Positions 1-64,000 of a stretch of 64,000 bases of DNA are shown piece by piece. Under the pieces are notes generated by a model. It was not told the origin of the DNA. It did not search any database and worked only from the letters and a program-made list of their open reading frames with translations. The translations under genes and the position numbers were made by a program. The stretch's first letter is position 1; the number at the start of each line of letters is the position of its first letter. The DNA is from Cafeteria roenbergensis (lineage: Eukaryota; Sar; Bigyra; Bicosoecida; Cafeteriaceae), in NCBI GenBank assembly GCA_008330645.1, contig VLTN01000014.1, forward strand, positions 496,001 through 560,000, given 5' to 3'.

Positions 1-3000
1 TCGCGCCTGCTCATTGGGAGGCGACGCGTGAGGCGATAGCCGACCAGCTCCTCAGAGACAAGGCATCTTCCGGGCTCGTGGCAGAAGCTTGGAGAGCTGC
101 TGAACGCTGCCGGGCCGTGTGGAGCGTCAGCACCGCAGCTTGGAAAGCTGCGCGGGTGCGGATGCGTCGGTTGGCTCAGCTGGGTGCCGACCCTGCTATT
201 TCTTCGCGCCTTGGAGCCCAGCTCGTCAGCTGTGCCACTCGGACGAGACTGTCGCACGCCACCGGCATGGGAGCCGGAGTGTCGGTTGGTGAGGCTTGCG
301 GTGACGAGGCGATGCAGCTGGTCGCACACGAGTCCCTCGTCGGGCTCTCGGAGTCCTTCAGGCTGCACGCAGCACAGCGGATTCGCGACGACCCGGTTGC
401 CGCTGTGCTAGCGGGGCTGGCCAACGACTTGGAAGAGTGTGCCGACAGCTTCAGTCGTGCACTTGACGAAGCTGTTGGCTGCAGGGAAATCGACCGTCGG
501 CACGGCCACGCGAGTCAATGGGGTGCCATGGGGACAGGGCAAGCATCGTTTGCGGAGCAGGAGCGTGCCTTGACCGAGCAATCATTCCGGCAGGTTGAGG
601 CCAGGCGTCGATGGGAGGAGTGCACGACCGGGCTTGCCGATGATTTTTTGCTCATTTGCGAACGGTTGTTGCGCACTTGGAATCGTCTTCCTCGGGAGCA
701 GCACTTGCTCGCAGTGAGGCTGGTGACAGGAAACCTCGATGGGTTGAACCCGCCACGAGCTGGGCACTTTCGCTGCTGGCGCGTCTTGGCGCTCGAGCTC
801 CGTGAACCCATCAAGCTGTACAGCCCACGCTCCATGCCCGGGTTTGAAATCACTGTCAGTGCAAGCAACCAACACAACGTCTGGGACAGTTTCACAGCCC
901 AGCTTCCTCGAGCTGGAATCGCAGGCGAGCAGTGTAGCCACGATATTCCTTTGGAGACCACGACGCTGTGTATCCAGCCGAAAGGCTACGAAGCGGTAAC
1001 GATGCGTTTGCCTCGCCAAGGCGGCGAGCTGACGTTTGAGACGACCGACTGGGCACTTACCGTTTGCATTTCGGTTGTGGACGAGCTGTCGATATCGGAC
1101 CCAACCGGCGTGTTTGCCTCAGACGCAAGCTCGGCCTTTCACGGGACTTGCGCGCCGACCGTGCACTCCGACGGTGGTGCAGCTGCCGACCACGAAACAC
1201 AAGATTGGCATCAGCGAGCGTCGGCTCTTGCCGAGTGCGCGGCACGCCTCAATGCAGCAGTGCGAGCGCAGCCGCCTGTTGCGAGGCTGTACCAGCCGCG
1301 AGCTTTCCCACCCGCCAGGCATCGTTCCAATCGCGGGGCAGCTGCGCTTCCCGACAACAGGCAGCGCGAAGCTGAAGACCGGCAAGCAGCCATTGCATTG
1401 CAGTCCATCGTCGTTGCCAAAGAGCAAGCACGTGCCATGGAGGAGGTGCTCCGGGCAGCCACGGATGTTCCTTCTGGGCTGGGCCTCCGAGTCGCACGCG
1501 ATGTGGCTGGAGGTCTGGCCACGCTTGCCGCCCGCCTCCGAGCATCCGCAGCCCCTCCTGCCGACAGGCGGTCACGAGTGCGATGGACAACTGGCATGCA
1601 AGCCTCTGCTGAGCGCGCGCTTGCAGCTGCGGGTCAAGCATGCTCCTTTGTGGGGAAGTGGCTAGCGGGAATTGCGGTCACAAGCTCGCTTCAACTCGCT
1701 GCGCTTGCAGCTGCTGCATGGACCCCGCGGCTTCAGCTGGAAGTCGAGGAGGCCACGAGGAAGTTTGGGAAGCTGCTGAAGTTTGTCACCCAACGCACGC
1801 CCCCAGACGTGTTGCGCGGCCACCTGGGGGCAGTGTGGGGAACGGCTCGTCCAGCCACAGTTCTTTCGGCCTTGGCAGACTTGCACCGAGCCGCCGAGGA
1901 GTGGCAAACCGAGCTGCAGCTATGCCTTGAGCGCTTGCCAGCCGACGTGACCGCCACACCCAGCCCAAGGAGGCTCTTGCAGTCTATTGGGCTTCGAGCG
2001 AAGGCGGTTCATGTTCAGGTAGGCTGCAGCGATGCTGGCATTGTGCTTTTGTCGCCCTGCAAGCATCTGGACTTTGGTGATGTGCTGGGGGGTTGCCAGT
2101 CAGAGCTGCGCGCAATTCGCTTCACGAGTCAGGCACCATCTCCAGTTGACATCGAGGCCCGGCTTTCCGACCTCGCCGACGGGGAGTTTTCCCTGGGAAA
2201 CGACGGCGCCACGAAAGCTGCTCTGCGCCTGCACCCCGGCCAGGCCGTCACACTGGTTGTGCGGGCCAACGTTGGACCACGGGCTGCGCCGTCAGGCGAA
2301 GCCGATGCGCACTCTTTGGTGATCACCGCGCGCATTGACCCGGCACGGTCGGTTTGCGCAGCAGGCACAGCCGCGGTCCAGCCCGGGCAGCTTGCACTCT
2401 CTCTTGCCAAGCTCGTCGTGCAGCCTGAGGCGATACCCCTGCCCGCTCGGCTTGAATCGACCGAATCCCTTTCAAAGGACGGCACCTTGCTTCTGGCTGT
2501 CGACTTGCGAAACTCAACGAAGATCCGCACGCCGGTGAAGGCAGCGGTCGCGTTGCGTGCGCCTCACTTCTCTGGGACGAGAGCTGTGGCTTGCTCGGCG
2601 GAGGTGTTCCCTGCCTCGTTCGTTCTACCACCAAATGGCGTGCAAACGGTGCGCGTGGAAGCCAAGGTCGCTCTTGAACGACGGGCGGGGCTGCCACGCG
2701 TTCTGGGAAAGATCAGCTTCGTTGTCGGGCGTGTGTCCAATGTGATTGCCGTTCCGGTGGACATCAGGTTGGTTGAGCCGGCGTTTCAGCTGGAGACCGA
2801 GGCAGGCGTCGTCATTGCTGACGAGACCACTCTCGTTGCGACCACACTGCCAGCCCCGGGGGTATCATGCCCCTCCAAGACAGCGACGGTGTACTTGCGC
2901 AACCTTGACCCTACCACGGTCTTGCGAGCAGTGGTGAGCTTCGCCATCGAGCTGCCAGCGCACGGTCAGGCTTGCGGCTTCGGCATCATCGGGGCTGCCC

Positions 3001-6000
3001 CCGGCGCGGTCTCACAACCCGTGGAGGTATTCCCGGCGACGCGAGTCCCCATCCGACTCCAATCGCTCGGGGATGCATCTGGGAAGCTGCGCAACGAGGT
3101 CCTCCAGGTTCATGCCGGCGGAAAGACCTGCAAAGTGACGCTCGCCCATGGAGACCGCGTTGGAAACCTTGTCACTGGCACAAAGTTGCTGAATGGAGTG
3201 ATTGGTCTGGACTGGAAGCCGGGCCACCGAGCCGACTCGCAGCTAGCTTGGAGACACTCGCTGCGGGTGCAAAACATGGGGCGCGGCGCCGGCCAGCTTC
3301 TTGTGCCTGACCGATTCTGTATCGCGGGCCTTGCATTTGCCCACCCAGGCCGCATCGTCGAGATCTCTTCAGGCGCAGCACACCTGGAAGAAGTGGATAT
3401 TGCAGCGCCTGCGCTGTGCGCATCCGGGCTCGAAGCCGCTCTGCGTCAGGTCCATTCTGGTCCGCCCGCTGCCCTGAGGTTTCGCTTCCAAGCAGCATCG
3501 CAACAGCCACAGCTGGTGGCCAGTGGCCCAGTTCTCGACGTGGGCACAATTGACAGCGCGGCCAACCGCGTCTTTCGAATTTGCGTCAAGAATGTGGGTG
3601 GGAAGGAGGCCAGGTTTCGGGTGCACCACGTGACTTGCAAATCCAAGTCGAAGGAGTCGCATGCGCAGCTTGCAGAGTTCACGGTGGCGCGAGTTATTCC
3701 GGCGCCCCCAGCAGCCGCAGCGGGGTCGGCCGCAGCGGCCGCAGCGGCCCCCGCCAACGGCTTGGAGGATTTGCGCCCGTTTCACAGCAAAGACGCTGAC
3801 CCGCTGCGGGCGCTTTCGATCGTCCGACCCTTTGTAGTCCTTCAACCCGGCGAGCACTGCAGCCTCCACGTAGGTCTGAAGGTGGCCGATTTTCCACACC
3901 CTGGACCCTTCGCCAAGCTGGTTAGCATCGTTTGCTGCGGCCAGACTCAGCTGGACGCCAGCGGGGTGGCTCGGAAAACTGCCGTTCTTCAGGTACAGGT
4001 CGTTGGCACCGTGCGGCGATCTGCTGACTCTGCGGACGCCACCCAGGAGCCCAGATTCGGCGATGTAGGCCCGGGCCGGTTCCCTGCGGCTCTGGTTGAC
4101 AGGGTTCGCGGACTGCCCCGCCGCACGGCGGCTGTCGCAGCTGGTCTGCTCCCGCTGGCCTGGTGCCATCGCCACCGGACAGGGGAGCCCGGCTCGGCAC
4201 TTTTGAATGCGTTGGTTGCCCTCGCATCATCGCTGTCCGCGGGCGAAGAAGCTGACGAAGCTACCTTGCGGGCTGCATTCTGTCTGCCCGCAGAGGCGGA
4301 TGCCTGCAAAGAACTGGCCGTGATCTCGGGCTTGGGCCGGCAGATCGCAGCTGCAGGCGCATTTTCTGATGATAGGGCCCTTGCCGCAGCAGTAAACGAG
4401 CAGGTCAGCCACTTTGCTGATGCCGAGTCGGCAGCAGCATCGGTGTGCTTGGCTTGCCGACGAAGTTTCGCCTCGCCTGAGCCTGCGACGACGGAGGCGA
4501 TGTACAACGAGTTGTTGGCTGTGAGTTCTGCGCTTTTGCCGGGCCTGGAGGAAGTCGCCTCGGAGTCGCCGCATATTGAAGGAGCATCGGCTGCCGAGGC
4601 GTGGAGGCAAGAGCGCGTGCTTGCTCAAGTCGGGACCGCGGCTGCTGTGCTGGCAGCAGCCAGCCCCACTGCCGATTCGCATGAGAACATGGTGGCCCTC
4701 GGGGCGCTGATGGAGTGCATGGCAAGCGCCTCTCGCAGCCCCGCGCTGGCTCGCGCGCGCCAGCTGCTCCACGAGCTGCAAGCGCATTCTGGCAACGTGC
4801 CAGAGCAATGGATGGACCCATGCTCCTTTTTCTGGAACAAACTGCTTCGTCACCATATTGGACCAGGCTCTCACTTGCAAGTCGTGCAGGCGGTTTTGGA
4901 CGGCAGCTTTTGCGCCAACGGCTTGCTGCAGCTGTCATCGGCAAGCCATTTGCTCAAATCGTGCGGCGGCCTGCGAGCCGTGCCAGCAGTTGCCGATGGG
5001 CATGCAACGCTGCGTGATGCCCTCGTGTCGGACTGCACCTGCGACGCTATGCGCTCGACAAGGCACTCCGACCAACGGCATGACTGGGAGCAGCTCTGTA
5101 AAGTCGGTGCAGTTGAATCTGCAATTCTCGCTGCGCAAGAGGCCTGCAACATAGTTGACGCGCTGCACGCTCTTGCAGCTGCTCCGACAGACACGCCGGG
5201 CCAGGCGTTCGCGGAGTTTGTGACCCCTTTGCTGAGAGCATTCAAGGCTGTGGACCTGGCAGCTTCTCAGTCTGCACTGGCAACAGCCATGTCTGACCTC
5301 ACCCAGGCACTGCTCGCGGGCGAATCTGTGGCGAGTCAAGTAATGGGCCCGGTTGTTAAGCAGATTGTGTCTGCAGGCGCCGGGGCAGCGAGCTGCATGC
5401 GCTCATTGACAGTCTTGCAGATTTCGGATGCGATCGCCTGTCTTGCCTCGCTCCCTCATCCACCTCCGTTTGAGGCGAGCGTGCTGCAGGATGGCGGCAC
5501 TGGAATCTGGGAATGGCCGCCCCGCACGCACGGGCGCATCGAAGCGAGCCTCAGCGCTGCAGCTCGAGCAGGAGCACCCGCGTGGCATGGCGCGCCCGGT
5601 CCATCCTTTGGCATGGCTCTTGCTGCAGACTCCGAGTGCAGCGACAGCTCGGGGGACAGCTCGGACGAAGAGCAAGCGCCAGCAGCACCAGCACCAGCAC
5701 CAACTTCAGCTGCGATAGCACCTGATCGGCTACCAGCAGCCTGCGAGGATACCGCGCTCGCCGTGGCTGCCATTCGGTCGTCTCTTGTCGGCCCGGATGC
5801 CGAGCCCGCTGACGGAGTGATCATTCTGCCGAGCCACGTGTTCGCTGCACTGCCTCGGTTCCGAGCTGCGTGCGAGGAGTACCCGGTGCTATTCGAGAAT
5901 TTGGTGCTGGCTGGCCAGCAGCCAGCAGCGAGGCGACCGCGCAGAGCCGCTCGAGCGCTCCTGGGCTCCACTTTGCTCAGTGGCTTGGAGCTGTTACAGC

Positions 6001-9000
6001 TCTCCCGCGCCATGCTCATGTGCCTCGTTCGCCATTCGGGGTCAAGCGTGGCTCTGGATGTGATCGAGAAGCCAGCTCAAAAAGTTGCGCGCTGCCTCGG
6101 GCAGCTTCCACGAGACCCAGAGCTGCTCAACCCCGAGCTATCTAAACTCTTAGAACAGTTTGGGGTCCTTGGCGACGACTCTGACTCCTTGCTTCGGGCT
6201 CTCGACGTGGCTCCAAGCGATGCAGACGATCCGCAACACGCTGCCTCCGTGGCGTTCAAAGCGGAGAGCACGTTCCTGGGCCACAATTTCACGCTTGGCG
6301 GCGACTTGCGAGGCATGGCGGGCCCTGTTCTTGAGCTGCCAGCTCCCCCTTGTGGCAGCCCAGGGCCAGCGGAAGACAGCAAATTTGAAGCGGGGCAGGC
6401 GGAGACGGTGCATTCTCGACGCAGCGATTTCCAGCATGCTGGCGACCACTCGCTGGCGCTGCTGGACGAGCGCACTCTGAGAGTCACTGCCGAAGACTTC
6501 GAGTCGTCCACAGCTGGCCCGCACGGCTCGGGCTCGAGCGTGGCACCCGACAGAGGAGGATTCATGTCCCACACTAGGGCGGCAGCTCAGAGGCTTCTGC
6601 ATCAGGCTCGTCATGGTCTCGCTCTTGCAGGGCGCCTAAAGCCCGCTGTGACGCCAAGACATGCAGTGTCTGCGGATTCGGCAGCGACCGTAGCAAACCA
6701 AGCTCGCAGCGGACCCGCGCCATTGGACCTCCTTTCGCACGCTGGAGCTTCCCAGGCAATCGCATCCCTCAAGTTGGACGTCGGTCATCTTGCCAAGTGC
6801 CGATTGGTAGATGCTGCCGGCCTTGAAGCTGCGATTCGGACCGGGCAGCACGCCCGCATCGACCCCAGCACCGCGGTGGCCGGAGACGACGTAAGCCAGC
6901 CGATGCCCAAACTTGCTTGCTGGCCGTATGACGAAGTTGTCCGCACCGCGGCAATGCAAGAATTCATCGGGACTGTGTTGACAGCGTTCAGAGATGCGTT
7001 CTTTTCAGTGTTCTCCTCGTTGGGGGATTCCACCATCGAGTTCCTGCTTCTATTTGACAACAGCGGAAGCATGGCTCCGCTGGAAGTGAACATCCAGGAA
7101 ACTCTGGTGCTGCTCATCGAAGTGTTGCGCAAGCTTGAGGTTCGGTTCGCAATCGGGCGAGTCGGTGCTGCTGACAACGCACGATTGCTCAAGCCATTCA
7201 ATGAGCCCTTTTCTTCGGCAGTTGGCCAGCGGCTGCTGGAGTCCTTCAGCTTCAACGAAGGGAGCTACCCTGCAAGCGGACTCTGTGCGCTCTCGAGGAA
7301 GGTGTTCTCCCCGCGGCCTGCTCCCCCAGGTTGCCACAGGGCAGTGATCATGGTCACGGACGGGCTGACCTCGGAGGCCCGCGACGCTGGGGCGGCGACA
7401 GAGGCAAACTTCTTGCAGCCGGCCAGGCACTTTGGCTTCCGCCTGAGCATGCTCCAGCTCAAGCCTTTCCGCACCGGGGACGCAGCAGCTGAGGCTTTCA
7501 CGGAAGAGAGCCTCCGGGATGTTTGCCACCGCTCGAGAGGGGTACATGCGTCGCTGGTGGCCAGCCAGGAAGGCGCATTGGGCTTGCCGCAGACTGTCGC
7601 CAAGCTGCTCATGGACACCATCGCCAAAATGGCAGAAGGCCCGCTCCCCCACGCGTGTGCAGCAGCACCGCCGAGGGCCGCGGCCGCTGCCCCCGCAGGT
7701 TCCAGCGTTCCCCGCCCAGCCGAGCGGGTTCAGCTCCGACCGCTGCTCGTGCCAGCAGCAGAGCTCCCTGCAGCCGAGCTGGAGCGGCTCAGAGGGATGC
7801 TGGGTCGCGTGAACAGCTTGGACGAAGCAATCGCGGCTGCAGCTGGGGCGCCACCGAATCGGCTTTTCGACACGAGCGTTGCAAGAGCTGCTGAGGTGCC
7901 GTTTGCGAAGGCGTTGGGCGGCGACGCGTCAGCAGCATCAGGTGCCCGTGCAAGCGATCACGAAGTGGCTCGACGCAAAGCCATCGACTCTGCGGCAGCT
8001 GCTCAGATGGGGCGAGTTGCACGTATTTCGATTGCCTGTCCCGAAGCGCTGGCCATGGCAGCCACTGAATGGGCGTCTGCAGAGCGGGCGGTGGCCAAGT
8101 GTGCCGAGGAGCTTTGCACTGTTCTCGAGGAGTGTGTCATGCCGCACAACCGGCACACGAGACGCAGGCCGGACGTCAAGGGGCAGTTCAGTCCTCAACG
8201 GGTGGTGATTGCTTGCATGACCGAGTGGAGACACCGCAAGATCTATACCTCCAAGACCGCGGGTGGGAAGCGGAATTACGCCTTCTGCCTGGCCCTGGAC
8301 GCATCGCTGTCGATGGATGGCGTCCTGCAGTGCTGTGCCGTGGAGAGTCTGGTGGCCGTTGTCTCCGCTCTCGGCATGATGGGCTTGGACAGCTTTTCGG
8401 TCATCGTGTTTGGGTCGCGGGTGACGTTGGTCAAGTCCGAGGACCAGCCGTGGGATGCTGCAACGGTGCACGGCCTGCTGGCCGCCCTTTCACACCGGAT
8501 AGAAGATCCATCCGCCATGCGCGGTGCCACAGCTGCGGCTGCCACCGCGGCTGCGCCACGCGGCGAGTCAGGTGCCCTTGGCAACGTCTACGGGACTGCT
8601 GACGCTGATGCCGTCGAGTATGGCCTGAATCTGCTCCGGGAGTCCGGCTCAAGCGGGCCCAAGAAGCTGTGGGTGTTCACCGACGGCTACACATCGTGTG
8701 GGCAGCGCCTCACCGAGGCGCTCGTGGATGCAGACAAGGAGGGCGTTGAGGTCCTGGGCATTGCGGTCGGCCCCGACCGATCCTTCACCTCCACAGTGTA
8801 TCAACACTGGGTGCGCGCTGCAATGCCCACTGCCCTGTCGCCTGCACTTCGGGCACTGTTCTCGCGCGAGGCCGTGCGGGCTCCAATGGCCGCCCAGTCT
8901 GCATCGCTGCAAGACTCCACGCCACTGTGGGCCAGGATGCGCGTGCGGGACACCTGCCCCAGCGACAGCTCCATTCAGGGCATCCTTGGCTCGATGCAGC

Positions 9001-10394
9001 AAGCTTTTCCTGACCTGGCCGCCAAAATGGACAGCATCCGCAAGCTCAAGCTCGTTCGAGGCAATGCAGGCGGCGTCATGCAGGTCGATGTAGCGTTTGT
9101 GCTGGACGTGACGGGGAGCATGAGGCCCTGGCTCGGCGCAGTGAAGGAGCAACTCAGAGCGATCATGCAGGACATTGGCCCCAAATTTGCCGAAAAGTGG
9201 CCGCAAGTGCCTATCTTGCTTCGCTTTGCCGTGCTTCCGTACCGCGATATTGGCGAGGAGACTCCGGACCCGCACGACTTCGAGCCTATCCCAGTTCTGC
9301 CCGCGGATGATGTCGACGGTGCCCAGGCCGCGATGGACCGCTTTTGCGCCGAGGCACATTCCAGGTTGCAGGCTTACGTGAAAACTCTGAGTGCAAGTGG
9401 AGGGGGAGATGAGCCCGAGGACTTGCTGGGGGCCCTGACAACGTCGGCCAATACACTCAGTTGGGAGGGAAGGGTGCGGCTTGCCATTGTGCTGACGGAT
9501 GCGCCTTGCCATGGGTCCAACTTCCACGCTGAAGACATCGCCGACAGCCTCCCAGATCCGGACGCAGCCAAGAGTGCTGCAAAAACGGCTTTGCGGGCAC
9601 TCGACAAACATGGCATCGACACCATGCTGTGCCACGTGAAGCGCGACGCGACCAGGCAGATGGAGGAGCAGCTACGCAGCATCTATGCCTCGTTGAGGCG
9701 GCCAGACGGAAGCCTGATCGATCCGTCGCGGCGCCTGCTCAAGTCGCTTGATCTCTTCAAGCCTGGCGATGGCGGAGAGGTGCGCCAGTCAATGCACTTG
9801 GTCTTCGTTCTGGACGAGTCTTACAGCATGAACGGCGCGCCCTGGGAAGCCCTAATGCAAGCGTACCGGGCCTTCCTTGACATCCGCAAAGATGCAAACC
9901 AAGGCATTGGAATGGATAGGGTGTCTGTCGTGCTGTTTGACGACACCGCGCGAACGGTGGCGGCCGCACTTCCCATCGAGGAAGTGCCGGGGCACTTTGC
10001 TCGGACAGGCTCGGGCACTGCGTTTAGTCCGGCGCTGAGAGACGCAGAAATTGCACTTCGCTCGACGCCCCCTGGCTATTCGCCGTTGGTGCTGTTCATG
10101 TCCGACGGCCACGGCAGCGGTGGCGAGGCCGAGATGGCAAGGATTCACGAGACCTACGCAGGCAAGGGGCTGCAGGTCCACTCGATTGCATTTGGCGGTG
10201 CCAAGCACGAAAAGCTACGACTGCTTGCGGAGCATGCCCACGGGGCGTTCCACGCAGCCCCTGACCCAACTTCGCTGCGGATGACGTTTACGCGCATCGC
10301 CGCCGCAGCCGGAGCCGCTGATGGCCTGGTCTCGCAGTTCGCCAAGTACGTCGCGGAGAACGTTGCCGACAAGCTTGTGTCGGAGTACATGTAG
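1..10394 (+). CDS. Giant protein with four C-terminal vWA domains (5' partial)
   Basis: The frame is open from base 3 to the TAG at 10392, so the gene starts left of the window; more than 3460 residues are visible without an intron. The last third carries four von Willebrand A folds, each with a MIDAS-type metal-binding motif: DNSGS (codon at 7056), DASLS (8298), DVTGS (9105) and DESYS (9813). Each is followed by typical later strands such as VMVTDG and LFMSDGHG. The third resembles the vWA of alpha-kinase-like proteins, the others general vWA. Upstream, around 2060-2300 and 3530-3650, there are beta-rich segments with FGDV-type starts that resemble ASH/MSP-like Ig folds of ciliary and centrosomal proteins; this is tentative. 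The rest is helical, Ala-rich and unrecognised. No signal peptide or membrane segment is visible. vWA domains usually bind protein ligands through a metal ion, so a scaffold or adhesion-type role inside the cell is likely, but no specific function can be assigned. Confidence 0.85.
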   Translation, partial: APAHWEATREAIADQLLRDKASSGLVAEAWRAAERCRAVWSVSTAAWKAARVRMRRLAQLGADPAISSRLGAQLVSCATRTRLSHATGMGAGVSVGEACGDEAMQLVAHESLVGLSESFRLHAAQRIRDDPVAAVLAGLANDLEECADSFSRALDEAVGCREIDRRHGHASQWGAMGTGQASFAEQERALTEQSFRQVEARRRWEECTTGLADDFLLICERLLRTWNRLPREQHLLAVRLVTGNLDGLNPPRAGHFRCWRVLALELREPIKLYSPRSMPGFEITVSASNQHNVWDSFTAQLPRAGIAGEQCSHDIPLETTTLCIQPKGYEAVTMRLPRQGGELTFETTDWALTVCISVVDELSISDPTGVFASDASSAFHGTCAPTVHSDGGAAADHETQDWHQRASALAECAARLNAAVRAQPPVARLYQPRAFPPARHRSNRGAAALPDNRQREAEDRQAAIALQSIVVAKEQARAMEEVLRAATDVPSGLGLRVARDVAGGLATLAARLRASAAPPADRRSRVRWTTGMQASAERALAAAGQACSFVGKWLAGIAVTSSLQLAALAAAAWTPRLQLEVEEATRKFGKLLKFVTQRTPPDVLRGHLGAVWGTARPATVLSALADLHRAAEEWQTELQLCLERLPADVTATPSPRRLLQSIGLRAKAVHVQVGCSDAGIVLLSPCKHLDFGDVLGGCQSELRAIRFTSQAPSPVDIEARLSDLADGEFSLGNDGATKAALRLHPGQAVTLVVRANVGPRAAPSGEADAHSLVITARIDPARSVCAAGTAAVQPGQLALSLAKLVVQPEAIPLPARLESTESLSKDGTLLLAVDLRNSTKIRTPVKAAVALRAPHFSGTRAVACSAEVFPASFVLPPNGVQTVRVEAKVALERRAGLPRVLGKISFVVGRVSNVIAVPVDIRLVEPAFQLETEAGVVIADETTLVATTLPAPGVSCPSKTATVYLRNLDPTTVLRAVVSFAIELPAHGQACGFGIIGAAPGAVSQPVEVFPATRVPIRLQSLGDASGKLRNEVLQVHAGGKTCKVTLAHGDRVGNLVTGTKLLNGVIGLDWKPGHRADSQLAWRHSLRVQNMGRGAGQLLVPDRFCIAGLAFAHPGRIVEISSGAAHLEEVDIAAPALCASGLEAALRQVHSGPPAALRFRFQAASQQPQLVASGPVLDVGTIDSAANRVFRICVKNVGGKEARFRVHHVTCKSKSKESHAQLAEFTVARVIPAPPAAAAGSAAAAAAAPANGLEDLRPFHSKDADPLRALSIVRPFVVLQPGEHCSLHVGLKVADFPHPGPFAKLVSIVCCGQTQLDASGVARKTAVLQVQVVGTVRRSADSADATQEPRFGDVGPGRFPAALVDRVRGLPRRTAAVAAGLLPLAWCHRHRTGEPGSALLNALVALASSLSAGEEADEATLRAAFCLPAEADACKELAVISGLGRQIAAAGAFSDDRALAAAVNEQVSHFADAESAAASVCLACRRSFASPEPATTEAMYNELLAVSSALLPGLEEVASESPHIEGASAAEAWRQERVLAQVGTAAAVLAAASPTADSHENMVALGALMECMASASRSPALARARQLLHELQAHSGNVPEQWMDPCSFFWNKLLRHHIGPGSHLQVVQAVLDGSFCANGLLQLSSASHLLKSCGGLRAVPAVADGHATLRDALVSDCTCDAMRSTRHSDQRHDWEQLCKVGAVESAILAAQEACNIVDALHALAAAPTDTPGQAFAEFVTPLLRAFKAVDLAASQSALATAMSDLTQALLAGESVASQVMGPVVKQIVSAGAGAASCMRSLTVLQISDAIACLASLPHPPPFEASVLQDGGTGIWEWPPRTHGRIEASLSAAARAGAPAWHGAPGPSFGMALAADSECSDSSGDSSDEEQAPAAPAPAPTSAAIAPDRLPAACEDTALAVAAIRSSLVGPDAEPADGVIILPSHVFAALPRFRAACEEYPVLFENLVLAGQQPAARRPRRAARALLGSTLLSGLELLQLSRAMLMCLVRHSGSSVALDVIEKPAQKVARCLGQLPRDPELLNPELSKLLEQFGVLGDDSDSLLRALDVAPSDADDPQHAASVAFKAESTFLGHNFTLGGDLRGMAGPVLELPAPPCGSPGPAEDSKFEAGQAETVHSRRSDFQHAGDHSLALLDERTLRVTAEDFESSTAGPHGSGSSVAPDRGGFMSHTRAAAQRLLHQARHGLALAGRLKPAVTPRHAVSADSAATVANQARSGPAPLDLLSHAGASQAIASLKLDVGHLAKCRLVDAAGLEAAIRTGQHARIDPSTAVAGDDVSQPMPKLACWPYDEVVRTAAMQEFIGTVLTAFRDAFFSVFSSLGDSTIEFLLLFDNSGSMAPLEVNIQETLVLLIEVLRKLEVRFAIGRVGAADNARLLKPFNEPFSSAVGQRLLESFSFNEGSYPASGLCALSRKVFSPRPAPPGCHRAVIMVTDGLTSEARDAGAATEANFLQPARHFGFRLSMLQLKPFRTGDAAAEAFTEESLRDVCHRSRGVHASLVASQEGALGLPQTVAKLLMDTIAKMAEGPLPHACAAAPPRAAAAAPAGSSVPRPAERVQLRPLLVPAAELPAAELERLRGMLGRVNSLDEAIAAAAGAPPNRLFDTSVARAAEVPFAKALGGDASAASGARASDHEVARRKAIDSAAAAQMGRVARISIACPEALAMAATEWASAERAVAKCAEELCTVLEECVMPHNRHTRRRPDVKGQFSPQRVVIACMTEWRHRKIYTSKTAGGKRNYAFCLALDASLSMDGVLQCCAVESLVAVVSALGMMGLDSFSVIVFGSRVTLVKSEDQPWDAATVHGLLAALSHRIEDPSAMRGATAAAATAAAPRGESGALGNVYGTADADAVEYGLNLLRESGSSGPKKLWVFTDGYTSCGQRLTEALVDADKEGVEVLGIAVGPDRSFTSTVYQHWVRAAMPTALSPALRALFSREAVRAPMAAQSASLQDSTPLWARMRVRDTCPSDSSIQGILGSMQQAFPDLAAKMDSIRKLKLVRGNAGGVMQVDVAFVLDVTGSMRPWLGAVKEQLRAIMQDIGPKFAEKWPQVPILLRFAVLPYRDIGEETPDPHDFEPIPVLPADDVDGAQAAMDRFCAEAHSRLQAYVKTLSASGGGDEPEDLLGALTTSANTLSWEGRVRLAIVLTDAPCHGSNFHAEDIADSLPDPDAAKSAAKTALRALDKHGIDTMLCHVKRDATRQMEEQLRSIYASLRRPDGSLIDPSRRLLKSLDLFKPGDGGEVRQSMHLVFVLDESYSMNGAPWEALMQAYRAFLDIRKDANQGIGMDRVSVVLFDDTARTVAAALPIEEVPGHFARTGSGTAFSPALRDAEIALRSTPPGYSPLVLFMSDGHGSGGEAEMARIHETYAGKGLQVHSIAFGGAKHEKLRLLAEHAHGAFHAAPDPTSLRMTFTRIAAAAGAADGLVSQFAKYVAENVADKLVSEYM

Positions 10395-10739
10395 TTTGAG
10401 TGCGGTTGGCTGCTTTGTTAAGCGGGAGGCGCGGAATGAAAGCCCGGAGTGCGTGATCCACGCACTTTTGAAGCGAGGCAATCACACACGCGCAGTGCTG
10501 GTTCAGCGCACGCGGCACACAAATCCAGATCGGGCTCAAAGACTGGCTTTTCCCACCTCGTCTTGTCCCAAGGCGGCAGGCTCAGGCTGTGACAGGCGCG
10601 GGTGGACAGATCCCCCTGCCGCGACGATGCAGCCTGACCGCGTGCGTTCTCTCTTTCGACCTCGCACCATTCAGCAGCGACAGCGGCCAGCAGAGATTCG
10701 CGCGCGCGTTGGCTGAGCAGCCTCGACACCCCATCGTCC
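10395..10739. other. 3' spacer between convergent genes
   Basis: This 345-bp spacer holds the 3' ends of the vWA gene and the RBM39-like gene. No RNA gene, repeat or clear polyadenylation signal was recognised. Confidence 0.5.
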
Positions 10740-12641
10740 CTACCGTCTGCGTCCGTACCCCCCCGACCTGCCGTATCCGCCGCCGTCCCGACCGCCGCTG
10801 TAGTCCGAGTAGCCGTGCCGCCTGTCACCACGACGGTCTGCACCGCCGCCCGCGCTGCTGCTTGCCCGGCTGTACCCCTCGTGCGCTCTGCTGCTGCTGC
10901 TGCTGGTGTGCACCCCGCTGTGCCCGTCGCCACGATCGCTGCGCCTCGCGTCATCGCCCCTGGCTCTAGCCTCCTCCTCCTCGCGCTTCCGCTTCTGCCT
11001 GCGCTCCCGCCTGCGAATCTTCTCGGCCTGCTTCTCAACTCGCCGCGCGGCCTCAGGGTAGAGCTGGACGTAGTCCACCTCGGGGATGTATCGCACCGTG
11101 ATGCGGCGCCCGCCGTAGTAGCGCCCAGCAGCGGCCATTGCAGCCGCCTGGGCGAGCTCTCGCGATTCCATCATGATGGCCACGCGGCCCGCGCTAATCG
11201 TTGCCTCGTCCTCCTCGAGCCCCGCGACGCCGACATCTGCGACAGAACCCGCATCCGGGCCCACCAGGACCACGGGGGCTGCAGGGTCGGCGGCCGCAGC
11301 TGCGCCTGGCTCTTCGACAGCAGCAGCGGCAGAGGCCGCGACTGAGCCGTTGGCCGAGCCCGCCGGAGCTGCGTCACGAGCTTCGGCCGCAGCGTCGGGA
11401 CGCATGCGCTTGGCTGGGGGGGCGGAATCGCCCGCTGCGGCCTCCGTGGGCTCAGCAGGCTTGGAGCGCGCAGGCTCGGGCACCGCCCGCCGCCCATCGA
11501 GGGCCCGCCCTGGCCGGAGCAGCTTGGCGTGAAGCACCGTGCCCTTCCTGTCGCATTCCCCCACGACGTCGTCCTTGACCAACACTCTGAGCGACTCGCC
11601 CCTGGCCGCGGGCCCAAAGTCCAGCTCCCGCCACGTGTCGTCTGTGAAGAGGTTTTCAATCACAAAGCACGCCGATGGCGCGCCGCGAAGGTGCGGGTTC
11701 TCGCCGCCGTCACCCTCGTCCTCCACGTGGCCGCTGATGATGTTGCCGGACGGGCCAACGACCGGCAGAGCCGCGGCAGCCGATGCGTAGGTGATGCCCG
11801 CAGACCCCACCTTTTGGCTGAGCGACATGGCAGCGTCCTGGGTCTGGTGGGTGAGCTTTTGGATGAATTCTGCCTTCTGGGCCGCCGACAGGCGCGTCTT
11901 TTCAGGGTCCCACGGAGCGAAGATCCGCCCGTCCGGGCGCTGCACGTCCCCGTCGACGCGCATCACGCCCATGATAAGGGCCTTGCCCCCCACCGGGCGG
12001 TTTGCCAGGGCTTGCAGGGCGACGGCCGCGATTTCCTCAGCCGAGAACTTCACCTCGGCCCAGAGGAGCCCGCTCTGCTGCGCCGACGACGCCTCGGATG
12101 CGCCGCTGCCGGCGGCGGAGGCGGAGGCGGCGGCGGCGTCCTTGGGATTGCCCCGGTGCAGGCGAACGTCCGTCACGCCCCCGAGGGCTCCTGCCAGGGA
12201 GCGGACGTCGTCCTCTGAGAAGCCGTCTGGGAGGTCGCCGAAGTAGAGCGTGTCGGGGATGAGGGCCTTGGCCTCCTCCTCCTCGGCGTCCTTGGCGTAG
12301 TTGGCCTCGGCCCCGGACCTGGCAACCGTGACGGGGTAGCCTGAGCAGGCGCAGGCCGGGTGGCGGGTGCACATGGTGCGGCCGCCCATGAGGAGGGCCT
12401 TGGGCACGTCCTCGATGTTGTCAAACTCCACGTAGGCGTTGCCCCTGCTGACCCCGCGGCGGTCCCGGATCACGCGAACGGCGGCCACCGGCCCCACCGG
12501 CTCGAACCACTTTCGCACCCAGTCGGAGTCCACGCGGTTGAGGAGCGAGCCAACCATGATGGTGCGCGCGTCTCGCGAGAGGTCCGAGATCTGGTCCTCG
12601 GCGCGTGCGCGGCCGTGGCCGTACTCGAGGCGGCCGTGCAT
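10740..12641 (-). CDS. RBM39: RBM39/CAPER-type splicing factor, three RRMs
   Basis: The 633-residue product aligns by eye with RBM39 (CAPERalpha), a U2AF65-related pre-mRNA splicing factor. RRM1 spans about residues 22-115 (TIMVGSL, AYVEF). RRM2 spans about 128-231 (DTLYFGDLPDGF). A U2AF-homology-motif RRM begins near 321 (SACFVIENLF, then VVGECDRKGTV, the acidic-helix signature) and ends near 528 with GRYYGGRRITVRYIPE, matching the family's GRWFAGK..TAAYVP block. Two oddities stand out. About 110 low-complexity residues are inserted inside the UHM between its first and second halves. The Arg/Ser-rich segment that normally precedes RRM1 is missing, while the C-terminus (529-633) is a basic RE/RD/RS/RG-rich tail. 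The Phe of the UHM R-x-F motif is Tyr. The frame stays open upstream to 13385; the Met 22 residues before RRM1 was chosen because the upstream stretch shows no domain. A short upstream exon is possible. It is convergent with the vWA gene. Confidence 0.85.
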   Translation of the reverse strand: MHGRLEYGHGRARAEDQISDLSRDARTIMVGSLLNRVDSDWVRKWFEPVGPVAAVRVIRDRRGVSRGNAYVEFDNIEDVPKALLMGGRTMCTRHPACACSGYPVTVARSGAEANYAKDAEEEEAKALIPDTLYFGDLPDGFSEDDVRSLAGALGGVTDVRLHRGNPKDAAAASASAAGSGASEASSAQQSGLLWAEVKFSAEEIAAVALQALANRPVGGKALIMGVMRVDGDVQRPDGRIFAPWDPEKTRLSAAQKAEFIQKLTHQTQDAAMSLSQKVGSAGITYASAAAALPVVGPSGNIISGHVEDEGDGGENPHLRGAPSACFVIENLFTDDTWRELDFGPAARGESLRVLVKDDVVGECDRKGTVLHAKLLRPGRALDGRRAVPEPARSKPAEPTEAAAGDSAPPAKRMRPDAAAEARDAAPAGSANGSVAASAAAAVEEPGAAAAADPAAPVVLVGPDAGSVADVGVAGLEEDEATISAGRVAIMMESRELAQAAAMAAAGRYYGGRRITVRYIPEVDYVQLYPEAARRVEKQAEKIRRRERRQKRKREEEEARARGDDARRSDRGDGHSGVHTSSSSSRAHEGYSRASSSAGGGADRRGDRRHGYSDYSGGRDGGGYGRSGGYGRRR

Positions 12642-13984
12642 GCGGGGAGCGGGCACTGCGCCCCCGCCCCGGGAATAGGACTGCACAGAGCGAGCGAACA
12701 AGCGGGACAGCGAGAGCGCGCGAGCTGTGGGTGCAACCGCGCGGGAGCCGGGGGCGCAAGCCCCATCCCTGGGGCGGCCGCAGGCGCGCGCGGCTGAAGC
12801 GGGCGTCAAGATCAGCCTGAGCACGCGCGCGGGCGCAGCGCGGCGCGCCTCGGCCGGTGAGGAGCTGCACAAGCAGCGTCGCAGGCACCAGCAGCAGGGC
12901 GGCACGCGCCCGCGCCCTCGCCCGGGACGCCAGCTGCTACGGTGCGCCGCCCGCACGGGCTCGAGCAGCGAGCGCCAACTATGGCCACCCGCGCAGCCGC
13001 AGCGCTCACGCCTCGACCAGCCATGGCCAGTCCGGTGGGTCCGCGCGGGAGCCTGGCGGCGTTCGCAGGCTTGTCCCGCGGGCCGGTGGCGGCCCAGGCA
13101 CGCCAGCGCCGCCACGAGCCAGCGACGCTGACGAGGCGCAGAGCACTCCTCGGCGGCGAGCGTGTGCGGGTGGGGGCTCTGCCAGTCCGGGCTGGCGGGG
13201 GCAGCTGGCCGTGGCGCCGCCTCGTGGCACGGCGCCCGTGGGCCGCCGCGGGGCGCTGCCTCGCCAGCGTGGCCGTGGAAAGAGCTAGCGTGCGGTGGGT
13301 GGCGCACACAACCGAAAAATTGCGCTGGTCGGGAGGCCGCGGCAGCGATGCGCCCTGCCGGCGCTTGCAAATTTCCTGCTCCCATCGCGCGCGCCCAAGG
13401 ACCGGCGGAGCAGCGCGGGCGCCAGGGTGCTCAAGAGGGCGTTGCCCAATCTCCCCTACGATCTGCGCCTGGGGCCCCGGAGTGCTCGGGAACCTGCGCC
13501 GCGCTGCGCTGTGTCCGCCGCGGTTTGCGCTGCAGCGTCAGAGTTGGGCGCCGGTTGAACATCATTTCGTCCGTCCGGAGCGGGAGTCCCCCACAACGAG
13601 CAGCAGCGGCGGGTCGCCGCCTCGGCCCACCGCCCACAAAGAGGGTTGCGCCAGCTACCGACACGCGCTGGCCAGCTCAGACCGCGACTTGCGCGAGCCC
13701 GTCGTCGCCAGCTTGCATTGTCGGCACTGGCGAAAGCAAGATGGCAGAGCCGCCGGAGCTCGCGTGGAAACGGACATGCAGCAGGACGCGGCGCGGCCCT
13801 GCGCCCACTGGAGCGCGCCGTGCAGTACCCGTGCCTCCTAGCGCTGTGAACTCTTGCGAGCCTTGGCTGGGCGGCCGATTGGGATCGGCCCTGGCCACCG
13901 CGCCGCGGCCCCGCGCGCCGCAGCAGCGCACCGGCTGCATTTTGCGCGCGCGCCGCTTTATCGTCGCCGGGCGCGCCCGGGGCC
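12642..13984. promoter_or_regulatory. Divergent spacer between RBM39-like and PP2C genes
   Basis: This 1.34-kb region lies between two divergent starts. Long open frames exist on both strands because GC-rich DNA has few stops, but none shows a recognisable domain. It probably holds both promoters and 5' UTRs, and perhaps an unrecognised 5' exon of the RBM39-like gene (a possible acceptor GTGCAG lies about 50 nt upstream of its chosen ATG). One copy of the iterated 9-mer GGCAGAGCC lies at about 13743. Confidence 0.4.
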
Positions 13985-15439
13985 ATGCCCACGTCTGCTG
14001 CCGAGCAACTCAATGCGCTCGACCTGCCGGCGCGGATCCGGCTCGCGCCCGCGTGTGGCGTGGGCTGCCCGCCGCTCGCATCTGTGCCAAGTGGCGGCAT
14101 TCGCGTCACCTTCTTGCCGTGCCCTGAGCTGGGCTCCGTGGTGGGCGGCGTGCGCCCCAGCAAGGACGACTGCGTGACCTTCTTGCTGCGCATTCCCTTG
14201 GCCTTTCCGGAATCGGCCCCGATCGTGACCCTGGAGCACCCGGAGCCGGAACGTGTTGTCTCGTGGTGGAAGCAGGCTGTGATTGCCGCGCGTGCCCGGA
14301 CAGGTGCGCGCGCAACGACTGCGCGCATGCGCCTGGCGGGCGCGGCCTTGCGCATGCGGGCGGCAGCTGTGGTCGCGGGGCGCCGGGAATCCAACGGCGA
14401 CAAGGCAACTGCCCGCCCCGTGGGGCCCCCCCCCTTGCTTTCCGGAGACGACGTCACCCTCCCGCCCGGCACCGAGTCGCCTGCCCCCGCGGCTGGAAAC
14501 GCCGCCGCTGCTGCTGCTGCCGCCGCTTCTATCGAGGTGGGCGCCGTCGCGCTGGCGGAGCGGTTGGAAGGCCTGCTGGTGGCGGGCATGCCGCCGCCTG
14601 TGGACGTCGCCTCGCGCAGCCCCGTTCTCCCCCTCCTCTTCAGCCGGGAGCGCCTTCCCCCCGGCGTGGATGCCGCCCTCCGCCGCGCGAGCAGCCACTG
14701 GGCGCGCGCCGGGGGCGCCGTAGCAACGCCCGGCGCGGCCATGACGGAGGCCGAGCGGTGGCCGATCTCCCCCCCCGAGGGCCGCTCACGCGCGCCACAC
14801 GCCGCGCCCGGAGCGTCGGCAGCTGCGCCGGCGGCTGGTCGGCACGCTGCAGCAGCAACCTTGTCGCCCGGCGACGCCGGCTCGGGTGTCGGCTGGATGT
14901 CCTCGCTCGGCGTCGCCGACGTCGTGCTCGCGCTTGACACGCTGCTGATGGTCCCTGAAATGAGCGACGCGGCCCCGTTGTGGCTCAGCAGAGCCGGCGC
15001 TGGCCCAGGGGCGGCAGAGGCAGCGCTTGCGGTTTCGCGAGCCCCGCCGCCCCCCCTGCCGGCAGCCCGGCGCGCGATGGCGGGACCCGCCTCCAGTCCC
15101 ATAGCGTGCGCCGCGGCGCCCGGTGCGGCGGAGGGGCGCGAGGGGGGCCGAGGCGGCGGAGGGCCGCTGTCGGCCCGGGCCGCACAGCAGAGCCAGACGT
15201 CGCTGTCACCGGCCCCCGCCGGCGCCGGTGCTGGTGCTGGTGCTGGTGCTGGTGCTGGTGCTGGTGCTGGTGCTGGTGCTGCCGGTAACGGCGACAGCGA
15301 CGTCTCCGCCGGTGCCGCGTCAGAGGCCGCGTGGCACGGCCACTGCGGGCGGCAGGGACGCCGCGAGACCATGGAGGACAGGGCGCTGAGCATCCCAGCC
15401 GCCCGCTTCGCGCGGCTTGCCACGCCGATGCTGGAGGCG

Positions 15440-15477
<38 letters not shown>

Positions 15478-18400
15478 TGCTGCCGGGGTATGGGAGTGCA
15501 GGGAGGCGTCTCTCCCCAGCAGCGACTTTGCCAACAGGCAGAAAGACCACCACTCGAGCGGGGGGGCCGCTCTGGCGCCGGCTTTGACCTCCCCAGGCGC
15601 CTCGGTGGTGGCGGGCCCCGCCGTGCCGCCGCACGGGCGACACTCCAGCGCAGCGCACACCGTTGCAACGGACCTATCGGCTCTGCCAGCGTCGTCGTCG
15701 TCGGACTCCCAGGGCGGACGCGGGTACGGGGGGGGCGGCGTTGAGCGCGGGCGCGCGTGCTCCGACGAGCCCTCGGAGGAGGCGGAGGAGGTGGACGACG
15801 AGGACGACACCGGCGGTGGCGGTGGTGGTGGCGGATCTGCCGTCTCGGGGCGCCGGGCTGACGTGGGGGGCGCCGTCGGGGGCACACCTGGGGCCGGCAA
15901 GGGCAGCGCCAGGCCGGGCTCCGATTTGAGCGGTTTCGCGAGGAGTCCGCTTGCCCCTCTGGACGGGGTCCCTGCGTTGGCCGCCACCGGCTCCTGGCAG
16001 GATTCGCCCCCTTCGGGAGGCAGCAGGCGCAGCGCGGGCCCCAGAGGGGTCCCCCCCCTCGCCACGGGAGCCAGCTCCATGTACGCCATGGACACGTTTG
16101 AGTCTCTCGCAACGGACACGGAGGGCGGCAGCGGCAGCGGCAGCGGCGGCGGCGAGGGCGGGGACCGCGCAGCTGGCCCCGCCGTTTCGGGCGGCGGCGG
16201 GGGGGGCTTGGCTGCCGGAGGCGGCCGCATCATCGGACGCGTTGGCTCCGGCCTCGACCACGGACGCGAAACCGCCGACGGAATCTGCCGTGCCGTGCCG
16301 CTGTCCCAGGCGCTCTCGCTCCTCGCTGTTGCCGCCGACGAGGCGGGTCCCATTCCGGGCGCGGAGCGCGGGGCCGGGTCGCTCCGCATGGCGTCGAGCG
16401 ACTCCGCGTCGCTCTTTGCTGTGTTTGACGGGCACGGGGGGTGGCGCGCTGCTGAGTACTCGGCGAGGATGTTTCCGGGAATTCTCGCGGCCAGGCTGGC
16501 GGCCGCCGGCGGAGACGTCGTGACGGCGCTGAGAGAGGCTGTTCTCGACACGGATGCGTGGTTCTGCGCTGAGGGGGCGGGCCGCGCCAGGCCGTCGTCG
16601 CCCGTGGTCGATGCCCAGTCAATGGCCAATCAGCGGGCGTTCGCGTGTCGGTCGTTGGTCGCACGCTACGCCGCAGCAGCGACGGAGGGGTGCGCGGGCG
16701 TCACGGCGGTGTCACGCGGCGGCCATCGTGGCCGAGCTTCGGGAGGCAGCGGTGGCGGCGGCGGAGGAGGAGGCAGTGGCGGCCGCGGCGGCGGCGGCGG
16801 TTACGACGACGGCAACGGCAACGGCAACGGCGGCGGTGGCGGTGGCGGTGGCGGGCGCCTCGCCTCCGGGGGATTCTCAGCCGCGGCGGCGCGCGTCGGC
16901 GCGCGCGTGACAAGGCTGCTGGTGGGGTGGGGTTCGCGCCCGGCACCGTGGGGGGCGAGGCGCCGGCGGTTTCGGCTCAGGCGACGGAGGCCAGGGCCTG
17001 GAGCCGCGGGTGGAGCCGGGAGAGCCGGCGTCGCTCGGTGGGGGTGCTGTCGGAGCTGCTCCTCGTCGAGTCGAGGGGGTCGGCGTTCGGCCAGGTGTCC
17101 CGGGGAGGCGACGGGTGGGGCGGGGTTGCTGGCGACCTGCCCAGCAGTCGCGGCGGGGGCTTCAGCGCCGGCCTCGGCTCAGGCGGGGGCCTCGGGGCGT
17201 CAGGGGACGAGGGCGTGGGAGGGGGCAGCGGCGCGGACATCGTCGTCGACGACGGCGCGCAGGGAATGTCACCGCTCCCCTTCGGGGCAGAGGTCGTTTC
17301 CTCCCGCAGGGGCAGCGGTTTCGGCGCCATGGGCAGCGCCAGGGGACCTAGGCGCAGGGAGGGGTCCCCCATGTGGGGCCGCTTGGACGCTCCCAGCGGA
17401 TCTTCTGGCAGTGGCAGAGCCGGGGGCGGCAGAGCTAGTGGTGGCAGAGCTGGAGGTGGCAGCGGGCACACGATCCAGTCGTATTTGCGGGGCTTGGACA
17501 CCGCCTCCGCCATTGCCACGATGGAGAACGCGGCTGACAGAAGTGGCTCTGCATGCGGCTCTGCCGATGGAATGGGCGGTGTTGGCGGGCCCAACCCCCC
17601 CCACCCGCTGGACCCGCTTCCCGTGGGGTTCTGGGGCCCCCGCGGTGGCCGCGGCGGCCTCTTCTCGCCCGGTGAGTCGCCTGCGTCGTTCGCCGACTCT
17701 GGCTTCGGGGGCGGTCGCGGGCGGGGCGGCGGTGGGGGCGGGGGCGCGCCGGCTGACGAGAGCGGCGCCACGGTGGCGGCGGCGCTGGTGGGGTGGGCGG
17801 ATGGCGACGCAGCGGCAGGGCGAGGCGGCTCTGCCGGCTCTGCCGGCTCTGCCGGCGCTGCCGGCGCAGGCGACGCGGCCGGTTCGTCCGGGGCTCCGCG
17901 TCTGCCCTTCGTGGCCGCTGTGTGGGCCGGCGACAGCCGCGTCGTGCTGGTGGGGCGGGGCGCCTCCGTGACCCTGACGAGAGACCACAAGCCCGGCAGG
18001 GCTGACGAGCGCGGCAGGATGGCTGCGGCGGGCGCGCCGGTCATGGGGGGGCGCGTTCTGGGCCGGCTTGCGGTTTCGCGTGCGATCGGCGACGCGTCGC
18101 TCAAGCCCGGCGCCGGCGGGCGACAGGTCGTCTCCGCGTGGGCTGACGTCGCATGCGCGTGGCTGAGCCTCGATGACGTGGCGCTGATTCTGGCCTGTGA
18201 CGGGCTGTGGGACGTGGTCTCGGAGGAGGAGGCTGCGGAAGTGGTGAGGGCGGCAGCGGCTCTGCCGGAGGGGTCAGCCGGTCACAGCGCCGCCGCCACC
18301 GCCGCCAGTCTGGCCGACCTGGCGATCTCAAAGGGGTCCAAGGACAACGTGTCCGTTACGGTCGTGTTCCTCGCCGAGGCGCTGAGGGAGGCCGCCCCTC

Positions 18401-20873
18401 CGGCGTCGGGGCGCCCGTACCGCTCCTCGGGGCGCCCGTACCGCTCGTCGGGCTGGGCAGGGTCCCCCGAGGCCCTGGAAGCCGCTGCCAGGGGGCGGGC
18501 GGCCCTGCTCGATGCTGGGGTTGACGTCGGCGGGCTGCAGAGTGGTGGTCCTCTCGATGGGGTGATGTTCGGCCCCGAGGCGTCGAGCGACACGGGGTCC
18601 GCGTCGCTCCACCTGGGGAGCAGCCCTGGAGAGCGAAGCGCCTCGCCCGAGGCGCGAGCGGCGGCAGCGGCGGCAGTGGCTGCGGCAGCAGTCGGGGGCG
18701 GGCGGAGAGGCGACGACGGCGGCAGCGCTGGTGTGTACCGGGGCCGGAGAGCGGGGCGCCGCGGTGGCGCCGCGACGCAGGTGCGCGCCCGATCGCCGCT
18801 GATGCGCGGCACGCTGAGCCTCGCCGCGAGCGCAGACGCTGTCGCCGACGACGACCACGTCGACGTGGACGACGAGGCGTCGGCGCTCAACACTCCGGCG
18901 CTGTCGCTGGGGCGGCCGTGGGCGCCTGCCGAGGTTCCGGGATTCGAGGCGGGGGGCGCCGCCATGGGGACGGCCCCGGCGCGACGGTACGCGTCGCCGG
19001 AGGACAGCCATCGGCGGCGCACCAGCGTCAGTAGTGTCAGCAGCGGAGGGAGCGTGAGCAGCGATGCCTCAGGAGACGGCATCGCCGGCGGCCGCCCGAG
19101 GGTGGGAGGTGACTTGGCTCGCCCCGGACGCACCACCCACCAGCACCAGCACCACCAGCACCAGCACCAGCACCACCAGCACCAGCACCAGCACCAACAC
19201 CAGCACCACCAGGAGCAGCGGCGCCAGCAGCGTCGTGACGGGGCCAGGCCGCGCCCTCAAGGGCCGCAGCCGGGGGCGGCGCCGACGGACGGCGGCTGGC
19301 TGAGCCCCGAGTCAGCCCCAGCAGAGGCAGCGCCCCCCCCAGGCAGGGCTCGGGGCGGTGGCGCCGGCGCTGCCGGTGCAGGTCGGCGTCAGGAGCGGCC
19401 GGCGCGCGAGCTGGCGGGCGCTGGCATAGATACCGAGAGCGGCGGTTTCAGGGGCGCGAGGGGGCGGCGCGAGCGTGACGCCATCGCCGCCGGGGCGGGC
19501 GGGGGCGGCGGGGGCGGCGGCGGCGGCGGCGGCGGCGGCTATCGTCACGCCTCAGCCAGGCACCCGCTCTCCAGCGCTGCGGCTCACGCCGTGGCAGCCT
19601 CGACCCCGACACCGGCCCCGGCTCCGGCCGGCGCGGCTTCTAGGGCCGCAGGGCTGCCGGGGCCGTCGGGGCTGGAGGCCGCCACCGGCGCCCGCACCGC
19701 CGCCGAGGTCGAGGCGGCCATCGGTCAGCTGCTTCGCGGATCGGCGGCCATGGCCCCGCCCGCCGCCTCCACCTCCGCCTCCACCGCCGCCGTCCCCGCG
19801 CCGAGCGCCGTCGGCGCCAGGTACAGAGCTGGCGGCGGCGCCGCCAAGCTGCAACTGCCTCGGCGAGCGCGAGGCCACCAGGCTGGTTCGGGGGGCTCTG
19901 CCGCGGCTCTGCCGGGCGGACGTCGGCAGCCGCTGGCAGGCGTGGCCGGGCCAGCCGCGGCGCCGGCAGCTGGCGGGGTTGGCCCTGCCTCTGACAGAGA
20001 CAGCCTCGCGTCGCTGATGAAGGAACTGCTTAGTCGATCGCAGGACGGGGCTGGGCGTGGGCGCGGGAGCGGCGCAGGAGGCGGCGCCGCAGGTGACGGC
20101 CGGAGGCAGCGCGGCGGGGCGGGGGGCGGCCGCTCCCGCTCACCGGCCCACCGGGGCCGTGGGGGCGCCGAGGGCGTCTCGGGCGAGGGCCGCGGGGATC
20201 ACGCAGGCGTCGGTATGGCAGCACCAGCACCAGCAGTAACAACAACAACAACAACAACAACAACATCAGCAGCGGCATCAGCATCAGCATCAGCAAGGGC
20301 GGAGGCGGCGCTGGAGGCGGTGCTGCCGGGTCTGGGGCTGGGGCCGGCGGCGGGGCGGCGGCGGGCCGTCTTGTGGTGGAGGGGATGCGGTCCGGGCGCC
20401 GGGACCACCACCGGAGCGACACCGCCAGCCTCGATGGGCGAGGTCCGGCAGGTGCCGACGCTGGCTCTACCGACACTCTGCCAGCGGCGGCAGGCGCGGG
20501 GCGACAGGGCTCCCCTGGCCCTGCCCGGCCCCAGTGCTCCAGCAACGGCAGAGCTCTCGCCGTTGCGGGTGCGGGCGCGGTTGGCCATAGGGGCAGGGCG
20601 GGGCACGGCCTGTGGGTGTCCGCCCCACAGCAGCAGCAGCAACCGCAACTGCAGCAACTGCAGCCACCGGGTAGCTCAGCCGGCCTGTCCCGGATTCGCC
20701 GCTCGCCCATCACCACGCCCGTCGCGACGACGCCGTCGCCGTCAGTCCGCCCCACGCGGGCGGCGCGGTTCCCAGGCCCTGCGCGCGCGACCTCTCGCAG
20801 CCAGGGGGCGCACGCGAAAGCGTCAGGCCGGGCCTCGGACGAGCTGGAGCGTCTCCTGGCCCGTCGGCGGTGA
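13985..20873 (+). CDS. PP2C-type protein phosphatase with large low-complexity inserts
   Basis: This is a metal-dependent Ser/Thr phosphatase of the PPM/PP2C family. All main motifs are present in order: RRETMED (Met codon at 15371), VFDGHGG (Asp at 16427), ESGATVAAAL (about 17757), AVWAGDSRVVL, LTRDHKP, VLGRLAVSRAIGD, CDGLWDVVS (Asp at 18199) and SKDNVS. The metal-binding Asp residues are all there. The catalytic fold is split: about 340 residues of Gly/Ala/Ser-rich sequence lie between motifs 1 and 2, and over 400 between motif 2 and the GDSR strand. The coding frame changes between 16700 and 17500. A 59-nt segment 16922-16980 (GTGGGG...CTCAG) joins the two frames exactly in phase 0 and is the best intron candidate. 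The C-terminal 2 kb is low complexity (poly-Gly, His/Gln). Its frame appears to switch again between 20097 and 20300, where no clean intron was found; the end at 20873 (...ELERLLARRR) looks more coding-like than the alternative end at 21144. The first ~95 residues faintly resemble an E2/UEV fold. Confidence 0.7.
15227..15291 (+). repeat. GGTGCT hexamer microsatellite in PP2C exon
   Basis: About ten near-perfect copies of the hexamer GGTGCT encode an alternating Gly-Ala run in the PP2C protein. It is in frame and likely to vary in length between alleles. Confidence 0.9.
16922..16980 (+). other. Candidate 59-nt intron in PP2C gene
   Basis: The segment begins GTGGGG and ends CTCAG. Removing it joins the upstream phosphatase frame (ending RVTRLL) to the downstream frame (ATEARAWSRGW) in phase 0. 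The donor is weaker than the usual GTGAG here, but GTGGGG is also used by the last-but-one exon of the ankyrin gene, and the same 59-nt length is seen in RPN1. Confidence 0.5.
19132..19213 (+). repeat. CAC/CAG trinucleotide tract
   Basis: Interspersed CAC and CAG triplets encode a His/Gln run in the C-terminal tail of the PP2C protein. Confidence 0.9.
20238..20264 (+). repeat. (AAC)9 microsatellite
   Basis: Nine perfect AAC triplets lie where the PP2C tail seems to change reading frame. They read as poly-Thr in the upstream frame and poly-Asn in the frame that gives the better-looking C-terminus. Confidence 0.9.
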
Positions 20874-21232
20874 GGCGTTGGGATCGACGCCGCATGCCGC
20901 CTGGACAACCGCGCTGGCGCCGGAGTGCTGTCGACGGGGCTCGCACCCGCTGGCGAGCGTCCAGCGCCCACGGAATATTCTGAACATCGCAAATATTGAT
21001 TCGCGCGAGTTTGCCGCGTCGTGGTTCATCGGGGCAGCGCTGCGTGCCCCTGAACCGCTTGCAAGAATCGCGCCATCGAACAATTCAGCCATGTTTCCTG
21101 TGATTGGCCGACCGCGCTGGCCCGAATCTGCACCCATAAGGTAGCCCGAACTCTAATCATAGATGTCACGGCACAATAACTCTGCCGCGCGCACCGCCCC
21201 GGAGCCGCGCTCACAGCGCCAATCGGCCGCGC
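20874..21232. other. 3' spacer between convergent PP2C and kinase genes
   Basis: This 359-bp spacer becomes less GC-rich around 20970-21170, typical of a 3' UTR or terminator zone. No gene was recognised. Confidence 0.5.
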
Positions 21233-22244
21233 CTACAACACAGGCGGCCCGCCCGCGAGCGCCACAAGCTCTGCCAGCAGCTCTGCCGCGACGGGGCGCT
21301 TGGAAGGGTCGTGGTGCCAGCAGCGAGCGATAATGGCCTCCATGTCAGGGTGCGTGCCGCTGAGCGGCAGCCGCTTCCCCCCGCAAACGGCAAGTGCAAC
21401 CGCCGCCGGGGCCATGCCTGCCCACGGCACGCGCCCCCTGTTAACAAGCTCCCAGAGAACCACTCCGGCGCTGTAAATATCCGCCGCCTCAGAGTACCGG
21501 TCCGACTGCAACACCTCAGGCGCCGTCCACTGCAGCGTTCCCAGCCCCGCCGTCATCGTCGCGACCCCCGCGAGCCGGGCCTTGACCCGCGCCAGCCCAA
21601 AGTCCGCCAGCAGCAGCTTCAGCCGCCCCCTCTCCCGCTGGCAGAGCAGGTTGGGGCTCTTCAGGTCTCTGTGGAGCAGAGGCGGCCGGAACGCGTGGAG
21701 GTATGCCAGGCCACGCGCCACGTCGGCCCCCAGCGTGGCGGCCAGCGTGGTGGACAGGGGACCCGCCGGCAGAGCCGATCCTGCCGCTGCCGCGCTCGGC
21801 GGGCGGTGCAGCTGGTCCCAGAGCGACCCCTCCGGGCAGAGCTCCGTGAGGATCGCGACCACGTCGTCCGGGCCGCTTGGCGCCGGCGGCCTGGGGTGCA
21901 GCGTCGGCGGCGAGGCCGGAGCGGGCGCGGTGACCAGAGCCAGCACGCGAAGAACGTTGTCGTGCTCAAGGGAGGCGTGCAGCCGCGCCTCGGCGATGAA
22001 GTCTGCGGCGGCGAGGGCGGCCTCGTCCTGCGGGCTGGGGGTGCCCTGGTGGTGGGCATGGTGGGGCTGCGCCAGTGCCATGGCGGCGGCTGCCGCTGCG
22101 CCCGCGACGGCTCGCAGCTCCTCCGCGAGCGTCTTGACTGCGCACTGCCGGCCCCGCCACTCCCCCCTGTACACGGAGCCGAACGCTCCCCTCCCGATGA
22201 CGGTGCCCATGCGCACCTCGGCGACTGGGACGAGGGGGAGCAAC

Positions 22245-22275
<31 letters not shown>

Positions 22276-23365
22276 GGGGTGCGCCGTGGGGGGCTGGCGG
22301 CGGGGTCGCCGCCGGGGCGGTTTCGCCGGGTCGCAGGTGGTTGGAGAGCCTGACTGGGGTGCCTCGCTCGGCGAAGCCAGCCTGGGCGAGCAGACGGCCC
22401 CGCTCTGACGCGCGCAGGAAGGGGTTGCTAGCTATGCGGGCGGGGTCGGCCGTGCCGTTGACAGCTGGCGTTGAGGGGTGCGTCGGGGTGCGCGCGACGC
22501 CCGCCGGCGCCGCCGCCGCCTCGGTCGCGCGCAGGCGAGGGGTGGCTGCGGCGGCTCCGGCTCCGGCTCCGGCTCCGGCAGGGGGAGCGGAGGCCTGGTC
22601 GCTGGCGGGGGCGCCACCCGAGGGTGCTGGTGCTGGTGCCGGTGCCGGTGCTTGGATCGACGCGGGTACCGCAGCTGCCGCGGGCGGCGGCAGGCGCGGC
22701 GGCTGCGGCGCCGATGCTCCGGCTGCTGGCCGTGGCAGCGACGGGACTGCCGGGCCGTCGGGGCGGAGCGGGGCAACGTCGGGCGTTGCCGGACGGCTCT
22801 GCCGCTGGCGGTGCCGGAGCACGCGACCCGCGACGCCGCCGTGCACCTGGAGACCAACCTGGGCGGCGGGCTGTTCGCCGCGGGCTTGGTCGGCAGAGTG
22901 GTCCACTTGGGGGGTCGGGGACGCTCCGCGCGGAAGCTGCTCTTGCCGCCGCTGGTGCTGGTGCTGGTGCTGGTGCTGGCCGAGATGGGGCTGGGCTGCG
23001 GCGACAGCGTGGCCGCCTGGCTGGATGTGCTCGTAGGTGTTGGCTGCAGCCGCTGCGGCGCCGGTCGCGGGCCACTGCGAGGGGGGCCGGCGCCGTCGCG
23101 GCACGTGCACTTGCTGCTGCGTCCAGTGCGCGGCCCCAGCCGCGGGCCTCTCGCCCTCCTCGGGACCCGGCCAGCCGGGCTGAGCAGCAGCGGCAGGCGC
23201 ACGGCGCCCCAGGGGCCCGGCGTTCCCTGCCCTGCAGCCGCCAAGCAGGCGCCCGGCGTGCGTGGCAGCCCACCAGACCGCGGCGGCCGCTGCAGCTGCA
23301 AGCAGCACGAGCGGGCCTGCCCCGATGGACGACCACAGGGTGTCGCCCGCGTGCGCCGTGCTCAT
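21233..23365 (-). CDS. TKL-type protein kinase with N-terminal membrane anchor
   Basis: The C-terminal ~315 of 710 residues form a complete protein kinase domain: Gly loop GRGAFGSVYRG (about residue 392), Lys in CAVKTL, catalytic loop HRDLKSPN, DFGLAR, and TAPEVL in the activation segment. The HRDLKSPN form and GT..W.APE spacing are typical of tyrosine-kinase-like (TKL/MLK-like) Ser/Thr kinases. An Ala/His-rich insert of about 35 residues separates the beta-3 Lys from the alpha-C Glu (FIAEARLHASLEH). Near the N-terminus, residues about 13-36 ([19 protein letters not shown]) could be a membrane span, followed by ~350 residues of Pro/Ala/Gln-rich cytoplasmic linker with a His-Gln repeat at 22958-22980. 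The start is uncertain: the frame is open to 23887, but that upstream DNA turns AT-richer and looks like UTR, so the Met just before the hydrophobic segment was chosen. It is divergent from RPL10A. Substrate and ligand are unknown. Confidence 0.75.
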
Positions 23366-23920
23366 GGCCAGGCGCGACCCGCTCCCCAAGGGATCCCCGC
23401 GGGTGCCAAGCGGTCGCGCGACTCCAAGCGGCGGCCGAATGCTTGCTGTTGGCGGCGCTCTGCCGGGCAATATGCGCAGGAGCAACGCACGCAGCTCGGG
23501 CCCCGCCGAGCCGCCCTCGCCCAGCCCGCTCAGCGGCTCGGCACCAATCAGCACACATTCGAGCAAACTGGCCCCAAACGACCGAACCTCTGGGCCGGCC
23601 GCCCCATCAGTTCGATTTGTTTGTTGTATGCCTGTCTCGCTGCCTCGGCCTGGGCAACGGGCCCGCGCCCAAATGCACCCCAGGCCAGAAGGCACTCTTG
23701 CGTACAGTGCCGCTCGCGAGCCGGCCCATGGCGCAGCGTGCGGGGCACGCGCGCGCCGCAGGCGGACCCGCAAGAGCTGGGCCGGCAGAGCAGCAGGCCC
23801 ACGCCCAGCGGCGATTGACCAAGGCGAAAATCGCAGAGCCATGACGACGCGAAGAGGCGGCGCCTTTGCCGCCCCTCGCCGCCCCACTCAGGGTCCTCCC
23901 CACCCGAAAACCCGGCCACC
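23366..23920. promoter_or_regulatory. Divergent spacer, kinase / RPL10A
   Basis: This 555-bp spacer between divergent starts has lower GC around 23540-23640 and ends in a perfect GCCACC context directly before the RPL10A ATG. If the kinase starts further upstream (Met at 23842), the spacer shrinks to under 100 bp. Confidence 0.5.
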
Positions 23921-24970
23921 ATGTGAGCTCCTGGCGTGCTCCAACAGACTCGCGGGGCTGCGCGCCCAGGGACGGCGCCGATCGCGCGATGGGCATGCGA
24001 ACCGGACTGGCCGGGCTGCGGCACGTTCCGGCCGTGGTTCCGCTCCGCCTCGCAAGCTCCGGGCGGCCCCTCTCAGGCTTGCGAGCGGGCGAGCCGCTCG
24101 AGCTCAGGCGGCTGCTTGTCGTGTGCGCCGCGTTCGCGCGCCATGCTGGCCGCGGCGGCAGGAACGACGAGCTCGGCTGTGGCAGCCCTTGCGCTTTCCT
24201 GCTCTGTCGCCCTCCCGCTCGCCGCGCCGCCACCCCCGCCGCCCTGTGGCTGGCCGCCCTCCGCTGCTCGCAGGTCCAAGATCGATGCCGACCTCATGAC
24301 CGACTCCATCTCCAAGATCCTCGCCTACGCCGAGGGCAAGGAGATCAAGATCGGCAAGGACGCCGTGAAGGGCAAGAAGCGCCCCTTCCAGGAGACCATC
24401 GAGCTCCAGATCACGCTCAAGAACTACGACCCGACGAAGGACAAGCGTTTCGCCGGCACCGTGCAGCTCCCGCACGGCCCCATCCGCAACCTCAAGCTTT
24501 GCGTCCTCGCCACCGCCGAGCACGCCAAGGACGTGGCCAGCCTCGCTGACCCGCGCGTCGAGGCCCGCACCGTGGAGGAGCTCAAGAAGCTCAACAAGAA
24601 CAAGAAGCTTGTGAAGAAGATGGCCAAGAAGTACCACGCCTTCCTCGCCTCCCAGTCCATCATCAAGCTGATCCCCCGTCTGCTTGGCCCGGGCCTCAAC
24701 CGTGCCGGCAAGTTCCCCACCCCCATCTCGGCCACCGACTCCGTGTCCAGCATGGTGGAGGAGGTGCAGCGCACCGTCAAGTTCCAGATGAAGAAGGTGG
24801 TGTGCCTCAACACCCCCGTCGCCAACGTGTCCATGAACGTGGACCAGGTGCGCGCCAACATCGTGGCCTCGGTCAACCTTCTTGTGTCCATGCTCAAGAA
24901 GAAGTGGCAGAACGTGAAGACCATCTACATCAAGTCGTCGATGGGCCCCCCGTTCCAGATCTTCTTCTGA
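23921..24970 (+). CDS. RPL10A: 60S ribosomal protein uL1 (RPL10A), intron inside the start codon
   Basis: This is cytosolic ribosomal protein uL1, part of the L1 stalk at the E site. The 232-residue product aligns along its length with human RPL10A (217): ETIELQITLKNYDPTKDKRF, KKLNKNKKLVKK.AKKY.AFLAS, LGPGLNRAGKFP, KFQMKKV.CL and NVKTIYIKSSMG. The first exon contributes only two coding bases, AT at 23921-23922, right after GCCACC. Intron 23923-24273 (GTGAGC...GCAG, 351 nt) follows, and exon 2 opens with G TCC AAG, restoring ATG and giving MSKIDADLMTDSISKIL, as in plant and protist RPL10A that begin MSK. Open frame inside the intron is a shadow. Codon use in exon 2 is strongly C/G-ending and more biased than neighbours, as expected for a highly expressed gene. 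It is divergent from the kinase and convergent with eIF3f. Confidence 0.93.
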
Positions 24971-25537
24971 GCTGACTCTCGGTCGCCCTGCTTGCGCGGC
25001 CACTGGCTGCGCTCGCAGTGGCACATTGTTTCTCCCGACAGGCTCAGTACGCTTGCCACGCCGCGCCCGCGCCCGCAAGGGTGCGGACAACGCGTGTCGA
25101 GTCGTGCCGCTTGCGGTGGCGCGGTGGGGGCCTTGCGCCCCCGTCGCCAGCCGCAGGTGTGGCCGGCACCTACGCTTCGCAGACGTCCCCCATGTGGGGA
25201 GAACTGCGCCCGCGCAGGGAGGGTGGGGGAGACCTTTGTGCTCTGGCGCTTCCTGACCCATTTCGGGGAGGGGAAGGAGGACAGCAGTATGTTGCGTGTC
25301 GTCTGGCCGCGTCGCGCCTCAGAATGCTGCCTCCGCTGGACCTCGACACGGGCCGCCTCGCCCACGAACCCACCACGCGCTGCGCCAAGCATGCGTGCAC
25401 CGAGGGCAACCCCCACGCTCGCGCAGCCACGCATCACGGGCGGCCGGGCGCCAAGTGCGCGTGCCTTCTCGAGCGGACGCGCCAAACAGCCAGCGACACA
25501 GACGAGCTTTTGAGACCACGCAGCAGCAGCAGCGCAC
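24971..25537. other. 3' spacer between convergent RPL10A and eIF3f
   Basis: This 567-bp spacer has no recognised gene, RNA or repeat. The open frames across it have no domain content. Confidence 0.5.
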
Positions 25538-27027
25538 TCACGCAAGAGGCACGGCAGAGGCGATGCGCTCGCTGAGGGCGAGCTGGGCGGCGGTGAGGGA
25601 GGTGAGGAAGCTGGTCATGACCAGGTCCGACACGCCGCCGCGCACAGCCTTGGCAACCGTCTCCGCGGGGAGGCGAGGGACAGCGGAGAGCGCCTCTGCG
25701 ATGGAGGCGCCGACGGCGGGGTCGGCCGCCCTCTTGCCCGCGGACACGTCGTCCACAAACGTCTGCGCCGCCTCGAGCAAGGTCGCCAGGCGGGTCACGC
25801 CACGCACCACACTCTCGAGGTCGCGAGGCACGCCGGTCACGGTGCCGCGGGAGGCGCCCGACGACACGGAGCCGGCCTCCTCGGCCGTCACGCCGCGCAG
25901 GCCGCTGCGCTGGCCGTACGCCGCCTCGGAGAGCGCGGCGAAGGCGGCGGACCCCTTGCTGGTCTTGCCCGACGCCGCGAGGGCGTCCAGGGCCACGCGC
26001 TCTGCCTCGGAGGAGACGACGGTGACGGGAACCTGCTCGAACAGCGCGAGGCCGCCGTTGGCGAGGGAGTCGGAGAGGTTCACAAAGGCGGCGAAGGGCA
26101 GGCTGTCCGTGGCCATGGAGGCGTCCATGGCGAGGTGCACGGGGCAGTCCGACATGGTGGCCATGCCTGCGGCGGGGTGGAACTCGAGCGACGGAGGCAA
26201 GCGTCGGTGGCGCAGGGCGGGGGGGCGTGAGCGCACGCGCGAGCAGAGAGCGAGCGCGCGCGGCTTTGCAGCGATCCCGCGAGCACTGCGGGACCCGCAG
26301 CCGGCCTCACCGGAGAAGTACTCGTGCAGGGCAAACGCAACGTCGTTCAGGAGGGGCTGGCCGCCGGCTCCAGCGGCGGGCGCGGGCTCGGCGCCTGCGG
26401 CGGGAGCGCCGCCCACCGAGTACCAGCCGACGAGCGCCTCGCTCGAGTCTACCTCGCGCATCAGCTCCACCATCTTGCCCATGGAGTCCGGGTCAAGGTC
26501 GATACCGGTGCCCCTGACACAGTGCATCACCGGGATGCAGTTGGTGACGTGCAGCGCAGCCGAGGTCGAGCGGCCCAGCAGCAGCCCTGCGAACGGCGCA
26601 ACAAGGCGGACAGCGAGGCGAGCGGCCACGGTGAAAGACGCACGCTACGCCAGCAGACCAGGCACTCCCTGTGCTGGGCGCCCACGTTTGAAGGTCCGCG
26701 GGTGGGAACGCCGCAAAGTGGTCGAAGCGGCCCGGAAAAGAAGCACAACAAACTCTGGGCACTCCTCGCTCTCGCCGCCCGAGCCGGCGCGTCGTCCGGA
26801 TTCCACGTCCGGGCCGCGAAATGCGAGCCCGGCGCGATGAACGGGGCCTTGGCGCTGCCCGGGGGCGAGGGCCCGGGTTTGCGCCCGCGAGCGGCCGCCT
26901 CACCGATGACGCGAGAAGCGCCCGCAGGGCGCCGCAGGAAGTGGTCGAGGATGGAGAAGAGCACGACCGGGTGCGCGTGCACCGCCGCCGGCGCGGAGTC
27001 GTCAAAGACGATGCAGTCCGTGGCCAT
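25538..27027 (-). CDS. EIF3F: Translation initiation factor eIF3 subunit F
   Basis: eIF3f is a non-catalytic MPN-domain subunit of the eIF3 complex, which organises the 43S pre-initiation complex. Three exons (27027-26904, 26586-26311, 26166-25538) give 342 residues; human is 357. Both introns (317 and 144 nt) begin GTGAGG and end CGCAG, and splicing restores the family sequence at each junction: SRVIG|LLLGRST...VTNCIPV and HEYFSG|...CPVHLAMDAS. The MPN domain opens with VHAHPVVLFSILDHF. The zinc-binding JAMM residues are absent, as expected for eIF3f. The C-terminal helical bundle is diagnostic: FVDDVSAGKRAADPAVG, LSAVPRLP, VSDLVMTSFLTSLTAAQLAL. The intron of 144 nt is a multiple of three without a stop, so an unspliced reading also stays open. 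The start was chosen at ATGGCC with a good context (GCC before ATGG). The 5' exon lies within 430 bp of the next gene. Confidence 0.93.
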
Positions 27028-27460
27028 GGCGATTCGAGCAGGCGTGCCGGCGAGCGCCGTCTGGCAGGCGCCACGGAGCGCGAGCGGCTTGTCTTGCCCG
27101 CTGGCTCGGCAGAGCCGGAGCCTTGCGTTTGCACCACTGCGCAAGAATGCAATGGCAGCGGAGTCGGCGACTCCCCCCGCACTCCACAGCGCTCGCCGTC
27201 GTGCAGTCAGGCGTGCGCCTGCTCCCTCTGAGTGGGCGGTGGCCGTTGCGAACCCGGTGTGGGCGGCCTTGGCCCGCGGCGAGGAACGCGCGGGCAGATC
27301 CGGGCGGAGCCGTGCAAAGTTTTGGAGCGGGGACCAGGACGCGGCAGGCCTTCCACGTCATGCACACCCAAACCAAAGCGCTATAGCGTTCTCAAGGCGG
27401 TGGAATCCTAGGCATGCGGGATACACTGGGCCGTCAGTGAAATAAAACAAGTGGTGAAAA
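27028..27460. promoter_or_regulatory. Spacer upstream of eIF3f
   Basis: These 433 bp hold the eIF3f promoter/5' UTR and the 3' end of the seven-helix gene, which lies on the same strand and upstream. A copy of GGCAGAGCC lies near 27108. GC falls towards 27400. No gene is seen. Confidence 0.45.
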
Positions 27461-29614
27461 TCACGGCGAAGCCGCGGGCGAAACGGCCGCTGTCGACCGC
27501 TGCTCGACAGGGACGCTGCATCCAGACAGTAGCTGCTCCATGCTCGCAAGCGTCTGCACGCATGTGACGAATCGCCACACTGTGAGCTGCACGGACAGCC
27601 GAAGGAGGACATGCACCGCCTTGGCCACGACGAATGCCTGCGGGGGCGTGCCGCCAACGGTCACCGTGATGACGTCGCCGATGCCCCCCAGGCCGATAAG
27701 AATCAGGACTGCGCAGAAGATGTTGATCCGGGTTCGCAGTCGAGCGTGGGTGGCCTTCCACTGCTCGGCCTCCTTGACCGCAGCGACCACCTCCTTCGAC
27801 GACCGCGCGTCGGAGCGAGACCCCACCACGAAGCTGTGCGGAATGGAGCCGGAAAAGATGCTGCCTTCCCCGCCTTGGTGTGGGGAGTCCACGGCCGGGG
27901 CAGCGCCTTCCTCAGAGGCAGCGCTCAGCCGTTCCACCTTGGGACTGAACGGATGGCTGGACGCAGATGGCTGCGCCAGCGGCGGGTTCTCCTCGCGAAG
28001 CATCGCCGCTCCGACAGCCATCGCCACAGACCCGGTGCCCGAATCACGCGGCGCCCGGTGGACTCCGGACGCTGAGTCCCCGGCCGCGCTTGGGGGGGCG
28101 AGCGGAACAACTTTGCGGCCAGAGGCGTGCAAGGATCGGCGAAGGAGCGATTCGGCAGTTGCGTGACTCGAAGTTCTCTCGAAGCCTTCTTGGCTCCGCC
28201 GCCGTCGCCGGGCTTGGAGCACTTGGGCGGTGGTCTCGGATCGCTGCGTCAGCTGCCGAAATCTCGCCAACAGTGCTGAGCCGGCGTTCGCTGCCGCAAT
28301 GGCGACGAAAAAGTACCCGATGGAGACCGTGGACGCGTGGGTCATGCCCGGGAACGCCTTCACCTGGCAATGCTTGCTGTGGGCTGCGTGCTCCTCTGGT
28401 GGTCCTGTCAGCGCGTCGCATCCAACGTGGCCCAGAGCATTCGACAGCGCAGCCACCGTGCCTGCAACGCCGCCCGCGGCGGCCACTGTGGCGACGATGA
28501 GCAGCACGCTGCCAGCATAGGGGTCCGCCGTTGCATCAAGCGGCGCCGCCAGCCCCCCCGAGGTGCGGTGGGTCAGCCAGGAGTTGCTTTGGCCGACCAT
28601 CCCAGAGTTGCGGAGCCCAATGTTGTGATGGATGGTGCGCAGCCTCGACGCGCTGCGAGAAAGCCGCACCCAGTACCACAGGATGATGAGCACGATCCAC
28701 ATGTTGGCCAGCCACGACAGTGACTCCATGGCTGCGACGGTCGCCACTGTGGAGTCATTGGCTGAGCTGATCACAAGCACCAGGGCGTTGTACAGCACAT
28801 CGGACAGCAAGGCCAGTGCCGTGGCTCGCCGCAGGTTTCCAGCGGCCGTGGCCCCACACCAGCGGCGCATGCAGGGGCCGTAGAGCCTGCAGCGAGGCGC
28901 CCCAGCGCTGCCGGCTGCCACAACTTGCACCGGCTCTCCGCCGAGCCCCGAGCCCGGCAGACCCTCCAGTCCGTCGTTTGCGCTGGCGAGCTCGCTGGCC
29001 AGCGGTTGCATATTGATTGCGGCCGAGGCAGGCGAGTGGCTGGTGATTCCAACCGCCTCGGCGGCCTCAACGTCGTCGGTTGCCGGGTCCCAGATGTTGT
29101 TGCGGGTCATGAGCCGACGGACTCGCCGGTGATGAAAAGCGACGGACGGGCTTCGAGTGCGGTTCGACGGGCTTCCGGGCGAGCGCGGGTCACCGAGGGC
29201 CGGCAGCTCTCGCTCCTCGCTGCTGCGACGGCGGGAGTGCTCCACAGTCAGCGCCGCAGCGCCGCGCGACATGCTGGCCACTTCCACGGTCATGGGTGAC
29301 TGGGGCATAATCGCGAAGGCTGTCCATTCGAGGAAGCAGGCGCGCGACGACGCCACGATAGCACGGGTGTCCGGGGTGTAAGCCAGGAGCAGGCTTTGGT
29401 GCGAAGCTGGTAGCGAGAGGCTCGGGCGGCGCTTTCCGCGCTCGCCAGCCTCCGTGCACGACCGAGCGCGCCGCGCATCGACCGCCCAAGTCGTCAGGAG
29501 CAAAGCCAGGACCACGGAGAACAGCACCATGGCAATAAGAGCGCTCACGAATGTCCACTGCCGCCACGTCTCGTCAGCGCACGTTGCGTAACCCAGCATC
29601 GCGGTTCCGCACAT
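27461..29614 (-). CDS. Seven-helix membrane protein, unknown family
   Basis: No family was recognised. The 717-residue product has seven hydrophobic segments of membrane length: about 20-45 (ALIAMVLFSVVLALLLTTW), 265-290, 293-318 (MWIVLIILWYWV), 363-392, 431-453 (IGYFFVAIAAANAGSALLA), 631-652 (FCAVLILIGLGGIGDV) and 658-686. A ~220-residue polar loop separates helices 1 and 2, and a ~175-residue Ser/Ala-rich loop separates 5 and 6. The 7-TM count recalls receptor-like proteins, but no GPCR motif (DRY, NPxxY) was found. It is intronless in this reading. The frame is open to 29977; the Met 16 residues before helix 1 was chosen, since the DNA upstream is AT-richer and promoter-like. The C-terminal tail (CSVPVEQRSTAAVSP) is short. 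Localisation is likely the plasma membrane or an endomembrane; function is unknown. Confidence 0.7.
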   Translation of the reverse strand: MCGTAMLGYATCADETWRQWTFVSALIAMVLFSVVLALLLTTWAVDARRARSCTEAGERGKRRPSLSLPASHQSLLLAYTPDTRAIVASSRACFLEWTAFAIMPQSPMTVEVASMSRGAAALTVEHSRRRSSEERELPALGDPRSPGSPSNRTRSPSVAFHHRRVRRLMTRNNIWDPATDDVEAAEAVGITSHSPASAAINMQPLASELASANDGLEGLPGSGLGGEPVQVVAAGSAGAPRCRLYGPCMRRWCGATAAGNLRRATALALLSDVLYNALVLVISSANDSTVATVAAMESLSWLANMWIVLIILWYWVRLSRSASRLRTIHHNIGLRNSGMVGQSNSWLTHRTSGGLAAPLDATADPYAGSVLLIVATVAAAGGVAGTVAALSNALGHVGCDALTGPPEEHAAHSKHCQVKAFPGMTHASTVSIGYFFVAIAAANAGSALLARFRQLTQRSETTAQVLQARRRRRSQEGFERTSSHATAESLLRRSLHASGRKVVPLAPPSAAGDSASGVHRAPRDSGTGSVAMAVGAAMLREENPPLAQPSASSHPFSPKVERLSAASEEGAAPAVDSPHQGGEGSIFSGSIPHSFVVGSRSDARSSKEVVAAVKEAEQWKATHARLRTRINIFCAVLILIGLGGIGDVITVTVGGTPPQAFVVAKAVHVLLRLSVQLTVWRFVTCVQTLASMEQLLSGCSVPVEQRSTAAVSPAASP

Positions 29615-29990
29615 CAGGCCCCGCCCGCCGCAGCCCGTTGCTGGCCGCAGCCAGCGCTTCTGCGTACGTCCCCACTGGGCGGGCAGTGGGCCGTTGTGGC
29701 GCGCCGGCCCGCGCGCGGCGCAATGCCGGTGGCGCAGCTGCTGCTCTGCATCACGACGGGCATGCGCGAGGCACCAACTTGCGCGCATGGGAGGCCTCCA
29801 TGTGCGACTGCGGAAAAAAGCGTGCTTGCGTTTGAGCCCCAGGCGCTGAGCCGGCTGCCGCGCAGCGCGCAAATGGACCGAAATTGAAGCACAACGCAAC
29901 GCACTGACGCCGCCGCGAACCAACCGCAAGACGGCACGGAAAAAAAAACCATGAAAGGTCAAAAACCAACGCTGCACCCGACCGCGCCCC
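29615..29990. promoter_or_regulatory. Spacer upstream of the seven-helix gene
   Basis: This 376-bp spacer precedes the seven-helix gene and follows the MCM4 stop on the same strand. It contains a homopolymeric A run (29940-29948) and lower GC, fitting an MCM4 3' end and a promoter. Confidence 0.45.
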
Positions 29991-32900
29991 TCAGAGGACT
30001 GTCAGCGTGCGCCGACCACGAGCCATGTCGACAACGCCATCGTTCGTCAGCTGTCCCAGCGCGTTCAGCAGGTCCGCCCTGTCCACGGGCATGTCGCTTT
30101 GCGCGTCCAGGCCCTTTTCCAGCTCTCCAATTGTCAGCTGCGAGAAGAGCAGCAGTTGGGCCGAATGGCAAAGGGGCAGTGCCGATGGCGTCACCCCAAG
30201 AGCCAGTGCGCCCACGACCCAAGCAAGCAGCACTGCGAGAGCAGCGCGGGCCGTGCACTCACCTTGTGGCCTGGCTCAAAGGCCTGGTTCGCGAGCCAGG
30301 TCTGAACCGCGGTTTTGAGCATCGCGACCGCGTCCCGGGCAACAGCCGTCTTTCCCGTGTGGATCATGTCCAGGTCAATGGTGCCCGTCGAGGGGTCCGT
30401 GGCTGCCCGCTGCGTTGCCACGTTCACCAGCCGGATGGCCTCTTCCACGTCCTCAGCAACCACTTCCGTGCGCAAGAAGAGCCTTGCGTGCGCCTCTGCC
30501 AGCCGGATCAGTGACTCGAGCTGGCGCGGCGTGGCCGTGATGACCTTGCGCCCACCTGCAAGCACGCCCTGCCGGCGCATGTCAGTGTACCCAGCAACAA
30601 GGAGTTCCTTGGCCTCGTCGCTGAGCTCGGGCTGAATTTGCGACTGCGGGAACGAGAAAGCAACGGAGTATGCAGGAGGGCGGTAGGAAGGCCGGGCACA
30701 ACAGCGCACACTGTTCCCGCAATGCAACGCGGCCCAGCCGCAACAACGCGTGCAACCGAGAGCGCAAGGGTCATCAGGTTGGCGCGCGCTCACCTTGGCG
30801 TAGCTGATGTACTCGGTGAGCTGCTCGCGCGAGAAGGGAGCAGCCGCGACGGCGGACCGCTCATCCCCGTCAAAGTAGAGTGAAACGATGTGGTTCGCGA
30901 GGCGCCGGTCCGACTCGGCGTCACAGCGGTCCAGCACCAAGTAGATGAGGTCGAATCGGCTCAGCAGCGTGGGCGGCAGCTGCACGTTCTCGACCACAGA
31001 CAGCCTCGGGTTGTACCGGCTCTCGAGGGGGTTGGCCGACGCGAGCACCGACGTGCGCGCGTTGAGCGTGCAGATGATTCCGGCCTTGGCCACGGAGATG
31101 GTCTGCTGCTCCATCACCTCGTGGAGAATCGACCGCGTGCTATCGCTCATCTTATCAAACTCGTCGATGCAGCAGATGCCGCGGTCGGACAGCACCAGCG
31201 CGCCGCTCTCCAGCACTGGCTCGCGGGTGTCGGGGTCTCGCGTCACGTACGCGGTCAGGCCCACGGCGGAGGAGCCCTTGCCGGAGGTGTAGATGCCCCG
31301 CGGGCTGATCTTGTTCACGTAGCCCTGCGCGCCGCGTTGAGCGTGGGCCGGGGGGGGGGGTGGGGGAGGGGGGTGGGGGAGAGGTGGGGCAAAGAGAGCA
31401 CGGGGCGAGGCGTTGTGCCCGCAGACACTCAACCCATCGGGTCAGCGCCGGCCCGCGGTGGCGCTGCGCGCAGTTGCTCGCAGCGGCCTGGGAGGCTGCA
31501 GCGCAGCCGGTCGCGACGGGCGCCTGGCGACGGGCAAGCGTGTGGCCGCTGGCTGTCTCGCGGGGGAGCTCACCAGCAGCTGCGACTTGGACGTTCCCGG
31601 GTCGCCGCAGAGCAGCACGTTGATCTCGCCGCGGCTCTTGCCGTGGGGGCCGAGGTCCTTGTTGGCGCCTCCGAAGAGCTGGAGGAGAAGGCCCTTCTTG
31701 ACGTCGTCCAGCTCCCAGATGGAGGGAGCCATGCTGCGGCACATTGGAAGGGGCGGGGGGAACGGCTCGGGGCAGAAGCGGCGTGGGCGGCGGGCGGCGG
31801 GCGGCTCGGCGCTCACATCTGCGCTCGACAGCAGCAGCAGCAGCAGCAGCAGCAGGGGCAGGAACCAGTTTGGGTCGACGGTGTTGGGCCTCACCTGTGG
31901 GCAAGCTTGGCGTAGAGGTCGGGCGTGTCGGCCACGGCCTGCACGCGCGCCCGGCGGGCGGCGAGGGCGCCATCGAGGGCCGACGAGTCCTCGGCCACCA
32001 GAGGCCGGAATTCGCCCTCCGTCGCACCGGGGTCCTCGGCAGCAAGCCTGCAAGCGGGGCCGGCGCGGTCGCGAGGCACGCCACAATCAACGGGGGCAGA
32101 GGGGGAGCGTGGGTGGGGGGGGGGCGTAACCGGGCCAGGGGAACACCGCACAGCCGGGGCAGGCGCGGCGCGGCGCGGCGGGGATGGCGAGACTGCAAGC
32201 GGCAAGCAACACTGCAGCGCGGACGCGCAGCGCGGCGGCAGCAGCGCTTGCCGGGCCGCCCCCTAAGACCGCCTCCGGCTCACCGCCCCTTCTCCGTCTT
32301 CTGCACGTGGACGACGTCCACAAAGCTCCGGAAGACCGATCGCAGGTTGCGCATGCGGGGGTTGAGCCGCGACGGCAGCGCTCGGAAGATTCCGGTGATG
32401 CGCACGCGGTCGCCGGGCACCACTGCGTCGACGAGGTCCTCGTGCGCGTAGAGCGTGATGGTGTGGGGGGTCTCCCCGTCGGGCACCGACTCGGGCGTTT
32501 CCTGCAGCTTGATGAGCTGCTTGTCGTTGAACACGGAGCGGTTGTGGACGATGGCGAGAGAGGCCTTGGCGTTGCAGGAGGGGCAGATGGGCGGGACGTC
32601 GATGCGGCCGCGGTCGTTCTCCACGCGAACGGTGTGCCCGCACCCTGGCGTGGTGCATGCAAAGAAGGCCACCCGCATATCGGGGATGACGGCGGAGGCG
32701 CGGATGACCATGCCGCTGATGGCCACCAGCGAGTCGATGTGCCGCGGCTCCAGCAGCCGGATGCTGTTCGCCGATCGCAGGTTGAACACGCGCACCTGCA
32801 CGCGGGGGGCCTCCCCGCCCTCGGGGTCGCGGTCCGAAGTGGGGTTGGTGGCCAGCAGAGCCGAGAGCTCCTCCCCCATCACCATGTCCATCAGCGGGAT

Positions 32901-34460
32901 GATCTGCGATTGGCGCGGGGAAGCGGCGCCTCGCCACGTTCAGACTCGAGCCACGTTGCGGGGCAGGGCAGGGCAGGGCGGGGCAGGGCGGGGCAGGGCG
33001 GGGCAGGGCGGGGGGGCGGGGCAGGGCGGGGCAGGGCGGGGCAGGGCGGGGCAGGGCGGGGCGGGGCAGCGCGGGGCAGGGCAGGGCAGGCCGTAGTGCG
33101 GCGGGGCTCACCTCCTGGGGATACTTGAGTAGCTGCTCGTAGAGGCGCGCACACGCCCTGCTGAAGTTGGCGACCTCCTGGCAGTCCACGTTGACGTGGG
33201 TCTCTTGCGCGTCGGCGAGCTCCAGCAACACCTGCGCGGGCCGGTGGAGGGAACGCGCGGGAGCGCGTGAGAGCCGTGTGAGGGAGGGGGGGGGAGGGGG
33301 GGGCGGGTGCCACAGCTGCGATGGGACCGTGACAGGGGGCCGCGCGACCAAATGCAGGGTACCGGCCGGGGGCGCGGCCACAGCCCCAAGCATGCAGGGC
33401 TGCACCCGAGCGCGCGCCCAGCGCCGGCGCGTCGAGTGCGCCAGGCCTATGGGTCCGACTGGGCGCCCGGGGCGCTGCCGACCCACGGCTCACCCGTTGA
33501 TACTTGGCAAGCTGCGCGTGCGGGTCTGCGGCGGAGGGTACCCCGGCGCCAAAACCCCGTACGAAGGCGCGGAAGGCGCGGGTGGCGTCCCCCACGCGCA
33601 CGGTTGTGCCCCAGATCACGGCGTCGTCGTCTGCCTCATCGTCCTCGTCATCATCATCGTCGTCGCCGCCTCCACCGCCGCGTCCGCCGCCGCCTCCGCC
33701 GCTGCTGCCTCCATCGCCGCCGCTGCGGCCACGGGAGCGCCGGCTGCGCGAACGTGCGCTGCTGGACGACCCACGCGCGCTGCGGCGGGCGTCGCCCTCC
33801 GAGTCCCCTTGCGATGAGCGCATGAATCTGCGAGACGGCTGCCCGATGTCGCCGCGCACGTCCGACCGACGCGGGGTGCTGCATGGACGCGAAGCCAGGG
33901 AGGGGAGGAAAGGAGGTGGCAGGGGCACGACAAGCTGGCTATTCGCCGGCGGGGGGGCTGTGGAGGGGCGCGAGCACCGCTTGGAATCTGGCTGCTCGAG
34001 CGTTGGGAGCCACATGCAGGCAAGCCGCGAGGCGAACACGGCGGACGCCGAGCCCGGGACGATACGGGCGACGAGGCTCAAGACCAACAAGACACCGCCG
34101 TGGTCGCGAGGCCGGCGCTCACCGGTCAAAGCTGATTGGAGTGGCCGGGTCGAGACGGCGGTCGCTTCCGCGGGCACCGTCGTAAGGCGCCGGAGTGAGG
34201 GGCGGCGTGGCCCCTCCTGCGGCCGCAGCGGCAGCAGCAGCCGCGGCTCGGCCTTGCGAGCTCGCCCTGCTGCCGGCCTCGCTGGCGCGGCTGCGGCGCG
34301 AGGACGACTGCGGGGCGCGATAGGTGATTTCGCCCGGCGTGGCCGGCATGCTTGCAGACTCGCTGCCGTTGGGGCCGGGGGTGGCGGCCCCCCCCGCCGC
34401 GCCTGGGGAAGCCATTGCTCCATCCGACCCGCGAGCGTCGCCTTCGGAGCGAGATGACAT
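29991..34460 (-). CDS. MCM4: DNA replication licensing factor MCM4, nine exons
   Basis: This is a subunit of the MCM2-7 replicative helicase that unwinds DNA as part of CMG. Nine exons: 34460-34123, 33878-33494, 33231-33112, 32903-32284, 32047-31895, 31733-31574, 31324-30794, 30643-30263, 30137-29991. They join in frame to 944 residues; human MCM4 is 863. All eight introns (125-262 nt) read GTGAG...CAG. MCM4 identity rests on [16 protein letters not shown] in the N-domain, [17 protein letters not shown], the zinc-ribbon region ([15 protein letters not shown]...CPSC) and [14 protein letters not shown]. The AAA+ core has Walker A GDPGTSKS (about residue 579), Walker [10 protein letters not shown] (about 642) and arginine-finger region LLSRFDL (about 715). 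A winged-helix-like end ([15 protein letters not shown]) closes the protein. The N-terminal ~200 residues are Ser/Ala/Pro-rich with TP and SP sites, a likely CDK/DDK target region as in other MCM4s. It starts 299 bp from CDC45. Confidence 0.95.
32957..33095. repeat. GGGGCAGGGC tandem array in an MCM4 intron
   Basis: About 14 degenerate copies of a 10-bp unit alternating GGGGC and AGGGC fill most of the intron between MCM4 exons 3 and 4. The + strand is G-rich with many closely spaced GGG/GGGG runs, so it could form G-quadruplexes; the transcribed RNA carries the C-rich strand. Confidence 0.9.
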
Positions 34461-34759
34461 CGCGGCTGGCCGGGTGGGCGCGGCAACGCCGCGCCTGCTG
34501 GCTCGGTGGGCGACAGCGTGTGGGGGCTCTGCCCCCCAGCAGCTCTGCCGAGCGGTGCAGTTTGGCTGGAGCAGCGGGCATCGCCGCCCGGCCGGCGGAC
34601 GGCAGCCACGGCCACTGTGCCCGCTTCACAGCCCTGCCAGAAGCACCAGGCGCACCGCTGCAGGCGGCCTGCCCTGCGGTACCCCGGCACACGGCGCCAG
34701 CCTCCAGCCGCCTCCGCCGCGTTTGAGCTTGCTCGAGCGACCAGCGCGTGTCGTGCGGC
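34461..34759. promoter_or_regulatory. Bidirectional promoter region, MCM4 / CDC45
   Basis: These 299 bp separate the divergent ATGs of two CMG helicase genes and must hold both promoters. I saw no clear TATA box, E2F (TTTSGCGC) or MCB (ACGCGT) site. A GGCTCTGCC element lies at about 34525, with related AGCTCTGCC nearby. Confidence 0.6.
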
Positions 34760-37700
34760 ATGGCAGCCCTCGTGGCCTTGGATGACATCGCGGGCATGTA
34801 TGACGAGATCAAGACGTCGAGCCTCTCGGGAGACTGCAGCGTTCTGGTGCTCGTGGCTGCCGACTGCGACGCGGTTTGCGCCGCCCGCATTCTCACCGTG
34901 AGCGCCTGACAGGCCGGCGTAGCCGCGCCCCAGCCCCTTGCTGGCCGCGGCCCGGCGGCCCTGCTGCAGCCTCGCTGCCGCCTGTGGTCGGGGCGGTGGC
35001 CGGGGCTGCGCTTGCGCCCGCTGCTTCGGGGCCGATACTCGCGGCGGCTGCTGGCGCTAACTGCCTCGCATTCAAAATTGCTGCGTTTCCGGGCCTTGAT
35101 CGACCCGCTCCCCCGCCCTCGCCCGAGCCCCTCCCCCGGGCCGCGCTTCGCCTCACGCCCGCAGGGTCTCCTCAAGGCCGACGGCATCACCTTCCTGCTG
35201 CGCCCAGTTCGGTCTGCGTCACAGATGCAGGGCGCGTGCAAGGAGCTGTGTGCCGACGGCGCTGTGAGCACGGCCGACTCTGGCGCCCCGCTGCCCGCGA
35301 CGCGCCCGGCCGCAGTCGCCGCGAGACTGCATGTGTGCGTCAAGCGTCCCGCCGTGCTGCTGGCGCGCCCGCTTGCCCCGCAGATCAAGTCCGTCGTCTT
35401 CCTCAACTGCGGCGCGGTCGACTCGCTTGAGACAGAGGTACTCAACTGGCACCCGACCGTGCGTGGCTACGTGATCGACTCCCACAGGTGAGCGCATTGC
35501 CCGGTGCCTCGCCCTGGCTGGCCTGTGGCAGCTGCTCTGGGCTGCTTCGTCGCGCGTTTGCGCTGCGGGGCAGTTGCTGAGCTTGCGCCGTTGCACCTGC
35601 CGCGGCACGCCACGGCTCGCAAGCCTTCCTTTCCCCGGGTCGAAGGCCGCAGACCCGTGTACCACAAGAACATCAAGGGCCTGCCCTTGCGCGTGCTGGA
35701 CTCGGCAGTGCCCCTGGCGCTCACGGACGTGCCGTCGGACGAGGACTCGGAGCTCGACCTTGACGCCATCGACCCGGAGGCGGTGTCCGACGAGGAGGCC
35801 GACAGCGATAGCGACGGGGACGACAGCGACGACGACGAGGGCGTCGATGACGAGGACGACGAGGACGGGTACGCGGCGGTGCGGCGCGCGCGGCGCAAGC
35901 GCGGCAGAGCCGTCGACGCTGCGTCCGATGCCAAGCGCGGCCGCGGCCGGCACGCCTCAGACGCGGGCGTTGTCCGGTCTCGCCGGCACGCCAACGAGGC
36001 GGCGGCGCAGAGGCGCGAGCGCCGCCGTGCCCTCTGCCGCCGCGCCGCGCGCTGGCAAGCATACTATGCAGAGCACTACCAAGCCGCCCCCTCCGCCTAC
36101 TGCCTGTATCGCCTGGCAGCGGACCTCGGCCGCGAGCAGAACGACTCCCTGTGGATGGCCATCGTGGCCGTCACTGACGCATACTTTTGCGGAGCCTTCG
36201 GCGACGAGGACTATGAGGTGAGGCCGGCCCCGCCCGCCTGCCTGGTCGATTGATCGCCTGGTCGCCTGATCGCCTGATCGCCTGACCGCCCGATCACCGG
36301 CCCGCCCGCCCGCCCGCCTGCCACGCCTCGCAGAAGCTCATCGAGGGGCTGTCAGCTGACGTCGGCCGGTTCAACGAGGAGTCCGCCGCCATCGGCGACG
36401 GCACGGCGGAGGGCGCCGAGTCGCGCGACATGGGCGGCCGTCCTTCGTCGATCGCACCCGCAGGGGCGCAGGGCCACATCGCAGCATCACTGGAGCTGCG
36501 CCTGCCGCTGCTGCGCCATTGGACAGTCCTCGACGCACTCTTCTGCTCAGAGGACGTGGCCGCGTCTCTCGGCACGTGGTGAGTCAACCGCCCGCCCGCC
36601 GGCGCCCGTCGGCGACCGCCCGTCCAGCTGCTGTGATGTCGGCGTGATGTCGGCGTGATGGCATGTGATGGGCTGGGGCGGCCATGCAGAGCCCGGGGCG
36701 CTTGCAGAGTGCAGCCGCAGCGGCCCGCTTCGCCGCGCCGCTCCTCCCGCGCCGCCCACCGCGCCGCGCGCCTCGTCACCCGATCGCAAGACGCCCCGCC
36801 CCGCCCCCCCTCGCCACACCGTCCCTGAGTCTGGTGTCCCCGCAGGGATATGGACGTCGGCAGAACCGCCATTCTGAACCTGCTGGCCCGCGTGGGCATT
36901 CCGCTGGCGGAGTGTGAGCAGCCCTGGGCGCACATGAGCCGCCGGTCGAGGCTCGCGGTGCGGACGCGCCTGGCAGCCCGGGCCGCCCAGATGGGGGTGA
37001 TTCGGACGGAGTACCCATCCTTCACGCGGCAGATGGGATTCGGGGCCACAGTCGCGGCGCACGACGTCGCCCTCGCCGTGACGGCTCTGCTTGAGTCCGG
37101 AGGCGACGCTGGCGTCCTCGCCGCAGCGACGCTGGCCGATGAGGCAGCCGCCGTGGCGGCGGAGGCCGGGCTCTCTGCGGCAGCGGCCAGAGCCCTCGCC
37201 CCGACAGGGACGGCGGCTGCGTCGCGGGCGCCGGGGGCAGGCGCATCGGCGCAGCTCGACTCCTGGGCGTCGGGGTTCAGCCGCGCGTTCGAGGCTCTCA
37301 CCAACGGCGACGCCGGCCGGCGAGGCCTCCGGGCGGGAGTGCTTCTCGCGCAGCGACAGCTCCGAGGCATTGCCCGTCTCACGCCGCGGCTGGTGCGGTC
37401 GGCCGGGCAGCGGGCCTTTGCGGGCGTCCTCAACGTGGTGAGTCATACGGGCATCATGAGCACATCACGCGCACATCATGTGCGCCTAAAGCGATGTTGC
37501 GGCGCGGCGGCGGCCTGTGGCGGCAGTGCCGAGCTTCTCGCCGAGTCAGTAGACTCAGCTCTGCCAAGGACCCCCCACCGCCACCGCCACCGCCACCGCC
37601 ACCGCCACCGCCGCCGCCACCGCCAGCCCATTCCCGCGAGCAGCCGCACGTCGTTGGCATCAACCCCCGCGCCTTCCCGCCCTGCCCTGTCCCCTCGCAG

Positions 37701-39212
37701 CGCCGCATCGATGACCTCGCCGACGCCGACGCAAAAGTCTTTACGCAGCCGGCAGCGCTGGCGCAGCTCGGCAGAGCCGTGATTGCCAACGTCCGCGCGA
37801 CGGCCCTCATTCTCAAGCGAGAGGCAGAGCTGCGGTCGGACGCCACAGGCCGCCACGTGAAACCGCGCCTGCCTAGGGGCTACGGGTTGCCGTTTCTGTT
37901 TTGCGCCAAGGACGCCTCCAGCGGGCTCTACACCGTGGTGGGGCTGCCCTTCGAGGAGGACACGCGGGCAACAGCGACCAAGTCCTTCGCCCGCACGCTG
38001 GTGGACACAGCGTTTGAGAGCCGCGCTCAGTTTACGCATGAGGGGTTCGACGGCGTGTCGGTGTGGGTTGACGCGAGCCGGATTGACGTGTTCCTGGCTC
38101 ACTTGCAGCTGAGCACGCTGCAGGAAGGCGCCGACGCGACTGGGGGAGGGGCGGCCCGAGCAGGGGGCTTCGCTGGCGGCGGAGGAGGGGGAGGAGGAGG
38201 AGGAGGAGGGGGCGGTGCAGCTGACTGGGACGAGGACGAGGACCCGGCAGAGCCGGAGGACGACGCTCATCACGGAGGGTGGACCGGGCTGAGCGACGAG
38301 GAGGAGGACGAGGAGGAGGAGGAGGACGATGAGGAGGGCGACGGCAGTGGCTCGGCTGCCGAGGAGGAGGACGAGGCCGACGACGGCGGTCACGATGACG
38401 ACGACGATGAGGACGGCGACGGCTACGACAAGGAGGACGAGAGCGTGGCTGGACGCAGGAGGCGAGCCGGGGCCAGGCCGCCTCTCGCTGCAGACCCGGC
38501 GCCGTGGTCGGACCCCGCTCTGGGTCCCCGCGCTGGGCAGAGCTCGCCCGGGGCAGGCTCGCTTTCGGCCAGGGCCGCTGAGGTCGGGGAGCAGAGCTCT
38601 TCGCCGGCACGGCGCTCGCCGGGCCGGCTGCAGCTGCCGCGGACGCCGGGCTCGGCGGCGGGGTCAGACCCGCGCTCCCTGTCCGCATCGCGGCGCGGCA
38701 CGGCGGCGCGGGAGGGGCCCTCGTCCTCCAGCTCACGGCTGACCCTGTCCCCGGCCGCCGCCGCAGCTGCGTCGAGCGTTTTCCGGAAGCTCATCGATCA
38801 GGCGGCAGAGCCGTCCTCCTCGTCGCCGGCCAGCTCGCCAACCAAGGAACGCGTTGGCAGCGCCTGCGGCCATGCGAGTCTCGCCGAGGAGGCGGACGCC
38901 GGCGTGATCAAGGCGCGCCCCAGCGTGGCAGGGTCCCCGCAGCGCGGCGCCGCGCAGCGCGGCGCGGACCGAGCGGATCCAGCCGCCGGCCCGACGGAGG
39001 TGCGTGCGTTCGGGCTGGACGACGACGAGTCGCCGCCGGACGGGTCTGGGGAGGCGCTGGGGGCGTCGCTGCTGTCCGAGCTAGCGGCGCGCGTGGGAAC
39101 TCAGGACTCGTCATTGTCCCAACCAAAGGGGTCACAGGTGGCGGTGCCAGCGGGGGTCTCTGAGCAAGATGAGGATGACGAGGATCCGCTAGGGCTGGCG
39201 GACATGGACTAG
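34760..39212 (+). CDS. CDC45: CDC45 with long acidic C-terminal extension, seven exons
   Basis: CDC45 is the DHH-superfamily subunit that joins MCM2-7 and GINS to form the CMG helicase. Exons: 34760-34897, 35165-35263, 35384-35487, 35653-36217, 36334-36578, 36846-37437, 37701-39212, in frame, 1084 residues (human 566). All six introns are GTGAG...CGCAG, 116-267 nt. Matching blocks: VLVAADCDAVCAARIL, VVFLNCGAVD, GYVIDSHRPVYHKN (across an exon junction), an Asp/Glu-rich loop, RRRALCRRAARWQAYYAEHY, ADLGREQNDSLWMAIVAVTD and LELRLPLLRHWTVLDAL. The C-terminal core is TVVGLPFEE...IDVFLAHLQLSTLQ near residue 711. Beyond this lies a ~370-residue extension unknown in the human protein: a poly-Gly stretch, then Glu/Asp runs and Ser/Pro-rich sequence ending in DEDDEDPLGLADMD. 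The catalytic Asp/His set of DHH nucleases is not expected to be active in CDC45. It is head to head with MCM4. Confidence 0.94.
37574..37624 (+). repeat. CCACCG hexamer tract in a CDC45 intron
   Basis: About eight copies of CCACCG lie in the last intron of CDC45, roughly 75-125 nt before the acceptor. Because it lies in the intron it is probably not translated. Confidence 0.85.
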
Positions 39213-39808
39213 GTTCGTTCGCAGTGCTCAGCGCAGTGCCCCGGCATTGCGACGATGCTAAGATGCGTGTGTGGCGTCGATGCGTGAGACTTCGTGTCAG
39301 CGGGCGTGCGTGAGGTCGAGCGATTGCCCCCAACGGGCGCGCCCATGCACCAGCCATGAAACACCGCTGCCCGCCTCCCCTCACGCGCTCTCCGCTCAAC
39401 CGCCCGCCGCGCTCTCGGCGGGCGCCTGCTCGCCGCTTCTTGTGCAACGAGGCGCGCATTCAAGGGCGCCGACGCCCGTGGTGCCCACCTGGTCGGAGTG
39501 CAACCCCCGGCTGGCAGTCAGAACCTGTTGCAGAGCTCTGCAGCCAGGCAAGCGGAGGCGAGCCGGTGCTGGGGCGCCGCACTGGCGGCGGGTGTGCGCT
39601 CTTGGTCGCGGGCCTGCAGCAGTCGGCCGTCCACTGCACTCACCACTGGATGCGTCGCGGAATGGCAGGCCGAGGCGGCACCGGAGGCTCCTGGGAGCGG
39701 TCTGAATTGTTTGCTGGCGTGAGTTGGCAGTCGCAGGCGCACCGGCGTGGCCAAGGAAGACGGCGGGGTCCCACCACGCCCCGCTGTACGGCACTCTTTG
39801 ACCTTGTG
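39213..39808. other. Spacer, CDC45 3' end to BET1 5' end
   Basis: These 596 bp between two genes on the same strand have no recognised gene. An open frame runs in phase into BET1 from 39356 but shows no domain and is probably 5' UTR. Confidence 0.5.
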
Positions 39809-40276
39809 ATGGCGACGCAGTCTAGCGCAGCGGCAGCTGCCGGTCGCGGCGACATGGAGGAGGATGCCGCGGTTCGCGCAATGCGCGAGGAGAATGACGC
39901 TCTGACGCGGGACCTCGAGTCCAAGGCCGACCTGATGTCGCGCTCGGCAACTCGCATCAACCACGAGGTCCGGGACAGCATGGCGCTGCTGCAGTCGGTG
40001 GTGAGCGGACCTCTCTGCGCTCTGGGAAGGTCGCTGGGCGCGTGAGTGCCCCGGTGGGGAGCCAGCTGCTGAAGCCTCTGCGACGCCCGCGGCTCGCTTC
40101 CTGCGTCCTGCGATGCGCAGGGTAGCGGCGTGTCTCGAGCGCGCAGCGGCGTGGCGGGGGCGGTGGATGGTGTCAGCAAGATTGTTGCCGAGGGGGGAGG
40201 CACGCTTCCGCTGTGCAAAATGGTGGGCGTGATGGTGCTGCTCTTCCTCGTTGTGTGGTTCATCTTCCTGCGCTGA
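39809..40276 (+). CDS. BET1: BET1-type Qc-SNARE, two exons
   Basis: This tail-anchored SNARE is predicted to act in ER-Golgi vesicle fusion. Exons 39809-40000 and 40121-40276 join in phase 0 (intron 120 nt, GTGAGC...GCGCAG) to 115 residues; human BET1 is 118. The SNARE heptad region runs from about residue 20 to 90: MREENDALTRDLESKA, RINHEVRDSMALLQSV, then GVAGAVDGVSKIV after the junction. A single C-terminal membrane anchor follows (residues about 98-114, MVGVMVLLFLVVWFIFL), ending in Arg at the lumenal tip as in BET1 (IIKLR). SFT1, a close relative, is the main alternative. It is convergent with RPGRIP1L. Confidence 0.88.
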
Positions 40277-40774
40277 GGAGCAGCGCGCGCATGCGCGCGT
40301 GCACGGTGTGTGAGCGTGCGTGTGAGTACGTGTGGGGAAAACGGGGCCCAGCCGCGCGCCGGGCGGCCCAATCGCAACCCGGGCCCCGGCGTTGTCAAGG
40401 CCCCGCCTAGGGCGGCTCGGTGGAGAGCGCGTGGCTCGTGGCCGTGCCGTGGCGCCCCAGCCCGCCCCGGTGCTGGCAGCTGCGCCGTGCCCAACAGCGG
40501 TGGCCGGCAACTCCGCGCTTTCCGCGCGAGCAGTGCCCCCAGGCGACTAGCCGCGTGCGCCCCGCTCGGGACGATTGGCTGAGCGCACACTCGGTCGATC
40601 GCTGTGGCGCGGTTCGGCAGCCCCCGACAAGCTACGTTGCCCCAGGCACGCAGCGGCGCCCCCGCTCACACGCATTGAACGCACCCCAGTCACGCTCGCC
40701 TCACCTCACGCACGCAAACCAACCCCCAGCCGGAATGCCGCCCGCACCAGCGAGCTGGCAGCGACGGCCACCAA
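40277..40774. other. 3' spacer between convergent BET1 and RPGRIP1L
   Basis: This 498-bp spacer has no recognised gene. A CGATTGGCTG (CCAAT-like) element lies at 40571-40580; its significance here, at gene ends, is unclear. Confidence 0.45.
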
Positions 40775-43700
40775 TCAGATCTTTCCGCTGTGGTCGCCCC
40801 CGCCCCCCATGGCAGCGAGTGTGGCGCTGTCATCGCTCGCCTCACCTGGGCCGTCGTCGTCCGGGTCGCCGCCACCACTGCCGCCACCGCCGCCGCCGCC
40901 ACCGCCAGCAGCCTCCCACGACCGGCTCTTGGCCGTGCCTGCACGCTGCGCCACCTGCAGGGCTGCCAGCGCCGTCACCGACAGCACCGCCGTAGCCACC
41001 CCTCTGCCGGCCTCGTCTACAAGCTGCACCTGGCGCGCCAGCCAGTCAGCCCCTCCTTCAAGCAGCTCGCTCAGCGCAGCTCTGCCGCGACCGACCTCCT
41101 TCCCTTCTGCATCACATACCCGCACGGTCACCGCCCCATCAGCCGGTGAGGCACCGACCCTGCAAGCGGCTAGGAGCGCCCGTCTCGTGGGCCCGCTCGA
41201 CGCCCCGATGCCGCCAGCGCCGCCGCCGCCGCCGCTACCAGCACTGCTGCCAGCACCGGCACCGGCACCGGCGCCGGCGGCGTCTGTGCTAGGCCCGCAG
41301 GTCGGCCACGTCGCCCGAATGGACACCCCCTCCAGCTCCCGCGAAGCTGCCCGCACCGTGCCCGTGGACTCAATCCAAGCCACCCCATCGCCAGTGCCAC
41401 CGGCCGCGGCCGCCGCGGCAGCGGCCGTGCCCGCGGCGGGCGGCGGCCACAGCAGCCCGACAACCACCTCCGCCCCATCACCGCCCAATCTGTCCGCCAT
41501 CGCCCCCGTCACGCTCGTAAGCTTCATACGGACGAACCGCCCCTCGCGCGCGTCGGCGCCGCTCGGTGCAGCCTCGTACCGAAGTGCTGGCTCTGCCGGC
41601 AGAGCACCACCAGTGACGCGGCCACTCTCACCGCCGCTCGACGCCGCAGCCTTGGCCGCCGGCTGCTGCGAAGTGGCCGGCTCTGCCGTGGCGCCCCCGA
41701 CAGAGTCATCGGCTGAGCCGCTGGCAGAGCCGCCGACGTCGGGCTTCGGCTTCTCCGAGGCGCCGGCAGAGCCGTCCTCGCGTGGGCTGGGCTTGGGAGT
41801 GTCGCTCGTTCCTGACACGGTCAGAGGGACCCGGCAGAGCCCGATAAGGGTCTCCCGAGCGACGACCCAGGCAGGCATTCCCTCGGCGGCTGGACCCGAC
41901 GCCGCGGGCGCCGCCACGGCTGCAATGGTGGCCCACGCCGCTGCCGCCTGCTCGGCGGTCAAACCATGTGCCGAAGCCGACGTCGGCGTGCCTGCAGCGG
42001 CAAGGACTGCACGCAGCCATTCGCCGCCCTCAGCCGCACTGGCGCCGTCACCCGGCGGTCGCACGGACATCACCGCCCGAGCAACGCGCTCATCAGACCG
42101 GCTAGAAGAACCACCCTCTGCGGCAGAGCCACTCTCTGCGGCAGAGCCCGCTGGCGCCCTCAGGCCGGCAGCTGCAACCGCTGCCGCCAGAGGCACGAGC
42201 GCGGCAACGTCCACCTCGGGAGCGGCGCGCGCTGCCCTGGCCGTCTGATGGGCAACTGACTGGAACGGGATGGCGGCGCCAGTGTCGGTCCACCAAGCTG
42301 ACCCCTCGCTGCCCACTTCACCAGCAGCAGCACCAGCAGCACCAGCACCAGCACCAGCAGCACCAGGGCCCGACGATGCGTCGGCGGCGTCGGCAGAGCC
42401 AAGCCGTGCCCAGGCAGCGACTGCGTCGAGCTCGGGGCCCTCGATGGGGGCCCCGACCGCCTTCAGAACCCTGTCAAGGCGGCGTCGCGGAACAGTCGCC
42501 CGATCGTCGCTCAGCGACGTCAGCAGCCGGCCAGTGTTCCGCACCTCCCGCTTGCCCTTACTGGGCGAAGTGGGCTCGGTAGAGCCAGCCCGCGCCTCGG
42601 CGACCGCGGCTGCTGCTGCGGCAGCCCTGCCCCGGAGAATCGCCGGCACATCGGAACCGTCAGCGCCGTGCATCCAAGCAACAAAGCTCTGCCGGCAGAG
42701 CTCGGTGTTGTCTGGATGAAGAGTGACTCCAGCCGCCTCCGCCATAGCCCGGAGGGTCTGAGACGCCTGGGCGGACGAGGTTGGCGCCGCCGCTCGGGCC
42801 GCTGCGGCCCACGTGTCCGCTCCGCCGGCAGCCTTGGCACCCTCTGCCGCTGCATCGGTGGCAGGCAACCACCCAGCCATCAGCGACGCCGGCGTGACAG
42901 TGCCGGTGACGACGTCTGCGCAAAGCTTTGCCAGGATGGCGTCAGCTGACACCTCGGCGGCACGCACTGCCCGCAGCAACGACAGAGACGCTTCCCGCGC
43001 CCTGCCCTCGGCGGTTTCACCGTCCCAGTCAGAAACGACCGCCTTGTCGGTGTCCGCTGTCCACCGCGCGGGCACGGCGAAACCGCCAGCCGCCCCGGTC
43101 GGCAGAGCCCCAGCGGCCCACTTCCGCAAGAGGAGAGTGAGCCGCAGCGCATCGACGGCCCCGCCTGCGGCCGCCGGAGCGAGGCCCACCCCGGAGCACG
43201 CCGCGGCGACGACGTCGGCCTCTGGCTGCGACTCGTCGTCAGCGCCAGTGGCGCGGGAAGCTGCCGCCAGCAGCCGGGCCACGCGCAGCTGACCGCTTCC
43301 CACCGGCCTCTGCAGAGCGCCGATCATGCGAAGGGGGTCCCCGGGCCACGCGCCCAGGCCGTCGCCGCTCCAGCCGCCGGCAGAGCCGGAGAGATTGGAA
43401 GGGTCGGCGTCCTGAACGCGGACGTCGACCGCGGTGGCGGTGTCAGCTGACCGGAGCAGCCGGGAGCGCCGGCGCGCGGCTCTGCCGGCGCAAGCCGCGA
43501 AGGTTGCCAGCCACTTGTGCCCAGCGGTTTCACCGGAAGTGTCCGGTTTCGCCGACTGGTCAACAGGCTCTGCCTCTTTGGGCTTGGGCTCTGCAGGCCC
43601 GCCAGCTGGCTCTGCCTCAGGGGCTCCACCCGCCTCCGCAGGCTCTGACGCTGCCGGTTTGGCGGCGGCCGGGGATGGAACAGGAGAGTCCTTGCCGCCC

Positions 43701-46700
43701 GACGGCTCTGCCGGCTCTGCCACGGGCGCAGGCTCTGCCGCTGGCGGTCCGGGGGCGATGGTGCCTCGGTGGGTGCGCCCACGGTCGGCTGGCGGCTCTA
43801 CCACGGCACCGTGTCCACTTCGGTGCTCTGCAGCATGGGTCGGTGTGCCTCCTCTCGACCCTGATCCTACCCTTGGCTCTACCACTTCGTCGACGTCGCT
43901 GCCGTGGGTGTCGGGGCCTCTGCTCTGGGTGGCTCTGCTCTGGGGCAGAGCCGCCTGCCAGGAGGGACGGCCCGGCCTCCGGCGCGACGCCTCCTCCACG
44001 TCGATGACATCCACTCCCAGGCGATCGAGCATGCTTCGAACGGCGGCACGCGTGGTGAGGGTTCCCACCGCCACAGCACCGCCTGTGCCCCCCGCACCGG
44101 CCGCTGCATCCGAGTCTGCGTCGGCGTCGGCGCCAGCGCCAGCCCGGCTTCGAGCTGCCCTGTCCTCGTCCTTCACGTCTTGCTCTGCGGCTGGCAGAGC
44201 TCCAGTGACCCGGCAGAGCCTGAGTGACTCCTCCCTGACTGCCTCGAGCAGCTGAGCAACTCCGAGGAGCGTGCCGTCCCCGGGAGCCAGCGCCGACGCC
44301 GCGGGCGATGCCGCCGCCGCCACGCCCAGCGCAGCGCACACGTGGGCGAGGCTGGCTTCGGCCGCGGCCGCCCGGGCTGTGCGAGGCGCAAGCATGCAGA
44401 CGGCGTCAGCTGCCGTCAGCGTTGCGTCGCTCGACACACTCTCACCGGCAGAGCCGGCGCTGCTGCCAGCGGTTTCGGCGGCACCGTCGCCGGCGGACGA
44501 ACCCTCTGCCGCTGCCGCTGCCGCTGCCGCCGCCGCCGCCGCCGCCGCCGCTGCCTCGCGCGGTCCGGCGCCGAGCAGTGGTTCGCCCGTCGCCGCCGCG
44601 GCGGCGGCCCGTGCCGTCACCCTCAGCTGCCCCGTCAGCACTGTGGTGGCGTCTGACTCCGCCCGAAGTGGCAGAGCCGAACCGTCCCCAGACCCTTCCG
44701 ACGAATCGATGACCAACACTCCGGCCCGACCATTGGCTACGGTCACGAGCGCCGACGTCCCACCGGCAGAGCCGGATCCTTCCTCTTCAATCTGCCGGCA
44801 TCGCGACACGCACCCTCGCACAGCCGCCGCCAGCTCTGCCGGCGTGAGCCTCCCACCGGCTCTGCCAGCTTCTTCGCCAGCCGCAAGCAGAGCAGCGCGC
44901 CAGTCAACGCCGGCCGCCTCGCACCGCCCCAGCGCCTGCCTGCATCGAAGCAGAGCCGAAGACGTCGACGCCGCGTCCGGCTCTACCAGCGCTGTTGCCC
45001 CCATGGCAACAGCCACCCCCCCCGCGAGCAGAGCCACCGACGCCGCAAGCGGCCGCCACCGCACCGCGCCCGCCACGGAGGGGTCGCCGGCCGCGGCGCG
45101 GGCCACGGCTCCCGGACCTCCGGCGAACATCAGGCAAAGCTCTGCCAGCTGCAACGAAGTGACCGATCCTTCCGGTAGAGCCCCAGCAGCGGCGAGGGCG
45201 CCGTCGGCCCACTGCACCTCCACAAGCAGCCTTCCGGCCGCTGCCCCCGACGGCGTCACCACGCGCAACCACCGCCTGAGAGACGCCCCCTCCGCCAGCG
45301 GCGCCAGCGGCAGCGTCGACGTCCCCAGCACGCCCTCGCTCCCCCCTGAGGCGGCAGAGCCCGCCCCTGCGGCGCCGCGGTCGTCGTCGTCCACCACCAC
45401 GCACCGGAGGCAACCCTCGCCCAGCGCCGCCAGCCCACGCGGCCCCACGGGCACCGACCACGACACGGCCTCCTCCCATACTGGCGCTGGGCTGGGAGCG
45501 GCTCGCGCTGTTAGCCGGGGCGGCTGGCCCAGCTCTACCGGCAGACGCAAGTCCACATAGGCGGCCGGACCGGCGGCAGAGCCGGCAGAGCTGACCAGAT
45601 CCACGGCCTCCACCACGCGGACCACGAGCTCTGCCACCCGAAGTGGGCCGCCGTCGGAGGCAGCCGACGCGAAACCGCTCCCGCCAGCGCTGGCAGATCC
45701 TGCAGGTGCTGCCAGCGCGGTTTCGTCGCTGCCCCATCGCTTCTCAGCGGCGGCGACCTCCTCTGGGAGCCGCCGGCGTAGCCCCTCCCAGAGAGGCTTC
45801 ACCGCCGCCGCCGAGCGCACCTCTGCCCTGAGCAGGCCGACGCGCGCGCCCCCGCGGCCGAGCAGGGGGGCTCGCTTGAACGCCACGGCGCCTCGCTCGG
45901 AGGCGAGCAGCCTGTGAAGTGGGAGGGTGGCTCTGCCGACCAGGCGGGCGTCGGCGTCGCGTGCTGCGAAGACGTCGACGCTGACGGCGGCGCCTGGCTC
46001 TGCCGCATGCCAGGCCAGAGCCTCGTCGTACGCGACGCGAAACCGCGACGCGAAGTTGAAGGCCGGCCGCGGAGGCGCGGCCGCCGGCGACGCCTGGGAC
46101 TCGAAGTCCCAAAAGTCAACGACGGCGAAGAGCGAAGTGAGCGACGACATTCCGGAGATGGAAGGATCCGCGTCGGCAAATAGTTCCGCCGAAACGACGT
46201 ACACCTCGATGATGGTCTCCGCCGGCGCAAGGCCCCCGGGAGCCGCCACGAGCGAGGCAGTGGTCGACGCGGAGCCGACGCTCGCTGTGTCGTCGTCGTC
46301 GCCGTCGTCGTGGCCGCCGCCGCTGCCGCCACGGCGGGCGCCGAACAGCGCGCCGTCGCCTCCGCCTTCACCACCGCCGCTGCCGCTGCCGCTGCCGCTG
46401 CCCGCATCTGGGCGACGCCCGGCCGCTTCAGTGAGGGCGAGCACCTTCGCTCTGAGGGCGCGAATGGTCTCCTCCTTACGGCGGCACGCCTCCTCGTAGC
46501 GGCGCACGCGCCCCGCCGCCGCGTCCCCGCCGCCCTCCAGCCTCCGGGTGAGGTCGGCCACTTCTGCTTCCAGGTCCTTGGTGAACTCGCGCTGCGTGCG
46601 GAGGAGGCGCTCCGACCGCTCCGCCGACGCCTGCGCTGTCAGCAGGGCAGCGCGCGCCTCCCGCAGCCGCCGCCGCAGCGCCTCCGGGCCGACGTCGTCA

Positions 46701-48821
46701 GGGTCGGTGTCCGGCAGAGCCAGCACCCCCGCCGCCGCGGCGCCGCCCTTGGCACGCACGACCGCCAGCGCCTCCTCCAGCTCCCGGAGGGGCACGCCGT
46801 CGCCGTCGCCGTCCGCCCCCGTGTAGAGCGCGAGGTGGCGCCGCAGGGCCTCTGTGCCCCTGGCGGCGGCGTCGGCCCGGACTCGCAGCCTGCGATGCGC
46901 TCGGGGACAATTTTGGGGAGGGGAGGGAGGGGGTTGTTGTGAGTCATAGTTAATTGCAAAAATAATAATCGACTATGCAGATCTGATTCTACAACTGTAG
47001 TCGAGGCGCAGCAACGGCGCGCGGGCGCGCGGACGGACAAGCAACCGTCCACGCTCGGCACGGCACGAGCCGGGCATGGGCCTCACTGGGCAAGCTCGTC
47101 CCGGGCCTCGTCCAGCTCTGCCGCCGCCCGCTCGCGCCCCGCCCGCAGCGCCTCGAGCTCCGAGTGCTGCGCCTGAACCGTGCCCTCGAGGTGAGCGGCA
47201 CGCGCCCTGAGCTGGCGCTCCGACTGCTCCAGCGCCCGCAGCCGCTCCCGCATCCCGGCCGCGCCCTCCCCGTCCGCGAAGAAGGGCGCTGAGAGTGTGT
47301 CCTCCAGCTGAGCCTCGAGCCGCCGGATCTCAGCCCTGGCCGCCCGGAGGTCGGCGTCGGCGTCGTCGGCGGCGCCGGCACGCGCCCGTGCCATCTCCAG
47401 CTCGGCCTCGGCAGCCTGCGCCGCCGCGCGCGCCTCGGTCAGCTGCCTCCCCATCAGCTCCAGTGCTTCCAGTGCCTTGTCGTACTGGGACGCTCTGGCT
47501 GCGGACTGCGCCTCCAGCTGGTCGAACTTGGACTGCGGGAGCAAACACGCCGACGAGGGGGGGGGGGGGTGGAAGGATCTGAGGCGCGAATGCAGAGCAA
47601 CCACGTGGCAGGGCGGGGCAGGGCGCGTGGCCGCCGCGGCCGTCGCCGTCGCAGCGCCGCGGCCGTCGCAGCGCCGCGGCCGTCGCCGTCGCAGCGCCGC
47701 GGCCGTCGCAGCGCCGCGGCCGTCGCCGTCGCAGCGCCGCGGCCGTCGCAGCGCCGCGGCCGGCGCTGCGACCCCAGGTGATTGGCCCGCGCTGCGAGGC
47801 CGGGCTCACCTGGAGGAGGATGATCTTCGCCTCCTTGTCACGCAGGGCTCTGTCCACGGCGGCAGAGGGGGCCGCGATGGGGGCGGCATCCCCGCCCGCC
47901 GCGGCCCTGGCCTCCGCCAGCTGCTGCTGCAGGGTCTCGATGCGGGCGTCCCGATCGGCGAGGCTGCGCTGGAGGGAGTCTAGGCGGGAGCGCAGCTCTG
48001 CCACCAGGGAGGCGGCGGCGGCGGCGCGGCCGTCGGAGGAGGCAGCGGCTCGTGCGGGGGCCGCAGGGGGCGCGGCCGGCTGCACGGTTCGCGCGAACTC
48101 CGGAGCGTGGCCGGTCCAGCCTTTGGTCTGTTCCCAGGGCTTGCGGGGGAGGCCTCCGCTGGCGGTGACGGGGCGGCCCGATGCGGCGGCGGCGGCGCGG
48201 GGTCTGCGGCCGCGAGCGATCTCCTCGAGCGCCCGCTTGGCCTCCTGCAGTTTGCGCGCCCGGCGGCGCAGTCCCGCAATCTCCTCCTGCTGGTGCGCGA
48301 TGGTCACTTGCGCCTCGATATAGCGCGCACCCTTGTCGTCGATTCCGCTGCGGCGCAGATTCTCCTCGTAGATGGCAATCTTAGTGGTCAGGCTGGGCAC
48401 ACGGGCGCGCGGGGGCGGGGGGGGGGGCAGCAGGGGGGGAGAGAGCGGTGGGGCGGGCGCCGAGCGAGCGCACGGGCTGGCCCCGAATCGCGACAAAGCG
48501 GCAGCGCAGGCGTGCGCAAGACAGCGCGGTGACCAACCCGTGGGAATCAGTGGGAAGTAGCTGCGACGGCCGGGGACGCGCCTGTCAAGGGCGCGACCCT
48601 GGGCGACGAGCCTGGGCGCGGGGAATGCCGAACCTCGCCGTTTGACCCGAGGCCCGTCGCCCGCCGGCGCTGAAGCCCCTCATGGAGGCAGACGGGGCGG
48701 CCACCACGCAGAGAGGGAGCACTCACCGCTTGATCGCCTCTTTTTGGTCGTTGCATGTCTTCTTGAGGTCCGTGTTCTCGTCCCGCAGACGCAGAAACTT
48801 GTCCTCGAGCGGACCGGACAT
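40775..48821 (-). CDS. RPGRIP1L: RPGRIP1L/NPHP8-type ciliary transition-zone protein
   Basis: RPGRIP1L anchors the transition-zone gate at the base of cilia. Exons 48821-48727, 48392-47810, 47532-47087 and 46889-40775 join in frame to 2412 residues; human is about 1300. Introns of 334, 277 and 197 nt are GTGAG...CAG. The start MSGPLEDKFLRLRDENTDLKK and, across the first junction, EAIKRLTTKIAIYEENLRR match the N-terminal ELEDRFLRL...DKIKRMATKLIRL block. Coiled coil follows to about residue 530. C2-N (about 595-775) contains VVDFWDFESQASPAAAPPRP and FNFASRFRV. A second C2 lies at about 790-930. The C-terminal RPGR-interacting C2 (about 2155-2350) ends in LSELLEGGADWL...VLSVTALAALQVAQR, matching LADMFQEGRDLI...VTVEALHALQSVYKQ. 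Between the second and last C2 lie ~1230 residues of Ala/Ser/Gly/Glu-rich sequence, far longer than in animals. A DGDGDG loop at the 46.8-kb junction resembles half an EF-hand. It is divergent from the ankyrin gene. Confidence 0.9.
46890..47086 (-). other. AT-rich intron of RPGRIP1L
   Basis: This 197-nt intron contains a marked AT-rich island at about 46938-46985 amid very GC-rich DNA, followed on the coding strand by a strong C/T tract before the CAG acceptor. A TTAACTATGAC stretch there could serve as branch site. Confidence 0.7.
47641..47760. repeat. Three perfect 40-bp tandem repeats in an RPGRIP1L intron
   Basis: Three identical 40-bp units occupy 47641-47680, 47681-47720 and 47721-47760, each starting CGTCGCCGTCGCAGCG. 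Partial related sequence flanks them on both sides. They lie wholly inside the intron 47533-47809. Confidence 0.95.
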
Positions 48822-49116
48822 GTCCACAAGCTTCGGGCGAGCGGAGGCCGCCCTGTCCGGTGGGTGCGCCGGCGCCCCTGACGAGACTGGTACCGCACGG
48901 CGCGGAGGGGCGCAGCAAAACCGCAGGGGCTGCTGTGCAGCGCGCGTTGGCCGATGCAACGGCGGTCGGCCTGCAGCAGTTGGCTGCCGGCTCTGCTTGA
49001 CTTTGGGCAGGGCCGGCGATTTGAAGCGTGAGTGGATTTTTAGTTCGACTGCAACTAGGCGGGCGCACCTCGAGCGTTGCGAGATTGCGTGTCGGGGACC
49101 TGAGCCGCCACGGGCG
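48822..49116. promoter_or_regulatory. Bidirectional promoter region, RPGRIP1L / ankyrin gene
   Basis: These 295 bp lie between divergent ATGs. A GTTGGCCGATGCAAC sequence at about 48948-48962 resembles an RFX X-box but mismatches the consensus in both half-sites. No TATA box is evident. Confidence 0.5.
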
Positions 49117-51822
49117 ATGGGTGCCCGCGCATCGAGGAGGGCTGTTCGCGACGGGCCCGGAGGGAGCCTCAGCGCTGCCTGTCGAGCCGGGGACCGTGCG
49201 GGCGCGGCCACGCTGCTGGACCTGCACGTGGATGTGAATTGGAGAGACTCGGTGAGCCGAGGCGCCGCATGCCCGGGCGACCAGGTCACGCCGACGCAGG
49301 GCCTCCGGGGTGGCAGGTATGCGCCGAACCCTCGATGCGTTTCGCACTCATGTGCCCGTGTTGGGCGCTGCGGCGCAGGAGGGCAGGACGCCCCTGATGA
49401 TGGCCGCGTGGGCAGGCCACCCGGATGTCGTCCGACTGCTGCTGGACGGATTCGCGAGCCTGGACTTGCAGGACAACGTGAGCCTGCTGGCGGAGCAACC
49501 AGCTCACGCGCGGGGCCAGGGCGCTGGCCGGGCTGGCCGCCCTTGTCCTGCCCAGTCTGGCGGGAACGCGCTCCAACGAGCACCGGCACATTTGGACCCC
49601 CTGTGCTCTTGCCCAGCCGGGGCGTGTCGCTTGTGCGGCCGCAGGGCGCCCCATGCACTCCTTTGCGGCACCGCTGTTCAGGCCCTCTCCGGCGCCCACG
49701 GAGGGCCTTCAGTGGGCGCCTCGAGGCCGAGGCCGACGCGTGTGCTCCGTGGGCGCATTTTTTCCCGGTCTGAGCCCAGATCGGCAAGCGCCAACGCCGC
49801 TCCGCTCCGTGTCGCGGCCGCCCGCAACGCAGACTGGGTACACCGCTCTGATGCGAGCTGCCTGGAAAGGAAACACACACGTGCTCGCCCTCCTTCTCAC
49901 GAGTGGCGCGGCCTTGGAGGTTCGAGACCGCGTGAGACGCCGTTGCAATGCGGTCCGGCCCGACCACGCTTCCAGCCGGTGCTGTGGGCATGCCTGTGGC
50001 CAGCCGACTTGCGAACTTGTAGCAGGGGAGCATAAAACGCAGCCGGTGGGCGTGGGCCCTCGCGGCAAGCAGCCTCCTCCTTCGCTTGCGGTCCAGGCTG
50101 CACCGGCTGACCAAGCTCGAGCCCGGAGGCTCTGTCGGCGCAGGACGGATGTACGGCGCTGCTACTAGCCGCTCGCAACAGGTGTACCTCTGCAGTGAAA
50201 ATGCTTCTTCAGAGCGGAGCAAACGTAAATGCCCAGGACAATGTGAGCAGCCATGGTGCAGGAGCATGCCGCCGCGAGCATGGTCGGCGCTCCTCGATCG
50301 AGTGACTCCGCGAAAGCTCCGCCCCGAAACTGCAGCGAGGATATTCGGCCTTGATACTTGCTGCCTGGTATGGTGATGCAGCCCTCATGGACCTGCTGCT
50401 GGACCACGATGCGGAGGCTGCGCTGAAGGACGCGGTGAGCGGTTCAGCGCCCCTCGCCGCTGCCCCAAACCCATGCGATACGCCAGCCGCAACGGCGCTG
50501 AAAAGCTCACGAGAAGCAGCATTGGCCGGTCGACGGGGTTGTGGTCACATCGTAAAAGGTGTGTGCGTGGGGGGGGGGGGGTCCAAATGTTGTTGTTTTA
50601 CTTCTGACAGCTGTTTGGGCGTGTCTTCTGGCCGCTCAACGTCTGCAGGAGGGGTTCACTCCGCTCATGCGAGCAGCGCGCAACTGCTATTGGCCAGGCG
50701 TTGCGATGCTGCTCGGTCGCTGCTGCTACACGGAATCCCGAGACCCAGTGAGTCATCGATGCTGCCCAGCCAGAGCACTGCCCATGCTGTTAAAGTTTTT
50801 GGCGGTATCCACCGATGTGGTCGCATGATGCCACTGTTGGTTCATGGGACAAGTCGGCGCTCTGTACCGTGCCAGCGTATGGCGCCTGACGTGGACCCTC
50901 CAAGCCTAGCAGGATGGCCGCACTGCGCTCATGGATGCCGCCGACGACGGAGCTGCGGCCATCGCGAGGGAACTACTCGACAGGAAGGCGGACGCCGATG
51001 CCCAAGACAGGGTGAGCGGCAGGCAGCGGGCACAGCTTGCAGCCTCACGTGTGTGTGCAACACACCTTTCTATCCGCCCCAGAGTTGAACTAGGCTTGCT
51101 GCGTTGCTTCGTCTGTGATCCCTTGTACGCCCAGTTTGGGAACTCCCCCCTGCTTCTGGCCGTTGCGGGAGGCCACGTTGGGGCCTGCCGACTGCTTCTG
51201 GATCACGGCGCAGACCCCTGTGTCGGAAACAAGGTGCGCGGTTTGTGTTGACGCTTGCTACCCACAAAGCGTAGGCAACTCCCAATCACAGCCTCGCTGC
51301 TGTGCACCTCTTGCCTCGCCGCTGTGGCGGAGGGCCGAGTGACGGGGCAGCCTTGCGAGCACAGGCCCCACTGGCGAGCAGCCAGGAGCGCCGCGTGGTG
51401 GCGGATCCAAGAGCCTTGCATGAACAGCTAGAGGCGACGGCAGTCCGTTGGTCGCTCCGCGTGGCCTGGGACACGCATGCTCTGCGCAGTTTGGAAGCAC
51501 TCCGCTGCTTCTTGCTGTGGCGGGGTGCCGGAACGAGCTGGCCCGGCTGCTTCTGGAGCGCGGAGCTGACTTCACTGTCCAAGACCAGGTGGGGGATTGC
51601 CAGGGTCTCAGCTTCGTGTCGCTTTGCCTCGATATTTGCTGAGCGAAGGCGCTGGTGAGCGGGGATTCTCGCCAGCGATGCGCCATTGATGCAATGTCGC
51701 AGTCTGGTCACACACCGCTTCAAATTGCCGTCTCGCAAAGGGCCTACGGACTGATAGCCACACTTGCTGAGTTCGGAGCGTCCCGGCGCAGCGGGGGGCG
51801 CGAAGCGCCTCGCCACTCATAG
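49117..51822 (+). CDS. Ankyrin-repeat protein, one repeat per exon
   Basis: Ten exons encode 348 residues made almost wholly of ankyrin repeats. Exons: 49117-49251, 49379-49477, 49833-49931, 50144-50242, 50336-50434, 50649-50747, 50913-51011, 51135-51233, 51490-51588, 51703-51822. Exon 1 (45 codons) is a capping half-repeat ending VDVNWRDS. Exons 2-9 are each exactly 99 nt: one 33-residue repeat such as EGRTPLMMAAWAGHPDVVRL, always with the TPL/TAL-AA-LL-GA ankyrin signature. Exon 10 is a last repeat plus tail ending REAPRHS. All introns are phase 0 (93-355 nt) and end CAG; seven donors are GTGAG, the last two GTGCGC and GTGGGG. Exons 8 and 9 are the most alike (FG-PLLLAVAG). No other domain, signal or membrane segment is present, so it is probably a soluble protein-binding scaffold; partner unknown. 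Confidence 0.9.
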
Positions 51823-52090
51823 CTGGGCGAGGGCGCAGCACCGGCCGGCCAACTTCTTGTCCCGACAGGACCCCCGTGTTGTTTTCTAGTTACGATGGGT
51901 TGCGTGATGCCACAGCAGCAAAACGCGGCAACGAGCTGCAGTCGACCCACGCTGGTCTTGCTTGCTCGTGGCGCAGGAAGCTGCTGCCGCTTCAGACAGA
52001 GCAAGCCGTCGGCAGCAAGGCACACCTGCGTTCATTCATCGGCCTGTCGGGTTGGGCCCTGGCGAAAAGCGGGCGCGGCCACGTCACGGC
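51823..52090. promoter_or_regulatory. Promoter region of LRR gene A
   Basis: These 268 bp separate the ankyrin gene stop from the first LRR gene. The sequence is unlike the region upstream of LRR gene B, so the duplicated block begins essentially at the ATG. GC is lower than in the genes. Confidence 0.5.
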
Positions 52091-53966
52091 ATGGCTGACA
52101 GCGTGGGCACCGCCCCTGGTCAGGGCCGGCGCCGAGACGAAGCCGAGCGGGACCGCACTCCAGAGCCGAGCACCGAAATCACTCGCGACGCCGCGCGCGC
52201 TGGTGCCGCCGGCTCCGCCGCTGCGAGCCCCTTCGCCCAGGCGCACGGACAGCGCCCGGGGGGGACGGACGGGAGCGCCTTGCCGCTGGCAGAGGCCGTG
52301 CGGGAGCTGCGGCGCGACAGCCCGAGCGCGGACGAGGCCGCGCAAGTCGTGGTCGCGGCCGTTCGCAACATGGCGCCGGTGGACCCATCCGACGCGCGGT
52401 TGGCATCGTCACGCGCCATCGCGAGGGTGGCCGCGTCAGCAGGTCTGGGCGACATGTTTGCCGGAAACGGGGAGGGAGGGGAGGGGTCGGTGCTGCCTCG
52501 CTGGCTGACGCTCGAGGCTCGGCGCCGGCTTCTGGAGGCCGGGGCGGCGACGGCTCTGTGCGGGGTTGCCGATGACGTGCTGCGGGAGCTGCAGACGTGC
52601 TGGGACTGGCGAGAGGCCGAGGAGCTGGCGCCCGTCGCGCGGGAGCTGCATTTGCATCGCTCGCTGCTTCACTTCCATCTGTCAAGCAGGGCTTGCAGCG
52701 CCGGCGCGTTTGCGGCTGTGGCGTCTTCGCTTGGTCGGAATACAACGCTGCAGTCGCTTCACATTGGGGACGGGTGTCTCAGCGAAGAGCTGGCATTGGC
52801 GCTCGCTCGGGGCCTGCACGCAAACTCTGCGCTGCGGACTTTGGTTCTGCTCAAGGCGACCATCGAGGAACCGGGTGCGCGGGCCCTGGCGGGCGGAATC
52901 GCAGCGAACAGGGGCCTGGTGAGGCTGACCCTTCGAGGCCTGGGGCTGGGTGGCGCCGGCACGACGCTGCTTGGGATGGCCGTCCGGGACAGCAGCAGCA
53001 TCACGGAGCTGGCGGTGGACCTGCCCGCGGTCGACGACGCTGGCATGGCCGCGCTAGGGGACGCGCTGGCGTCGGCGCCGCGGCTCAGGAGGGCGCGCGT
53101 GGGCTGGTTCGGCACCGAGGGCCGGACGGCGCGCGAGCTGGTCACCCGCCTGGCGTCGAGCCGGACTCTGACGGCGTTGGCGATCGGTGCCGGGGTGCTG
53201 ATGCCCGGCGCCACGACCGACGCGGCCGCCGTCTCGGCCTTGGCTGCGGCCTTGCAGTCGAGCGCGAGCCTGCGCGAGGTGGACTTGGGGGCGTTGCCGC
53301 TGACAGAGGCGTCGGCTGCTGAGCTCGCGGAGGCGCTGGCCGCGAGCGCGAGTCTGACATCGGTGTGTCCTGCTCCGAGCCATCTGCCCGGCGCAGCGCT
53401 GGGGCATGTGGTGGGCTTGGTGCGAGCGAGCGGGGCGCTGCGGGCGCTGAGCATCCGCGGCCCTCGGCAGCTTGGGACTGCTGGAGGGCGCGCGGTGCTG
53501 GCGTCGCTGGGGCACAGCGCGGGGCTGACGGAGCTGAGCCTGGTCGGCGTGGGGATGCAGGGGGCAAGCGCGGCCGACCTGGCCCCTGCGCTCGGCGCTG
53601 CGGGGCGGCTGCGGACGCTGGACCTGTCGCGCAACTGGCTCAAGGACGCGGGCCTTGAGGCGGTGGGCGCGGGGCTGCGGGTGAACAGCTGCTTGACCTC
53701 GCTGTCGCTCGTGGGCATGGGGGCCACTGCGGTGGGCGTGCGCCATGTCGCGGCGGCGGTTCGTGAGAACTCGACGCTGACCGAGCTGCGGCTGGACGGC
53801 AATGCGGTTGGGGAGGACGGCGCAGCTGCGGTTGCGGAGATGCTGCTGGCGAACAGAGCGCTCAAGTCCCTGGGACTGCGGCAATGCAAGCTTGGAGACG
53901 GTGGTATTTCGGCGATTGGGAGGGCTTTGCCCGACAACAGCAGCTTGGAGACGCTGGATCTGACGA
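52090..53966 (+). repeat. Tandem duplication, left unit
   Basis: The unit aligns without gaps to 54608-56484. By eye only about ten to fifteen single-base differences are seen outside the diverged block 52827-52871. The boundaries fall at the ATG on the left and inside the last third of the LRR array on the right. Confidence 0.9.
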
Positions 53967-54352
53967 GTAACGACTTTTCGATGACCTCAGCGTGCCCAGC
54001 GTTGTTGAAAGGGCTGAGCCGGAATCGTGGCTTGACTGACTTGCGACTGAGGACTGCCCTGCTGAGCTCGCATTGTGTTTCAGCCATGGCTGAGGCACTG
54101 CGCATGAACTCCACCATCGCTCGCCTGCATGTTGGCAGCCTTGGGTGTTCGTCTGAGGATCTGCTGGCCTTGGCTGAGGCCGTGAGAGTCCACCATCGGC
54201 TGCAGCGTATCGTCGTCAGCGCACCTCAAGAGCTGTGCGAAGGCCGAGTAGAGCTGCTGGCCGCGCTTGAGCGGTCGTGCCATATGGCAGTCGCGTGGGG
54301 GCGGCGCCGGCAGCTGGTGCATTGGCGGGCCTCCTCCTTTGCTGCAGCGTGA
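52091..54352 (+). CDS. Leucine-rich-repeat protein, copy A
   Basis: This intronless 753-residue protein has a ~190-residue N-terminal region (Ala/Gly/Arg-rich, then helical) and about 18 leucine-rich repeats of the ribonuclease-inhibitor/NOD type, e.g. NSTLTELRLDGNAVGEDG with 27-29-residue spacing, alternating LxxLxLxxN strands and helical AAAVAEML-type segments. No kinase, NACHT, TIR, signal peptide or membrane segment is visible. RI-type LRRs form horseshoes that bind other proteins. The start MADSVGT was chosen because it is shared with copy B while the open frame upstream differs completely between the copies. From the ATG to 53966 it is nearly identical to copy B except one 45-bp block. 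The last ~380 bp are strongly diverged. It follows the ankyrin gene on the same strand. Confidence 0.9.
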   Translation: MADSVGTAPGQGRRRDEAERDRTPEPSTEITRDAARAGAAGSAAASPFAQAHGQRPGGTDGSALPLAEAVRELRRDSPSADEAAQVVVAAVRNMAPVDPSDARLASSRAIARVAASAGLGDMFAGNGEGGEGSVLPRWLTLEARRRLLEAGAATALCGVADDVLRELQTCWDWREAEELAPVARELHLHRSLLHFHLSSRACSAGAFAAVASSLGRNTTLQSLHIGDGCLSEELALALARGLHANSALRTLVLLKATIEEPGARALAGGIAANRGLVRLTLRGLGLGGAGTTLLGMAVRDSSSITELAVDLPAVDDAGMAALGDALASAPRLRRARVGWFGTEGRTARELVTRLASSRTLTALAIGAGVLMPGATTDAAAVSALAAALQSSASLREVDLGALPLTEASAAELAEALAASASLTSVCPAPSHLPGAALGHVVGLVRASGALRALSIRGPRQLGTAGGRAVLASLGHSAGLTELSLVGVGMQGASAADLAPALGAAGRLRTLDLSRNWLKDAGLEAVGAGLRVNSCLTSLSLVGMGATAVGVRHVAAAVRENSTLTELRLDGNAVGEDGAAAVAEMLLANRALKSLGLRQCKLGDGGISAIGRALPDNSSLETLDLTSNDFSMTSACPALLKGLSRNRGLTDLRLRTALLSSHCVSAMAEALRMNSTIARLHVGSLGCSSEDLLALAEAVRVHHRLQRIVVSAPQELCEGRVELLAALERSCHMAVAWGRRRQLVHWRASSFAAA

Positions 54353-54608
54353 CCACAAAACTTCTCTGCGTCGATTCTGCATGAGTCTGCTTGCTCTCTG
54401 ATCAGGTCAGCCCTACCTGCCTGAAGCTGTGCAGGCATCCCCTCTCCCGTCCCTCCGCGCTTGCCACTCAAGGACGCAACTTGAAGCGTCTGCGCAGCAG
54501 CGTCGGCAAATGTCCGAATCCCGGCAGAGCTTGTCGCAGTCGCAGCTGCTTGGGGCGGCAGACATGCTTCACAGGCCCATCCACCAACGGGCATCACGAG
54601 GCCGGGGC
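54353..54608. promoter_or_regulatory. Promoter region of LRR gene B
   Basis: This 256-bp spacer between the tandem LRR genes is unlike the spacer before copy A, so the two copies probably have different promoters. Confidence 0.5.
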
Positions 54609-56484
54609 ATGGCTGACAGCGTGGGCACCGTCCCTGGTCAGGGCCGGCGCCGAGACGAAGGCGAGCGGGACCGCACTCCAGAGCCGAGCACCGAAATCAC
54701 TCGCGACGCCGCGCGCGCTGGTGCCGCCGGCTCCGCCGCTGCGAGCCCCTTCGCCCAGGCGCACGGACAGCGCCCGGGGGGGACGGACGGGAGCGCCTTG
54801 CCGCTGGCAGAGGCCGTGCGGGAGCTGCGGCGCGACAGCCCGAGCGCGGACGAGGCCGCGCAAGTCGTGGTCGCGGCCGTTCGCAACATGGCGCCGGTGG
54901 ACCCATCCGACGCGCGGTTGGCATCGTCACGCGCCATCGCGAGGGTGGCCGCGTCAGCAGGTCTGGGCGACATGTTTGCCGGAAACGGGGAGGGAGGGGA
55001 GGGGTCGGTGCTGCCTCGCTGGCTGACGCTCGAGGCTCGGCGCCGGCTTCTGGAGGCCGGGGCGGCGACGGCTCTGTGCGGGGTTGCCGATGACGTGCTG
55101 CGGGAGCTGCAGACGTGCTGGGACTGGCGAGAGGCCGAGGAGCTGGCGCCCGTCGCGCGGGAGCTGCATTTGCATCGCTCGCTGCTTCACTTCCATCTGT
55201 CAAGCAGGGCTTGCAGCGCCGGCGCGTTTGCGGCTGTGGCGTCTTCGCTTGGTCGGAATACAACGCTGCAGTCGCTTCACATTGGGGACGGGTGTCTCAG
55301 CGAAGAGCTGGCATTGGCGCTCGCTCGGGGCCTGCGCGCAAACTGCACGTTGTGCACTCTTTGTATTGATTGCGACTCGGTCCACGGAGCGGGTGCGCGG
55401 GCCCTGGCGGGCGGAATCGCAGCGAACAGGGGCCTGGTGAGGCTGACCCTTCGAGGCCTGGGGCTGGGTGGCGCCGGCGCGGCGCTGCTTGGGATGGCCG
55501 TCCGGGACAGCAGCAGCATCACGGAGCTGGCGGTGGACCTGCCCGCGGTCGACGACGCTGGCATGGCCGCGCTGGGGGACGCGCTGGCGTCGGCGCCGCG
55601 GCTCAGGAGGGCGCGCGTGGGCTGGTTCGGCACCGAGGGCCGGACGGCGCGCGAGCTGGTCACCCGCCTGGCGTCGAGCCGGACTCTGACGGCGTTGGCG
55701 ATCGGTGCCGGGGTGCTGATGCCCGGCGCCACGACCGACGCGGCCGCCGTCTCGGCCTTGGCTGCGGCCTTGCAGTCGAGCGCGAGCCTGCGCGAGGTGG
55801 ACTTGGGGGCGTTGCCGCTGACAGAGGCGTCGGCTGCTGAGCTCGCGGAGGCGCTGGCCGCGAGCGCGAGTCTGACATCGGTGTGTCCTGCTCCGAGCCA
55901 TCTGCCCGGCGCAGCGCTGGGGCATGTGGTGGGCTTGGTGCGAGCGAGCGGGGCGCTGCGGGCGCTGAGCATCCGCGGCCCTCGGCAGCTTGGGACTGCT
56001 GGAGGGCGCGCGGTGCTGGCGTCGCTGGGGCACAGCGCAGGACTGACGGAGCTGAGCCTGGTCGGCGTGGGGATGCAGGGGGCAAGCGCGGCCGACCTGG
56101 CCCCTGCGCTCGGCGCTGCGGGGCGGCTGCGGACGCTGGACCTGTCGCGCAACTGGCTCAAGGACGCGGGCCTTGAGGCGGTGGGCGCGGGGCTGCGGGT
56201 GAACAGCTGCTTGACCTCGCTGTCGCTCGTGGGCATGGGGGCCACTGCGGTGGGCGTGCGCCATGTCGCGGCGGCGGTTCGTGAGAACTCGACGCTGACC
56301 GAGCTGCGGCTGGACGGCAATGCGGTTGGGGAGGGCGGCGCAGCTGCGGTTGCGGAGATGCTGCTGGCGAACAGAGCGCTCAAGTCCCTGGGACTGCGGC
56401 AATGCAAGCTTGGAGACGGTGGCATTTCGGCGATTGGGAGGGCTTTGCCCGAGAACAGCAGCTTGGAGACGCTGGATCTGACCT
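54608..56484 (+). repeat. Tandem duplication, right unit
   Basis: This is the direct-repeat partner of 52090-53966. The internal diverged block is 55345-55389, the same length as in the left unit, so the reading frame is kept. Confidence 0.9.
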
Positions 56485-56873
56485 TCAACCGCTTCTCCTC
56501 TCATGGCGCAGCGGCCTTGTTGGAGGGGATGGGCCTGAATCGCGGTGTGGCACAACTAGATTTGTGGCCTTGGACCGTAGACTCCGAAGGCGTCAATGCC
56601 CTTTCAAGCATGCTGCGCAACAACTCGACGCTGGCGTGCCTGGACCTGGGGCCTGCCACGTTTTCGTCCTCGGATCTGCTCGCCCTGGCTGGTGCAATCC
56701 AGGAGCATAGCAAGCTGCGGAAGCTGGGCATCAAGGGTGGCCAAGACCTGTGCGAAGGCAGAATGGCGCTGCTTGTTGCGCTTGAGCACTCGCAGCATCT
56801 GGTGGACTTGTGGCACAGGCGGCGGCAGCTGGTGCACTGGCGGGCCTCGGGTGCTCTTCGGGGGAGGACATAG
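54609..56873 (+). CDS. Leucine-rich-repeat protein, copy B
   Basis: This intronless 754-residue paralogue of the preceding gene has the same N-terminal region and RI-type LRR array. Differences in the shared part are a few substitutions (V for A and G for E near the start, AA for TT near residue 294). One LRR stretch, CTLCTLCIDCDSVHGAG, replaces SALRTLVLLKATIEEPG. From LDLTFNRF onward the last ~125 residues differ at many positions but keep the LRR pattern, and both copies end in the shared RRRQLVHWRAS before short unrelated tails. The shared end motif shows that the C-termini are homologous but older in divergence than the rest. It is convergent with the rhamnosidase gene, 231 bp away. Confidence 0.9.
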   Translation: MADSVGTVPGQGRRRDEGERDRTPEPSTEITRDAARAGAAGSAAASPFAQAHGQRPGGTDGSALPLAEAVRELRRDSPSADEAAQVVVAAVRNMAPVDPSDARLASSRAIARVAASAGLGDMFAGNGEGGEGSVLPRWLTLEARRRLLEAGAATALCGVADDVLRELQTCWDWREAEELAPVARELHLHRSLLHFHLSSRACSAGAFAAVASSLGRNTTLQSLHIGDGCLSEELALALARGLRANCTLCTLCIDCDSVHGAGARALAGGIAANRGLVRLTLRGLGLGGAGAALLGMAVRDSSSITELAVDLPAVDDAGMAALGDALASAPRLRRARVGWFGTEGRTARELVTRLASSRTLTALAIGAGVLMPGATTDAAAVSALAAALQSSASLREVDLGALPLTEASAAELAEALAASASLTSVCPAPSHLPGAALGHVVGLVRASGALRALSIRGPRQLGTAGGRAVLASLGHSAGLTELSLVGVGMQGASAADLAPALGAAGRLRTLDLSRNWLKDAGLEAVGAGLRVNSCLTSLSLVGMGATAVGVRHVAAAVRENSTLTELRLDGNAVGEGGAAAVAEMLLANRALKSLGLRQCKLGDGGISAIGRALPENSSLETLDLTFNRFSSHGAAALLEGMGLNRGVAQLDLWPWTVDSEGVNALSSMLRNNSTLACLDLGPATFSSSDLLALAGAIQEHSKLRKLGIKGGQDLCEGRMALLVALEHSQHLVDLWHRRRQLVHWRASGALRGRT

Positions 56874-57104
56874 GTCAGGCGAACACGGCTTGCGTGACAT
56901 GTTGCATTCGGTGCAGGCGCCCCGGCCAGTCTGCCGGAGCAGTCCATGAGGGACGCGCTTCCGCTCAACGAACGGACCACACGCACACATGCACGGCGAT
57001 GGGCCCAGCCAGCGGCAACGTCTGGGGCTACGCAGGGCTGCAAGTGGCGACGTGCTGGGAGGTGGGCCGTGCAGTGGCGACGAAAGACTGCTTGCCCAGC
57101 GCGC

Positions 57105-60100
57105 TCAAGCGAAAGTCGCAGAGAACACGAACGCGCCCCCAGGGCCAACGAGAAACTCGACGCCGCCATCGACAGCGGATGCGCCCGCGACGCCTTGGCA
57201 CCCGGGGACGAACTCGCCTTCAGCCCACGCGAGTTCGCCGTTGGCCGTGATGAGCAGCCCCGGGCCGGTATCCCCTGCCGGCACAACAACCTCTGCGCTG
57301 GCTCCGCCCACCGGCAGGCGCACGCTGAGCAGCAGCTGCCCATCGTCAGCTCTGAGGCCTTGGGACGCACGGTTGGCGGCCTCCCCTCCGGCCAGCCTTG
57401 CGGCTGCCACCGAAGTGCCGTTCGTCCAGGACACGGTGGCGGGCCCGCGCAGTGTCGGCACTGTTGCGTTGGCCCACGGGATTTGGGGCTGCGCGGTCAC
57501 TCGTGGGTGGATGCGCAAGCATGCAAAGCCCGTTTGGCCTCCGCACTGCAGCCCCAGGCCAGCCACGTGCTCGAAGAACCACATCTCTGGCCCGGCGCTG
57601 AACATGTGATGGGCACGACTGTTCATTCCGGGGCCGCTGACGGGTGCTGTCCACAGTTCCCAGAGCGTGGTTGCGGGCTCGTAGCCATGCGTGCCACCGT
57701 CGATCATGAATCCAAAGCTTGGGTACTCTCGCTGCAGCATCAGGTCGACTGCAAGGCTCGAGTAGCCGTGCAGCGTGAGCTGCCGGAACAGGTTCTTCGA
57801 GCCCGAAATGCCTACCGCGAGCTTGCCGGCGTGTGTAACCTCAATGTCGTAGACGGTTGAGAGGAACGCCTCCTCGGCGTGCTTGACGCCCAGCGCTGCC
57901 GCCAAGATGTTGGAGACCTGAAGCCCGTCGCGGTTGGCGAAGCCAGCGCCGTATGCGTTGATGGTCCAGTCCCAAAACGCTTGGTCGAATTCCTCTCGCC
58001 GAGCCGCTGCCTCGGCAACGTATTGCCGAGCAGCAGCTGCGTCGCCGGCAGCAGCAGAGAGCTCCACCATGCGATCTAGGTCGCTGATGAAGTTGAAAGC
58101 GGAGACGAGGGACTTTGGCGGCTTTGGGCCCTGGGTGGAGTCGTTGGGGCTGGTCGGCAGCACCGCCGGCGGCGTCACCCACTCGCCGTAGTGAGCGAAC
58201 ATCTTTTTCAGGCCGGTTGCGTTCGCAGCAGAAGAGAGTGCTGCAGCGTATTGGTGAAGCGGGCCAAGGATGGAGCCGAGCAGCTGGCGGTCCTCTGCGT
58301 AGTGCCAGAGCTGGGACACTGCCGTTGGGTAAGCAGTTTGCCAGCTCGGGTCGCCTGGCGCAGACCCAAACGTGAGCGGCGTGGTGTCGCCGACCGAGGC
58401 GCCATGTTCCGGCTGGAACGGGTTGACCTGCTGGTCGCGCATCGCTTGCACCCATTGCCCGAATAGCGCAGGCATGTCAAAGTTGTAAAAGAACGACTCC
58501 GTTGACAGCGCCGAGTCGCCCATCCAGCCTGCGAGCAAGCACACGCGCAGCGGAGTGCATGTTGAGCTGGCGGAGCCCAATGCGCCCGCGCCGCACCTTG
58601 GAGCCTTGGCGAAGCGACAACGCTGCGCTGCGTGCGGCGAAGAGGAGGGCCATCGTCACAAGCGCGCGCACGGAGCAGCACTACCCCAGCCGGGGACCAA
58701 AAGCATGTGCCTCACCCTTCCGCTCGTCGCGCTGCGGGCAGTCCGAAGGCAGGCTCATCAGGTTCGCGGCCTGCACCCACGCGGCTGCGTGGTGGATCTT
58801 GTCCAGCAGGCCCGTCGCGTCGCCAGCACTGAATGACCCCTCACGCGCCACGTCTGTTCGGAAGTGAACGGCGACGAGCGTCTTGTCGTTTGGCCCTGCC
58901 CAGGACTCGGGCACGCCAGACACTGCGAGTTGGGCGAAGCGAAAGCCGTGGTATGTTGCCTCGCCAAACTCGTGCGATTCCGTCACGCCGTCGTGCACGT
59001 ACGTGTCCGTTGCAAGCGCCGAACGAAGATTTCCAGTGTATACGGAGCCGTCGACGGGGCCGTACGGAGGGTGCATGAGCACCTCCGCGTGCTTGATCAC
59101 AAACGTGGCCCCGCTGGGAGTGCCCTCCGGGACGGTCAAGCGCACAGCGCCGGCCATGTTCTGGCCAAAGTCCCAGACCCACACCCGCGGGCCGGCGGAG
59201 GAGTTCCGAACCTCCTTCATTGAGCCTGGGAAGTCAGCCTGCGTTGCCACCGCCGGCATCGCTTGGGCGGACAGGGTGATGGCCGATGAGAAGGGCCAGG
59301 CTGCCAGCGCGGGCGCCCAGGTGTCCCTCACAGAGGGAGGGGGGCTCCACCCCGGCATGTCCCACCCTGGCGTCTGCCTGCCGGCATGAAAGGCCTCGCC
59401 GTCGTAGATGCTGTCGTTTACGCGCGGCCCCCCGCCGCAGGACCAGCTAGCGTTTAGCCGAACGGCCTGCCTTGCCGTGCCGTTGTGCGGCCTCCGGGCC
59501 AACTCCACGCCGGGCAGAGGAGCCGTCGCGACGCCGTCGAAAGCGACCGCAGGGGCCCCGGGGGCCCCTGTCACGACGGAAAAGGAGGGCCCGTCAAGCG
59601 TGTCCACGACCAACATCGCAACGGCCTTCCTCAGGGCGCCGCCGCGCCGCCAGGGCACGGATACCTGAGCGTCCGACCCGTTCCACGCCGCGGGGAGCAC
59701 GTCTGCCCACCCGTTGCCGAGCTCCAGCGCCAGCGCCACGGAGTCGCCCCCCGCCTGGACTGCCCCTGTGACGTCCGCATACGTGTACAGCACCCTCTGG
59801 CGGAAGGCGGTCCACCCCGCCTGCAGGCGCGCCCGCGCGGACCCAGCGGTCTGTCCGTTAACGAAGGCGCGAGCGATGCCGGTGCCTGCCACGTACAGCC
59901 GCGCGCTGGTCACGCCCTTGTGTGCGGGCAGCCGAACCTCGGTGCGGAAGCGGTTTCGCGCGTACGTGGGTGTTTCGGCGTCGAACTCGCCCGTCTGGTT
60001 GCAGGCGATCCAGGCCGCCCCACGCCAGTCGCCGCTGGCCCGTGGACCCACGACGAAGGAGAACGGGTCCGACCACGGCGACACCTGACCAGCCTGGTCC

Positions 60101-60595
60101 CACACGCGCACAGACACGGTCGCAGCAGTGTCGGCGGGCACCGGATCGTCCGCCCCGAACGCGACGTTGAATGACGCCGCGCTCTCAACCTTGCCGCTGT
60201 CCCACAGCGCCGTCCCGGCCGCAGTGCGGACCGATATACTGTAGGCGCTTTGCAGCTGTCCGGCCTCAAGGTCGGGAACCCAAGAGAACCGAGGGCGGGG
60301 CGTGTCCACCAGCGCCCAGTCGGCCTGGTCGATGTACCTGCGAGGAGCGACGAGACGTCTCTGGCGAGCGGTTGGCTGCGCCGCGCCCCCAACTGTATGT
60401 AGATTCGCGCGCGCTCGCTGAGGCGGAGGCGCCTCGGCAGGACGGGCGCGGCCGCGGGCACCGGGGCGCGGAAAAGACGTGTCTCCAGCAGTTGCACTCT
60501 CACTCGACGCGCAGCCGCGTGGGCGGGCCCATGGCGGCCCTTGCCGCCCGGGCCGCCAGGAATGGCACCAGCAGTGCCAAAAGACTGTGCCTCAT
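57105..60595 (-). CDS. Secreted GH78 alpha-L-rhamnosidase, three exons
   Basis: GH78 enzymes remove terminal alpha-L-rhamnose from polysaccharides and glycosides by an inverting mechanism. Exons 60595-60504, 60337-58716 and 58528-57105 join in frame to 1045 residues, with introns of 166 and 187 nt (GTGAGA and GTGAGG donors, CGCAG acceptors). Exon 1 encodes a signal peptide (MRHSLLALLVPFLAARAARA, about 21 residues). The first junction restores LRVEYIDQADWALVDTPRPR, the typical start of the N-terminal Fn3-like domain. Two beta-sandwich domains follow (WRGAAWIACN, RLYVAGTGIARAFVNG, ELGNGWADVL). The second junction rebuilds the catalytic motif DCPQRDERKGWMGD (about 563-576), with the family's conserved acidic residues. 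The (alpha/alpha)6 barrel continues (MIDGGTHGYEPATTLWELW, SRAHHMFSAGPEMWFFEHVAG) and a C-terminal beta domain ends the protein. The usual Leu after DER is Lys. It is likely used to digest algal or bacterial rhamnose polymers. Confidence 0.93.
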
Positions 60596-61146
60596 CGCGG
60601 TGCAGGGGTGGGCTGGGGGCGCGTGCCCCCTCGGCTTGGCGGCGCCGTGTGGCGCTCGCTCGCGCAGTCTCTCGCCCGCAAGCTGCTCTGCAACCAGCGC
60701 AGCTGCTGGTCGCAAGTTTGTGACATCGCCGCCCGAGGAATGCACGGGCAGCTCATGGATCGATAGCCACGTATCGCGCCCTGCCGATGTCCTGCAGCCT
60801 CGTCGAGGCAGGCTGGGGACATCGATGGCGGGCGCCGATGCAGCAGCGTTGCGCGGCCTGTTTGCGCGCTGGGAGCGCCCGTCCGCGCGCTCCGCGCCGC
60901 GGTCTGCTCGAACGCGGCCGGGCACATCCCGATCCAGCCCGAAGCCCAGCTGGAAGCCTGCAGGGCGTGTGGCGACTTGGTTCCTCGCCGCAAATGTCGC
61001 GCATCTCGCGCTTGGCAGAGCCGCTCGGATCGAAATGGCCATCTGCTTGCCTGCGCGCAGAGAGCGGCCAGCCGGCAGCGAGCGTCAGGCTGCGCCCGTG
61101 GGCGCACACGCAGCGCGACTCCCGGTTGCCTGGCGTCGCGGGGTAC
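60596..61146. promoter_or_regulatory. Divergent spacer, rhamnosidase / RPN1
   Basis: These 551 bp lie between divergent starts and contain a GGCAGAGCC copy near 61014. Open frames on both strands have no domain. No TATA-like element was identified. Confidence 0.45.
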
Positions 61147-64000
61147 ATGTCATCCAGCGGGGACGCCAAGGAGCCCAAGGCGGCCGAGGATGTGGCAGCC
61201 AAGGCAGCGCCGGCGGTCGATCCGGAGGACGGCCTGGTGAGCATTGGCGAGCGCGCGGGCGCAGCCACCAGGCGCACCCCTGGGCTGCTGGGGCCGAAGC
61301 GCCTTGTGCGGCGCCCTCGCGGTGCGGTGCTGCGCTGGTGCGGCTGGGCGCGGGTGGCCGGCCCCCAAGCCCGGGCTCGCGGCGGGCTGGCTGCTGCTGG
61401 GCCGAGCTCGAGCAGTTCTGCATGGAAAGCGGGGCGGTCGCGGTACTGCCGCCCGCACTGGCGATGCAGCGCCCCAGCGCGCCCCAACCGCGCGATTGTG
61501 CGCCGTTTTCCATCGTGAGCGCAGACGGACGAGGACCGCGAGTTGAAGGAGCGGCTGGAAGAGGCCGTTGCCAAGGCCGCAGGGGCCGACGCCTCTGTCC
61601 TAGCAAGCGCCTTGGAGACGCTGCGCTCGTCCATCCAGGAGGTGAGGCCACGCCCCGATCCCAGCCGCAGCGGGCCGCGCGCCGTGTTGGCATAAGAGGC
61701 GGGCGCTTTGGCCGCGGTATGCGTGTCGGGAGAGGGAGGGAGGAAGTCGGGCAGTGGCCGACTCGCACTGCACGCGCAGCCTTGCGCCCGCTGGCAACCA
61801 TGCGATGCTGGTCCGCCCCCCCGCTGCATCGCGCCCCTCCTGCAGTCCACATCGTCCATGACCTCCGTCCCAAAGCCCCTGAAGTTCCTTGCGCCCCACT
61901 ACGAGGGGCTGAAGCGCTCGTACGCTGCCCTGCCCGAGACCGAGGCCCTGCGCCCCAGCTTCTCCGACATCCTGTCCGTCCTTGCAATGGTGAGCGACGC
62001 GGCCCCGATGGCGGAGGCCCTCGCGAAGCTCAGCCGCGAGAGAGCCAGGGCAAGGAACGCAAGGCCAAGGACGAGGCCGAGGCCAAGGCGGCAGAGGCCG
62101 AGGCCAAGGGCGCAGATGGCGCCGCCACGGGCGCCGCCGCCGCCGCGAAGGACGCGGGCGCCGAGGCGGGCGCCGGTGCGGGCGCCGACGAGGACGACGC
62201 CGACGTGAAGGAGGGCGCCGCAGCCGAGCCCCGGGGCCTCCTCGCCGCGGCCGAGGCCAGCGCCACCAGGGAGTGCCTGGAGTTCAAGCTCACTGGGGAC
62301 CCCGCGGCGGACATTGGCATGTGGGGGCACGAGTACATCCGCACGCTGGCGGGGCAGGTGGGCCGCGCCTACGAGGCTCTCCTCGAGAGCGAGGCCGAGG
62401 AGGAGGAGGAGGAGGAGGAGGACGAGGAGGCGGCCGAGGCGGCCGAGGCGGAGCGGGACGCCAAGGTGGACCGCCTCATGGCGCTCGTGCACCAGATCTC
62501 CCCCTACTGCATGAGCCACAATGCCGAGGCCGAGGCCGTCGACCTGCTGATGGAGACGCAGCAGCTCTCATCGCTGGTCGAGGGGCGCGGCATCAAGATG
62601 GACGCCTCTGCCCGCTCCCGCGTGTGCCTCTACCTCCTCCGCTGCGCGGACTTCCTCGGCGACGAGGAGGACCAGCACGAGGCCCTGCACGTGGCCCTGG
62701 CGCTCTACCTGCAGAACGAGCAGTTCACCGACGCAGCGCGCGTCGCCCTGCGCATCGGCCACCCGGGCCAGGTGCGCCGCGTGCTCGAGGCGTGCGGGGA
62801 CGGGGAGGAGGGCGAGGCCAGGCGGCTCCAGATCGGGTACCTGCTCGGCCGCCACGGCTACCGCCGCATCGGGTACGGCGCCGCGGAGGCGGAGGACGAC
62901 GAGGACGAGGGCGAGGACGACGACCTCGCCGCCGCTGCCGCCACCGTCGTCGGATCGGCCCTCACCTCGGGCATGCGCGCGGTGTCCGCTGCCGGCGCTG
63001 CCGCCGCCGCCGCGGCAGCCGCCCCGCTCCACGCCTCCTTCTCCGCGCGCTCCACCGCGGAGCACATGGAAGCGCTCAACCGCCCGGGCGCCGTGGGCGG
63101 CACCTGGCTCCCGGAGCCCGACGCCCTCCCCGTCGTCGCCCGCCTCAGCGACGAGGTCAAGGACGCCATCGGCAACGCCCAGCTCTCCATGCAGTACCGC
63201 GCGCTGGCCAAGGAGCTCGACCCTGACCAAGCCCCGCGCCCCGGAGGAGGTCTTCAAGTCCCACCTCGCCGACTCGACGGGATTCCGGCCCGGGGCGCGC
63301 AGCGACGACGGCGCCCGCCTCAGCTCCGCCCGCGCCAACCTCGCCTCCTCCTACGTCAGTGCCTTTGTCAACCTGGGCCACGGCCGCGACGCCCTGCTGT
63401 ACGAGCCCCCGGCCGAGGGATCCTCCTCCGCCGCCGCCGAGGGCGAGGAGGACGTCTTCAAGTGGGTGCACAGCAACAACGCCGACGGCCGCCTGGCCGC
63501 AGCGGGCGCCCTCGGCCTCATCCACCTCTGGGACCACGAGGAGGGCCCCATCGCCCCGCAGCCCCTCACCGAGTCGGCCGATCCGCAGATCGTCGCCGGC
63601 GGCGCCCTCGCCGTGGGCCTCTCCTGCGTCGGCACTGCCACGGAGGCCGACATCGCAAAGGAGCTGCTCGACGCCTTCGTCGACCCGGACGCCCCCCGCA
63701 AGACCTGCCCCACCGTGGTCCGCTCGGCCAGCGTCCTCTCACTCGCCCTCGCATACGCCGGCTCCGGCCGCGCCGACGTCCGCGACATGCTCGCCCCCTA
63801 CATCAGCGACACCCGCTCCTCCTGGGGCAAGGACGCAGCCTTTGAGCTCGCCGCCATCGCCGCCCTCGGTGCGGGCTTCGTCTTCGTCGGCACCGCCGAC
63901 CGCGACACCTCCGACCTCCTCGAAGCCCGCCTCACGGAGGCGTGCGCCGCCAACAGCCAGCACCCGCTCTTCCGCCAGATGGCCCTCGGCCTCGGCCTCG
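61147..64000 (+). CDS. PSMD2: 26S proteasome regulatory subunit RPN1 (3' partial)
   Basis: RPN1 is the largest-type base subunit of the 19S particle and docks ubiquitin receptors and shuttle factors. Exons 61147-61236, 61525-61641, 61846-61989 and 62049 onward (introns 288, 204 and 59 nt, GTGAG...CAG) continue past the window edge. Matching blocks: SSMTSVPKPLKFLAPHYEGL, MWGHEYIRTLAGQV, YCMSHNAEAEAVDLLME, YLLGRHG, ARANLASSYVSAFVN, VFKWVHSNNADGRLAAAGAL and VLSLALAYAGSGR (PC repeats). Exon 4 begins with an Ala/Glu/Lys-rich insert, and acidic and Ala-rich inserts also lie near 62390-62460 and 62880-63060. Around 63239-63242 a run of four Cs puts the gene out of frame: the frame ending ALAKELDPDQAPRP must shift by one base to continue EEVFKSHLAD. 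There is no room for an intron, so this is either a base-call error or a true one-base insertion. Confidence 0.9.

Follow-up and report, generated by a model that had tools for sequence, protein, structure and literature searches.

Designed ankyrin repeat proteins (DARPins) follow the plan of a cap, internal modules of 33 residues and a second cap, and the human ANK1 gene is an instance of a layout with repeat-spanning exons. Exons of repeat proteins often cover entire repeat units (PMC3995336, citing Street et al. 2006). This statement and the commonness of a 99-nt ankyrin exon in the genome studied here speak against the premise of a first-pass annotation that ankyrin genes usually have introns at irregular places in the repeat. 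According to a survey of domain repeats, ankyrin repeats expand in blocks, with blocks of four domains dominant, and duplication of one domain at a time is linked to EGF and IG domains (PMC1553488). In fungi, NLR proteins with highly conserved ANK, TPR or WD repeats show repeat-number polymorphism, for which concerted evolution was suggested; signs of positive selection were seen at five positions of the single ANK locus examined, all but one of these positions lying on the concave binding surface (PMC4986451). The main text of that paper never uses the word "introns". In PMC6972860 and PMC8547959 "ankyrin" is absent from the main text, and in PMC7852580 the ankyrin repeat turns up a single time, as an entry in a table of domains enriched among differentially expressed genes.

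The window analysed here is a stretch of 64,000 nucleotides of contig VLTN01000014.1 (C14; other contigs are abbreviated likewise). The source organism is taken as Cafeteria roenbergensis strain BVI, a diploid, bacteria-eating marine flagellate of the bicosoecids, which is named C. burkhardae in PMC8547959. Its assembly CrBVI is described with 170 contigs, 36,327,047 bp and 70.1% GC (PMC6972860); the genome that we searched contained 36,303,456 bases in 167 contigs. The mitochondrial cox1 gene gave one match in this genome with 11 in-frame TGA codons read through, and UGA encodes tryptophan in Cafeteria mitochondria (PMC6972860). A search of the genome for members of the light-harvesting family yielded no match.

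The gene under study is located on the plus strand at window positions 49117-51822 (contig positions 545117-547822). The region around it was scanned for open 99-nt segments bounded by AG and GT/GC, and the window sequence was read in spliced form. This resulted in 10 exons and 9 introns of 93-355 nt. Exon 1 (49117..49251, 135 nt) was defined by translation and splice site and comprises the start codon, a short N-terminal tail and the N-terminal cap repeat. Exons 2 (49379..49477), 3 (49833..49931), 4 (50144..50242), 5 (50336..50434), 6 (50649..50747), 7 (50913..51011), 8 (51135..51233) and 9 (51490..51588) have exactly 99 nt each and encode one 33-residue ankyrin repeat each. Exon 10 (51703..51822, 120 nt including the stop codon) encodes the C-terminal repeat. 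In 8 out of 8 internal exons (49379-51588) length, phase 0 at both ends and the cut point after D-x are constant, resulting in a one-repeat-per-exon gene. Both the segment scan and the spliced reading thus confirmed the layout that had been proposed in the first-pass annotation. As a control for chance occurrence, an ankyrin-scored scan for 99-nt segments on both strands of the 64-kb window only returned these eight exons and one weak spurious segment on the minus strand at 16154.

All nine acceptors read CAG and 7 out of 9 donors GTGAG, the other two being GTGCG (51234) and GTGGG (51589). Among the nine introns, intron 7 (51012..51134, 123 nt, plus strand) alone combines a length divisible by three with the absence of an in-frame stop codon; its retention would hence leave the frame open. 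Cafeteria genomes contain on average 1.67-1.89 introns per gene (PMC6972860), so that nine introns are unusual in this organism. The 99-nt exons differ from each other in 52% of positions in the pairwise mean. No two of them are closer than exons 8 and 9, but the proposal that they are recent duplicates was not borne out, because they share only 65.7% of nucleotides and 18 out of 33 amino acids and their flanking introns do not match. In plus-strand comparisons of the introns with each other, no similarity was detected beyond two 16-nt matches (E ~0.07).

The spliced product has 348 amino acids and matches ankyrin-type Pfam families only. Ank_2 matched strongly (E 1.5e-73; 243.8 bits compared to a cut-off of 27.3), with its best stretch starting at residue 19 within exon 1, which assigns the product to the ankyrin-repeat proteins. 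The 348 residues gave no match to an enzyme or membrane family, and the Pfam search found none of the NACHT or NB-ARC domains that precede the repeats in NLRs. Among relatives with solved structures, the top scores include those of ankyrin-1/2, NompC and designed ankyrin proteins. Most likely, the product is an end-to-end ankyrin solenoid of N-cap, eight full repeats and C-cap, predicted to form a protein-binding rod. An allelic copy of the gene is found on the haplotig contig C142, where it aligns in two blocks with 95.6% and 99.2% identity and shows the same ten-exon layout.

Other parts of the window contain further candidate genes. Two adjacent leucine-rich-repeat genes at 52088-54333 and 54606-56848 represent a tandem duplication with 92% identity over 2266 aligned columns, of which C142 apparently carries one copy only. 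On the minus strand, two adjacent open reading frames at 57108-60309 jointly match domains of a bacterial-type alpha-L-rhamnosidase. Going by these domain matches, they possibly are one gene with an intron or a frame break and of bacterial origin. An open frame of 3438 codons on the plus strand (78-10394) has a match to a von Willebrand A domain near its end.

A genome search with the spliced window protein returned regularly spaced runs of exon-sized matches as well as longer uninterrupted ankyrin frames. A search for other arrays of 99-nt phase-0 ankyrin exons, suggested in the first-pass annotation, was successful on many contigs. In the regions fetched, such exons occurred in tandem on contigs 28, 29, 8, 61, 155, 88, 4, 60, 50, 10, 15, 36, and 43. 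More diverged tandem exons of 99 nt were found on contigs 17 and 78. From the 13 main arrays 116 units were scored, C17 and C78 being extra; this count includes one N-cap piece (the first "unit" of C15), which was retained in the unit statistics. Introns between neighbouring units of the main arrays (n=99) measured 146-282 nt, 90% of them about 165-219 nt. Array genes whose ends could be read share a common N-cap exon and a common C-cap exon. Whole-genome searches with composite caps yielded 110 N-cap and 101 C-cap matches (E <= 0.01; haplotigs included), and 66 out of the 110 N-caps are followed by a C-cap downstream on the same strand within 9 kb. The family is defined here as the genes built of an N-cap, n 99-nt exons, and a C-cap, and there are dozens of them in the genome.

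The introns provided further information on how the arrays are composed. A single array intron used as query gave at least 133 matches on at least 19 contigs, with matched stretches of 119-225 nt. Among the matches listed, gaps between neighbours of less than 250 nt were exactly 99 nt long in 92 out of 103 cases and 100-148 nt in the other 11. Homology links array introns both inside one gene and across different genes: leaving out the haplotig pair, the 24 longest matches listed between arrays have 68-83% identity over 223-242 columns. The duplicated unit of the arrays is the exon plus its intron, hereafter called a cassette. The longest cassette runs among the matches listed, given as match positions only, were C74:10508-17146 (21 introns) and C14:10151-16098 (19 introns). 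The latter shares its contig with the window gene.

The window gene has the exon type of this family, i.e. 99-nt phase-0 repeat exons cut after D-x. However, its end exons were absent from both the 110 N-cap and the 101 C-cap matches (E <= 0.01), its introns had no plus-strand blastn match to array introns at E <= 0.01, and its locus was not among the 133 matches listed for the array intron. Descent from the array family is hence not established: a gene of the same design that lacks the tested family caps and introns is at most an old relative of the family. The most suitable reading is that of an old, single gene that shares the design and presumably stands outside the expanding family.

Gain or loss of a whole cassette was found between two haplotypes, and this claim uses contigs C43 and C135 alone. 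C135 is taken as the haplotig of C43 and differs from it in 4 out of 495 exon positions and 21 out of 1805 other positions. Apart from end overhangs and two 1-nt gaps, their alignment contains a single internal gap of 298 nt, the length of one exon plus intron; this cassette is present in C43 and missing from C135. Two other candidate cases were dismissed. C10 and C129 have 13 and 11 intact units, respectively, but their alignment shows short gaps only, so that no whole-cassette difference is claimed. The difference between C36 and C107 (6 and 7 units) is due to one base missing from a C36 exon, which may be an error. The suggestion in the first-pass annotation that the locus is a modular cassette array therefore holds for other genes of this genome, in which tandem exon-plus-intron units and the 298-nt difference are found. 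It is not supported for the window gene itself, whose exon number is the same in the sole other haplotype seen (C142) and whose introns bear no trace of duplication.

Variation inside the array units is concentrated in the exon heads, defined as nucleotides 1-42 (first 14 codons) of the 99-nt exon. Of 386 within-array unit pairs, 42 pairs from five arrays have introns that differ by less than 2%. In these pairs replacement divergence was 0.30 at six surface codons and 0.034 elsewhere, compared to an intron divergence of 0.009. Units 10 and 11 of C10 are an example, with 0/200 and 0/200 differences in the flanking introns, 0/54 in the tail and 7/42 in the head. Units 4 and 5 of C129 have 2/199 and 2/199 differences in the flanking introns, 0/54 in the tail and 17/42 in the head. 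Because pairs of units from one array depend on each other, the tests were run over arrays or runs of units. The two arrays of C43 were treated separately in the test over 15 runs and pooled for the variability ranking, the near-identical-intron pairs, and pN/pS. Head divergence exceeded intron divergence in 14 out of 15 runs (Wilcoxon p 1.2e-4), the exception being C61; 3 of the 15 runs rest on one pair each. Tails diverged less than introns in 13 runs, equally in one (C10.1, both zero), and more in one (C43.1).

The most variable codons are chiefly those varied in designed binders. Codons 1, 3, 11, 12, and 33 were preset as positions randomised in DARPins, in agreement with the aligned repeats of 6mol. 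All five are among the six most variable of the 33 positions in the units. The sixth is codon 8, which joined the six-codon set after inspection of the data, while the 15-run and pN/pS tests keep the preset five. Divergence at positions 1 and 2 of these five codons was higher than intron divergence in 15 out of 15 runs (p 6e-5). Their pN exceeded the pS of all codons in 11 out of 13 arrays (exceptions C60 and C28) and the pS of the same five codons in 10 out of 13 (exceptions C15, C28, and C43). Silent sites in the heads are also raised, and the heads thus look older than the surrounding introns. The best account of this pattern would be that introns and tails are homogenised and that selection holds the heads different. 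Exchange of heads among the units of an array may contribute, and so may a locally raised mutation rate in the heads. Exchange across loci was considered as well, but none of 113 distinct 42-nt heads occurred in more than one locus, and conversion donors shared between loci were dropped as a source.

We favour, with good though not full confidence, the view that the window gene is a genuine, constitutively spliced gene for an all-ankyrin protein of 348 residues, and that its layout goes back to tandem duplication of exon-plus-intron cassettes in an ancestor. The ancestral gene would have grown by one 99-nt phase-0 exon and one intron per cassette, probably copied by unequal crossing-over or gene conversion. 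The window gene was presumably built by this array route, although its introns are too divergent to show it. A different course, in which an uninterrupted repeat frame multiplied before introns such as introner-like elements entered all repeats in parallel at a matching site, would agree with the lack of detectable common sequence among the window introns and with other ankyrin matches in the genome that run over several repeats in long open frames. This course is unlikely, however, since it requires nine insertions at equivalent codon boundaries in the window gene, array introns are homologous inside single genes and from gene to gene, and all 133 array-intron matches listed sit at places also matched by unit or cap exons, which is not the behaviour of dispersed introners. 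Uninterrupted many-repeat ankyrin frames of several hundred codons, e.g. C28:60461-61921, C28:426637-428613, C45:286240-287682 and others, occur as well as the exon arrays, so that two modes of encoding ankyrin repeats coexist in this genome.

Under cassette duplication the tidy layout could still be a legacy of an earlier array in a locus that is, or is becoming, a pseudogene. The C142 copy has frame-breaking indels of 1-2 nt in 4 out of 10 exons (1, 2, 3, and 10), and third-position GC of the window gene (0.68) is no higher than local GC. The two haplotypes differ in 3 of 1047 aligned exon positions and 35 of 1644 intron positions (Fisher p 2.9e-5), but 2 of the 3 exon differences alter an amino acid, and 24 of the 35 intron differences fall in intron 2, without which the comparison is 3/1047 versus 11/1291 (p 0.11) and the constraint is not significant. 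On the other hand, in the main assembly none of the ten exons has a broken frame and every splice site is preserved, and 1-2 nt indels are also dense in the introns of C142 and upstream of the gene. For this reason the exon indels of C142 are probably sequence errors, although C142 may be a damaged allele. Decay of the gene is accordingly regarded as improbable. The recurrence of exon length, phase, and cut point in many other genes is better support for the splice model than the haplotype test. A similarly low probability is given to the idea that skipping or choice of exons yields proteins with different repeats from one gene: any 99-nt phase-0 exon could be skipped with the frame surviving, whereas the donors and acceptors described above contain no clear weak subset and much of the diversity of the arrays exists in the DNA already, as differing exon heads. 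In the favoured reading of a constitutively spliced gene, the window gene would be expressed, and the array proteins would bind variable partners through their variable residues.

Many arrays are located near contig ends, but TTAGGG or CCCTAA occurred in none of 14 ends of 500-520 nt each. Some contigs stop inside an array, and assembly breaks explain this location equally well; a subtelomeric placing is thus not claimed. A 208-nt dispersed repeat (C43:6043-6250) gave at least 40 matches with 97-100% identity, 40 of 240 candidates having been scored, and several of its matches are within about 5 kb of array-gene cap exons (C6, C17, C31, C43, C79, C107, and C135). Its copies look as if they could be part of a mobile element.

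As a tentative picture, which we hold to be somewhat less probable than its contrary, Cafeteria may possess dozens of DARPin-like proteins with single-exon binding modules, which would form a fast-evolving repertoire for recognition. Cassettes would be gained and lost between haplotypes, introns and tails kept uniform, and the first 14 codons variable or actively diversified. This would amount to a germline repertoire of binders in a unicellular predator that hosts a giant virus and virophages, with the window gene as an old fixed offshoot. The question whether repeat proteins acquire units through exon shuffling or inside exons is mostly debated on the basis of old, diverged genes. In Cafeteria the process is watchable, as identical introns surround different heads and a whole cassette differs between the haplotypes of one strain. 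Because four strains (BVI, E4-10P, Cflag, and RCC970-E3) have already been sequenced, each repeat can be assessed for changes in copy number, for gene conversion, and for selection.

Repeat-matching exons themselves are already known. Stand-alone ankyrin rods that combine single-exon modules with cassette turnover and variable heads were not encountered in searches of open-licence PMC papers, and none of the papers returned named such an ankyrin family. Like other genes with repeat-spanning exons, the Cafeteria arrays have introns at repeat boundaries and units that can be gained in frame. They differ from the domain repeats surveyed in PMC1553488 in that the unit is a single ankyrin repeat plus intron, one of which differs between two haplotypes. 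With the fungal NLRs they share ankyrin repeats that vary in number and have variable positions. In contrast, the fungal repeats sit behind a NACHT or NB-ARC domain, whereas the Cafeteria protein consists of ankyrin repeats only, each encoded by its own exon. In plan they resemble DARPins, in which caps also enclose a row of modules, and 5 out of 7 DARPin variable positions are among the six most variable of the 33 codons in the natural units. Unlike DARPin modules, the natural units are encoded by exons, vary at codon 8, and are nearly fixed at codons 24 and 31, which are varied in DARPins. If the array proteins bind foreign or self molecules, they would be a natural stramenopile repertoire of binders with the architecture that protein engineers adopted for designed ankyrin binders.
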